From Selaginella tamariscina (taxonomy: Eukaryota > Streptophyta > Lycopodiopsida > Selaginellales > Selaginellaceae): 64,000 bases of DNA. The position numbers were made by a program, and so were the translations under genes. Each line of letters opens with the position of its first letter. Positions within the stretch are counted from its first letter, which is position 1. The notes beneath the pieces were generated by a model. The model had not been told where the DNA came from. It made no database searches and worked only from the letters and a program-made list of their open reading frames with translations. The stretch covers positions 1,683,945-1,747,944 of the forward strand of contig PUQB01000004.1 in the NCBI GenBank assembly GCA_003024785.1, written 5' to 3'. Positions 1-64,000 of this stretch are shown one piece after another.

Positions 1-271
1 TGATTTTATAAAAGCAATATTAACTAATTTTGTGTTTGAAGATTTAGCTTTATAAAACTAAGTGTATAACATGATGTTTTATTAAAATATTTCTTAAATC
101 AATGATAAAACATTTTATCTTGTTCCAGGCCGGTGTTTATGAAACTACTATGATTTGAATATACCATGATGTTTTATTGTAATCGTTTTGTATTTAATTA
201 TTTTCTAAATCATTTTGTTGTAATTGTTTTATGTTGAACTAATCATCAAACATTTTGTCTCCTTGTTCCAG

Positions 272-1107
272 GCCGGTGGCGAAGATGATCCGCTTTCATT
301 GGCTTCTGTCAAATTCTCGGAGTCATCTCTTAATGACTTCAATGAGTGCTGGGAAAGAATGGTACGTATTGCATAATCATATATTCGTATACTTTTAAAA
401 TTCACTTTTTATTATTAATTAATATTCATTTTTTCTATTTAAATATCAAAACATTACTATTAAGACATTTAAACTTTTTATTAAGTTTCACATTATATAT
501 CTGTAGATATATATTTATATCTATTTAAAGATTTTCTTATGAAATACGTAAAGCAACAAATCACGCACCTACTTTTGTTGACAATTAACAAACTGTTGTA
601 TTCCATTTCTATTAAAACACTCAATCATGCAGTCTTTTGCTGTTTTTATTGCTTACACACATGCGGCGCGCGCACACACACACACACGTTGTATGTGTTG
701 TGTGTGTCACACGTTATATCCGACAAATACTATATTAAGACATATCATATATATGTAATCTATAGTATGTACTGTATACATGTGTATGTATACGTGTGTG
801 TAACCGTACAAATTGGTGTATACAGGGGAAATCTTCTTTGTACGCAAGTATAGAAGAGCTGAGGGACTTCATAGCACAAGTACTAAGTAGGGATATTCGG
901 TCACTAAGCCAGAGGAAGAGGCCTCATAATGGAGTACTGAGTGACATAACACACACAATGTATGGTGTTGGAAAAGAGGAGACAAGTACAACTGTGGATG
1001 ATGAAAATGTTGTGCTTTACCACGTCGTCCTTGAAGGCCTCAGGGTATCTTATACAATAGACAACGAGGGTAATGTCACCGTTTTTAATGTTAAAAAACC
1101 CTTATAA
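272..1107 (+). CDS. 3' end of an unrecognised gene (two exons seen)
   Basis: Two exons read in one frame. The first is 272-361, after a pyrimidine-rich tract ending in CAG, and encodes a piece starting AGGEDDPLSLASVKF. A long AT- and TG-rich intron with a GTACGT donor and a TATACAG acceptor follows. The last exon is 826-1107 and ends in VFNVKKPL and a stop. The upstream part of the gene lies outside the window. The protein piece is about 124 residues, hydrophilic, with no signal peptide or membrane segment, and contains a stretch VVLEGLRVSYTIDNEG that looks like a beta-hairpin. I recognise no family. The clean splice sites and a frame kept across the intron support a real gene. Confidence 0.5.
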
Positions 1108-1148
1108 ATTCTAATCTTTTAAATATATATCATATTGTATAATCGTAT

Positions 1149-1213
<65 letters not shown>

Positions 1214-1316
1214 ACCTACATACGATAGTATAGATACTTTTATACCATATGTTTAATATAGTGAATACAGACCTCACATACTTGTGTGTGTACATGCTTT
1301 GCAAGGAGTGTGTGTG

Positions 1317-1365
<49 letters not shown>

Positions 1366-2344
1366 CTATCTATATATATATATTATATATGTATGTATGG
1401 TAGCACAAGCTAGTGGGGGCTGACGAGAGTGTCGGCCCTTATCATGTCTAAGAGTATCCTATAGAAATGCATTACACACACGCACGCACGCACACATACA
1501 CACACACAGCGGATTATTTATTAGACCAGAAAATGTCAAAAGTTTGCAAAGTATAAAATCATGTTGTGTTTAGATTCTAAATAAATAATACTTTAATGAA
1601 CCAATATATATTTATAAAATAAAGTATAATAATAGTGAAGATATCAAAATCCAATTTATATATATTCTTTTCTCCACATTTATGCTTAAACAATTTAAAT
1701 ATATATTTATATATGGACCAGCATATAGATTCCCTTTTGTACTCTGCTTTCTGGTACACAATGTCCTTCCCAGGAATCCTCTTCACAGTTTAAGATAGCA
1801 TACCTCTACCAAATGTCTAGTGATGTCTTATCTAACACACACACGCACACACGCACTAGCGTGTCCTTGTATTGTACGATTAGCTACACGTAGGGCTTAT
1901 AATATTTTATATATATTTTAAGTACAAATGCAGGGATTATTTGGGTGTTTTGATCGCCTTCTATATCACGAAAGCAACATGGTAATTGCCTCACAGCTAT
2001 AGTGACGGGAGAAAAGGTTAAAAGGGCCCCATAAAGGGTGTGTTTTAATTAAAAACTGTATCCAGTTGAGTTATGTAAGTAAATAAAGATCGCTTTTGAC
2101 TAAGCACGAGAGGCGGGGACCAGAGTTCAATTCCACGAAGTGACATTTTGTTTATATATATATATACTCATCTACCTCCTCCATAAATATTTCTGAATTT
2201 GTCAAGAAAAATACAGTCTTTTTGTTTGTGATAAAAATTCCGCAGCCATGTATACATTCCCATAGTTATCTATAATCCTTGCATTTTCCATATAGTTTTT
2301 TTTGGTATAATTCATTACATGGCCCGGTTTTCTGCCTATTTCAG
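1108..2344. other. intergenic, microsatellite-rich
   Basis: Holds TG and AG runs (about 1151-1210), CT and CTAT runs with TA (about 1320-1385) and AT-rich unique sequence. A short stretch near 2090-2150 contains GAGTTCAATTCC, which resembles a degenerate RNA polymerase III B box of a tRNA-derived SINE, but no tRNA fold can be supported. No convincing gene seen. Confidence 0.6.
1151..1210. repeat. compound TG/AG microsatellite
   Basis: A run of TG dinucleotides passes directly into a run of AG dinucleotides. Translations of this stretch on the minus strand are low-complexity artefacts. Confidence 0.9.
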
Positions 2345-2451
2345 AGATCCTGGCTACTGTGGTCGCACACGGTGCTGTCGGTTCTACTGTGGTTTGCTGG
2401 GATGGTGAAATTGTCCTCCGGGGAGCTTTGTTAGCATTGTGTATAGCTTGA
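2345..2451 (+). CDS. possible terminal exon, unrecognised
   Basis: After an acceptor-like CTGCCTATTTCAG there is an open frame reading ILATVVAHGAVGSTVVCWDG and on to a TGA stop just before the first SAUR gene. The composition looks coding rather than AT-rich spacer. No upstream exon could be linked to it, and it could be a decayed exon. Low confidence. Confidence 0.22.
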
Positions 2452-2481
2452 TAATGATGAAAAGTCTGTAGTAAGACTTAG

Positions 2482-2988
2482 ATGAAGATGTTGAGGAAGA
2501 TTAAATTGAGAGCTCTGCTCTTTAGGAGGCACTACAGCAGGTACCACCGCCTGAACGGGGGACACAGCGAGCACGGAGAAGGAGGCGGCAGTAACAACCT
2601 GTTCAGGGGACTGTGTAAGTTCACCACGCCCATCGCGTACTGCGTCAAGGCTTACAGGAAGCAGCAGAAGAGGGATACGCACGCCACGCAGCATACACCG
2701 AGGGACGTACACCGCGGGTACTGCACGGTGTACGTAGGACCGGAACAGAAGAGGTACGTGCTGAAGACGTGTTATCTGGAGCACCCGGTGTTCGGGGTGC
2801 TGCTGCAGAGGTCGGAGGAGGAGTTTGGGTTTGACTACAACGGCGGAGGACTCACTATACCGTGTACGGTGTCCGTGTTTGAGTATGTTCTCAGGCTGAT
2901 GAAGAAGAATGATCCTTTTATACAGAGTGGGGAGGTTACAAGGCTTATTCACACTAGTTGTGATCAAGTACATGAACAGTTTTATTAA
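2482..2988 (+). CDS. SAUR: SAUR-family small auxin-responsive protein
   Basis: A single-exon frame of 168 residues, as usual for SAUR genes. The conserved SAUR core is at about residues 79-137. It runs GYCTVYVGPEQKRYVL, then the HPVFGVLL block, then EEEFGF, then LTIPC and FEYVLRLM. The N-terminal 75 residues are basic with a Gly/Ser/His-rich linker and are not conserved in the family. SAUR proteins of angiosperms are known to inhibit PP2C-D phosphatases and so promote plasma-membrane proton pumping and cell expansion; that role here is inferred from the family only. The start at 2482 (MKMLRKIKLR) gives the basic N-terminus typical of the family. The start at 2488 (MLRK) is equally possible. 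A second SAUR gene follows 1.9 kb downstream on the same strand. Confidence 0.88.
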   Translation: MKMLRKIKLRALLFRRHYSRYHRLNGGHSEHGEGGGSNNLFRGLCKFTTPIAYCVKAYRKQQKRDTHATQHTPRDVHRGYCTVYVGPEQKRYVLKTCYLEHPVFGVLLQRSEEEFGFDYNGGGLTIPCTVSVFEYVLRLMKKNDPFIQSGEVTRLIHTSCDQVHEQFY

Positions 2989-3018
2989 TCAGGTGTAATA
3001 TATTCTTTCTTCAACTCC

Positions 3019-3053
<35 letters not shown>

Positions 3054-3274
3054 GGGGAATACCAACATACATTGAGATATATGTATGTATGTGTGTATAT
3101 ACACATACAAAGGACTAGACACACCCAACATTTCGAGCTGTGTGTGGAATACCAACATACATTGAGATATATGTATGCATGTGTAGTACACACACCCAAC
3201 ACACGGGGATTTGAACCTATACTTGTCTTTGTTGGGGATGTATATGAGAACACACACACACACACACACACACA

Positions 3275-3329
<55 letters not shown>

Positions 3330-3494
3330 TGATATATATACATTTGAAGGACTCATTCTGTAATACATATTTAATACGAGTTTAAGTATGCCGTAAGCAT
3401 TCAAAAATTTCTTGTTTTGGAAGACCTTGACCACAGAAATATGTTTAATATAACAACAGGTTTTGTTGAACTAACGTAACAACGCAAACACTTG

Positions 3495-3539
<45 letters not shown>

Positions 3540-4864
3540 ACACGTGGGTGTACGTTTATGTATATACATATATAAATGTTGTGTGTATCGGCTGACTTTT
3601 GTAAATCATGCAACATGAAACTTCTTTGCAGACGATATGTCGGTGTTCGAATGCGATGTCTATTGAATTAACATGTGTAGCTGGAGAACGATGGTTAGTT
3701 CCGTACTTTATACGTGTCGTACCAGCGGTACATACCGTACTTGCACGTTGAATTGGTAAAATGTCAAATTTCGACCTAGAAAAACATATACTAACTTAAT
3801 GATATCTGTCTCAAGTATATACACACATGCGTATCCACATGTGTATACGTGTGTCTGTCTGAAAAATTCTTATAGAAACAGAAGTTTGGAAGCCAAATAT
3901 AATGGTGACTTTAACACACATACGTACGTATGTGTGTGCGTGTGCGTGTGAATACGACTTAGAAAAGTTTAATTAAGAAAATGTACACACGTGCAGAGAT
4001 TACTGTTTTTTCTGTTTGTACAAAATACACATAGCCAGCTAGCGTGTATCTTTCTCCTTTTGTGGACATTGACCCTAAACAGACTCGCGTTTAGGTGTGT
4101 AGGCGGGTGTATTGTCGTGCGCGTGTGCGTGTGACGTTTCCAGACTGATGTTAGCAAAACTGTCGTTACAAATAATAAGAATATTTGCAGTATATATTTA
4201 ATTATATCTTTACCATATCAGTTATTTACATGAGCATGAGTATATATATATATACGTGTATATATTCGTACACTTTGTCTATAGACCATATATATATGTC
4301 CATAACCAACAGGCAGGTCATATGTCTACTGAAGTTTTGGACTTATATCTAGCATACTGTGATAGGAGTACCAGGTTGGCAGCCAAAATTCAGCAACTAC
4401 ATGTGCATTTTTTAATTATAATAATTATAATATTTAATATTAAACATTATATTAAAGAAAAAAAAGACACATTCAACTTAAGGAGTGATACTACAGAGAC
4501 ATGTCTGATGGTACCTTGCTTCAGCCTTACAATAGTGATGGGTTATCATTAGAAGGTTTCTTACAAGGCATACATTATTAATATTTTCACTAATCATTGG
4601 GGTCCCATAATGTTTGAAAATTTTGGTATTTCTATATGTGTATTTTGAAAGGCGTCGGTGTATTAATTCACAGGACCCACATACATAAACTTATTTAAAT
4701 GCGAGTTAAAACGTGTTTTATGAGCATTTTGGCGGGTCCTTAGTAGGGACACGTAGGTCCTAAACCAAGGACACAACACGCCATTTAAGACAGTATGTTG
4801 GAGCGTGAGTACTTCTTATCTGTTCGAGTAGATATATCTGTTAGACACACACATAGATTTCAGT
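2989..4864. other. intergenic between the two SAUR genes
   Basis: Microsatellite-rich: GT/GC run near 3020-3052, CA runs at 3250-3293 joined to TA and GA runs up to 3330, TA/TG run at 3495-3540. A 32-bp block containing AATACCAACATACATTGAG occurs twice about 90 bp apart (near 3058 and 3148). A short coding-looking stretch near 4320-4420 (AGHMSTEVLDLYLAYC) follows an acceptor-like CAACAG but cannot be linked to a gene. Confidence 0.6.
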
Positions 4865-5224
4865 ATGTTGAATTGCTCGCGGAACAACAAGATGAAGAAG
4901 ATAGTCAGGAGTTTGACGAGTCTCACCAGGTCGGGGACGGCGGTGGTACACACGGAAGAAGTATGCAACCAGTATCGGATTGGTAACGAGGATACGTTCG
5001 TGGTGTACGTCGGTAAGGAGAGGAGGGAGTATGTGTTGGGAGAGCATTATATGAGAATGCCTCTGTTCGCGTCTCTGATGGAGAAATCAAGGGGATACAG
5101 CAACGACTGTTGCATTGTGGTTCCATGCGAGATTGTTATGTTTGAGCATCTGTTGTGGATGCTCGACAATGGCAACTGCTCTGCACTTCAGGTAGATGAG
5201 ATTGTTGAGTTTTACTCGTATTGA
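4865..5224 (+). CDS. SAUR: SAUR-family small auxin-responsive protein
   Basis: An intronless frame of 119 residues. The SAUR core covers about residues 43-101: DTFVVYVGKERREYVL, then the MPLFASLM block, then IVVPCEIVMFEHLLWML. The order and spacing match the first SAUR gene, but the N-terminal extension is much shorter and the protein lacks the usual EEEFGF acidic-aromatic block, having KSRGYSND there. Translation may begin at 4865 or at the internal Met at 4892 (MKKIVRSLTS), which resembles the N-termini of short SAURs. Same strand as its paralogue, consistent with the tandem clustering typical of SAURs. Role inferred from the family. Confidence 0.82.
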   Translation: MLNCSRNNKMKKIVRSLTSLTRSGTAVVHTEEVCNQYRIGNEDTFVVYVGKERREYVLGEHYMRMPLFASLMEKSRGYSNDCCIVVPCEIVMFEHLLWMLDNGNCSALQVDEIVEFYSY

Positions 5225-7046
5225 CAAGTTTAATTTAATAGTAACGATTACGTATATACTTAATTCCCTCTATATACGTATACGTTTGTATAAATAGTTA
5301 GTTTAAAATAGTTATATATGCATCTTAATTAATTTAAGGGAAAATTACATTTATACCTATGAAATTTATGATATTTACATATATACACTTAAAGTTTTAT
5401 ATTTATATATGTACCCCTTAAACTTCAATTTAAAACTTCATAAATTTTAAAATAAAAACTAAAAATATTTTAAAAAATCAATTAAAATTTTTATTTATTT
5501 TATTTAGCTCCAAAATACAACCTATTAAATATATATATCATAATATAATATAATTATTTTTAAAAATATTTCATTTTTCTTATGACAATTTTTTGATATT
5601 TAACACGAAATAAACTTTAATTATTTCATTTGCAATATATTATGAATTAAAAATATTTTTAATTAATATTATTATTTTAAAAATTAAACATTACGATTGA
5701 AGTTTTTAAATTTAATTTTCATAGGAGTATATATGTAATATATAAATATGATAAACTATAATTTTCTTAATTTAAATATGCTTAAATGTGATGTATAATT
5801 AGTATATAGATAAATATATAATTGTATTATTTCATTACATTATATAACTTTGCACACACTGTATAGAAAGATAGATAGATATAGTAACATAAAGAAATTG
5901 TTATAAAAATTTATTATGTTTATTTTGGGTTTATAAATTAATAAGCATATACCAGCATAAACTAAGTATTTCAAATTTCAAGTATATATAATATTTATAC
6001 TAAAGATTTATAATTTCAAGCATATAATTTATAACAAAATTCTTGTAAGGGAATATACTTTAGATGATTCAGCTTTTTTTTAGCTTTAAATATTATTTAA
6101 GAAATATTAATTATAAGAAATAAAATAGTTAAAGGATATATCTTAATTAAATGGTTTAAATTTTATTTATGAAACTAATAATATTTGACGTTATTTAGAT
6201 GAAATATATTTTATAGATATATCTTAATTATTAGTTTGTGTTTAAGATAGAAGTTTTGATTAATAAACTCGTTGAAAACTATGATCACACGTAGTTTGAA
6301 TTATATAGATAATACCTTACAAGCAATTATTATTTTTGATCTCATGTGATTGCTATTGCTCATTATATATTCTTCATCATCGGTATTTTTTAATTTTTTT
6401 TTTAAGATTAATGTGGAAAACCACTTGTGTGATCAAATATAACTATAAGAAAATTAAGATATATTAATAGTAATTTTCTTTGAATGTATATCAATGATGC
6501 TTACAGTTTCTTCAACGTGTGCATGTGTGTTCGTATGTATATAATAATTTTAATATAAAATGTGTGTGTTTATATTGAACTAAATTATGATTGACCATTT
6601 GTCAAGCTTTAATATGAATATATATATGCTTTTAATACGTACATAAATTTATTCAAAAAAAAAATTAAAAATCATACGTATTTATAAACATATATAAATA
6701 AATAAATAAAAAACATAAATATATATATATATATATGAGTTTAATTTATGAGTGAAATATAAAGTTTTCAAGTTTTGTTGTGTTAATTCAGAAACTATAA
6801 TAAAATAAACTATATAAGTATATGTATAATATATAAGTATATTCCAGTAGCCTTTAAGGCCGTCGGATTATTTTGGGGGGATTTGCGATTCGTCCGATTT
6901 GAAAGGAAGGGCTGAGATCACCCCAGGGGAATATACTAAGGATAACCTATTTGTACATTGAAATGTCTACCAACAAACTTTATATACACAGAACTCATTT
7001 AGGGTTCTTAGTTTTTTTTTCCTCATTCAGTTGTAGATAGATAGCT
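5225..7046. other. AT-rich intergenic DNA and DEK upstream region
   Basis: Very AT-rich with TA repeats and poly-A/T runs and no gene seen. The last 200 bases are less AT-rich and probably hold the promoter and 5' UTR of the DEK gene. Confidence 0.6.
6979..7007 (+). promoter_or_regulatory. candidate TATA box and telo-box of the DEK gene
   Basis: TTTATATAC lies about 65 bases upstream of the DEK start codon. A TTAGGGTTC motif, like the plant telo-box found near the starts of many growth-related genes, lies about 20 bases further down. Assignment is by position and resemblance only. Confidence 0.3.
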
Positions 7047-10000
7047 ATGGCGAGCACGGAGGAGGCCGCTGCCACAGACGCCATGGTCGAAGAGACCAAT
7101 GTAGCAGCAATGGCGAGCAAGGAAGCGCCTGAACAAGGTAAGTCCGTAGAAGAATCCGATAAGAATGAGGAGAAATCCTCCGCAGAAGCGCCGCAAGAGC
7201 CCGTGCCCGAGGCCAAGCCCGCCGAGCCGATGCAGGGAGTGCAAACTCAGGAAGCCGCTGAAGACGTCGCTGTTCAAGGTACGCAGCAAGAACCCGAGAG
7301 TCGAAACCCCAGTCCGAGAAGGAAGCCGAGAAAGAGTCTGAGGAAGCGGCGGAGGAAGCGGAGGCCGAAAACGGCGAATCCAGCAAGAGCAGCCCAAGAA
7401 AAGGGGACGCCCGTTCAAGAAGGAGCCGACTCCTACAAAGAAAGACAACGATGCGAGTCCCAGCTCTCCCACAGAGAAATCGGATAAGGGCGATAAGGGT
7501 GAGGCCGATGAAGAAACGCCCAGATCGAAACGAGGAGGAAGAAGCGGACCGAGGCCGAATTCTCTCCGCCCATTGAGAGACCTTCCCGGGAGAAAAAATC
7601 CATTGAAAGATTTTCTGCTTCTATGGAGCTCTCCGGTTCGAAGAACCAGTTCGCCATCAAAAAGGTACATGTCAATGTACCATGATATATATACTTAAAT
7701 TATACACTCCTTGTACTAATGAATTCTTTCAGGGTTCTGGAACGGCACTTAAAGACATTCCGAATGGTTAGAAAATTCTTCTCATGTGCATTGTGTATTT
7801 GGGCTAACTTCTTCCTTTGCTCAGTTGCATACAAGCTCAACAAAATGTCTAAGAACGACCAAATTCTAAGGACGCTTCACTTTTTACTGTTTGCTGCGCG
7901 TTCCAATGTAAGTGCTAATTCGCATATATACTCATGTATACCAACAGGATTGACGTTCTTCTCTGTTGTGTTCCTTAGGCTGCTACAGTGAAGCAAAATA
8001 TCCTGCAATTCTCTGGGCACGTGTTCGATAAGGTATTGTGCAATGTTATATACATACATTTGTATTCCACATATTTAACATGGTTATATAAGTTACATTT
8101 GTGAATTTATTCTTCATTTGCAGGAGAAAGATGAAAGTAAAGGAGAGGCTTGAACGCTGCACCAAAGACGAGCTATCGGAACTTATGGACGTACTGGACT
8201 TGCACTTCAAAGGGAAAACGGTATGGATAACATATAATATAATATGTAAATTTACACAAATGATGCAGTAGAGTATACGGTATACGGATTCGATATTGTG
8301 TATGTGTGTCTATAGTACTCAATATGTCTTACATATAGAGCTGCGGGCATAGAGTTATATTTTTAATTGTGCTTAATGCAGGATGAATTGGCTGAGAAGG
8401 TTTTCGCTTTTCTGGAATCACCTCATAAAACAACCGATGTAATATTAGAGGACAAAGAGCAGGTATTTTGTGTGTGTGCGTGCGTGTATGTGGGAGGGAG
8501 AGAGAGAGATGGATTTGTTTTTGAAATATGTTGATTTCTCTGCAGCCGGATAGGAAGCGCAGGGGCAAAAGTCCAGCGAGGGCGAAGGTAAATATATAAA
8601 TTACATCAAATTCATACAGGCATCGCTGTATTTATGATATAGAATATATTCAAGAATCATTATATCACCCAGCTTCATTATAAGACTGTTTTGACAAAAT
8701 ACTGTTGTAGAAGCAGGATTCTGATGAGCCGCCAAAACGAAGTGGAAAGAAACGGAAGCAAGAGGAGGAAGATGAAGAATCTCCGTTAGAGGAGGAAGAA
8801 GAGAGCGAACAGAAGAAAACTTACAAAACGGATGAAGATGATGCTCAAGAGACTGGTACGTTATACATTATACATGTATACAACTATAACACGTTATGTT
8901 ATACAATATAATACTTACTATGTACTATACGGATATTTATGAATTAGTGGCTATGCTTACTTTCGTCGTGACTATTTATTTCTGTATGTTTTATATCAGA
9001 TATCTAAATACACCAGTATCTAGTAATATATTTTCACGTACATAATAACGTGCTTTTAAAGCATAGTTGTAGTATATATGTTAATATTGTTCATTATTAC
9101 GTAGTATTGTAGATAGATCTGTATGCGATATTACATAATTTGTATAATTGTGTGTATAGCATGCTATATATATATATCATATTCATCAATGTATATTCTA
9201 AAAACTATTGTAAATATAATACTAATACACTGGTTTATAGCTGAGAGCGACGAGGGTGAATCTGAGGATAGGCCTCCGTCAAAGAAACAGAAAACAGATG
9301 ACTCGAAAGTCTTCACCAGGAAGAAGAATGAGAAGTCGACTAGTAGGAGAAAGTCCAGTGCTAAGAAGCCTACTCCCAAGAAGAAACCCAGGTCCAGTAA
9401 GAAAGGTACACACATATATGTATTCATGATTCCATGTGTCTGTTTGTTTCTAGTTCACATAGGTTACACACGTCTAGCGGTCTTTTAAATAGATAGAGTC
9501 ATACACACAATGCGTCTAGGTAGAAGAGATCAGCATCAAGTAGAATATTTAGCACACAGACGAATATAATATAACAGCGACACAAAATAGCATACCAGCA
9601 TATTCTCGCACTACCTGTATCTTGTATTTTTATTGTTTTTGGCCGTTAGACTAGATTCACCACATAATATATGTATCTATGTGTATTTTTCCAGGGAAGA
9701 GCAGTGAAGGTGCTGATGAAGCACAATCAGGTGGAGACCAACCAAAGGAAGAAGACATAAGGTCCCACGTCAAGGAATTGCTTAACACTCTCAACTTGAA
9801 GGAGGTACAAACATAACATATATGTATATGCAAGTATATATCGATTAGCAAACACAAACATAACTTTCAGAATAACACAGTCGTCTGTGTCATGTCTCAG
9901 CGATATACGATATTAAATGTGTTTCATATTCATTACGTGAGTTTATTATGTGTAGATATGTGTATATACATATCTTTTCTATGTTATTGCAGGCGTCTTT

Positions 10001-10509
10001 CAATGCAACACTTAAGCAGCTCGGTAAGTATTATACTCTCATATATATATATTATATATAGAGAGAGAGAGAGAGAGAGAGACGCACACACACTGACAAC
10101 TATATGTACAACTGTTTGTAGGAGAACGGCTTTAAAGCAGACTTTACGGAGGCCTACTTAAAGGCGAAGGCTAAAGCGATAATTAAGGAAGAGCTAAACA
10201 AGTTACCTGATGACGTGGACGACACTAAAAAGGGTGAAGAGAATGGCGTTAAGGGCGGGGAAGGTAAAGCTGACGTAGACGTGGAAAGTAAGGGTGAAGG
10301 TGAAAAGGAAGAAGAAAAGGGTAAAGAAGACGATAAGGGAAAGAGGGTAAAGAGGGAGAAGAGGGTAAAGAGGAAGCGGGAGAGAGGGTAAAGGGGATGT
10401 TGAGATGAAGGGTAATGAGGCGGAAATGAAGATTGATGACGTGGACATGAAGACGGATGACGCGGAAAAGAATAGCGAGCAAAGGGACGAGGTTATGGCG
10501 GAATCTTGA
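7047..10509 (+). CDS. DEK: DEK-domain chromatin-associated protein
   Basis: A gene of about twelve exons. Exon 1 (7047 to about 7663) encodes an acidic, Lys/Glu-rich N-terminus and ends near SMELSGSKNQFAIKK. Short exons then give the DEK core: KDIPNVAYKLNKM, then LRTLHFLLFAARSN, then VKQNILQFSGHVFDK. The pseudo-SAP/SAP region is ERLERCTKDELSELMDVLD followed by AEKVFAFLESP (exons near 8124-8220 and 8382-8462). Exons 8711-8855, 9241-9404 and 9695-9804 encode basic and acidic nuclear-type stretches (KKQKTDD, RRKSSAKKPTPKKKPRSS). A DEK_C domain follows (EDIRSHVKELLNTLNL to KAIIKEELNKL) and then an acidic tail with a stop at 10507-10509. DEK proteins bind DNA and histones and affect chromatin structure. 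Introns are GT-AG, often with TA or TG runs. Exon 1, the exon near 8124, the last splice junction and the tail show one-base frame slips, so the assembled gene is not one clean reading frame. Whether these are assembly errors or decay is unknown. Confidence 0.82.
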
Positions 10510-12404
10510 GGTCCGGTTGTTTATTTATTTGTAATTTTCTTCCTTTTTACTTCATTAGTTTATTTGATGTTTAATGTTATGATTTGAACAGCTGACTATG
10601 TATTTGTATTTTTAATTGTTTGGTTGCTATTTATTCATTTTCAATATTAGTTAAAAAATAAATAAATGTTTTTATATTATTATCTATTTTATATATCTAT
10701 GGGATAGAATAAACATTAATAATTGTTTTTTCAAATCGTAATGGAAACATCAGATGAAACCATTGAGGTTATATATAGAAAAACCAATGTGAATATTGTT
10801 ATTTGTAATATATATTTTATATCACTAAACAGGCAGGTTAGATATTCTTTAGCTTGGCTATGCGTGAATATATATATATATATATATATATTTGTTTATG
10901 TATATAATATGTGACAATACTTACACACATGTATATGCACGCATGCTTATGCTTATGTACGTATTAGAGAGAGATAATATTATAATCTTTGACATCGAAT
11001 ATTTATCGAGTATGTGTAACTCATGTTTTATTTTGCACTAAGAAATTTAATAAAACAATTTAAAAGATGGGCCAATATTTAAATATTTATTTTAATTAAG
11101 GAGGCTCTCTTTGGAAAAAATAATGGAGTACACTAGAGTCCACACACACGCGCGCGCACACACACACACATATATTGTACATCATGTATACATAACTAAA
11201 TAAAGTATTTTAATACTTCATGCAAATATATTAATTAATTAATCTAAGAACTGTTTTCTTTTTAATTCAAGCGTGTATATTAGAGATACATATTCTAAAT
11301 CCTTAAAGATGCACTTACATAAAAAAAAAACTTAAGGAGCTAGTGTAGTAGCCATTCATTGTATATAAATATTTTACACATTGTGCAATAATTGTTTTCA
11401 TAGTTAATAAATGAGAAAAATATAGAATTTCATAACTCATTTAATAATAATAAAAGAAAACTATGCTGCTTGGCAGATACATATAGAAGGAGTATTATAA
11501 TACATATATCAATTACTAATTATTATTTTAAATTAATTAATTAATAACAGAATTAGGATGAAAGGGAAACAATACATATGTCTGTGCACAAAACAATGCA
11601 CGTACTAAGGCGTGTGCGTGTTTTTTAAATGTTGCAGATATCCTTGCATTAAAATAAACTTAATTAAAAACAGGCCAAGTATAATAGTTAAATATTTTAA
11701 TAAAAACTATAACATTCTTAATAATTTATTAAAGAGACAAATTGAAAAATAAATGGAGTTTAGATTTATACTTCATTTTAAAGTTTAAAACTACGAGAAA
11801 GTCCATGTTTTATACATTTATTAATACTTCATCTAAACTTACAAATTCCCAGAAACTTAACATAATTATTAAATTTTTAGTATATTGAGTACAAGCATAT
11901 TGCAATATATAAGTATACGTATGTACATATATATTCATAACAAAATAGGTGTGTGTGTGTGTGCTCGCGCGTGACTATAAGTTGAAAGAAATAAGGTTTC
12001 GGTGGAGTTAATATGTATAAGAGTATACATATAATTTATAACCCATATTTATATAAACACAATATATTAAAATATTTTCATAGCTTTGGTAGACAGTACA
12101 TTATATTATGTTCTTGTCGTGTCTATATGAATTTATATTATTTTTACATGCAGTAATTAAAATGCTTAAATGAACTATATTGAACAGCAATTTTAAATAA
12201 CAATGCAAAACTTAGTAAATTAAAATCTAAATAACTCAACATATTAAAAAATGTTACAAATTATTTTAATGAAATGCCTGCCAGACAGCCACGTCCAAGA
12301 TGATAATAGAATTTGAATGTCATAACATAAACAAACCGTATAATTATTTATTTCTTATATTTTACGTAATATTCGAAGTTAATATTGTAAGTGATGGTTC
12401 AAGT

Positions 12405-12545
12405 CAGTAGATGTCTGCACCAGGGGATCTCTGAGCTCGTCAGCCGTCCGATTCACCTCCTCATATATTCCGCGTACTAGATCTCGCCACGTGCAGGACC
12501 ATCCTGCCGTCAATATGATATGCTCCCATGCATTTAAAATCATTT
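12405..12545 (-). pseudogene. orphan scrap of a PLD-alpha 3' exon
   Basis: On the minus strand this matches the last exon of the downstream PLD genes. It has ATGGGAGCATATCA, then a GGCAGGATGGTCCTGCACG block and GTGGCGAGATC, then GTGAATCGGACGGCTGACGA. Part of the exon between these blocks is missing and the frame is broken. It lies in opposite orientation to both full PLD copies, so it records a third, mostly lost or transposed, copy. Confidence 0.7.
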
Positions 12546-13639
12546 AGTTAATATAGATTAACTTAATACTGCAGAAATAATCTATTAATATATACGTCTC
12601 CTTAAAAGATGCATGTATAACTTACAAACCAATCAGCATCTTAAACGAACATAGTCTGATAACAAATATTAGAATGAACATTCTAATTAGAATACTATTG
12701 TTTATAATCTAACAATTATCAAACGTCAGGTCAAACGGAATAAACATTGATTAATTTTATTAAATCGCAAAAATATTACTTTAAACATACAATGGAAAAA
12801 CATGTCGACACACGAAACGATTCAGGTTATAATAATCAATAAACACATATTTTAATCATACAATGATCATTAATAACTTTTTAAAATGTGAATATTGAAA
12901 TTATAGGAATTTTGCAGCAAGAGGACTCGTTATAAAATGAATAACCAGTAATTTATATTTTATATCAGTAAACAGACTATTATATAATAGACACATCGAT
13001 ATACATCCATATTTATCGATTTGTAATATGGATTTGTAAAACATGTATAGAGAATGATGTGGTGTATGTGTGTATACTATTTTTTATTATGAAAGAATAT
13101 TATACTTGAACTAACAGAAGCTTAATAAAACAGTTAAAAACGAGAGTATTATATTTAAATATTTATTTTATAAATCTGAAATATCCTTAATAATTTTGAT
13201 TAAAGAAAACAAACTCTCTAAACTTAAATATATTTAAAAACTAGGTTACTCGGGTCCAAGATAGAAGATACTTATTTCAATTAAGGAAATTTTCTAATAC
13301 TTCATGCAAATATATTGTTATAACGTTCTGTTTACAACATATATTAGACTTTAAAACTCCCAGAAAATGTAAATTTATTTGTGTATGTATAATGTATTAA
13401 CCTTAAATTATATTTTGTAAATTAAATAGATAACTAATCTACAATGTACCATTATTTTAAATATGCATACAAAATTTGGAGTCTGTGGAAGTCCTATAGT
13501 TGTATATAAAGAGTGTGTATGTGTATGTATGCCACACACACATATAAAGGATTATATTCCACGTAAACACGTGCTATTGGTGTGCCTGCTAAGCTATGAA
13601 CTTATGAGCTGCTTGTTTTGATTAATTTTTGACTTTAGT

Positions 13640-13775
13640 GACGAGGATGGCACCTACGTGGCAATTAAGAGTGGTGGCGTGGAAAAGATGACGTGGCGAG
13701 AAGTTATGGTGGAATGAGGTCTGTTTATTTCCAGTTGTTTTTTTTTTCATTTGTTTATTTGATGTTTAATGTTAT
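13640..13775 (+). pseudogene. scrap of the DEK 3' end and 3' UTR
   Basis: The stretch with GACGAGGATGGC, GCGTGGAAAAGATGACG, GTTATGGTGGAATGAGGTC and then TTTATTTGATGTTTAATGTT matches the end of the DEK coding region and its 3' UTR (about 10440-10580), with small gaps. It shows that the DEK 3' end was duplicated about 3 kb downstream and has since decayed. Confidence 0.6.
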
Positions 13776-14407
13776 ATTCTATATGTAACTTACTAATTTA
13801 TATTTATAAATGTATATGTAATTAATATATACACAGACGAGTTATTATATAAGAAACCACGTCTTAATATTATATATATCACTGAGACATAATATGGAGT
13901 TCTAATAAAATTTATTTAAGTGGCTATACGAAATATATTAACTATTTAATTATTAATTATTTGCTCGTATATAATATCTTTTATTATATGATTTCAATTA
14001 AAATCGCTTTCCATATAACATTGTTTGTATTTTCAACTGCTTCCACTACCCCTCTATTATCCAGATAAAAAAATCATTATTATTACTATTTACAATATTC
14101 CATGTCACATGATTAAGAATATGCTAATTATTAATATTAGTTATATTAATATCATGCAATACATGATAACATTAAACTTTAAAAATCAAAATTAATTAAG
14201 TTAGATTTATTTAGACAGTCCAGATTAGATACCGCGGCCGGTCAAGGCTGGCTCCTATGTCAAAACACTATGCAGGTGGAAAAGAAAAAACAGAGTACGT
14301 TTTACGCTTAAATCTTGTGTTCCAAGGTATGAAATTATTTAATTTTTTTAAAAATAATTAGATTATATTTATTTATATATTTTTGAAATTTGAGTTTTAC
14401 ATTACAG

Positions 14408-15441
14408 ATGGCTCAAATTCTGCTCCATGGTACTCTGCAATATCACTATATATGAAGCAGCATCTTTGATAAATGAAAGTCGAATATCCGGAGCTGCACC
14501 CAAATTCCTCAGACAAGTAAGTGTTTCACACACATATGTATATGTATGCATAAATTAATACTTTAAATTCAGGATAGTGCAAACATTAGATAAAATATTT
14601 ATGTTGATTTAATTTTTAGAGCTTTTACTTGAATTAAATTTGGTAATCTTTAGTAATATTAAGAATTAATCTGTTTAATAGATGGTGGAACAAGTAGAGG
14701 AGTCTGCAGGCTTTGGCAAGGGTTCGAGTGCCCTCTACGCAACTATAGACCTTGAAAAGCAGCGCGTGGGCCGTACGCGTATTGTACGGAGGGAGCCAGT
14801 CACGCCCGTCTGGAATGAGTCCTTCCATATTTACTGTGCACATGATGCTGCAAATATCATAGTCAGGTACACAATACATAGATATGTATATACGTGTGTG
14901 TATGTATGTATATATATATATATATTATATGCCGATCATTAAATCAATGTTTATATGGTTATTGTTTTTCTATATATCAGTTAAACTTAGTATATGATAT
15001 CTAGTAATATCATACATGCCATGCATATACTCTCTCTCTTCTCTCTTCACACACACACACACACACACAAATACACACAAACATGTTTGTTCTTTGTAGC
15101 GTGAAGGACGATTTAACGGTGAGTGCATTCTTACTGGGCCGAGCAAAAGTTCCTGTTTTCAACATAATAAGCGGCCATCCTGTAGAAGGCTGGTTTGATC
15201 TATATAATGATGCTGGTATGTATTTAAACACAGACATGTGTGTGTGTGTGTGACTTGAGTTAACCATTAATTAGGCAAAAAGCTTGGGAACTCCCGGGTT
15301 CGACTCCGCATACAGTTTTTTCAATGCTTATAAGATCCTTACTGGGGACAAGGGATTTAAAATGGTACAACGTTCCGTGGTGTTCCTTATACATATTTTC
15401 CCCAGCATAAAGGCTGCAAAGTTACGCTTTATCAGGTAGTG

Positions 15442-15472
<31 letters not shown>

Positions 15473-16264
15473 TGTGTGTGCACACATTATGTAGAGGTTT
15501 TAACGACTTTGTTAATTAACTACTAAATCTTGCTTACACTTGGTTTAGGATGCACATAACGGATAACTTTTTGCCAAATATTATATGCATAACAACGTGG
15601 TTCGAAGGCCTACGCGTTGCTGGGAAGATGTGTATGAGGCCATCTTGAATGCTGAGCAATTTATATATATTACAGGGTGGTCTATAACACCGAAATTAAT
15701 TGTCCGTGATCCACAGAGGTGTGTGTGTGTGTGTACCTGCATGTATGTATGTATGTACAAATGGAGACATACATACATGATGTGATGTATATTAGCATGT
15801 ATATAAATACACATATAACGTATATGCATATACATATGAAGGCTGGAAGTGGACGTGACACTTTGGAGAGCTGCTAAAAGGAAAGCGAGCGAGGGAGTGA
15901 AGGTTCTGCTTCTTGTGTGGGACGATCGAACGTCCTATTCCATTATCAATACGGTCTGATGGACACCACGATGAAGACACTATGGTCTACTTTCGTAACA
16001 CTGGTGTCAAATGTGTGTTGTGCCCCAGGTGTGTGTGTGCGTGCGTGTGTATGTGTGTTTTTTGTATTGGATATGTATTATTGTTGCAGGAATCCAGATA
16101 GCGCTCTCAGCTACGTAAAACGTTCCAGATTGGAGCAATGTTCACTCATCACCAGAAGAGCATCATTTTAGATGCACCTCAACCTGGTTAATCATCTTAA
16201 ACACTGTTTATATATATATAATATATATATATAGAAGAGAGAGAGAAGAGAGAGAGGAGAGAGA

Positions 16265-16310
<46 letters not shown>

Positions 16311-16399
16311 TGTGCGTATGTATGTTTAATGTACTATTATATGATGAACAAGCAACACAAATATATAGACATTCAATACAGAAACTGTAGATATACCTA

Positions 16400-16438
<39 letters not shown>

Positions 16439-16456
16439 CTCTCTCTCTCTCTCTCT

Positions 16457-16496
<40 letters not shown>

Positions 16497-16714
16497 AGCA
16501 GGATGTGGGAGGGAGCGTGATAAGTTTGTTGGCGGACTCGATCTATGTAATGGCCGATACGACACACAGTACCACTCTCTTTTTAGAACACTGGATAATT
16601 TACACAGAGATGATTTTCATCAGCCAAACTACTTAGGAAACTCCATTGACAAAGGAGGTAAATATATAAGCATATTGTATTCTCTCTCTTCTCTCTCTCT
16701 CTCTTCTCTCTTCT

Positions 16715-16746
<32 letters not shown>

Positions 16747-18368
16747 TAAGGTCCTCGGGAGCCTTGGCATGATATACATGCAAAAGTGGAGGGACCTGCT
16801 GCATGGGACGTGTTAAAAAACTTTGAACAAAGATGGGCTAAACAAGGTGGAGGAAATGAGCATTTAGTCCACTTAAAACTGCAGGTAAGTAACACACACA
16901 CGGCACGCACACACACACGTACAAACATACGTACATGTCCTATACTTGCAGCCATTCAATGTAACATATGAAGACGACCCTGAACATGGAATGTACAAAT
17001 CTTCCGCTCCATAGATGGCGGTGCTGTTCCCGACTTTCCTGACGATCCTCCCACAGCAGCCGCTGCAGGACTGGTAATCTCTCTCTCCTCTTCTCTCTCT
17101 CTCTCTCTATCTATATATATATACTGTATACATACAACATACTGATAACTCTCTCTACACACACGCACCACATGTATGTATGTGTATATGTGTATGCAGG
17201 TAACTGGGAGAATTGTACAATAGAGAGGAGTATACAGGACGCATACATACATGCAATACGTCGAGCCAGGAACTTCATATACATAGAGAACCAGTACTTC
17301 ATTGGGAGCTCATTTGCATGGGATTCTGACCATGACGCTGAGGTTAACCACGTCATACCCGCGAGCTTGCCCTAAAAATTGTTCAAAAAATTGAAGCCGG
17401 TGAGAGATTTGCTGTTTATGTCGTTGTTCCTATGTGGCCTGAAGGTATCCCAGAATCTGAACAGGTACATATACACATGCTTATGTATGCGTGTGCGTGC
17501 ATGTGTGTATCAAGAATATACCAAGAATATACGTCTATATAGGTGCAAGCTATACTTGATTGGCAAAGGAAGACAATGCAGATGATGTATAAGTCTATTG
17601 CGCATGCCCTAATGGCTAAAGGCATTTACCACGTTTCACCACGGGATTATTTATCGTTTTACTGTCTTGGTAACCGCGAGCGTAGGCTCGGAGGAGAGTA
17701 TTTACCTAAGCAAAAACCCGAACCTAGTTCTAGTTATGAAAGTGGTCAGGACAACCGCAGGTTAATTAATTAAATAGTAATTATTTATTTGATAATTTCT
17801 AATTATCTTTATTTTACCGCAGGTTTATGATATACGTCCATTCTAAGATGATGATTGGTAAGTTTTATATATGTTCATAAATTGGTTTAGGGTTTAGGGT
17901 TTAACATTAGGGTAAACCAACTTTAATTAACTTACAGTGGATGATGAGTATATTATTGTGGGATCTGCAAACATAAATCAGAGATCAATGGACGGCGGCA
18001 AAGACACAGAGATCGGATGGGAGCATATCAACCGTACCATACTGGAGGGTTGGATCGTCTCCACGTGGAGAGATCCACGGCTTTCGTATGTCGCTGTGGT
18101 ACGAGCACCTCGGAATGTGGATAATCTGTTTTTACACCCCGAGAATTTGGAATGTATGAGGATGGTGAATCGGACGGCTGATGCTCTCTGGGAAATGTAC
18201 GCCGGAGATCCTGTGGTGGATCTGCCCGGACATCTGCTGACTATCCGGTAGAAATTAGCAGGGATGGTTCCGTTTGGGAATTGCCAGGGTGTTCCCAAGT
18301 TTAAGGATACTAATGCTAACGTTTTGGGAGCTAAATCCTTTAAGTTACCACCCATTCTTACCACATAA
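14408..18368 (+). CDS. PLDalpha: phospholipase D alpha-type (C2-PLD), copy 1
   Basis: About fourteen exons. Exon 1 (14408-14516) begins [10 protein letters not shown], the hallmark start of plant PLD-alpha. Exons 2-3 finish the Ca-dependent phospholipid-binding C2 domain ([34 protein letters not shown]). Exon 5 has [20 protein letters not shown]. The first catalytic HxKxxxxD motif is HQKSIILD, encoded at about 16145-16170. The second, HSKMMIVD, is split by the intron at 17862-17937 and followed by [19 protein letters not shown]. The C-terminus has VVDLPGHLL and PPILTT, as in known PLD-alphas. The enzyme hydrolyses phosphatidylcholine to phosphatidic acid and choline, at membranes, in stress and ABA signalling (family knowledge). 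Introns are short and microsatellite-rich. One-base frame slips occur in exon 1, near 15940, near 17360 and in the last exon, so the copy is either a recent pseudogene or carries assembly indels. A one-kb spacer separates it from copy 2. Confidence 0.85.
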
Positions 18369-19411
18369 ATTAATGCAAATAAAATTTATTTATTTTTAAA
18401 AATAATTAAACAGAATTAAAAAGCTTTCTTCAAACATTATCATAATTAAATTATTATATACAGTGAGCTTTTGTACTGAAACTTTTTAAAAACTTAGGCG
18501 TTTTGGAAAAAAAACCTCTTCCTGAACAAGTAAACAGATAATACGGTGCTGTAATTTGTTGTATAACATTAATGAAGTTTTTCATTTTTAATTTAATTGT
18601 ATTAAATGCTTATATTACCATACTATGTATATAATATTAGTTTTAAGAAACATTAAAACTAACGTAAAGGTACTACTTTGACCCGACTTGATCAATGAAT
18701 AAAAGTTAAATTCTTTAAATTTCTAAATTCTTTTCATTAATTTACAAATTTATGATTTAAAACAGCACATATTAAACAAGATTTATTAATTATATTAAAC
18801 AAATATTAATTATTTAATAACATAATCAACTAAACTAAACAAAAGAAGCTTCGAAACTCAGGCTTTTCAGTATTGACGTTGAAATCATGGTTGGTGGTGG
18901 TAGTAAATAGAATAAAACCCCATTTTATTCTCCTTTATTTATAATGTCCCCTCCAATAAAAAAAAAGTTGATTAACACATGCAGCACATGTACACACAAT
19001 ACATACACACACGCCTCGTACATAAATATATACGTGTATCTTGTGGAACGTCGCTGGATGTTTTTATGTTTAAGTTTTTGGTTTATATGAAAGTAGTTAA
19101 TTTTATTAATAGGTTTTTTTTTAGTTTCGTTTACTTTTTTTAATCCGTGGCAGTACACGTATGTGGGGTACGTGTTGAAGACTGCATAAAACCCATAGAC
19201 GAGAAAGGCATATTTTATTTTATATGTTTCTGAATATAAAAGCTACTTGGCTTTTCTCTCAGTTGTGCGAATTTGAATACTACGCATTTCTAAGGTATGA
19301 AATTCAATGTGATCTTTCAGTTATATATTTTGATGTGTTTTTTCCTCATAAGTTTTAATTATAAGTATTTATATGGTTTTTTTTTTCTATATGCATTGAT
19401 TTTATGTAGAA
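18369..19411. other. spacer between the PLD copies
   Basis: AT-rich. It begins with the likely 3' UTR of copy 1 (AATAAAA about 10 bases after the stop) and ends with the promoter and 5' UTR of copy 2 (TATAAAAGC near 19236). No separate gene seen. Confidence 0.6.
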
Positions 19412-20011
19412 ATGGCTCAAATTTTGCTACATGGGACTCTGCATATCACCGTATTTGAAGCAGCATCCATGGTAAATGAGAGTCGATTAACTGGTTCTGC
19501 ACCCAAATTCCTGAGAAAAGTAAGTGTTTATATATAATATATATATAATATTATATAATAATGTGAATTAATTATATTACATGTGTAAATTTTATACCAA
19601 AAACTTTTCTTTACTTGATCAAGTTCAAAATAATTTTTTACTTAGAAAACTTGTGAATTGACTATGAGATTATATGTATTTAGTAATGCTAATTACTCGT
19701 TTAATAGGCGGTAGAGGGTGCGGAGGAGTCTGTTGGGTTTGGCAAGGGTTCGAGTGCGCTCTACGCCACTATAGACCTTGAAAGGCAGCGTGTAGGCCGT
19801 ACACGTATTGTACGAAAGGAACCTGTCAAGCCCGTCTGGAATGAGTCCTTTCACATTTATTGTGCACACAATGCTGCAAGCATCGTGGTCAGGTATATGA
19901 AATCTCTCTCTCTCTCTCTCCACACACACACACACACTCATACTTATAAAACATGTACACACATACACCTCACTTATATAGGTATACATAGATTTACACA
20001 TGACATATATA

Positions 20012-20049
<38 letters not shown>

Positions 20050-20232
20050 GATACTTCATAAAACACGTAACACATACACGTCACTTATTCTTTTATTTAC
20101 TAGTGTGAAAGATGACTTAACCGTGAGTGCGTTCTTATTGGGCCGAGCTAAAGTCCCCGTTGTCAGAGTAATGAATGGCCAAGTTGTAGAGGGCTGGTTT
20201 GATTTGTATAATGACGCAGGTATATATATACG

Positions 20233-20286
<54 letters not shown>

Positions 20287-23200
20287 ATTATATATATTAG
20301 CGAGAGAGAGTGAGAGATACTGTACATGAACTCATATGTTGCATGTGTATCTTCTATATACTTACAACACTAACACAGATATGTTGTTAATCTTGATTAA
20401 CCATTAAGCATATGTTTAGGCAAGAAGCTTGGGAACTCCCGTGTTCGACTCCGGATACAGTTTCTCGATGCATGTAAAGACGATCTTTGGGGACGAGGTA
20501 TTGTCGACAGGTTCCCAGGTGTCCCTTTTACATACTTTCCCCAGCGTAAAGGCTGCAAAATTACACTGTACCAGGTATGCGTGCGTGCGCGCCCGCGTGT
20601 GTTTCATATTTGAATATATATAATTGATGTTGTTTAAACTTTGTTAGGATGCTCATATGCCAGACAACTATCTGCCCAAGATATACATGGAAAACAACGT
20701 GGTTAGAAAGCCTACACGCTGCTGGGAAGATGTGTATGAAGCCATCATGAATGCTAAACACTTTATATATATTACAGGGTGGTCTGTATACCCGGAGATT
20801 AGACTCATCCGTGATCCACAGAGGTGTGTGTGTATGTAGCACATGTATGCACATGTACATACATACATACACATGTATTGATGTGTATATTTTATATATA
20901 TGGAGGCCCGTGCACTCGGGAATGGATGTTACACTTGGCGAGCTATTAAAGAGGAGAGCAAATGAGGATGTGAAAGTGCTCCTGCTTGTGTGGGACGATC
21001 GGACGTCCAATTCTATGGTAAGAATGGATGGTCTGATGGCCACCCATGACGAAGAAACCATGGTCTATTTTCGTGACTCAAACGTCAAGTGCGTGCTATG
21101 TCCCAGGTACGTATATGTGTGTGTAGATATTTATGTTTATGTGTATGTGTAGATCTTTGTACATATATGTATACGTATACACATGTGTATGTGTTTCAGG
21201 AATCCGGACAGTGGTCTTAGCTATGTGAAAGGGTTTCAAATTGGGACGATGTTCACTCACCACCAGAAGAGTATTATTGTAGATGCCCCTCAACCTGGTA
21301 GAGGTGGTAAGTCGTTAATTACGTTTAAAACTCATAATTATTGCTTAAATACGTGGTAATACTACACAACATATATATACACGTATATATGCAGGATCTG
21401 GAGAGCGGAGAGTAGTGAGTTTTGTTGGAGGTATTGATCTATGTGATGGACGGTACACACAGTTCCACCCTCTTTTTAGGACCCTCAGTACCGTACACAA
21501 GATGATTTCCATCAGCCAAACTACACAGGAGCCACCATTGAGAAAGGAGGTAAAACACACACACACACACCACACACATGCACATTATAATACACTACGT
21601 ATATGTATTGATATGGATACATTTGGTTAAGGTCCTCGTGAGCCTTGGCACGATATACATTCGAAAGTGGAGGGACCTGCTGCATGGGATGTATTAAGAA
21701 ATTTTGAACAGCGGTGGGCTAAACAAGGGGGAGTAGCGAGCATTTAGTCCCAATTAAACTCCAGGTAAAACGCTAATACATACATATACACTATACACAT
21801 ATGTATGCATATACACATACAGGCTTTCTTCTCTGCAGCCTTCAAAGGTGACGTATGAAGATGATCCTGACACGTGGAATGTGCAAATATTCCGTTCTAT
21901 AGACGGAGGTGCTGTGACGGACTTCCCTGAAGATCCTCAGGCTGCTGCTGCTGCAGGACTGGTATGTACATAGGTGCATGATTACACACACACACGCACA
22001 CACATGAACACTGTAATGTGACAGGTGAGTGGGAAGGACTGTACAATAGACAGGAGTATACAAGACGCGTATACATGCAATACGTAGAGCAAAGAACTTC
22101 ATATACATAGAGAATCAGTACTTCATTGGTGGTTCATTTGCATGGGATTCTGACCAAGATGCAGAGGCTCACAACGTCATACCGCGAGCTTGCATTAAAA
22201 ATTGTTAGAAAAATCGAAGCTGGGGAGAGGTTCTCTGTGTACATTGTTGTTCCTATGTGGCCTGAGGGCGCCCCAGAGACTGGACAGGTATATAACACAC
22301 ACCGTACACGTGCGTGTGTGTATCTATATGTGATATGTATATTTTAGGTTCAAGCTATACTTGATTGGCAAAAGAAGACCATGCAAATGATGTATAAGGG
22401 TATTACACAAGTACTAAAGGCTAAGGCATTAACAACGTTTCACCACGAGATTATTTATCTTTTTACTGCCTTGGTAACCGCGAGCGCAGACTCGAAGGAG
22501 AATACTTACCAAGCAAGCCCCTGATGATAACTCTGGTTATAAAAGTGCCCAAGATAAACGCAGGTTTCTGTCTCTCTCTCTCTCTCTCTATATATATATG
22601 TGTGTGTGTGTGTGTCTATATATATATATATATATAATTGTATGTGTGTGCGTGTGCGTGCTGACTGTGTTTCGTTCTTCACAGATTTATGATCTATGTC
22701 ATTCTAAGCTGATGATTGGTAAGTACTATCGTGTAGAAAGAGACATACATACATAAATGTGTATATTTAGTTAATAAATAGTAATAAGTTATTACAGTTA
22801 CATTAGCTTAGTACATTATTAAAACTTAATAAACTTACATTTAACGTTAAGTAATGCTTTCATTTAACTTAGTAAGTTTATAATAGCATTAATGTTTATA
22901 TAAATTAAATTTAAACTATCACATTAATTTTAGTATATGTTATAGTAATAGGCAAAAAGTAATACATAAATTTGTGTGTATATTTAGCTTATATATATTA
23001 ACTAGTTAGTGATTTTAAATGCAGTGGATGACGAGTATATTATCGTGGGATCTGCAAACATTAACCGAGATCGTTGGACGGTGGAAAAGACGGAGATTGC
23101 AATGGGAGCATATCAGCCGTTCCATGTTCTACGGCAGGATGGTCCTGCACGTGGCGAGATCCACGGTTTCCGCATGTCGCTGTGGTACGAACACCTCGGA

Positions 23201-23456
23201 ATGTTGGATTGATGTATTTTTACAGCCGTCGAGTGTGGAATGTATGAGGAAGGTGAATCGGACGGCTGACGAGCTTTGGAGAATGTACGCCGGAGATCCT
23301 GTGGTGGATCTGCCCGGACATCTACTGACTTACCCGGTTGGAATCGCCAGTGATGGTACCGTACAAGAATTGCCAGGCTGTCCCAAGTTTAAGGATACCA
23401 ATGCTAACATTCTGGGGGTGAAATCTGACATGATACCACCCATTCTCACCACCTAA
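19412..23456 (+). CDS. PLDalpha: phospholipase D alpha-type (C2-PLD), copy 2
   Basis: A tandem paralogue of copy 1 with the same exon plan. Exon 1 reads [18 protein letters not shown] cleanly. The C2 domain ([34 protein letters not shown]), [32 protein letters not shown] and [10 protein letters not shown] follow. HKD motif 1 is HQKSIIVD (about 21257-21285), then [26 protein letters not shown] and [20 protein letters not shown] motif 2 is HSKLMIVD, split by the intron ending at 23024. The C-terminus is [11 protein letters not shown]. Same reaction as copy 1, from the family. Introns contain long CT, TA and TG runs. Frame slips of one or two bases are seen near 21735, 22183, 22430, 22695 and 23070; the ones at 22183 and 22695 fall in C runs. 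Copy 2 keeps a more complete C2 domain start than copy 1. Confidence 0.85.
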
Positions 23457-26400
23457 AATATTAATTTCGAATATTATGTAAATTTAAATAAATACTTATG
23501 CTTTATTTTAAAATGAGTTTTATTTTAAAATTTGTTATAATATTAATTATGTTTAATTAGCTTAATTATTCATAAAAAGACCTTTACAACACAATTTAAT
23601 ATTTTCCATTGTTTTTTTAAATATTTGCCTAAAAAATCATGATTAATATAAAGAGTGGCAAACTTATATTTTCTAGTATTATTGGACCCAAATTGAACAA
23701 TATATTGCATTAGTTAGCTTGTTAAATTCTAAACTGAATTAAATGAATTGTTAAATATTTCAAAATTTACAAAAATATATAAATATAATACGTGGCCATT
23801 TATAAACTGTTTTATTTTCAAGTAATACTCAATATTAATTAGTACGCGAGTTTGCGCACACACATACACGTAACACACACACATGCTTTATAATATGATA
23901 TATAAGTTTGAATATTATTGAAGTATATACGAATCGTATGCAATGCTCACATTGCATGCATAACTAAGAAAATCTGTCATTTAATAAATTAATTTAATAA
24001 CTTGCTTACTTAAATATTAACATTAAACTGTAATTTACAATTTTGAGTACCTTGAGTATCAATTAAGTATGTTATTAATAATTAGTTTATGCCTCCCATT
24101 TAATTAAAGTAATGAGAATATTTTTGAGTTTTATAAAATAAAATATTGAAATATAATACCCTTTCTTAACTGTTTTAAACTACGAGTGTGTTCCTCAATA
24201 TTAAAAATGGTATACTCACACATTATATATACAAAGCTTTGTATGTATATATGCTGTATTATCTATATTTATTCATAGTTCTTAATGTATTATAATATAT
24301 TGAAGAATACATTATATTAGTAAAGTATACTATACATATTATTAATGTGCAAGTATATTGTTAACAATATATTGTTTTATGAAGTGTGTATTTGTATTTA
24401 CGATAGTACATTAAAATGAATCTGTATTATAATATATTGAAGATTGTAGTAGATTTGGTAGGTGTATATTATATGTATCAAAATATATTAATAATGTATA
24501 TTGTATATGATATATTATTGATGTGTTAAACAATACATTAAGTATTTATAAACAGGTTATTATTATTTTTAATACACACTCATTGTGTTGTGTGTGTGTT
24601 GTCTATATCTATATCTATATCCATCTATCTAATATCTCTCATACTTAACTAATGTATACACGAACAAGCACACGCACACACAAACATACACAACAGTATC
24701 TCTTAAAATACAGGTTCAAGTTGCGGAAGCCCTATTACAACTTTTCAGAATATTAATATTCTGGTATTAAATAATAAATGTAAAATAATAATTGGTAATT
24801 GATATATTCGTTTGGGAATCAGCAACACGAAACCCATACTCTCTTCCATATATACGTATACTTACATGTATAGCATATATATGTATGTATATACTGACTA
24901 GCTTTTGTTTTCTACCACGTTGATCTATGTTTCATTCTAAGATACTCAAGGACACACACACACACACACATGTCTCTCTTTCTCTCTATAAAAATATATG
25001 TGTGCGTGCGTGTGTAACATGCATATTCATGAATGCATATAAGCATTGTGTGTTATTTTAAATTTGTTTTAAAAGGACCCAAGGTTTCCAGTGGCTGTAA
25101 TATTTTCGGAAAATTATATCTTGATGTAAAGTTGAAAATTTTAGCACAACTCTTTTCATGGATATATGTATTTTTCTTTTTCATTCTAAATTATAAAAAT
25201 AGTTTAATATGATTTCTATATATTTAAATGTGTGTGTGAGGTGTGTGTGTGTGTGTGTGTGTTTATGACACATATTAACTCCATCCAAACCATTCGAAAC
25301 AAATGTCAATTATTCATCTTAGAGTGTCTTATCAACAGTCACACATGCACATTGTTATGCATGTATATGTACATATGTGCACATATATATTTTAATATAT
25401 GTGAAATAATAACATGAATTACGAAGTTTAAAATCTAGAATGTTTTTAAGCATATTTTGAACCAATCATCTTGAATTAAATTATTAAAATATTTCAGATT
25501 TTATTTAATATGATACTTGGGCTTCCTTACTATGCCATCTGGGAGGTAGTATGTGCATGTGTGTTTGCACACAAACGCACGTACGGTAGTACATGTATTT
25601 AGTATATAATATTGTAGAAAAGCATTTGAATAGTCTATATATACAAATATTATGTGTGTATTGTGTTATATGTGCATGTAGAACCATACCTCGATCGGTC
25701 CTTTCTTTCTGTTGGGTTTGCTTTGGGACTGAAAAGTGAAAGTAATTTAGACAAATTTAAATATATATTATTTATATTAACATAATTTAAAAAATATATT
25801 AATATAATATTCTGAATATAATATATAAGATTATATATAAAACAGGAAAAGATTTATTACATTTTGCTAGATTTTGTATTTCTCCACATATTTCAGGTTG
25901 CAGACACAAATGGACATGCACATGCACACACTATGTATACATGCACAACAGTATAGATACACGTGTAGACATGTGCATGTGTATTTCAAAACTTTTTTAA
26001 AATGCTTACAATGCATAAGGTATATATAATTACATTACATTTATGCTATGTCGGATTGTGGTTGAAATATAACACAAATAGTTTTAAAAGTAACTTAATA
26101 ATTATGAGTTTAAGTTAATAACTGAAAGTGATTTTTAATTTGTAATGTTTACTTAGGCTTGAAGTCGAATATTCACCAAATCCAAATTCTGATAAGTAAT
26201 TAGTAATTGATATATGCATGTATATGCTGATTATCTTTTCCTGTTTTGTTTCTGCATACTGATCTGTGTTTTATTTTAAGATGATCATGAGCAAGTTTGT
26301 TTTACTTACATTGAATATATATACACACACATTTCACGACTTATTAATTTCATACAAAGCTGTAATAAATCAATAATTATAGCTCTTTTTTTCTAAATTT

Positions 26401-27980
26401 AGAATGAGTTATTTATGCTATCACATCCAAAAACGCATTATCTTGTTTTATACTCATGTCAAACAGTAGAATATTTTGAATTTAGATTTGATTTATTTCA
26501 CATTGCTTTAAATTTGGACTGCTATAATCATTTTAGTTCACTTAATAAGTTTTGATTTCTTAGTATTAAAAATGTTGGATGACATTGGTTAAAAAAACTG
26601 AAAGTTTATAAGTGGACATGAGATCACGATCTTAATAGTAGATATATGTATTTTTCTTTATGAAAACAGTTTAATATATAGATTTATATATACTTAAATA
26701 TGTGTGTTCAAAGTTATACACCTATTTTGATACAGTAAATATATTGGACCAGAATTAACATATAAATTAAAAAAGGTTTTAAATAAGGAAGGCTAGCATA
26801 GATTAATGATTTTTTGCTCAACGAATCGAGCCCACTCCCACTTGCTCACACTCAACCATTTTAATGCATTACTAATGCGCACGCACTTGGAACAATAACA
26901 CATGAATATCAATATCACATAGTAACAATTCATCATAATGTTGAACAAGGTCTGCATTTTATTATGTAAGTTGAGTTGGGTAATTACTGTAAGCTTAGAC
27001 ATGATTATTAACACTCTCAAGCATGTTCCTCAACATTTTGTCTAGGTTACATGACACACATTTTGTTTAGGTTATGTGTGTCTTATGTAAGAAATTTAAT
27101 TTAAAAAACTTTTGAGACTATAAAACAACATTTAAATTTTAGATTTGAAAGGGTTTTTAATTTAAGTATGGATTTTAACATAAAAACCACGATTTCAATT
27201 TAATTTAGACAAGTTGTGTGTGTGTATATATATATATATATCTATATATATATATAATATGTTCATTTGCGAGAGTGACTGCACTTAAGCTACTAAAGAC
27301 AATAAATTAAATAATTATATTAAGCAAATTTTTGTTTTATTGTATCTTTCAAATATAACTTGAACAACCCTAAATAGAACTGCAAAAGGAATAGTGCCAC
27401 CATTATAGTTAAAATGAATTATGAAATTCAAACTTCAATATTCTTATAAATATTTAGCATCCACCTTAATTCATTTCAATTTGAATCAAATTGTTAAAGA
27501 TTAAAGTTTTATGGACCAGTTTAAGACTTAACTAGTTTTCAAGATGTTTGAGCTCCATTATTTCAACTAATATATATTTTCTTTATGAACATGTCCCATA
27601 TATATATTATCTATTAGAGCCTTCATCAATTTGTTAAAAATAAAAACCTATGCCCTAAACCTTAAACACTAAAATGTGGAGACCTGATCCCAACAACCAC
27701 TACCTTACTTTTGTCCTCTTATGAATCTTTGTTTCCCACCCCATGGAGGACTTGCCACTTCTCTTCCATCGCGCCTCCATGGGTTGACCCTACTTCCGAG
27801 GGTATGCCTTGTTGATGTAGTATAATGGTGAGTATTTTTGTATGTCGCACAGACAACTTAGGTTCAATCCTTGGTATTGGTGGCACTCAACCCTAAACAA
27901 TCCTTGGCATTGGTGGCACTCAACCCTAAACTGAGACGGTTGCTCCTCACCCTAAACTCCCACCCCAAATTGTGCACCGT
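23457..27980. other. AT-rich intergenic DNA
   Basis: AT-rich with CA/TG runs (near 23860, 24950, 25230, 25900) and TA runs (27225-27260). From about 27650 the composition changes to a more balanced, repeat-like sequence, with a short duplicated phrase containing GGTGGCACTCAACCC at 27870-27930. No gene seen. Confidence 0.6.
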
Positions 27981-28030
27981 GGGGATGTAGCTCAGATGCA
28001 AGAGGTATTGGGATTGATACCCAACTTCTT
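27981..28030 (+). repeat. tRNA-Ala-like fragment (SINE or pseudogene)
   Basis: GGGGATGTAGCTCAGATG is the 5' end and A box of plant tRNA-Ala. It is followed at once by a T-arm-like GGGATTGATACCC, with the anticodon arm missing. It cannot be a working tRNA. A fuller copy with the same unusual GGGATTGAT T-arm lies on the other strand at 28876-28948, which suggests a tRNA-Ala-derived SINE family. Confidence 0.55.
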
Positions 28031-28080
28031 TAATGTTATCTTAAGCACTTGGCCCATGGTGCCTATCAAAGAGGGTAAGG

Positions 28081-28845
28081 AGGGAGGAAGTTGTCCCTCT
28101 GCTTTTAAATTTGACTCTTGGACTTAACTGTGGTTCGGTTTTCACAAGGCATGGACACAATGGTTTGGGACTCATTTCCACAAGTTTAAGAGGGCAAGGG
28201 GGAAGAAGTTGTCCCTCTGGTTTTAAATTGGACCCCTGGCCTCAACCGTGATCCGGTTTTCACAAGGCATGGACGCAACAATTTGGGTCTCTTTATTGAA
28301 AAAGAAATAAAATTTATGATGTTGACATCTAGCTTTGTTTTAAGTATGAGGATGGCAAGGGGGAAGAAGTTGTCCCTTTGGTTTTAAATTTGACCCTTAG
28401 ACTCAACCGTGGTCTGGTTTTCACAAGGCATAGATGCAACGATTTGGGTCTCTTTATTGAAAAAGAAATAAAATTTGTGATGTTGACCTCTAGCTTTGTT
28501 TTAAGTGTGAGGATGGTAAGGGGGAGGAAGTTGTCCCTCTGGTTTTAAATTTGACCCCTAGACCCAACCATGGTCTGGTTTTCACAAGGCATGGACGCAA
28601 CAATTTGGGTCTCTTTATTGAAAAAGAAATAAAATTTGTGATGTTGACCTTTAGCTTTGTTTTAAGTGTGAGGAAAGAAAGAAAGATATGTGAACAAGAC
28701 AATTTGACCCCTGGACTCAACTATGGTTCAGTTTTCACAAGGCATGGACACAACGGTTTGGGTCAATGGTTTGGGTCTCTTTTAAAAAATAAATAAAATT
28801 TGTGATGTTGACCTCTAGCTTTGTTTTAAGTGTGAGTCTTCATTG
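28081..28845. repeat. tandem repeat, period about 161 bp
   Basis: The phrase GTTTTCACAAGGCATGGA recurs with starts near 28137, 28255, 28416, 28577 and 28730, so the full unit is 161 bp with one shorter and one slightly deleted unit. Each unit also contains GAAGTTGTCCCTCTGG, GACCCCTGGACTCAACC and a TTTATTGAAAAAGAAATAAA tract. Copies differ by scattered base changes. Short frames across it are artefacts. Confidence 0.85.
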
Positions 28846-28875
28846 GAAAGAAAGAAGACATGTGAAGAAGACGGA

Positions 28876-28948
28876 TGGAGATGTTGAGCATCAATCCCAG
28901 TGCCTCCCGCATGCAAAGTGGACACTTCACCATATGAGCTACACCCCC
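28876..28948 (-). tRNA. tRNA-Ala(UGC)-like pseudogene or SINE head
   Basis: On the minus strand this is a full-length tRNA-Ala look-alike. It has GGGGGTGTAGCTCATATGG, an anticodon loop TTTGCAT with anticodon TGC, GGGAGGCAC, and ends CATCTCCA. The anticodon stem has a mismatch and the T-arm (GGGATTGATGC) departs from the GGTTCGA consensus. I therefore think it is a pseudogene or the head of a tRNA-Ala-derived SINE rather than a working tRNA. Confidence 0.45.
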
Positions 28949-28959
28949 ACACACTCTTC

Positions 28960-29449
28960 TATTGGCAAGACTTGAACTCATGTCTCATGGGTTTGCCCTA
29001 GTTGGGCATCCAAGGCTTAAACCCTAGACCAATGTGGCATGGCATGACACTTTTAGCCAAGTTAGGAATATAAAATTGGAACGGATATAATATATTCAAT
29101 ACCACCGGGTTAGGCAGTTGCTGTGGAAAGAATAAAGGTAAGAAGGTCCATAGTTAATTTGGAAAGAAGACTATATAGAAAGAAATCCTTACCGAGAGGA
29201 GAAAAAGGAAAAGGACATCTTAGAAGGAAAATGATAACATGGCAAGAATAAAAAGTGGAAGTCTCAGAAAGGAAGGACAGTTATGACAATTGGAGCTAAC
29301 GTGGTAATGGAGATATGGGAGTAGGTAGGTATGCAAAAAGGGGGGGATTTTCTCCATATGGGAGTTTTCCCACTATACTTGTTCATAGGGGGGATTTTCT
29401 CATTTGCTTTATTATACTTGTTCATAGGGGGGATTTTCCATGTGGGAGT
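28960..29449. other. repeat-derived spacer
   Basis: Contains a B-box-like GAGTTCAAGTC on the minus strand near 28975, which may be another SINE remnant. A short tandem duplication of ACTTGTTCATAGGGGGGATT lies at 29375-29440. No gene seen. Confidence 0.4.
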
Positions 29450-30062
29450 TGTTGAACAAGAAAATCCTAACACTAAAACGTAGTAGCGATCGCCATCGAC
29501 AACCCTTAATAAGGGACTATCGGAATAAGGGAAATGAGATAGAATACAGGTCAGACTTCAGAAGGTTGGGAAAGGGTAAGGATGGCAAGGTATGTAGCAA
29601 GTAGCGAATCCTGACACAGTGCTGAGAAAGAATAGTATACATCAAAATAGAAAGACAAGCAAGAAATAGTCGTATTGAGAGTGAAAGAAAACTTATATTA
29701 TGTTTGCACACGGCACATAGTACAAAATTACAGTATACTCGGGATGCTTTTTTAGTCCTAGTTTGGTCTATTTATACTCGTACTCTTGGTCCCATACTAG
29801 CAGTTATCATAACTTCCTCTTAACCTTATCCATTCAATTACTATAACTCTTTCTTATCCTTATTGATATGCTATACTTTGCCTCAAACATCATTATGGCG
29901 ATAGTGAATCATTCGTATTACGATAGTGACTTGTACTTCTATATTTCCATCCGACTCTCGTTTTTCCACAATATATACTTTTTTTGGTGTATTTCCCATT
30001 ATATGTGCCCATGAAATAAACATAACTAGGAATCTTCTACATGACTAACTATAATCCTAACA
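29450..30062 (-). repeat. candidate 3' LTR of element A
   Basis: It starts, in element orientation, with TGTTAGGATTATAG beside the purine tract and ends TTCTTGTTCAACA. The boundary at 29450 is a guess from the TG/CA rule, because no second LTR is available for comparison. Confidence 0.4.
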
Positions 30063-32170
30063 TCCCCCAGATTGAAAGTGTTGCATCGCCTCTATGATGG
30101 TCCCATTGTCCTGCAGATAGATGCCATCACGAGTTGAAGTCGTTCATCTTGTCATAGATGTTGCATACCTATTCACCTTGTGGTGCCTTGTGTTGTTTGT
30201 ACAGACGGCATGTGATGTTTGACTGTTCTTGAAGTTGCTTATCTATGGAATTACAACGGTCATGAAGTTGTTGAGTGAGTGTTGTCTCTCCTCGTTGAAC
30301 AGCCACTTGTTGTATGAGGGAATTAATTACACTCCGAAGATGTGAAAGCTAACCTTCAAGACTCGCATCATTTGTTGGGTCTTGCGTTGGTAGTCTGGGT
30401 GAAGTGGTTTGATCTTGCGTGTGCTTGGAACCTCTGGATGTGTCCCACTCCTGATGATCTGCAGCGTGATGCCCCATATGTTGTAGTTGGGAGTGGGGTT
30501 CTTGCTCCTTCCCTTTATTGTGAATGTCATTCTTGGCTTGTTGTCCAGGTGTGGGTGAGGGTGAATGTGGTTCTTGATGTGTTTGCTGAACAACTGGATT
30601 CCATATGTGCTCTGTCGTAGTTCGTACCTGCTGTGCTATGACGTGAGGAATACCTATGGTAGGTAGTGGGTGAGTTGACGGAGGTGATGGTATCATGGCA
30701 TCTTCCGCATAGGTGTTGTCTAGGGGTTGAGTCTTCACATTCCATGTGTGATGTGGAAGTTGATGCTATGGGCTTATTACACGTTCTTCGAAGGTCTCCT
30801 CGTGGCAACAGTCTCCTCTGTAACACTTGATCATCTTCGTCCTCGTCCTCCACAAATTGGTATGATACCGGTTTCTATGTTTGTGGTTCTTCTGGCTTCT
30901 TTGCTTGTGACCTCGGCCACTTCTTAGGCTTGTTTGGCAGTAGTGCATCAAAATCACGACTATCAAAAATGTTGTCTGGGTATTGTGAGGTGAGTCCTAA
31001 CCAAAAAGACATCCTTGTTGTAATTACAGATGTGCCTGCTGATGCTAAATCTGCATGCGTAATACGCAGTGTCGTTAGAATGTGATGAAGGACTGGAAAT
31101 ACGGTCGTCTCCTTATCCTTACTTTTGGGGTTGTGCAGAGTTTGCAGCTCACGTGCAATTCCACTACAACAAGCTCCCCCAATCCGGTTTTTGTCCCTGT
31201 TCAGTTATATGATAGATGTACTCGATTTCCTTGTTGAATCCTGCTGGAGTTTTGCAGAAAGCAAATCCAGTGGTGATTTCTTTGATGTGGCTCTTATGGG
31301 GTTCTTGTAATATGGACGTTGGTGCTGCATTGGCAGTTCTTTGTTTTTGGAGAAACCTATCGTAGTTGTCGGTGTAGGCTTGAATGTATGTGTGGACTTG
31401 CGGAATTGGTCAAAAGAGGCCTTGGGATCTGGTAATTCAAACACATCCCTAAATGAACTTACTTGTGAATGTGAATGCCCCGCCGTGTAGTTGTAAGGCC
31501 TTGAGTTGTGGTACATAAGTCTTAATTGCTTGATCGACTAAGTGCTCACCCTGTTGGTCCAATCATTTATGAACAAATGTGTCGAAGTACCTCTCCAACT
31601 GCATTTGTTTGTATTCATTCTCATATATCGGAACACGGTACAATACTGGTGAAATTGGTATTGCTGGTTCAGACTAGGACTCGGAGTGTTGTGCTGTAGT
31701 GGAGGTGCTCGTTGTGTTGGTGAGTTCATCCATGGAACTTGCTGTGAATCTCGTATGAAAAATGGAGATTGAGAAGCAAGTTGTATAAGAACTGAAGACT
31801 GTGTGGAAGAAGAGAATAAGAGGAATTGGGAAACCTAGTGCATGTGTTCGATTGGGTGCTATTGTTTTATGCTCGATATATTTATGGCATGTCAGCATTT
31901 TCTAGGTAGTCCATGTGTTGATATTTGATTTGTTTGCTGTGTAAACATCTTGGTTTTCAGGAGATTTGACAGAGAATATCTCATCATTGAATATTGTGTT
32001 TCTCGGATTTTGCCATTTCTTGGATTTGGTATCCCTCTCGTGTGAATTATCTTGTCGATGATTTGAGAAGATTTACTTATGTCTATTCTCCATATCGGTA
32101 TGTTTTTCTGCGTATTTTCGTCTTGGGGTTGTCGTACTACAGTGTTGTTCAGTGGTGTTTTGGTAAGGGG

Positions 32171-32741
32171 TGTCAAGCCACGATCCAGGAACAGGAAACG
32201 AGTAGGATTCCGGGAACAGGAAGGCTTGACTCAGGAACAGGACAGAGACAGGAACCAGGACAGGAATAGGAACAGGACGGATCCAGGAACAGGACGGATC
32301 CAGGAGCAGGACAGGATCAGGATAGGATCCAGGAACAAGATAGGAACTAGACAGGATCCAAGAGCAAGACAGGAGCAGGAGGCAAAGAGTAAGACAAGAA
32401 CAAGACAAGAGCAAGGAACAAGAATAATCGTAGAATGACTGGTGTTGATAGTAACTGATTGTACAACAATTAGGTCGGAGCTTTTATGCTCACAACTCCA
32501 AGCTAATCTAGTCATGAGTCTAATCTAGTCATGAGCTAAGAATAGTGTCCCTTATCCTCTAGGCATATCCTGTAGCATATCCTATAGGCATATCCTATAG
32601 GAATATCCTATAGGTATATCCTGTAGGAATATCCTGCAGGCATATCCTGTAACCCGTATCCTGTATCCGAAATCCTGCATCCTGTATCCTGTATCCGGAA
32701 ACCTGTATCCTGCATCCTGTATCCTGTATCGGGTTGTGACA
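32171..32741 (-). repeat. 3' LTR of chromovirus B
   Basis: Bounded by TGTCAAGCC and GTTGTGACA on the plus strand, and matching the LTR at 37872-38450 along its length. It contains runs of CAGGA/ATCCTGTA-type short repeats at both ends, and a TATA-like CATAAAAG about 30 bases before the presumed transcript start. The adjoining purine tract is at 32745-32757. Confidence 0.93.
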
Positions 32742-32752
32742 GCACCTCCTCC

Positions 32753-35700
32753 CTAAGGACGAGTTCCACGAGTCGTAGGACCTGGTTTAGCAGGATAATG
32801 CCGATGGAAGGCAGCAACTTTGGAAGAAGCATGGAGTAAGTTGGATGCAGGTTCCCAAGTGCGATCGGTAGGCAAATAACCTTTCCAATCCACCAAGTAT
32901 TGAAGTTGGCGACGATGAAGACGAGAATCAAGGATGGCTGCAACTTCGTACTCAGGTTCACCAGCAATGACCACAGGAGGGGGAGGAGAAGAAGCACGAC
33001 CAGGAAGAGAAGAAGGATGATACGGCTCCAACAAGGAGGTGTGAAACACAGGATGAAGTTTCACCGTGGATGGTAACTCGAGTCGGAAAGCTACAGGATT
33101 TACCTCCGCCACGATCCTGTAAGGGCCCAATCGTTGAAAATCCAACTTAGAAGAAGGCCTGTTGGTGCGAATGTGTCGACGAAGAAGCCACACGAGATCA
33201 CCAACCTTGTATGCAGGTGCCGGCTGACGATGGGCATCAGCATGATGCTTGTACCGTTCCTGTGCCTGCTGAAGATGAACCCGGAGATCATCCTGTACCT
33301 GACGAAGATGCTGGAGACGATCCTGTACTGCAGGAGCGGAAGAAGGAGAAGCAGGAGAAGCAAAGTCAAAACGTGGATGGTGGCCTGTAAGAGCAAAGAA
33401 AGGTGTCTGGCCTGTAGATGCGTGAATGGAGTTGTTGTAGGCAAACTCCGCCATAGGAAGAAGGTCCAACCAATTATCCTGTTGGTAACTGATGAAGCAG
33501 CGAAGATATTGCTCCAAGGTCTGGATTGTGCGTTCTGACTGTCCATCAGTTTGCGGGTGATATCCTGAAGAAAGATCCGCTTTAACCTGTAGACTCCGAA
33601 GAAGCTCTCGCCAAAACTTGGACATGAATTGTGGACCTCGATCGGAAACAATGCTCTCAGGAAGACCATGATGTCGGAACACCTCACGGATCACCAACTC
33701 GGCAGTTGTCTGACCTGTAGCTGTCTTGTTGCAGGGTAGGAAATGAGCCTGCTTGGTGAAACGGTCAACCACCACAAGAACTGCATCGAATCCACGAGAA
33801 GGAGGAAGGTCTGTGAGGAAATCCATAGAAATGGATCTCCAAGGAGCAGAAGGAACAGGAAGAGGACGAAGAAGACCAGAAGGTGCATGATGAGGCATCT
33901 TCGACCTGTTGCAGGTGTCACAACTCCGTACAAACCTTTCCACAAAACCTCGCAACCCAGGCCACCAATAGTTGCGAGTCACCAACTCAACTGTCTTGGC
34001 CACACCGAAATGTCCTGTAGCCGGGGTATCATGACAATCCTGTACCACACGAGTCCTGCAAACACCAACAGGAACGTACAGGAGACCTTCCCGGTACAGG
34101 AGTCCATCCTGTATGGTGAACAGGTTGTAGTCTGGACGGGAACTGGAGGAAGAGGAACTTGCAACGTCAGGATGAATGTGTGAGAACACATTCTTTGCCA
34201 AGTCGTCTGTATCCAACTGCGAACGGACGTCCTGTAGGAGTGTTGAATCTGCTGGAGCCTGATGAACCTGCAGTGCCGCAAGCCGGAATCGATCAGGACC
34301 CAACAACACTTGCCTTTGACAGTCAAATGCAGGATCGCCCGGGCTTGGTGCAAGGTAAGAGCGCCTAGACAATGCGTCCGCCTTGCCATTCCGAAAACCG
34401 GGCCTGTAGACGATGACGAAGTCAAAACGTGATAGGAACTCTGCCCACCTAGCCTGTCGCCGACTGAGAACTCGAGCCGTTTGAAAGTACTCCAGGTTCT
34501 TGTGATCCGTAAGAACTTGTACAGGATGTGCAGCACCTTCTAGGAAATGCCGCCACTCCTCAAACGAATCCACAATGGCCTTGAGTTCCTTGTCATGAAT
34601 CTCGTAGTTGATCTCCGCCGACAGGAACTTACGAGAGTGAAAAGCTACAGGATGAAGCAACTTGTCCTCTCCAACTTGCGATAGGACGGATCCTATTGCA
34701 AAATCCGAGGCATCTGCTTCAACGAAGAAAGGACGAGAAGGATCAGGATGTGCTAAAATCGGAGCTGTCGTGAAGGTGTCCTTGAGTGTTGTGAATGCAT
34801 GTTCCGCCTTGTCCGACCAAGAGAAAACCTCTGTGCGCTTGGTGAGTTCCGTGAGTGGAAGTACACGCTTGGAGAAGTCCTGTATGAATCGCCTGTAGAA
34901 GTTTGCAAAGCCAAGGAAACATTGTACATCTCGTACAGACTTGGGCCTCTCCCACTCCACGATGGTCTTCACCTTGTGCATGTCCATGGAAACGCCAGCA
35001 GGAGAGACGATGTAGCCCAAGAACTCCACAGAATCCCTATCGAAAAAACACTTCTCCAACTTCGCATACAAGCCATGCTCACGAAGCCGCTGTAGAACCA
35101 ACCGTACATGCTTGTCATGTGCCGCCTGGTCCTTGGAGAAAATCAAAATGTCATCGAGGTAGATCACCACAAACTGGTCCAAGAAGTCACGAAAGATGTC
35201 GTTCACCATGTGTTGGAACACAGCTGGGGCATTGGTAAGGCCGAAAGGCATCACCGTGTACTCGAAGTGTCCATACCTTGTACGAAAGGCAGTCTTCCAC
35301 TCATCGCCGGGACGAATCCGTACAAGGTTGTAGGCCCCTCGTAAGTCGATCTTCGTGAACACCTTTGCTCCTCGCAGCCGATCGAGAAGTTCCGGGATCA
35401 ATGGCAACGGGTACCGATTCCGAATGGTAGCTTGATTCAAACCCCTGTAGTCCACAACCAAACGTAAGCTCCCATCCTTCTTCTTGACAAAGAAGATTGG
35501 CGCTCCTGCAGGGGACTTTGAGTGACGAATGAAGCCAGATGCCAAGTTGTCCTCGATGTACTGGCGAAGAACCTCCAACTCTGTGGGTGACAATGCGTAA
35601 ATTGGTCCGAACGGTGGGGTCTTTCCTTCTGCAAGATCAATAGGACAGTCGTAGGACCTGTGAACAGGAAGAACTGTAGCCTTGTGCTTGTCGAAAACGT

Positions 35701-35998
35701 CCTTAAAGTCGTGGTACTTGGATGGTAGAGAAGAAGGAGGAGAAGGAGAAGGAGTAGGCGAAGAAGAAGGAGTAGGCGAAGAAGAAGGAGTAGGCGAAGG
35801 AGATTGAAAAACAGGAGAGTCAGACACAGGAAAGGTAGAAGAGGACGTAGGAGTTACTTGAAAGGCAAAAAGGTGGAAAGGAGCAGGATCAGTGGTAAGT
35901 TCATGCATGGTAGTGGTAAGAACTCGGAGAGGAGCAGGAGGGAGTTGTGACTGAAAAAGAGGAAGGATCTTGGGGGTGGAACAGAGGAAGAGTAACAA
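32753..35998 (-). CDS. chromovirus B pol polyprotein frame (fossil part)
   Basis: An open frame of 1081 residues. Reverse transcriptase covers roughly residues 130-310, with the VDYRGLN and YLDD motifs (YLDD near 280-283). RNase H begins near residue 425 with VEADASDFAIGSVLSQ. Integrase has the HHCC zinc region (GHFGVAKT to CDTCNRSK) and the DDE core (MDFLTDLPPS, VSDRGPQF). The C-terminal 65 residues are a chromodomain (EYEVAAILDSR, LVDWKGY, TWEP), which directs such elements to particular chromatin in studied relatives. The first hundred residues are Pro/Ser-rich. Its 5' end overlaps the protease frame, as in related elements. Looks whole. Confidence 0.9.
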   Translation of the reverse strand: MLLFLCSTPKILPLFQSQLPPAPLRVLTTTMHELTTDPAPFHLFAFQVTPTSSSTFPVSDSPVFQSPSPTPSSSPTPSSSPTPSPSPPSSLPSKYHDFKDVFDKHKATVLPVHRSYDCPIDLAEGKTPPFGPIYALSPTELEVLRQYIEDNLASGFIRHSKSPAGAPIFFVKKKDGSLRLVVDYRGLNQATIRNRYPLPLIPELLDRLRGAKVFTKIDLRGAYNLVRIRPGDEWKTAFRTRYGHFEYTVMPFGLTNAPAVFQHMVNDIFRDFLDQFVVIYLDDILIFSKDQAAHDKHVRLVLQRLREHGLYAKLEKCFFDRDSVEFLGYIVSPAGVSMDMHKVKTIVEWERPKSVRDVQCFLGFANFYRRFIQDFSKRVLPLTELTKRTEVFSWSDKAEHAFTTLKDTFTTAPILAHPDPSRPFFVEADASDFAIGSVLSQVGEDKLLHPVAFHSRKFLSAEINYEIHDKELKAIVDSFEEWRHFLEGAAHPVQVLTDHKNLEYFQTARVLSRRQARWAEFLSRFDFVIVYRPGFRNGKADALSRRSYLAPSPGDPAFDCQRQVLLGPDRFRLAALQVHQAPADSTLLQDVRSQLDTDDLAKNVFSHIHPDVASSSSSSSRPDYNLFTIQDGLLYREGLLYVPVGVCRTRVVQDCHDTPATGHFGVAKTVELVTRNYWWPGLRGFVERFVRSCDTCNRSKMPHHAPSGLLRPLPVPSAPWRSISMDFLTDLPPSRGFDAVLVVVDRFTKQAHFLPCNKTATGQTTAELVIREVFRHHGLPESIVSDRGPQFMSKFWRELLRSLQVKADLSSGYHPQTDGQSERTIQTLEQYLRCFISYQQDNWLDLLPMAEFAYNNSIHASTGQTPFFALTGHHPRFDFASPASPSSAPAVQDRLQHLRQVQDDLRVHLQQAQERYKHHADAHRQPAPAYKVGDLVWLLRRHIRTNRPSSKLDFQRLGPYRIVAEVNPVAFRLELPSTVKLHPVFHTSLLEPYHPSSLPGRASSPPPPVVIAGEPEYEVAAILDSRLHRRQLQYLVDWKGYLPTDRTWEPASNLLHASSKVAAFHRHYPAKPGPTTRGTRP

Positions 35999-37770
35999 AA
36001 GGAGGCAGGATTGGGAGAAACCTGTGTGGATGTTGACGAGTGTACAGGATTGGAAGAATCCTGTACAGAAGTCCGTGGTTGCACAGGAGTGAGGGAGGCC
36101 TGTGAGTGTGCTGACGAACCAACAGGAGGTGGATCCTGTTGAGGAGGAACCTTCGACACTGATACAGGATTGGAAGAACCCTGTACAGGAATCCGCAAAC
36201 TTACAGGAGTGGAGAGAACCTGCGGATGTGCTGAGGAACTGATATGAGGTGAATCCTGTCGAGGAAGAGTCTTCAACAATGGTACAGGAACAGGCACGGT
36301 CAATCCTGTAGCTTGTACTGCCTCAGACACCAAGGATGTATCCTGCACGCAGGAAGGTACAGGATTGATCCTGGCTGCTGGAGAGGAAAACGTGAGCGTC
36401 CTAGACCTCCAGTCGATCTGCGGGTTTGCAACAACGAACCATGGCATGCCAAAAATGATGGGAGTCGACCGAGTCTTGATCAAGTTGAAGGAAATTGAAC
36501 AGTTGAATGCGCCATGACTGCAAGAGAGAGGTGTGGTAGCGTGGGTAACTGCGCCAGAAGCAATCAAACGACCATCGGCCACCTCTACAGGAATTGCACG
36601 CTTCAACTTCACCACCGGAATGCCATGCTGAGCTGCAAAAGTGTCATCCATGAAACATGCATTCGCACCAGTGTCTAACAGGGCAAACTCCTTGAGCTCT
36701 CGATTATTGAGGCGAATGTGTACAGGAAACTTGAGTGATGGAATGATATGAGCAGCACCAATGGAGCCTGCACCTACGTCCAATTTCGCGGCTCCTAGAC
36801 GAAGTGGACATTGAAGTTTTCCGACTGAACTTCAGCTTCGGCTTCACGCGTCTTGAACGTTCTGGCTTTATTAGGACATTCCGCCACCTTGTGTCCTGCT
36901 GCACCACAATACAAGCATAGGTTCTCATCCCGACGACGTTGCTTCTCAGCAGTTGAAAGTGGGCCACGCTTGGATTTGTTAACCTCCATAGGAACTGCTC
37001 CAGAAGGTGTCGTAGGAACATGTGCTACGGCTACAGGATTCGTTGGCAGGAACTGCTGACGGAATTTTTCCTGACGGCGCTCGAACAAACGGTTGTCGCA
37101 GCGAACGGCCTGTTGCATGATCTCCGCTAACGTTTGAGCATCCGGTAATGTAAGGAGAAGGTCCTTCACATCATCCCTCAGCCCAAAACGAAGTGTTCGA
37201 TCAACGCAGTCTCGTCCCATGGAATGTTTGTGCACAATTGCTGGAATTCAGATGCATAAACTGAAGCTGGTCTGGATCTTGTGTGAGCCTTCGTAACTTG
37301 GTGCATGCAGAACGGTACTTATCAGGATCTCCAAAACAGGCTTCAAAGGCAGCCACGAAACCTTCAAAGTCCTCCATCAATGGGTCGTCACGCTCCAGCA
37401 AGGGAGCAACCCAAGCTCGTGGAGATCCACTTAGTAAGGATGCCAAAAGGCCAACCTTTTTGTGCATCCGTCGAGTAGCGGCGTGGTTGCATGCGGATCA
37501 AGAGCCGAATCTGATTCAGGAAACCTTGGAAATCGGCACGGTTGCCACTGAACTTCTCTGGCATGCTGATCTTCGGCTCCGGAGAAAAGTTCGATGAAGA
37601 AGGAACCACAGATGCCTGAGAGAGAGCCTGCGCAGCAGCCTTGGAGGAGCATCAGCAGCTGCATGTGCCGCATGGGTGGAGCCTTGCAAATCGGTGACCA
37701 CTTGGCGCAAAGTGGCCAGCTCATGGAGCAACATTTGGTGCTCGTGTTGGAAGTGCTCAAAATCAGCCAT
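35854..37770 (-). pseudogene. chromovirus B gag and protease region (fossil part, broken)
   Basis: On the minus strand it starts with a coiled, acidic gag-like region. It continues with the retrotransposon gag fold (EKFSGNRADFQGFLNQIR), a zinc knuckle CLYCGAAGHKVAEC and an aspartic protease with LLDTGANACFMDD. Gag is spread over several frames with about three breaks, so this copy is unlikely to act alone. Confidence 0.8.
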
Positions 37771-37856
37771 GATCTTATGAAAGAAAGAAAGGAGAAAAAC
37801 GAAGGAAAAGAATCAAGGAAAAAAAAAAGTAGCTAGGAAACGAAGAGCTATGAAAG

Positions 37857-37869
37857 CAGTTACTATCAA
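37857..37869 (-). other. primer-binding site of chromovirus B, self-complementary
   Basis: Two bases inside the 5' LTR, the minus strand reads TTGATAGTAACTG. This is the exact reverse complement of a 13-base stretch of the LTR itself at 38155-38167, which lies about 30 bases after a TATA-like CATAAAAG, just where the transcript should start. It does not resemble the usual tRNA-iMet primer site (TGGTATCAGAGC). Priming by the 5' end of the element's own RNA is known for the Tf1/sushi group. Confidence 0.7.
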
Positions 37870-37871
37870 AC

Positions 37872-38450
37872 TGTCAAGCCACGATCCAGGAACCAGGAAA
37901 CGAGTAGGATTCCGGAGAACAGGAAGGCTTGACTCAGGAACAGGACCGAGAGCAGGACAGGAACCAGGAACAGGAATAGGAACAGGACGATCCAGGAACA
38001 GGACGGATCCAAGAGCAGGACAGGATCAGGATAGGATCCAGGAAACAAGATAGGAACTAGACAGGATCCAAGAGCAAGACAGGAACAGGAGGCAAAGAGT
38101 AAGACAAGAACAAGACAAGAGCAAGGAACAAGAATAATCGTAGAATGACTGGTGTTGATAGTAACTGATTGTACAACAATTAGGTCGGAGCTTTTATGCT
38201 CACAACTCCAAGCTAATCTAGTCATGAGTCTATCTAGTCATGAGCTAAGAATAGTGTCCCTTATCCTCTAGGCATATCCTGTAGCATATCCTATAGGCAT
38301 ATCCTATAGGAATATCCTATAGGTATATCCTGTAGGAATATCCTGCAGGCATATCCTGTAACCCGTATCCTGTATCCGAAATCCTGCATCCTGTATCCTG
38401 TATCCGGAAACCTATATCCTGCATCCTGTATCCTGTATCGAGTTGTGACA
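37872..38450 (-). repeat. 5' LTR of chromovirus B
   Basis: 579 bp bounded by TG and CA, pairing with 32171-32741. In element orientation it holds a TATA-like element near 38192-38198 and the presumed R start near 38167-38171. Confidence 0.93.
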
Positions 38451-39055
38451 AGGGGTTGCAGTTGGTGTGTTTGAGATTTTGTTCCGGCTTGTTGTTGAGA
38501 TTGTGTTCTAGCTTGTTGTGCAAATCATGTTCCAGGTTGTTGTCGAGATCGTCCTCTAGCTTGTTCGAGGTATACTTTCGTATGTGGTTGCATTTGTTGT
38601 AAGTAGGACTCGCATTGTATCATCCATAAGAGTGACGGTATTGTTAAATCATATATCGGTAATAATGTATGGTCCATACCATTTAAACTTGAACTTATGT
38701 CCAATAGGTCAGAGATTTCCTCGATAATGCCATACCATTTCTCCAACTCGAAATATAGGTCGTCGTTGTACTCTTTGGAGTCAATCGTGCCATGCTTTAA
38801 TGCGGGTTGAATAGCTTGAATGTTGAAGACTACTTGTTGTCTTTTCTCATCTAGCTTTTCGAGTTGTAGTAATCGCTGTCTAACTTGTTCTGGTTTGCCA
38901 ATATCGTATTTCAGTGACATCTATAATGAGTAAAATAAATAAATTTGGTATATGTGCACATATTTAATATATAAAGATATTATATATTAGCACTGTAAGA
39001 TCCATGTGTACGGTTGCATGTGCACATACTATTATTAGCATAGTGGGTTTTGATA

Positions 39056-41634
39056 CACTGGAAAATGTAAAATAAACAAAGCAAAAAACTATGCTTAATT
39101 TTATAAATACTAGGTTAGAAATTTTTTTGACTAACATACTAGGGGAAGTACTAAGGGTCCAAGAACAAGGGTTGGTTTTTGGGTTTGTAACATGTATAAA
39201 ATTATGTTATAATTTGTTAAAATACAGTGAAAAAAACATTTTATTTACTTTCTTATTTTAGATTATATTTTATTTCACCATGGCATATGTAGTTTGATAG
39301 TAAGTTATACTTTGTAACTAAATTAGGGATAATTTTCTACTTTATAAATAAGGATAGAAAGAAAAGAACTATTTAGTTTAATATATCATAATAAATATAT
39401 TTTAGTTTTGAATTATATAAGGAACGCACACCTATATATTATATATTGTTTAACCTATGTGATATGTGTGTGTGAGAGAAAGACAAAAGAGGAGAGATGC
39501 ATTATAAATTCCGCTATTGATTGAAATGATGTGTATGTATTTATTCCATATATGTGTGTGTGTGTGCCCGTGGATGTGTATATGAGTCCCATGTTGGTTT
39601 TTTATCTCTAGTTTTATAATGTGATTTAGTGGTTTAATATTTAATTATAAAACTATGTGCATGGACATGAGCATGTGTTAAGGTAAACACATGTGTGTAT
39701 ATATATCATGTGTGCATGCATAATCATCTCTCTTTGTCCCTCTCTACACACATATATATAAATGTCTGTAAGATGTACTCACATATTTAAATTATAATAG
39801 ATATAAAAATATTTATGAAACTCTTAGTATATATATACATTATACAGTTATTGTTCTTCGCTACTTATTTATAGAATATTATATAAAATATTACATGTAA
39901 TACACATAAGCTAACCTAAACAGGGCTAGAATATGCTTTAGGGTTCTTTTGTGAAGAAGCGAGCATGCTTCGTAGATCCGGTGATATGGCGCTGTGCAAT
40001 ATCAACAGTGGTATTTCAATCTGCATGGTTATACACTAGAGATTTCTATGTATGTGTAGGTTGTAGCGTGTGTGCTTTGAGGTGTAATATATATGTGCAG
40101 GATACTATGCTCTGTAATAGATGCATGATTAAATCCAGCGGTATTAACATAGACAAAATTTTGCATGGTGTATGGTTCTCCCAGTGGTATGTACATGGCC
40201 ATGGCTATACGGACTGATGTACAAGAGTGACATTTGAGTACTTGCCGAGAGACTGTGTTTCCTATGGTACATTTAGCATATATGTCTTTTTGTTCTTATT
40301 TCCTGTTCTATGTCTTCACAGAGAATACAAAACTTGTATTTGTTTATATTATGTTGCATGAGATATTACTACGCACGTTTTGCTGTCCACCTTGAGAGCA
40401 CGATGGTTGTCATATGCAAGATGTGTGCAAACTAATGCCGAAGACAAAAACCAGGTTTATTCATCGTACTCCAACATATATTCTGTTTATAGTTCAGCAC
40501 TGTTTTCTCTGACAATGTGAACATTGCTAGAAAGGCAGCTCGTAGTTTTGTTCGAGCTGGCCATTCGGACAAGATAGAATCATAAGGACTCAACAGTTGT
40601 TATTATACATATAAAACGAAATGGGTAAAGTTGTCTAGTTTATTTTACATACATATTCATTATCTAAATGATTATAGATAACACACACACATGTACATAT
40701 TACAGAACGTTTAAATAGCTGTCTATTCTTGTAGGCAAAGGAAATTTAGTGTGTTATTCATAAAGTGGAAAATTAAGCCTGGTTCTTACTATAATGCTTG
40801 ATAAGCAGACCCCGAGATGTTCATTTGGAGTGGAAAAAGCGTGCGATGGATCGAACCATGCAGTTCTGGATGTGATGCAAGTCCATTTATGCGAGTTACA
40901 AGGGAAGTTTCATGTTCTAGTCAAATTCACATGCTGGTTTTCTTTTTCTCAGATTGTATTCATTAAATTTGTCAATTCCGTGTTCAATTCGTGAGCAACA
41001 AGCAGGAGTAGGAGCAATTTGGGAGGAGCAACATAAGAGTGCTGCTGAGAAGGTGTATGCTCTTTGTATAAGGTATATTATTATATTAAATAATGTAGGA
41101 GTTTAGAGCATAATGTGTACAGTCAACTCAAATGTTAGTCTCCTTAGTTAGCAATAAAATACATTCTCATATGGGATTATTGTTCCTTGCTATATATATA
41201 TATGTAATATTATGTAAAATATTACATGTAATATATACATACTCATATAGTTATTGTAAAGTATAATTATTGTAAGGATTAGAAAGATAAGTGGGAAAGT
41301 CTGAAAAAGCTTGGAAGAAAGAGACAAGTGAAAAATAAAGAGATTTAATGTTTATTGTTTCTAATTTAATTAATGAAAGTTCAAGAGTTTTAATTAAGTA
41401 CAATTAAAATCAATAAACAAACTTAAAATTAAATAAAATAATTATATAGAAAACAAACAGAAATTATTACGTATAAACAAGGGTAAAAACAAAATAATAT
41501 TACAAGGTATATTAATTATGTAAAAAACAAATCAATGTTCAACCCCTAGTGTTTTTTACAAAAACAAAGGCTTGTTTTCTAGAGATGTTTTTTACTCTAA
41601 AAATGATAAAAGCTAGGGTTTACGTTTTCCGATG
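39056..41634. mobile_element. CACTA-like non-autonomous DNA element inside an LTR
   Basis: About 2.6 kb inserted in the 5' LTR of element C, as shown by the uninterrupted 3' LTR (GTTTTGATAGCCG). The ends are CACTGGAAAATGTAAA and, on the other strand, CATCGGAAAACGTAAA (13 of 16 alike). The flanks are ATA on both sides (39053-39055 and 41635-41637). A 3-bp target duplication and ends starting CAC fit the CACTA superfamily. The interior is AT-rich with no transposase; frames such as 39951-40217 resemble nothing I know. Confidence 0.6.
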
Positions 41635-41734
41635 ATAGCCGTCGGATTGATTTCAATTTGGACTACTCGCTCTTGTATATAAAGTTAGGGTCTTGAATTA
41701 ATGGATATACACATTTTTATATTCCGAGCTCTCA

Positions 41735-44700
41735 CATTGGTGAAGGTGAGGGGCACCTCTAATTGTCCCTACGGAGTGCTCGGATTTGTGTCTTTTTTAT
41801 CGATTTTCTTTGTCTTCTTAGATCTAGTTTTTTCATTGTCTAAATCTATTCCTTTTTATAAATTTTGTCCTTTCTTCGTCCATGGATCCACAACAGGCAA
41901 ATCCTTTATTTGTGGAGTAGCTACTCATGCAGTTGTTGGATGCCATGTGGATGAAACTGAACAATCACTCTCAGCTGATGGCAGTATTCACAGCCCAAGG
42001 TACTCCTCCTGCTCATGTTGCAAACCCTCGCATCCAGCCGGATTTCTTTCATGGAAATCCTGGAGATGATGTGTACCATTGGTTTGACATTTCACCGTGG
42101 TTGCCACATATTATTCATGGGACAGTGTTTAGTGTTTGCACGAGTTTTCTACTTGTCTTCAAGGGACAGCGTTGTAGTGGTACAATGGTCTAGACGTTGC
42201 AACTCGTGGAGATTGGAGTATTCTTTCAGAGATCTTCAAACATGCATTTGGGCATGCGAACAACTGTGACAATGCTTTTCAGCAGTTGCTCATATTCGTC
42301 AGGAGCCATCTAAGTCGATGATGCAATTTGGTGTTCGCTTTTGGAGCCTTTTGCTGCGTGCAGAACCTAACATGTCGGAACGCATCAAGTTAGGTATGTT
42401 GTGGCTAGCACTTCGTCAAGACTTTGTGGGGCTTGTGCATGCACTAGCTCCAGTGACTCTTGATGATGCTTTGAGGTTGGCACAACGATATTAGTCGTCA
42501 CCTCTCCCACTTGCACCTTCACGTTCTCTTGTTCCACTTCATGTTGGGATGGACCTGCTCTGATGAAGGTTGATGCTGTTGCTGCTCATGTACCAGCACA
42601 AGGTTGGGCTCATGGACGAGGACGTGGACATGTAGTTCGTTGTTGGTCATGTGATGAGATTGGACACACGTATCGGCGCTGTGAATGGGTACTCAATTGG
42701 TGTCCCCCATTTCTAGGGTGAAGGCCTTGGCGTCAACAACGTCCGATTGGTGCCGCTGTAGTAAAAGGTCCTGATGTGGTAGATCTTCTGGGGAACGACG
42801 AATTGCAAAAGTAGAGGGGGGTCCTTGTGCGAATAAATTAGTGATCCTCCGTCTTTCTTTCAGGAGTATCATCAAGGGGTTCACTCGGCACCAGTTTATC
42901 CGGTCTTCACTTTTCAAGCTCGATTTAATCACATGCCATGTCCTATTTTCCTGTCAGTGTTGATGGATATAGGTTTGAGTTTGTCCTTTATTTCTCAGTC
43001 TGTTGCTACACGTTGCAACCTTCATTTGCGTTATGTGGTAGAACCAGCCTTCATTCTATAACGGCAATGGACACACTCATGCTTATTCGCGAGATAAAGT
43101 TGACATTGTTGTTCGTGTAGACAATTGTGAGCTTGAGCTTCAATCTCTGCGGGTGGTGCCGAGTCAAGCTTTTCACCTTATGCTTGGTATGGATTGGTTG
43201 ACTCGCAATCATACCAAGTGTGACTTTAAAAAGTCTCCCTCCTGTTTGACTCTTCTCTCTTTTCTTTCATTCCTCTTATTTTTATTCCATTTCGTCCATT
43301 TACTTCCACCTCTACTTGCATCACTTTTGTTTCACCTTTATTTCCAACCATCTTCCCTTCATGTTCCTTATTTCCCTATCTGAATCCATAAAATGATCGT
43401 CGTGATGTAGTTGTTAATCAACCAAGAAGTATGCTGATCTTTTCAATTTTGACTTGTCATCTGGGGCCAAGATTGTAACACGTCACCCTATTCCAATTGA
43501 GGATGCTAGGCTAATCAAGGTACCTGTGCAGCGTCAGTCACCAAAGGAGTTCAAGATTTTACAAGTGAATATTAAAGAGATGTTGGAGAAAGGTGTTAAA
43601 AATGAGGTTTGCACGCCCAAGAACTTCGAGATTTTCTCCAACATCTCTTTAACGCAACAACGCCAAAACAACAATCTCAACAACACCAAAACTAGAGGAG
43701 TTGTCAACAACTCTTTGAGATCTGCAAATGTCTGCTTGCAATCCTTAGACCAAACAAATGAAGTCATTAACAATTTTAACAACGCCTGCAACGGTGCAGT
43801 ACGATCTGAAAGATGATCCAAAAACGACCCAGATATTGTACCCAGATTACACTCGTCCTTTCATCTACATGTAGATGCTTTTGACATCGGTCTCGAGGGT
43901 GTATTGATGCAGGAGAGTACAAGTGTTCCTGGCCAACGACATTCCATTGCGTACATCAGCCATACATTGCAGTCATTAGAGGTGAACTACTCCACAATAG
44001 AAAAGGAATGTCTAGCAGTAGTTTGGGGTTTTGAGAAGCTCCATGCCTACTTGCATGGTTCGCGGATGTTGTTGGAAGGCGATCATGCAACAGTCACTTC
44101 GTTGTTGAAAAGGAAGAATTTGATTGGTTGTATTGCTCGGTGGGTCTTGAAACTTCAAATTTATGACTTTGAAGCTATTCATTGTCCATGAAGTTCCATG
44201 GCTGATATTGATGCTCTTTCTCAGGCTCCTCTTCCACCTTCTCTCTCTTCTTTTGCCCCAGAGGAACCAGTTGTTCCAGCATCAGTGGACTTTTTGGACG
44301 AAGATTCTGTACCATCAGCAGTTGTTATGCTTGACGTTCAGTGTCCGCAAAATGCAGATTTAGATTTGCCGTCTTTGAATGAGGTTTAGGAAGCTCAAAA
44401 GGTTGAGCTGTGGATTCAAAAGCTTCGTGATGAGTTTGAGAATCTTTCATCACTTGCTGATGACTTGCCTTTCAGGCATTTACATTCACAGTATCGCCTT
44501 CAGGACAACCTTCTTTATTTTGTGGGGACTGATCCAGATGATCATTTGCAGTTGGTGGTACCTTCGGTCTTCATTCCACGCTTTCTCCATGCTTACCATG
44601 ACTTTCCTATTCTTGGCGGGCACATGGGACATCATCATGTGATGGGAAAAGCTGCAACAGATCTTTCTATTAGCCGGAGTTGTGAGGAGATGTGATTCGG

Positions 44701-45746
44701 TATGTGCGTAGCTGTGTGTGGTGCCAAGCTCGCAATATTCCCCATGTGCTTCAGAAGGATGGTTGGAGTCAATTGTAGTTTCTCGTTTGTTTGAGTTGGT
44801 GCATTGATTTTGATGGGACCTTTTCCACGGTCAATTTGTTGGCAACAAGTACGTTATTATTGCTTTTGATTACCTAACTTGTTGGGTAGAAGTTGGTGCT
44901 CTTGCTAATGCGACTGCTTCTGTTGTTGGTCAGTTTCTCCTTAATCGGGTTGTGTTTCAGCATTCTTGTTCAGAGCGATTCTCTCGGATAATGGTCCTGC
45001 ATTTATGGCTGAGGCATTTCATGTTTTGATGTCTCGACTAGGGATACGCCCACTTTTTCAAGTGCTTATCATCCTCAGACAAATTGTTTGGTGGAATGGC
45101 TTGTCAGAACCTTCAAGGGATGATCGCAAAGTATGTAAACTTTCAACATTCAGATTGGGATGGTTATCTACTGTCTCTCTAATATGCTTATGTCACTGGA
45201 GTACAAAGTTCATTGGTACTTCCCCATATAAGTCTTGTATGGTCATGACCCGATGTTGCCAATGGAGTTGGGTTTGCCTTCTAGGTTATCACCAGTTGCT
45301 TATGCTAGGTATGGATCGGTATCTGATGAGCATTCTTCCATTGGTTCATGCGGAGTCAGCAGAACACTTGGGCCGCATACAAGTAGGACAACAACAACGG
45401 TACAACTCGCACCATTGTTCTCCTACGGAGTACAAGGTTGATGAACTGGTGTTGGTTTGTTTTCCCAAGCTTACGGTACGTGGTTTAGTTAAGAGTCTCC
45501 TTTCCTTAGTGGAAAGGACCGTATTGAGTGCTACGGCAAGTAGGGCCACAGGTTTATGAGGTTCGGCATGACATTCAACCCGATCCTCCAGATATTGTAC
45601 ACGTGCAATGATTGAAGCATTTTGTGCAACGGGAACAAGTTGTGCTACTTACAAATCCACCAATACCTCCCTGATGTTTCCTCCAGATCCGGGCTCATCT
45701 ACAAGAGAACCCTAACCAACTTACATCCTTCCGAGAGGAGGGATGA
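41735..45746 (+). pseudogene. internal region of element C (fossil, broken)
   Basis: Carries Gypsy gag-, RNase H- and integrase-like stretches in changing frames, with the reverse transcriptase core not recognisable. Many breaks. Listed only as the coding remnant of element C. Confidence 0.75.
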
Positions 45747-45907
45747 TGTAAGATCCATGTGTACGGTTGCATGTGCACATACTATTATTAGAGTAGTGGG
45801 TTTTGATAGCCGTCGGATTGATTTCAATCTGGACCACTCGCTCTTGTATATAAGTTAGGGTTCTTGAACTAATGGATATACACATTTCTATATTCCGAGC
45901 TCTCAAT
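45747..45907 (+). repeat. 3' LTR of element C
   Basis: About 160 bp. Its uninterrupted form is what shows that the 5' LTR was split by a later insertion. It includes a TATA-like TTGTATATAAG near 45844. Confidence 0.8.
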
Positions 45908-47428
45908 AGCACTACACATTTGATTGATTTATACACTTATAATTTTTTAGAAATTATAATGTAGATTTATACCTCGGATTAATTTTATAAGAAATTAATT
46001 AGAAAGTTTGAAACTCTATATCAATATGATAGCTATATATACATAGAATTAGCATTGAATATAATTTTGATCATTAATATTTTACATGAAAGTGCGAACA
46101 TACAAAGCACTTCTTATTATCGGTGCAAAGGACTAAGTGTTTACATTTATAAAAGTAAATTATATATATCATCATCTTGAAATAAAAATCCAATAATTAA
46201 AGTGAAATTTAAGAATATTATTTATACGGTTATTTATTTATTTATTTATTTATTATCATTATTCATGTGGACGTATGGTTACACATAGAAAACACACACA
46301 AATGAATAGATAGATACAGATTCATATTCGTGTCTCTATCTTTAAGTATAGGTAAAAATAGATTAAAATTCTTATATACCACATATAGTATCCCACATAT
46401 GTTATAGCGTGCGTGGTATGCAATATCAATGAAGCATAAAAACGCAGTAACACAATCATGCCTTACATCCGTATGAATGAATCATTTCAAGTATTAATAG
46501 TACTGTAATGATGACATTGACTATATTTTATTTTGTATTTTCTTGTAATAAATATTATTTGATTTAAGAATGTCTAAATTAATAACAATGTGTATTCTTT
46601 CACCCTAAAGAGAAATAATAAACCTTCCTAATTTAATAATAATTAATTAATAGCCTAATTAAATTTAGTTTATTAATCCAATTATAAACCCATGTAATTA
46701 ATAACGTCTAATTTAATATTGTGGAAAGAAAGAAAAGATGGTCAAAACTCGCTTTAACCATCACAACCTAGTCCACATCTCATCAAATGAACCCTCGCCA
46801 GTTTTTCTCGTCTTGGCTTGCAATTGCTTTTCCATATTTGCCACATGCTCCTTATATGTAGCTAACTCTTTCTACTTCTCTGCTACGAACATCTGGACTT
46901 ATGTCGTTGTGCCCAAGAGGTTCCACATTAATTCTAGATTCAGCTCTATACATGATGTGCTAGGACAACCCAAATCTAGTTGATCCTACTATGGACTTTG
47001 TGGATTCAGCATGTCCTCCTCGTTAGGAGCTATTGAACCCAAGCAAACATGTGAATCCATTCCATAAAGTATCTCACTCACATCTAGTTGAGCTAGTTTA
47101 TCTTCATCATCTAGGTTGTAAGACACCTCCATACCTTCCATGTTAGAGCTACATCGCCATTTATACATGTTGTGCTAGGAGTGTCCTTCCTCCCATTAGG
47201 ATGACTGAACCCAAGCAAACACCCAATCCATTCCATGAAATATCTCACTTGCATCTTGGTGAGCTGGTTCATCTTCACCATCTGGGTTATAAAACACTCA
47301 TTCTACACGATGTGCTAGGGCCACCCAAATCTAGTTGAGCATATGCATGTGGATTCAGCATGTCCGCCTTGAGCCTTCCTCAATAGGTTTTCTCATCGCC
47401 ATTACATGCAGGACCTCATAACTGCAAG
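45908..47428. other. intergenic, partly repeated
   Basis: AT-rich up to about 46730. From 46740 to 47400 lies a balanced-composition segment with a diverged duplication. GAACCCAAGCAAACATG near 47035 recurs near 47207, and a phrase with ATGTGCTAGG...CCCAAATCTAGTTGA near 46955 recurs near 47302. No gene recognised. Confidence 0.55.
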
Positions 47429-47456
47429 AATGCACGTTGTAACTAAAGTGGGCATG
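47429..47456 (+). repeat. left terminal inverted repeat
   Basis: 28 bases, paired with 62492-62519, with two mismatches (positions 7 and 20). The similarity stops sharply on the outer side. Confidence 0.65.
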
Positions 47457-47717
47457 ATACGTGAAAATGGGAATATAAAATAAATTACTAATTAATACTT
47501 AAGTTTTAATTATTAATTAATCATTTAATTAATATGTAATTAAGCCTTAAATATTAATTAATTAATTAATTAATCCTTCAATAACCTTACTTAGTAAGGA
47601 ATATTCCTAAAATATCTTAGAATATTCATATTATTCTAAAAATAGTTTACAATAATGAAGAAATACTATCAAACATAATTACAAATGAAATCATTTTCTT
47701 ATCAACATGTTAATTTT

Positions 47718-48893
47718 TTATAAATACTTTCTTTCTATCATACAAAGAAATCTTTTCATTTTGTCTAAATCATCACTCTCCGGATTAATCAAATCATTTT
47801 GGTCAATATCTTGATGTTGTTGCCACCACTTAACACTCTCACGAATGCAATTGGGAGTTGCCATCCTTGTTAATACATAAGATGTGATAAGAGAAGGTCT
47901 GCATAAAGGCTCATCTAAAAACTGACGTTCCTTAAGAATAATATTATAAAGCGCCCGGTTGCTATCCTTCATTTTATAAAATTCAATATCACGAGAAAGA
48001 AAAGCTTCAGGAAATGTATGATACGGTGGATACTGCTCACAAAAATTTTCGAGATTCTTCTTTCTGAGGCACGTATCCAAGTAGTTCACTAGCTCATCCA
48101 TGATATCGGTATCAGAATATGGATCGAAAGTGATTGGATGAATACAAGCAATGTTTTGGTTGAGCATAGCCTTCTGAGGAGAGTCGTCTACTACTAAGAT
48201 ATGTGCATTCTTCGTTATCCTTAAGCGACTGATCTCCCCATGAGTCCCAATTATTCTTTCATTCTTGAAGAAGTATGGCTTGCTTTCCTTTCTTATATTG
48301 TGAAATTCGAGAGGTTTATGACACATTCGCTGGTCAAAAATCCAATCTTTACGAATCACCTCTTCTGCAACACTACAATGTTTCTTAAGTAAACTCAACA
48401 GCGGTGTTAAGTTATGAATCTGCATGCATGACCAAATCCCCACAAGCGCACCCATCTCCTTAAGCTTTTGAAAGAGACGATCCAACCCTGGACGAAAAAT
48501 AATATCATATCGAAATTTACCATGACAAGGAATGAAATCTCCTTGTTTGATTTCTGTTTTTCTATCCTGGGGCCTTTGTCGATGAAGCAGAACACCATTG
48601 ACATCCAACAACACAATATGGCCATGAGTAACATGAGATAGCGTTGCCTCTTGAATACTTTGCAAATCACTTGTTTGCTCCCTTTCACATTTATCCGTTG
48701 CCACTATTTCGTTGCCTATCCCTTCATCATTTAATTGTACATCATCCTTACAAGATTCAGATATTGCATGCGCTGAAGAAATTGATTTCGGAACTGAAGC
48801 CAATAAAAATGATGATGCAAAAACTGAAGTGGCCCCCATGGTAACGATGTTTTGAGCTGCATTATTATCCATTTCCTGCATGAACTCTGTCAT
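47718..48893 (-). CDS. FCP1/NIF-like HAD phosphatase
   Basis: An open frame that could start at ATG 48893 (MTEFMQEMDN). The frame is open a little further upstream without an ATG. Counting from 48908, the HAD motif I is LLDVNGVLL near residues 100-108 (DxNG instead of the usual DxDG), motif II is GIWSCM near 157-162, and motif III is VVDDSPQKAM near 239-248. That order and spacing is the FCP1/small-CTD-phosphatase fold (NIF domain), whose members remove phosphate from Ser/Thr of proteins such as the RNA polymerase II tail. Plant relatives with a DVNG form of motif I exist. Replacement of the second Asp, the general acid/base, by Asn could weaken catalysis. The last 110 residues are unlike the common domain. 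It lies 270 bases downstream of the ParB-like gene on the same strand. Confidence 0.75.
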   Translation of the reverse strand: MTEFMQEMDNNAAQNIVTMGATSVFASSFLLASVPKSISSAHAISESCKDDVQLNDEGIGNEIVATDKCEREQTSDLQSIQEATLSHVTHGHIVLLDVNGVLLHRQRPQDRKTEIKQGDFIPCHGKFRYDIIFRPGLDRLFQKLKEMGALVGIWSCMQIHNLTPLLSLLKKHCSVAEEVIRKDWIFDQRMCHKPLEFHNIRKESKPYFFKNERIIGTHGEISRLRITKNAHILVVDDSPQKAMLNQNIACIHPITFDPYSDTDIMDELVNYLDTCLRKKNLENFCEQYPPYHTFPEAFLSRDIEFYKMKDSNRALYNIILKERQFLDEPLCRPSLITSYVLTRMATPNCIRESVKWWQQHQDIDQNDLINPESDDLDKMKRFLCMIERKYL

Positions 48894-49165
48894 TCTGACA
48901 TGTGGCACAAGAAATTGTCGCCAAACCCCTCTCTTACCTCATGGCAATGCTGAAAATCCATGTTCTCAATTATTTCATTACATCTGCAAAATGATAATTA
49001 GCTGACCTTAAAATTATCAAGGTATATTATTTACCTTGTTAATGTGTGACCCATGTTTGAACTAAAAGCTTCATTAATCCTTGAGAATTTATTTTCTGTA
49101 CAAATATAAAAGAAATATACAAAAATGCCTTATGTTACACTCATTTACAACTATTCATCACTCTA

Positions 49166-52100
49166 TCAATTCATTATCAATTCTTCTTCGCTATTACCTT
49201 CTGAATGAGGCGAAGAAGGTCTAAGCCGCTTGTGAGATGGTTCAAGATCTTCTGCATCTTCTATTGATGTTTCCATGGGTCCTGGAGTGTGCGAATGTTC
49301 TGTACTCCTCGAGATAACTTCCGGTCTAATATCTGATTGATGTTCGTTCTCAGACTCCGAGATTGAACCAGATTCACCTTCAGAGCTATCGCACTTATCT
49401 GGAGGGAACTTTCTCAAATACGCCTTTATGGATTCGTTGGGGTACTCAGTTGAAGACCCAATCTATCCACTTGTTCAGGTCCTCAACCATGGTCTTATCC
49501 TTCTCAACGGCAAACACACATGTATGCCGAAGGTAACACTCCTTCAAGACGGACCCCCTAGTGCAGTAGTCAAAAACCCACGCATCACTGTGAGGACCCC
49601 TGATCAAGTTGACGATGCTCCGTGCCGCTTGACTTGTAATGTTTGGATAACGTACATTGCCGAATACGTCACTCATACCTATCGGTGTATCGGATGGAGG
49701 TTCAGGGCCGTTGGAGTGCAAACAGATGCCTGGCCAGTCATTTGGAAGCTTGAAATTGTTTGGCGCATTCCTAACAACCAAGTGAACAACAGTATCAATG
49801 CACTTGGGATTAGCATCGTTCATATAAAATCCTGTCCAACGATGTCTATTCTTCTTGGCGAAGGCGAAGGCAAAAGTATCGGTGACATGAGCAAGAATCA
49901 AGAAATAAATACCTGAAAAAGTAGGTATCAGTGAAGAGCGCAAGCATGAATTCAATAATAAATACCTTCTATGTATATGCTTGCACGGCTAAGTTTCTCC
50001 ACCAGATCCTCTAGTGCCCTATCTGTCGAAAGATTTTTTGACACCCGCCGATCCATCACGAACAATTGAAACGGTTTCCTACAAGCAGTGATGTTACCCC
50101 ATAAAGTCTCCGAATCTAACAACAAACATCTGTAGGGCTTGTCGTGATTCGTAGCATCCTCCTTTATAAGGTTCAATTCGGTTCTCCGCTGCTGAAGGAC
50201 TGCCATAAGAGAAGGCGTCATCCCAATGTTCTCCTTTTTGGCGTTGGCGTGCAATAGATTCTTGCCTAGATCTTCCGATTGGTTCACCCATTCGACAAGC
50301 ATATCATCGTTCGTCACATGCAAATATTTGCTAACCTCTTCATATGTTGAAGTCGAGGTCCAACCCAGTTTGTGGCAGTGTATTCCCAACCACTCCTTGA
50401 AATGCCTGACCGTCTTCAACTCCATTGCCTTGAGATGAAAAGGAGAGGTTGGGCTGCTGTTATTAATTTGTAGTTTGCCATCGATCACCAAATCAGCCAA
50501 GACTTCCATCTCCTCCATCGTTGTTCCATTTAAAGGCTTCAACCATGTGAGCTTGAAATCGTTGTCTACATCCTTTGTAGATTGAACAGACTTAGCCTTC
50601 GGCGTCTTACTGGGTTTCTTTGCAGACTTTTCTGAGGGCTCCCCTTCACTTGTCTGCTTCTTCTTCAGTGTTCCTTTTGAAAAGGATTCCATAATCCCCA
50701 ACCATTTGGCAAAGATCCTATCTTCGGGGCAAGAAATCAACATCATCAGAAATGATGTTTCCTTCCCGCCCACCTGGGCAAAATCAACTGCTGCAATTTC
50801 TTCAACTCTCTGAGGAAAAAGACAGATTAATATACCGGCGAGATAAATCCCGCCCAAACAATTTGCTTACCCGGTATTCCGCAGATTGTGTATTCCCTGC
50901 GGTAGCTCTTTGTGGTCGCTGAAGAGATTCCCACACGGCTCGCGTGTGTTTAAACTTCTCCCATATTTTGCTGTTGTAGTGGTTGGTGTCGGCAGCGTCC
51001 CATTCCGCCGATAACTTATGGTACTGCTCGATTGTGAGATTCGGCTTAGCTAAAAACGCCGATCTTTTTGTCAGCTTCTCACGGGTATGCTCGGAAAGTT
51101 TTGTTGCCATCGTTCCTTTGTTGTGTTCATCGAGAAGTCGTTGGGCTGCCGTTATTGTGTGCTGGCCACTAATGATGTAGTACTTGATAGATCTTTTATT
51201 CTCCGTCTGAATCTTCATGAGTTGTTCTGGTGTTGTGATCCAGACTTTGTCAGCACCCTTCTTCTTTCATAGTATGGACACAAAACAGCATTATGTGGAA
51301 CGGTATAAGAATTGTCGTCCTTCATCTTCTCCATGAGCTCAGCTACACGTTCCTGGTTGAGTGGCCTGTAATTGAAGTTTGGGTTGACGCTGCAATATTT
51401 AACCCTACAAGGATAAATCTTATCATCCAACATCATTTCCTTGTGACTTATTGCAGCATGAGATGCCACAGGTGCAGCTGACAAAACGATTGATGATTTT
51501 CTTTTGCGATCCGAATCAACATGTGTGATCCCCGACTGCAGCTGTTCTAGTGTTCTCGGCACACTCTTCCAGCTCCCGAAGCTTCCTAAGCAAATTGAAC
51601 GTGATCTGTAGAGAACCTGAGACCGAGCCACCTTCTCAATCTCCCTTATGATGTCGCTGTGTTCTTCTTCAATGTAAGAGGGAAGATTGCTCCACTTGCT
51701 GATTTTCTGTATTGTGAAGCAATATCTCCTGACAATACACCTACTCGATGAGTCTGAAGATCTTCGAAGTAGACATCCAGATGGATCCCCTCCATAGATG
51801 GGCTTTCGTTGAGTTGAAGAAGAACTCCAAGGTCAACATCATTAGTGAACACGTGAACGTCATTATCCACAAGTCGACAAAACCACCCGAGATTAATGTT
51901 GTAACTGACGACCTCTGGATCCGAGAACGTGACATTGGATGGAACAAGGCATATCTGTCGAGCATCGTCCAATCTGGGTTCGCAGCCTGCTTTCGGGTGC
52001 TTGACTAGCGAATCTACTTTCCATTGTTTTGCTTGTCCATGAGATGTGACAGAGGTTAATTTGACAGCAACCATGGTTGCTCCAATGCGCTTCCCATTTA

Positions 52101-52270
52101 TCTTAAAATATGGCCAAGTTGATTCCAGAATCCCCCTGCCCATCTCTTCTCCTGCTCTTGTCTTTAATGTCACTTCAATTCCACATCTGAATACAAAAAT
52201 GATTAGTTCAAGTATCCGAGTATAACAGATTTTATTTTAATTCTTACCCAGAATTTGACGACGACTCCAT
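49166..52270 (-). CDS. ParB-like and DNA-methyltransferase-like fusion protein
   Basis: About 950 residues over four exons with very short introns (52187-52247, 50810-50870, 49913-49965, all GT-AG). The start at ATG 52270 (MESSSNSG) is tentative; a spliced leader exon is possible. The N-terminal 170 residues are unknown. Next comes a ParB/sulfiredoxin-type fold: PLNQERVAELMEKMK followed by KYYIISGQHTITAAQRLL. A helical region with a Lys/Ser-rich linker follows. The C-terminal part resembles a beta-class N4/N6 DNA methyltransferase: YRCLLLDSETLW where DPPY would be, and WVFDYCTRGSVLKEC then VFAVEKD where the FxGxGT SAM site and acidic residue would be. Both catalytic motifs are degenerate, so activity is doubtful. 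The acidic tail has a KRLRP nuclear-type signal. ParB-methyltransferase fusions are known in phages and bacteria. The frame slips by one base in about three places, at least one a C run. Confidence 0.55.
50837..50854. repeat. variant palindrome inside an intron
   Basis: GGCGAGATAAATCCCGCC differs in two positions from the 18-bp palindrome of the nearby arrays. It takes up nearly a third of the 61-bp intron 50810-50870 of the ParB-like gene. Confidence 0.8.
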
Positions 52271-52600
52271 ACTAATGACTCGATCTCCTTGTTTGATCAA
52301 ATCGTCCTTCTGCAAAATAATACACTATAAATATAAATTATATAAAAACGCACACACACTTGTATAAACCCGAATATACAAAAATAATACACAGAGAGAA
52401 GTAGACGTAATTAACTGTCCGAAGCTCACATTTGTGTTAGTGCAAAAGAAAGATAACATTTCGTTTTAGAACCACCACAAATGTGAGCTCTGGACAGTTT
52501 TACATAGATTCCTAGCTTTTACTCGAAATATTATGATAAGATGATAAAAGTAAATAAAATGAGATATGCAACTTATATACTAATACACATATATATTCAC
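52271..52600. other. upstream region of the ParB-like gene
   Basis: AT-rich with a CA run. Contains an inverted pair at 52410-52500: TCCGAAGCTCACATTTGTG and CACAAATGTGAGCTCTGGA, so the RNA could fold into a hairpin with a loop of about 35 bases. It lies between the gene and the first palindrome array. Confidence 0.5.
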
Positions 52601-52609
52601 ATGGAAGGT

Positions 52610-54182
52610 GCGGCGGGATTAATCTCGCCACCCCTTCAATGCCTCCTGAAAGAGTGGGCGGGATTAATCTCGCCACCTTTCTGGAGGCCTTGAACGGGAG
52701 TGCGGAATTAATCTTGCCACCCTTCTCGGTCTCAGAGAGAACTGGGCAGGATTTATTTCTCACACCCCTTCAGTGACTCCAGAAAGGAGGCGGGATTAAT
52801 CTCGCCCACCATGTAAGTGATGGTTAAATGAATTTCCCCACCCTTCCCAGTTCTCTCCATTGGTATGTTGAAAACCTTCTACGTCTCAGACAGAAACGTT
52901 TGGGATTGGTCCGACTCACCAATGGAGAAAAAAGGAAGGGTGGCGGGATTCATTCCTCCAACAGGCATTGAAGACTCGGCGGGATTAATCCCGCCGCCCA
53001 GGGCCTTCACTCGGTCCCTATGCGGCGGGATTAATCCCGCCGGACGCCAATTCCCTGCGGAATCGGGCGGGATTAATCCCGCCGCCTAGGCACTTCAGAG
53101 GCCAATGGCGGCGGGATTAATCCCGCCCGATTCCGAGCAGGGAATTGGCGTCCGGCGGGATTAATCCCGCCTCCCAGGCCCTTCACTCGGGCCTTAGTCG
53201 GCGGGATTAATCCCGCCGAACGCCAATGCCCTGTGCGAAATCTTGCGGGATTAATCCCGCCGCCTAGGCCCTTCAGGCAGGCCAATGGCGGCGGGATAAA
53301 TCCCGCCCGATTCCGCGCAGGGCATGCGTACGCGGCGGGATTAATCCCGCCCACCATGTAAGGGATGGTGAAATTAATCCCACCACCCTTCTCGGTTCCC
53401 TCCATTGGTATTTTGTAAACCTTCTCCGTCTCAGACAGAGTTAGTCGGGATTGATTCAACATACCAATGGGGTAATGAAGGTTCGGAGATTAATCTCGCC
53501 ACCGGGTAATGAAGGTTCGGAGGCTAATCCCGCCGCCCTCTCGTAAATCATGCGCTCACACATATATATTGGCTGCGGCATTTTTGAACAGGGATGGGTG
53601 GGGGCGGGATTAATCCCGCCGCCCAGGGAATTCACGCAGGACATGAACGGCGGGATTAATCCCGCCGCCCTCCGCGAAGGGCATGAGCGTGGGGCCGGAT
53701 TAATCCCGCGTTCATGTCCTGCGTGAATTCCCTGGGCGGCGGGATTAATCCCGCCGCTCTACGACAAACCGAAGAGCGGCGGGATTAATCCCGCCGCCCA
53801 TGGCCTGCGTGAGGGGCCTCGGCGGCGGGATTAATCCCGCCGCCCATCCCTGTAAATGCCCTGCGCGGAATCCGGCGGGATTAATCCCGCCCATTAGAAC
53901 CTTCACACAGGCCATTGCCGGCGAGATAAATCCCGCCGCATTCCGCGCAGGGCATGGATGAGCGGCGGGATTAATCCCGCCGCCGAGGCCCCTCACGCAG
54001 GCCATGGGCGGCGGGATTAATCCCGCCGCTCTTCGGTTTGTCGTAGAGCGGCGGGATTAATCCCGCCGCCCATAGCCTGCGTGAAGGGCCTCGGCGGCGG
54101 GATTAATCCCGCCGCCACCCCCTAAGCCGGCGGGGATTAATCCCGCCGCCAGGCTAAAACCTATAGCGGCGGGATTAATCCC
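52610..54182. repeat. palindrome array 1 (GGCGGGATTAATCCCGCC)
   Basis: About 18 perfect copies of the 18-bp palindrome and a dozen variants. Most are 43-46 bases apart start to start (for example near 52978, 53024, 53067, 53110, 53154, 53199). Copies at the left edge (52613-52810) are worn and often end CTCGCC instead of CCCGCC. Several spacers recur in inverted form: 53756-53777 with 54028-54049, and 53620-53648 with 53709-53737. GC-rich in an AT-rich setting. It gives apparent frames repeating GGINPA or AGLIPP on both strands, which are not genes. Lies just upstream of the ParB-like gene. Confidence 0.95.
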
Positions 54183-54194
54183 GCCGCTCGAGGG

Positions 54195-54897
54195 GCTTAG
54201 CGAGATAAAAACACACACATATATATATGTGTGTGTGTATATATATATATATGTATGTATGTATGTATGTATAGGAGTGTACGTGTGTGTGCAAGAGATA
54301 GATAAATAAATAAAATTATACAGTACTGGTACACCTAATATATGTGTGTACATAGGTATATATATGTGTGTATATGTATATCGTGTGTATGCGTGTGAGC
54401 GAAACAAATAAAATCATACAGATAAACAAACACACACACACATATATATATACACAGGAGTGTGCGTGTGTGTGCGAAAGATAAAACTAATAAATAAATA
54501 AAATTATACAGATAAACACACACATATATATGTGTGTATATAGATATATAATCTATAGAGAAAGAGAGAGAGTCTGTGAATATATAAGCATATATATAAA
54601 CTAGTGTTGTATGTATGTATATATGTATATAGGTATATATATATGTGTATATGTATATTGTGTGTATGCGTGTGTGAGCGAAACAAATAAAATCATACAG
54701 ATAAACAAACACACACACACACACATATACATACACAGGAGTGTGCGTGTGTGTGCGAGAGATAAAACTAATAAATAAATAAAATTATACAGAAAAACAC
54801 ACACATATATATATGTGTGTATATAGATATATAACCCATATGAATATATAAGCATATATATAAACTAGTGTTGTATACTATTTGTTAATATGCATTG

Positions 54898-54952
<55 letters not shown>

Positions 54953-55017
54953 GCAGTGCGCGTGTGTGTGGGAGAGATAGATCAATAAAAAAAAATTTAC
55001 AGATACTGGTACACATA

Positions 55018-55080
<63 letters not shown>

Positions 55081-55345
55081 GCAAGATCAATAAAAAAAAA
55101 TTTACAGATACTGGTACACATAATATATGTATGTATATATATATAGGTATGTGTATATGTATATCGTGTGTATGCGTGTGTGAGCGAAACAAATAAAATC
55201 ATACAGATAAACAAACACACACCCACACACATATACATACACAGGAGTGTGCGTGTGTGTGCGAGAGATAAAACTAATAAATAAAATTATACGCACACTC
55301 CTATACATATATACATACATACACACACACACACACAGATCTCAC
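54195..55345. repeat. higher-order microsatellite block
   Basis: TG, TA and CA runs arranged in a larger repeat. The phrase AAACAAATAAAATCATACAG recurs near 54401, 54681 and 55187, each time followed by an ACACAGGAGTGTGCGTG stretch and AAAACTAATAAATAAA. Open frames here are low-complexity artefacts. Confidence 0.85.
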
Positions 55346-56480
55346 CTGTGTGCACAGCCGCCGCCGCCGATTTCACAGCCGCCGCCTCTTGAAACCCTAA
55401 GAATATACCTAAACCCTAAAGGAATTAAATATATATATCAACCCTAATAGAATATTCCTTCTGAGAATATACTTAAACCCTAAAAAGAAAAAATATAGAT
55501 TCGCCCTAAACGAATATTCTTTCATTATATTATTAGCGCGTGCGTGTGCGTGGGTGTATCACATACACCTCAAAAATATAAATCATGCAGGGATTTAACA
55601 TGTGTGTGTCCATGAGAGTGTTAAAGTTTCATGTGTATCAATACATACATACACATTGCATATATTAATACACATAATATATACATACACACGTGTATAC
55701 ACACAGACATACACACATATTACATGGGTTTAGGGTTTAGGGTTTAGGGTTTTGGATTTAGGATGGATCATGCATGGTGTGTATGTATGAGAGAAGAGAG
55801 AGTGTTGAAAAATTATTTTTGTACACATTGCATATATTAGTACACATATATACTTACACATATTATACACAGATATACATACATAGTATATGAGAGAAGA
55901 GAGACAGTACATATTATGGATCATGCATGGTGTGTATTATACACACAGACATACATACATATTAGTACATAATATTAGAGAGACCGAGTACATATTATAG
56001 ATCATGCATGGTGTGTATGTTTGAGAGAAGAGAGACAGTACATATTAACATGGATCATGCATGGTGTGTATGTATGAGAGAAGAAAGTACACATATATAC
56101 ATACAGTACACATATATACATACAGAGTACACATATATACATGCACACGTGTATACACACAGACATACATACATATTACATGAGTAAATTCATTGTGTTA
56201 CATATTAGGGTTTAGGGTTTAGGGTTTAGGGTTTGCTCCCAACAAGCTTAATATAAATATTACACATGTAAATTCAATGTGTTACATACAGTCACACAGA
56301 TTGAGTACATATATCATACATGCGTTGAACATGATGTTTTCAATAAAGAAGCAACCTATTTCTTCAGTTTGGTTTAGGGTTGTGCATGTGTGTGCATATG
56401 TGTTTTTGTAAGTTCTTGTAATGCGTGTGTAAATTTATGATTGTGTTTATATATGTGTGCAAAACAAACATCGAATAATT
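55346..56480. repeat. spacer with telomere-like and GGATCATGCATGGTG repeats
   Basis: GGATCATGCATGGTGTGTAT, or a close form, recurs about four times between 55763 and 56070. Runs of TTTAGGG (three to four units) are at 55729-55752 and 56208-56234, and isolated AAACCCTAA units at 55393-55480. No gene seen. Confidence 0.7.
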
Positions 56481-56500
56481 AAGAAAATAAAATTAATAAA

Positions 56501-56911
56501 CACACTAGGAACATATTTTAAATTATACATAATAATATATGATTTTATCTAATATATAGCCATATATAGTTTTAATAATATATATTAATTTAATATTGAT
56601 AAAAAGGTTTAACATTGAAATATTCTTGAAATAATAAGAAATTAATTGAGAAAATCCCATTAATATATACAAATGTAAATTAAGTACTCAAATAATTAAC
56701 TAAATTAATTATCATAATCATGTTTAATATTGGAATATTCTTGGAATAATAAGAAAATAATAAAGAATATCCCATTAATATAAAGAAGATTAATTACTCA
56801 AGTAATTAAGGAAATGATATTAATATATATATTATTAAAACTATATATGACTATATATTAGATAAAATGATGTATTATTATGTATAATTTAAAATATGTT
56901 CATAGTGTGTA
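56501..56911. repeat. AT-rich foldback (inverted repeat)
   Basis: 56501-56590 and the reverse complement of 56818-56911 are closely alike (both contain AACATATTTTAAATTATACA). They enclose a loop of about 230 bases. A loop segment (ATTAATTTAATATTGATAA... onward) is repeated directly after the right arm, at 56911-57030. A third arm copy lies near 57165-57215. Looks like a foldback or MITE-type family. Confidence 0.75.
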
Positions 56912-57215
56912 TTAATTTAATATTGATAATAAGGTTTAACACATGAATATTCTTGAAATAATAACAAATTAATTGAGAAAATCCCATTAATATATACAAA
57001 TGTAGAATAATTACTGCAATAATTAAGAACAAGACTAATTTAATTATGATAATCAGGTTTAATATTAGAATATTCTTCAAATATTAATAAAATATTAAAG
57101 AATATCCCATTGATACTAGGAAATGAAAACTAAATACTCGAGTAATTAAGAAAATAATAATAATAAACAGACTATGAATATATTTTAAATGATACATAAT
57201 AATATATCAATTTAT

Positions 57216-57835
57216 TTATTGTATAAGTATATATTTATATATTATATATAATATAAATATACTTGAATACTAAGAATGTAGAATATAGTCTAAAATTTCG
57301 TAATATTAAACAGCTTGAATCACTTGAATAACATTAAATGCAATTTTAAAATACTCATTGGAACTGGAGAGTATATATGTCAGAGTGTCGGATATTTGTG
57401 TCAACTCATCTTAAATTTTATTTTCTGTTCTTTTTAAAAAATTTGAATTTCTGACATATGTATTGTCGGTCTGACATGTAAATTTGAAAATGCATTTAAT
57501 TTCCCACTCAAATTCAGATCTGGTTCTTTCTCCGGCAAGGGTTTCTTCATTTCTGTATTTTTCACTCTTTAGATCTTCTTTTTTCTTCATAGTGATCATC
57601 TCAGGAGCGAGATTAAATTGGGTGCTATTCTTTATAGGAAAGCACGGCGCCTTCAGTGCTGTTTACAAGTAAGTATTATAAACAAATTTAAAAATACTTA
57701 TTAAGATTCACTCTCTTACATTCTCTCTTAAAATTACAATTTAGGGGTTTAGAAATGCATTAGGATTATAATATATTCCGTTAGGGATTTATCACGTTTA
57801 AATATCCTTTTAACTTAATATTCTAGGTTAACCGG
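57216..57835. other. AT-rich spacer
   Basis: AT-rich up to 57480. At 57484-57672 a 62-residue frame ends in FSAVYK beside a GTAAGT donor-like site, which could be a leader exon of the downstream gene, but I cannot support it. Confidence 0.4.
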
Positions 57836-58739
57836 GGCGGCGGGATTAATCCGGCCATTTCTTTTTCGCCTCTTTGAAGAAGTGGCGGGATTAATCCCGC
57901 CACCATCTCCCGGGCAATGCTTCTCCGCCACTGAAAAAGAGTGGCGGGATTAATCCCGTCGATAACCTTCTCAACTGATGAAGAGTTACCAGAATTTATT
58001 AGAAAGAGTTGTCGGCGGGATTAATCCCGCCAACCATTTTAGGAGGCAGGGAAGGGGTGGCGGGATTAATCTCGCCACCACTTCCTGTTTTAAAGATTTG
58101 GGGACAGGATTTATCCCGAGATCTCTTTGAAATCATAGTTTTGGAGAGAGTTATGTGCGGGTTTAATCCCGCCACCCATTCCCCGTCGTAAGAATTGTGG
58201 GCGGGATTAATCCCGCCTTGGACTCCCTCCGACAAGGAAGAGCCGGCGGGATTAATCCCGCCGCCTCTTCCTCCGACGAGGAAGGGAGTCCGGCGGGATT
58301 AATCCCGCCGACTCTCTCCGGCGAGGATGAGTCGGCGGGATTAATCCCGCCGGACTCCCTTCCTCGTCGGAGAGAGTCGGCGGGATTAATCCCGCCGGAC
58401 TCCCCCCGAGGAGGAAGAGGCGGCGGGATTAATCCCGCCGGCTCTTCCTTGTCGGAGGGAGTCCAAGGCGGGATTAATCCCGCCGACTCTCTCCGAAGGG
58501 GTTGAGTCGGCGGCGGGATTAATCCCGCCGGACTCCCCCGTCGGAGAGAGGCGGCGGGATTAATCCCGCCGGCTCCCCGGAGGGAGTCGGCGGGATTAAT
58601 CCCGCCGGCTCCCTTGTCGGAGGGAGTCCAAGGCGGGATTAATCCCGCCGACTCTCTCCGAAGGGGTTGAGTCGGCGGCGGGATTAATCCCGCCGACCGT
58701 TCCTCGTCGGAGGGATTCGTGGCGGGATTAATCCCGCCC
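57836..58739. repeat. palindrome array 2 (GGCGGGATTAATCCCGCC)
   Basis: About 15 perfect copies and several variants, mostly 33-48 bases apart. Spacers are variants of a CTCTCTCCGACGAGGAAG phrase. They recur directly (58465-58515 with 58630-58680) and inverted (58218-58245 with 58438-58465). The left edge (57838-58160) holds the worn copies. The array ends 140 bases before the start of the DUF7869 gene. Confidence 0.95.
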
Positions 58740-58880
58740 ATCAGTTGTATTAATCAAACATGAGATATTATCTCTAAACATAATTATGTATTATTGCATA
58801 TGCATATTATTAAGTAACCGTAATTCAGATTTCTTAAAAATATTGCATAAACAGATATCATAAATAATACAATTATTTAT

Positions 58881-61800
58881 GTGCAGGACAATATGTTTAA
58901 TACTGGAGATAAAGTATGTCTTCTTCGGAACAACGAGATAGTTGGCACTGGAACTGTGGAAGTTCGAGATAATAATGCATCATGTCACAATATTTCCCAA
59001 GGATCTTGTGTGTACGTATGGGTGAACACCATTTACAAGCATGTTGAGGTTCTGGGAATGGAATTTGAGGAGGGTTCTCCTGTATTGTGGAATTTGGATG
59101 AAGTCAAGGCTGACACAAAATATGCAGAGTCACAAACAAATAGTAGCACGAGTTTACCAGATGATGGCTTGCCTGCTGTATGGATGAGGTGATTCTCTTT
59201 CTTCGTGAGATTGAAGTCGGAAGAGGCATCATCACAGCTATAAATCCAATGGAAGCAGTGTCAGAAGAGAAACTAGGGTCCGACTTCGTGGGTGTAGTTG
59301 TGACAGAGGTTTCACCTAATGGCACATTGTATCCTGGATCCCTCGTGAGGTGGCGAACATCTGAATTAAGACGGCAAGATGGTTCAACATATTCTGGGTT
59401 GGATTTCAATAATAACAACCCGGAAGAACAACTCATATTTGAAGAGGTTCCTTGCATTGGTCCTATTGTAAGAAAAAGGCGATTCATGGGTTGTAGATCT
59501 TCCCCTGCAAGTTTTCAGCAAGAGGGTAAAGATGATCCTACATCTTCCGAAAGTGTTACGAGCATTTCCACGATTGACTGTTGCAAGAAGAAGTGTTGTC
59601 AGATGGCAGACCGGAATGAAATTACCCAATGTAGACATGTCTTTCGTATGCTCACCCAAAAGCAAAGGCATGAGTTTGTATATGCTGCACTAACTGGGTG
59701 TATTGATGGAATGGCCTCGGACACAGGTTATCAGAGTACATCCATGGTATTTAATAAGGTGGCCATCTGCTTCAAAGCTTGGTACAGTATATACGGGATC
59801 CCAAAGACCACGTTCTACCGTCGGAGGGATGAGTGGCTAGATGGAGCGCGAACCTCAGTTCATGGGAACACTGGCTTGGTCAAAACCCGCTCTCACATCA
59901 TGGCAGCCATAGAGATACTCAAGGCTTTTGTGGAAGCAAATGCAGACAGGATGCCTCACAAATGCCGAACCACAAATGCAGGGGTCAGGGAAAATCTCAA
60001 GGTTTTACCTTCAATCTACACTCAATTGAAACTGTGTGAACATGTGAACAAGTGCCTCAGTTTGATGGGGCTCCAAGCAATCTGCACTGGTACCTTCAAC
60101 AACATATGGAATACTCATTTTAAGGATGTGGAGATTGCAAAACACTCTAGCTTTTCTAAGTGTGACACTTGTACATCATTGAAGGCTGCAGAGGCTTGTG
60201 CAAAAACCTTGGTGGAGATCACTACCATTCAAAGGAAGATGGAGGCCCACATGATTGCACAACAAACTTGCCGGTCTCAGTACTATGCACACCGCATGCT
60301 TTCTGTGTCACGCCCATCAGAGTACCTGTGCTTGATCCATGACAAGATGGATCATTCAAAGACCAGCATTCCAAAGCTCTTTGCAACACCAAAGTGCCTT
60401 GGAAATGTCATGAAACTTCCGATTTCATTGACAGGTGTGCTAACACATGGACACGGTTGTGAGTCATATGGACACTTTTCACTTCCACATTGGTCTAGCG
60501 ACTCCAATTTCACTATTGGGTCGTTAGCCATGTGTTTCAGAAACCTTGAAGCCCACTCACAGACAAGTCCTATCAGTGATCTCAAAGTGAAGAAACAACA
60601 CCTTCAACCTTTACATAATGCTCTCATGAACACGTCTGCACTTGAGGCTACTTGGGAATATGAGAGGCATTGTCAGCAACCTGCACAAAAAACAGATGGC
60701 CCTGTTGAGAGTTCAGGTTCAGTGGAGGGATCTAGCTCAAATAGTGTACATGTGTCCTCAACATCAAATAAGCTTCCTCGTCATTTGCTTTTACAGATGG
60801 ATAATTGTGCAGGCGAGAACAAAAATAGGTAAATCATTTTACTTAAGGGTTTCTCAAGCTCATACTTACTTTTATTTTCTAGATATGTGCTAGCATACTT
60901 GTCAATGCTTGTTGCCAAAGGTGTGTTTGAAACAATCACGCTCAGTTTCCTTATGGTTGGTCACACTCATGAAGATATTGATGCGTTCTTCAGCAAGGTC
61001 TCCAACTCTACAAAAAGGACAAGTGCACTTACCTTACCGCATATGATGAATCTTTTTGAAAATTGCATCTCCAAAAAAAGTTGTGCTTTGCTTGTGACTG
61101 AGGTGCCAGACTTCAAAAAATTTCTCAAGGAGTATATAAAAGAAGGGAGTGATTCTTTAGTTGGTCACCTTGTGCCGCTACAATTCTTTTTCTCCATACG
61201 AGATGGTATACCTATTATGCAGTACAAGTTACGGCCATCAGAGCAGGAGTGGTTACCGAAAGAGGGCTTAATGCTCTTCAAAAGTGGAGAGGATGGAAAG
61301 CCACTTCTCCCAGAAGGACAACCAGACCCTATTCCATTGAGTGCCCAGCTCAAGGAACAAGAGGTTATTATTGATGGCATCAAAAAATATGTGGCATGGG
61401 TTCAAAAATCGATGCCAAAGAATTCTGATAAGGCAACTGGTTACTCAGAACTATATAAGCATGTGGTCAACTATTGGGAGACTGTTGTTCGAGAGTTGGA
61501 AGGGCCTACTGTCACAAGTACAGAATTGCAACACCCTTTCTGGCCTAAAACAAGGTGGCGAGAGGAGATTGAAATGACATCACTGAGCACAGACGACATA
61601 GAAGCCAGTAGTGATGTGGAAGTGCAAACCCCACACTTTGTTGGACAAAGGAACCAAAAACCTAAAGCATACTTTGATTGCTGCAAGGATCTTCAAAAAC
61701 TAATGATGGTTCTCATTACTCCAGATGCGTCATATAATCAGCCTATTTGGATGGGTCAAATTATCGACACACCTGAAGTAATCACAAAAAATAGTATTGT

Positions 61801-62011
61801 TAAGGTTGCATGGTTCAAACCACAAAAAAGGCGACACGAGAAGGAGAGCGAAAGATATAATGGATGCCTAGAGAAAACATGGTCTCCCAATCAAAAAGAC
61901 CCAGCATGTTTTATAAATGTTAAATCCATTCGATATGGGTGGATGTCAAGAAGCGTTGATAAAGTCACGATTAACAAAACTGCAAGGGAATGTATGTTTT
62001 CTGAAGCTTAA
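58881..62011 (+). CDS. DUF7869-type protein, candidate transposase
   Basis: Two exons, 58881-60828 and 60883-62011, with a 54-bp GT-AG intron, total about 1030 residues. A one-base slip near 59180 parts the first 100 residues from the rest. The N-terminal part has two repeats of a small beta module (GDKVCLLRNNEIVGTGTV, then DEVILFLREIEVGRGII). Counting from ATG 59180, a Cys cluster IDCCKKKCCQ lies at 132-141 and a helix-turn-helix-like YGIPKTTFYRRRDEWL at 205-220. A possible zinc pair FSKCDTC is at 325-331. Then come IHDKMDHSKTS (386-396), LLQMDNCAGENKNR (537-550) and, after the intron, VGHTHEDIDAFFS. The spaced D, D and E/D residues look like a DDE/RNase H-type triad. The C-terminal 200 residues are unknown. 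I recall this family in many plants and animals as uncharacterised. Transposase activity is inference. Confidence 0.65.
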
Positions 62012-64000
62012 AGCAATTACAAAATTATAAAATATCATATATTTAATATTCATAATTATTATAAACTCTTTAATAATAGTACCAAATTGTATACTTAACT
62101 ATATAAATTTAAAAAATGATATGGAAGATTGACTATATTATTATAGGATTTTATATATATATTATTACTACTACAAATTTTTAATTAATAATGTTATATT
62201 TAAATATTAATATTTTAATAACAACATCAATATTTATATAATGTACCTCTTATGCTCTTCCTTAATTGTTATATTAGGCAATATATTATATAATTTAATA
62301 CATTCTACTTTTATAATGTTATTAATTTTTGTTCAATGAATGCTATAATTTATTAAAGGGTAGAATACAAAATAGAATATTCTAAAGAATATTCTCTTTT
62401 CAAACATATATTCTAAAGAATATTCCTTTAATATTAGAAAATGCTAATTAAATAGCTAAAATTGCTAATTATTAGGAAATGGGACTATAGCCATGCCCAT
62501 TTTAGTTACAACTTGCATTAGAGACGTGTTATCTAAAGATTGTCAATTAAGGCAGAATTTCCTGGTTTCCACATTGGTTTGTAAGAAAGGTATGTTAGCT
62601 TATATGGTCCCTGAACTAGTCGGTGTTATGAAAGAGTACAAAGTTGGTTGTGAAAGATGAATGGTAGTACTATCACACTTGGTTGCAAATTTGACTGAAT
62701 TTGATTCCTATCGGGAATAATTTATGTTAATAAGACACCAAGTGGATGGCAGTTGGCAGGTTGGCAAGACCTTGTTGTATACATGTGTACAGCCATGCGC
62801 CTCTGTGATCGCCTCTGGCCATATTGATATGTTTACAAAGAACAGGGTTTTACGAATTGTACTCTTGTATCGAAAAAGAGCTTGATTCCAATAAAAGTCT
62901 CATACTTAGTCTGGCTTAGCTATATACTAATGAGAGATAGGTATAGTAGCAGACCCTTATGAAAAGGGGTAATGAGAAGCACCGAGGGATGCAGAGATGT
63001 AAGCTATAATATCATAACATATGGAGATGTGGGACCATTGGAAAATCAAAAGAAATGCGAAGGTGTTTTGGTCAAGCATTTGAGAAGTGCTTGTTGTGTG
63101 TTAGATGATAAAGGTCGTCAACAGCATTTAATATTAAGGAATAAAGCAAGTCTTTATTTCTTGTTAACCAAGGGGCCGGCAACAACACTAACTAGAGGCC
63201 TCCAATATAAATTCTAGTTAAGTAAAGAAATTAACCAGTGTTGTGTGTATCGGGTGACAGACTTTGTAGATGTGCAAAAGGTCTCCAAGTGACTTCATGT
63301 CACAGGTGGTGCCTCCAGCGGCTGGGTTTACGACTCAGTGAACGACGGTTTTGAAGTACTTGGGTTCGCGTAATGTAAGGGGGTAATGAAATTATGTGAA
63401 CTTTTGGCTAACTCCGCATAGAGTGATATGTTAGTTTTGGTTAGTTTTTTCTAACATTATCTAGTCTTGGAGTTGGACGTCAACGAGGACGTTGACATTT
63501 TCAAAGGCGGGGAGTGTGTCATAGTTTTACTATGACTCAACCCTTTACTTTGGACGTTGACTGTTGTTACCTATTGTACTATGTTGATGGACCCTAGATG
63601 TAGTAGGAAATAGGCCTGTTTAGTGCACTTGGGTATCTGGTGATGGTCCGACCGGGTGTCATTAGGTATTTGTAGGAAACTCTAAGCGAAGTTAGAACTT
63701 ACCTTCTAAAAACCCACCCCAATTTTGACGTCCCGAATAGGCTGATTGGTCTTTGCAGATGAGTTCGACGTGTTAAGTAGGGTTAGGAACACCCCTAGGG
63801 TTGACCTAACCCTAGGGTTGCCCTAACCCACGCCCTAAAACCCCACCCCCTTGGGTAGGGTTTAGGGTAGGAGTAAGTGTGAGTTATAGGCTTATATTAT
63901 TAATTTATCTAAGGGGCTAAAATTCAATGTCAGCCCACTTACACATACAGGAAAAGAGGGGGGGGAGGGGCTCCGTCACATAATAAGGTAGAGTATACGT
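62012..64000. other. right end of the candidate element and flanking repeat-like DNA
   Basis: AT-rich to 62480 with GAATATTC motifs, then the right inverted repeat. Beyond it, 62530-62930 has an LTR-like look (AATAAAAGTCTCATACTT near 62890). A frame at 62972-63217 is unrecognised. GGCGGGGAG followed by TGTGTCATAG near 63508-63527 looks like a polypurine tract and LTR start of a retroelement that continues past the window. No gene can be supported. Confidence 0.35.
62492..62519 (-). repeat. right terminal inverted repeat
   Basis: Pairs with 47429-47456 in inverse orientation with two mismatches. It lies 480 bases past the stop of the DUF7869 gene. Confidence 0.65.

Follow-up and report, generated by a model that had tools for sequence, protein, structure and literature searches.

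The interval at 47430-62518 of the Selaginella tamariscina window (the whole 64-kb stretch of DNA that was analyzed) is a cut-and-paste DNA transposon of 15,089 bp, a single unit with its own ends (ATGCAC...TTGCAT). It holds three gene regions and two arrays of an 18-bp palindrome, GGCGGGATTAATCCCGCC, which is a constrained site of the element. The palindrome clusters are probably switches with which the element controls or protects its own activity. Taken as a whole, and with confidence somewhat better than even, these features are best explained by an autonomous, Sola-like transposon whose accessory protein would bind the element's own palindrome arrays in an anti-silencing system resembling VANDAL/VANC. 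The features, in window positions, are listed below.

47426-47429, left target-site flank AAGA (right flank TAGA at 62519-62522; three of four positions identical)
47430-47456, plus strand, left terminal inverted repeat, beginning ATGCACGTTGTAAC
47718-48893, minus strand, FCP1/NIF-like HAD phosphatase-like gene, 391 amino acids from the first ATG
49166-52270, minus strand, accessory gene, spliced, ca. 975 amino acids with predicted exon borders, no recognized domain
50837-50854, lone palindrome (2 mismatches), located in a predicted accessory-gene intron and found in 10/10 copies
52310-52317, minus strand, 3' splice site predicted ahead of the accessory start codon (TTTTGCAG), read from the sequence
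52612-54185, palindrome array 1, 29 sites (18 exact), before the start of the accessory gene
57669-58886, plus strand, leader intron predicted for the transposase gene (GTAAGTATT ... TTATGTGCAG), read from the sequence and containing array 2
57839-58738, palindrome array 2, 19 sites (15 exact), within that predicted leader intron
58893-62011, plus strand, DUF7869 transposase gene; a 54-bp intron is predicted at 60829-60882 and, in the window copy, the frame changes near 59175
60335-60361, plus strand, conserved IHDKMDHSK, probable first catalytic Asp (from conservation)
60785-60828, plus strand, conserved LLLQMDNCAGENKN(R), probable second catalytic Asp (from conservation)
60959-60982, plus strand, conserved GHTHEDID, probable third catalytic acid (from conservation)
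62492-62518, minus strand, right terminal inverted repeat, finishing GTTACAACTTGCAT

The 28-bp inverted repeats of the original prediction were confirmed: the stretches 47429-47456 and 62492-62519 match at 26 of 28 positions, and the outermost base pair of each belongs to the flank. TGCA, our first idea for the target duplication, was dropped and assigned to the repeat, because ATGCAC was constant in 11 left ends and in four more. The target duplication is instead a perfect A/T-rich 4-bp sequence, found in 9 of the 13 copies with both ends seen (9 of 12 besides the window copy). One copy (C80) is nested, with one element inside another, so that an empty site could be seen. Two outcomes had been named in advance as speaking against a single element, namely, a repeat with no fixed partner and three genes never found together elsewhere, and neither was what the genome held. 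The terminal repeat is a dispersed one, with 421 and 389 candidates at first look (40 scored from each set), yet its ends are paired at 12 places besides the window, with a partner spacing of 13 to 15 kb. When further places were tested for a partner, both ends appeared in 4/8, the remaining 4/8 having none in the 5 kb taken. Nine more copies from this genome were fetched in full, and all aligned to the window element, mostly at 94 to 98% identity; the right end was reached in eight of them, and these eight full copies had both ends in common and carried the three gene regions and both arrays together. The unity originally proposed for the element thus holds.

The DUF7869 gene had been predicted to encode a transposase-like protein, and the conserved acids and fold bear this out. 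The domain (Pfam PF25273) scored 159.6 bits over the joined exons and was the sole Pfam match of the protein, whose coding region is under purifying selection. The window protein has 104 relatives, the top one being 52% identical across 88% of the part used as query; they come from liverwort, mosses (a Physcomitrium protein matches at 34%), molluscs, and cnidarians, and their records are named merely hypothetical or uncharacterized protein. An alignment taking in 70 of the 104 homologues gave the three conserved acids, and the RNase H fold was assigned by VIA-align among the families on its list. The fold claim draws on VIA-align and the acids together; Foldseek with the transposase model was weak on its own (no match at an E value of 0.001 or better; the best was Tn5, at 8.8e-3). 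On the basis of this conservation and predicted fold, DUF7869 is a DDE-type transposase. Viral contigs gave 54 pattern matches to the transposase profile, none of which was confirmed, and a literature search on the name DUF7869 found no paper. The domain is the same as in DUF7869 proteins elsewhere, but here the ends, the target duplication, and the fold mark it as a transposase. If this is right, a domain of unknown function, distributed from mosses to molluscs, gains a job as a transposase, complete with ends and target duplication.

The two larger genes diverge, each with a palindrome array before its start, as had been predicted. In the 64-kb window, 33 exact palindromes and 49 with up to 4 mismatches were found, all within 50837-58738, while 20 shuffles of a 16.2-kb region in two-letter blocks gave an average of 0.05. 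Judging by the 3' splice site predicted ahead of the accessory start codon, array 1 may itself be intronic, within the leader of that gene; the donor patterns tried gave no match. The arrays have a pitch of ca. 45 bp. Both are present in 10/10 copies, and their length differs between copies. Compared with the spacers, the palindromes show 4.5-fold fewer letter changes, with the lower value in 9/9 copies, and the conservation boundary is exactly 18 bp. The repeated palindrome is a constrained site of the element and, as originally suggested, a putative binding site. Long inverted duplications are also present.

The second part of the original prediction for this region, a ParB-like/methyltransferase-like fusion encoded by the accessory gene, found no support. 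The ParB-like stretch (51135-51379, including GQHTITAAQRLL) and the methyltransferase-like part (about 49446-50130) had been recognized by eye. The gene is under purifying selection. Neither ParB (PF02195) nor N6/N4 DNA methyltransferase (PF01555) was found among Pfam models at E values of up to 5 for the joined protein or 10 for two parts, although HMMER filters discard most matches above 0.1, and PHROGs gave no model of either kind. The ParB-like part matched one unnamed PHROG (E, 0.067) and one unrelated Pfam model (E, 0.095), which we took as chance. Two whole-database searches (E of up to 0.001 and, with 33 candidates, up to 10) revealed no homologue of the protein. Among solved structures searched by sequence, there was none for the ParB-like part and, for the methyltransferase-like part, just two designed repeat proteins, which were discounted, as were 1 and 3 tblastn matches (E, 7 to 9) among 50,697 phage records. 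Alignment of the methyltransferase-like part, as a single sequence, with hhalign to a profile of nine beta-class methyltransferases (YhdJ and eight phage enzymes; Ejemplo was left out of ten) scored 13.6, against a mean of 13.8 for 200 shuffles, while four held-out true methyltransferases scored 239 to 339. The AF2 model of a single exon alone (pLDDT, 32) was of no use. The ParB/methyltransferase label failed every test made and is an assignment by eye.

Sola1 transposons make target-site duplications of 4 bp, and duplications of this length were found for the Selaginella element. CACTA/EnSpm elements, in contrast, end in CACTA...TAGTG and have 3-bp duplications, unlike the ATGCAC...TTGCAT ends and 4-bp duplications seen here. 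In the part of PMC3627910 that covers them, Sola2 elements have A/T-rich 4-bp duplications, and Sola1 is listed for Physcomitrella (PMC9033089). A close likeness is to Sola1-1_Ec32, a Sola1 DNA transposon of 21.5 kb from the brown alga Ectocarpus; as covered in section 5 of PMC12477816, it is also a giant terminal-inverted-repeat transposon and carries, on the strand that does not encode the transposase, a large accessory gene whose product is reported to combine a ParB-like part with a DNA methyltransferase. In a literature search combining ParB, methyltransferase, and transposon or Sola, the Ectocarpus paper was the only one on the subject among the matches listed, as judged by title and the start of the abstract. 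In the Selaginella element, by contrast, our tests detected neither a ParB nor a methyltransferase domain; the host is a land plant instead of an alga, an FCP1-like gene is carried, and there are palindrome arrays, which are absent from section 5 of PMC12477816. "Undescribed," as the element had tentatively been called, was thus an overstatement. The variant is new, but novelty in kind is limited, a Sola1 with a divergent ParB-methyltransferase gene having been published for Ectocarpus (same section of PMC12477816). Large size and accessory genes are shared with the KDZ giant transposons, as treated in the relevant parts of PMC12730594 and PMC12477816; however, the former gives 8-bp duplications for Zisupton, whereas those found here are 4 bp.

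For the arrays, the comparison is with Arabidopsis VANDAL21/VANC, where, in the sections of PMC5735166 and PMC10398659 on this system, a short motif specific to the element recurs in introns and ahead of the genes that the element carries. Motif arrays in such positions (PMC5735166, same section) are found here as well, array units are likewise gained and lost between copies, and the element encodes a candidate reader. The transposase, on the other hand, is DUF7869 and not of the Mutator type, and the motif is a perfect 18-bp palindrome instead of the YAGTATTAY given in those sections; the accessory protein would resemble VANC in what it does, and its binding to the palindrome is putative. In the mechanism we favor, the accessory protein, from the left divergent gene, would bind the palindrome in dimeric or multimeric form, and its loading on both arrays would prevent host silencing from closing the two promoter regions or would set their output. 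It would thereby act like VANC with the intronic motif arrays of VANDAL, through unrelated parts, while the transposase would act at the terminal repeats and not at the arrays. A bolder version, which we hold tentatively and at less than even chances, is that plant transposons have built a sequence-specific system for anti-silencing or self-licensing a second time and independently, convergent with VANC and borne here by a DUF7869 (Sola-like) giant transposon, with an 18-bp operator loaded in the two arrays and, as reader, an accessory protein of no recognized family, possibly a worn ParB plus a catalytically dead methyltransferase. Such a reader and operator, if real, would account for the strong constraint seen in the accessory protein as well as in the letters of the palindrome. 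A single conserved protein with a single 18-bp palindrome array would then form a compact natural pair on which to ask whether sequence-specific ways of escaping silencing have evolved repeatedly among land-plant transposons; with arrays and many copies of differing divergence at hand, the question of coevolution becomes directly testable.

Transposases often bind repeated internal motifs, the TnpA sites of En/Spm being an example, and the palindrome could be bound by the element's own transposase for end pairing or autoregulation, leaving another role to the accessory protein. Array 2 does lie in the predicted leader of the transposase gene itself. We nevertheless consider this rather unlikely, as the arrays sit ca. 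5 and 4 kb inside the element ends and, in the window, the stretches from the arrays and the intron site out to the ends contain no palindrome at up to 4 mismatches (nor does the left-end 2.0 to 2.2 kb of either the window copy or C1248 at up to 5 mismatches), and as one array belongs to the accessory gene, whose intron holds the lone site in 10/10 copies. A host DNA-binding protein or transcription factor might also read the palindrome, in which case the element would have multiplied a word from host promoters or enhancers to get itself transcribed. Selection on the letters is silent on whose protein reads them, and the arrays are on the promoter side of the genes, but no site at up to 4 mismatches occurs outside the element in the 64-kb window and the density of 49 sites favors a dedicated reader, making a host reader an unlikely explanation.

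That the accessory protein is an active ParB-domain DNA methyltransferase acting to methylate the DNA of the element itself, in line with the proposal for Ectocarpus Sola1-1, would fit the strand of its gene, opposite to the transposase as in Sola1-1_Ec32 (section 5 of PMC12477816), and the by-eye order of methyltransferase-like motifs together with the ParB-like GQHTITAAQRLL stretch. It is made quite improbable by the want of any Pfam or PHROGs model or homologue and by an hhalign score of the methyltransferase-like part at the shuffle level. An alignment by eye, which hhalign does not support, puts VMDRR where motif IV would have DPPY in four copies (window, C1248, C224, and C960) and may also count against it. 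We regard as very improbable that the arrays are a functionless, selfish satellite-like expansion, with inverted 45-bp units arising from template switching; the variable array length and the long inverted duplications would agree with it, but not the 4.5-fold deficit of changes in the palindromes, lower than the spacers in 9/9 copies, nor a conservation boundary at exactly 18 bp.

The FCP1-like gene, also part of the original prediction, is present, with a Pfam NIF (PF03031) match of 45.7 bits against a cutoff of 21.8. The motif seen by eye is DVNGV, at a position where DxDxT is usual. A frame of 388 to 391 codons occurs in 2/10 copies (the C80 row was read from the cut outer copy), and the dN/dS ratio is 0.63. 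Within our preferred explanation of an autonomous transposon with its own palindrome-binding protein, held with the same confidence as that explanation, this gene would be either a passenger or an accessory gene that is weakly maintained.

The DNA element was predicted originally as a mobile unit, in which a pair of 28-bp inverted repeats, separated by 15 kb and matching at 26 of 28 positions, flank three genes and two palindrome arrays. The repeats are present, although the true ends of the element (ATGCAC...TTGCAT) lie one base further in than predicted, and other copies in the genome carry both ends and 4-bp target duplications. The features of the copy in the window are as follows.

47718-48893, minus strand: FCP1-like (HAD phosphatase-like) gene
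49166-52270, minus strand: accessory gene, predicted spliced, about 975 aa
52612-54185: palindrome array 1
57839-58738: palindrome array 2
58893-62011, plus strand: DUF7869 gene (transposase)

The element ends were searched in the whole genome (300.7 Mb in 1391 contigs, with the window at C726:1683945-1747944). For the left end, 40 of 421 first-look candidates were scored, giving 40 matches, and for the right end, 40 of 389, giving 41, the window's own end being recovered each time. The copies analyzed were those that matched the ends of the window element best and hence are a nonrandom sample. Nine further places were compared in full with the window element, and all aligned from 47430 rightwards. 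The copy on contig C1248 gave a single match of 15,284 columns covering 47430-62518 at 96.9% identity. Main matches in the remaining copies were mostly at 94 to 98%, with drops in the array and microsatellite stretches (to 77% in C588). The right end at 62518 was reached in eight of the nine (14,595 to 15,187 bp), the exception being C660, with no match past 58362; C960 lacks ca. 70 bp around 61531-61604. Elsewhere, at G000:C102:83747-83890, two right ends of the family stand head to head in a span of 144 bp and form a fold-back derivative.

Identical 4-bp flanks were found in seven of the eight complete copies (TAGA, TAGA, AAGA, AAGA, ATAA, AAAA, and AATA), C87 being the sole exception; the window copy has AAGA on the left and TAGA on the right. 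Ten more right-end places were examined for a left-end partner. In two, the partner stretch ran off the contig end, in four no left end was found within the 5-kb partner stretch, and four had one, with two perfect (ACTA and AATA) and two imperfect (ACTA/TATA and CCTA/CATA) duplications. Overall, 9 of 13 copies with both ends showed a perfect duplication. On contig C80 (G000:C80:563500-580000; L029 and L030), one copy is nested inside another with a 4-bp duplication. The outer copy breaks off and resumes with exactly four common bases (window-equivalent 47675-47678), and therefore the uninterrupted element serves as its own empty site. The element has moved in the past, and its DUF7869 protein has a transposase fold.

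The 64-kb window contains 33 exact occurrences of the 18-bp palindrome GGCGGGATTAATCCCGCC and 49 at ≤4 mismatches (mean of 0.05 over 20 shuffled controls), with no site at ≤4 mismatches outside 50837-58738. Both arrays, together with a single site in the intron of the accessory gene, were found in 10 of 10 copies, the second array of C660 being short (6 sites, plus a separate run of 12 inexact ones). Among 448 sites, information per position was 1.39 to 2.0 bits within the palindrome and no more than 0.56 across the 20 bp that flank it on each side; as sites were picked by similarity, the inner values are inflated, while the sharp edge is unaffected. Spacing was 44 to 46 bp in 182 of 280 intervals of <80 bp. 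In matches of at least 1000 bp at ≥90% identity, 85 of 7042 palindrome letters differed from the window copy versus 708 of 12991 spacer letters, a figure that misaligned units may raise. Palindrome divergence was the lower in all nine copies. The arrays are thus constrained. Array 2 sits between a good predicted splice donor (57669) and a predicted acceptor, which ends at 58886, directly ahead of the transposase ATG. For array 1, which is upstream of the predicted acceptor preceding the accessory ATG, no donor matched the patterns tried. Within array 1, the units make up long inverted duplications with the potential to fold into hairpins, including 120-bp arms (53733-53852 and 53953-54072) that are 98% complementary.

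The accessory protein had been labeled a ParB-like/methyltransferase-like fusion. By eye, its stretch YYIISGQHTITAAQRLL is ParB-like, and the order of its motifs resembles that of a methyltransferase, with DRR at the place of DPPY. Every test of the label was negative: profile libraries, homologue searches, and phage tblastn gave it no support, and neither did profile comparison of the methyltransferase-like part, in which positive controls worked. Accordingly, we regard the protein as conserved but outside recognized families. Its gene in the window has two inner frame changes, one absent in all nine other copies and the second in five, and an early stop near 49454 absent in eight of nine. 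Other copies have their own frame changes (many in C588), apparently through both assembly noise and decay. Pooled over copies, with the window copy as the reference, dN/dS in the accessory gene was 0.08 and 0.13 for the two best-kept stretches and 0.41 for the N-terminal part; the transposase gave 0.31 and the FCP1-like gene 0.63. The accessory protein is thus constrained. In the N-terminal stretch of the transposase (58893-59175), 17 nonsynonymous versus 1 synonymous differences among copies may reflect decay, assembly noise, or positive selection.

The element is of a known kind, since a Sola1 transposon of the brown alga Ectocarpus is reported to carry a divergent ParB-methyltransferase gene (PMC12477816), 4-base A/T-rich target duplications are described for Sola2 (PMC3627910), and Sola1 is listed in Physcomitrella (PMC9033089). 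Among the matches listed from the open-licence literature, neither these palindrome arrays nor a transposase identity for DUF7869, along with its ends, was described. We infer that the accessory protein would read both arrays and, in doing so, would regulate or protect the promoter regions of both genes. Among working models for such a system, VANDAL21 is the nearest. Its VANC protein is reported to bind a short motif that recurs in the VANC21 and VANB21 introns and upstream of VANA21, and the motif arrays gain and lose units from copy to copy (PMC5735166, PMC10398659).

Elsewhere in the window, translations inspected by eye showed Gypsy-type LTR retrotransposon polyprotein frames (32753-37235, minus strand), and a weak integrase-core (rve) remnant under the Pfam cutoff was seen at 44966-45559 (plus strand). 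In the genome, a RuBisCO-like match at G000:C908:137911-138201 falls within an apparent open frame of 48,820 codons, which may be masked or otherwise unusual sequence. Another long contig has a frame for the RuBisCO large subunit (G000:C1148:647533-648459; L035) with many residues that by eye resemble unedited C-to-U sites, and by the same inspection the frame resembles an unedited lycophyte plastid gene.
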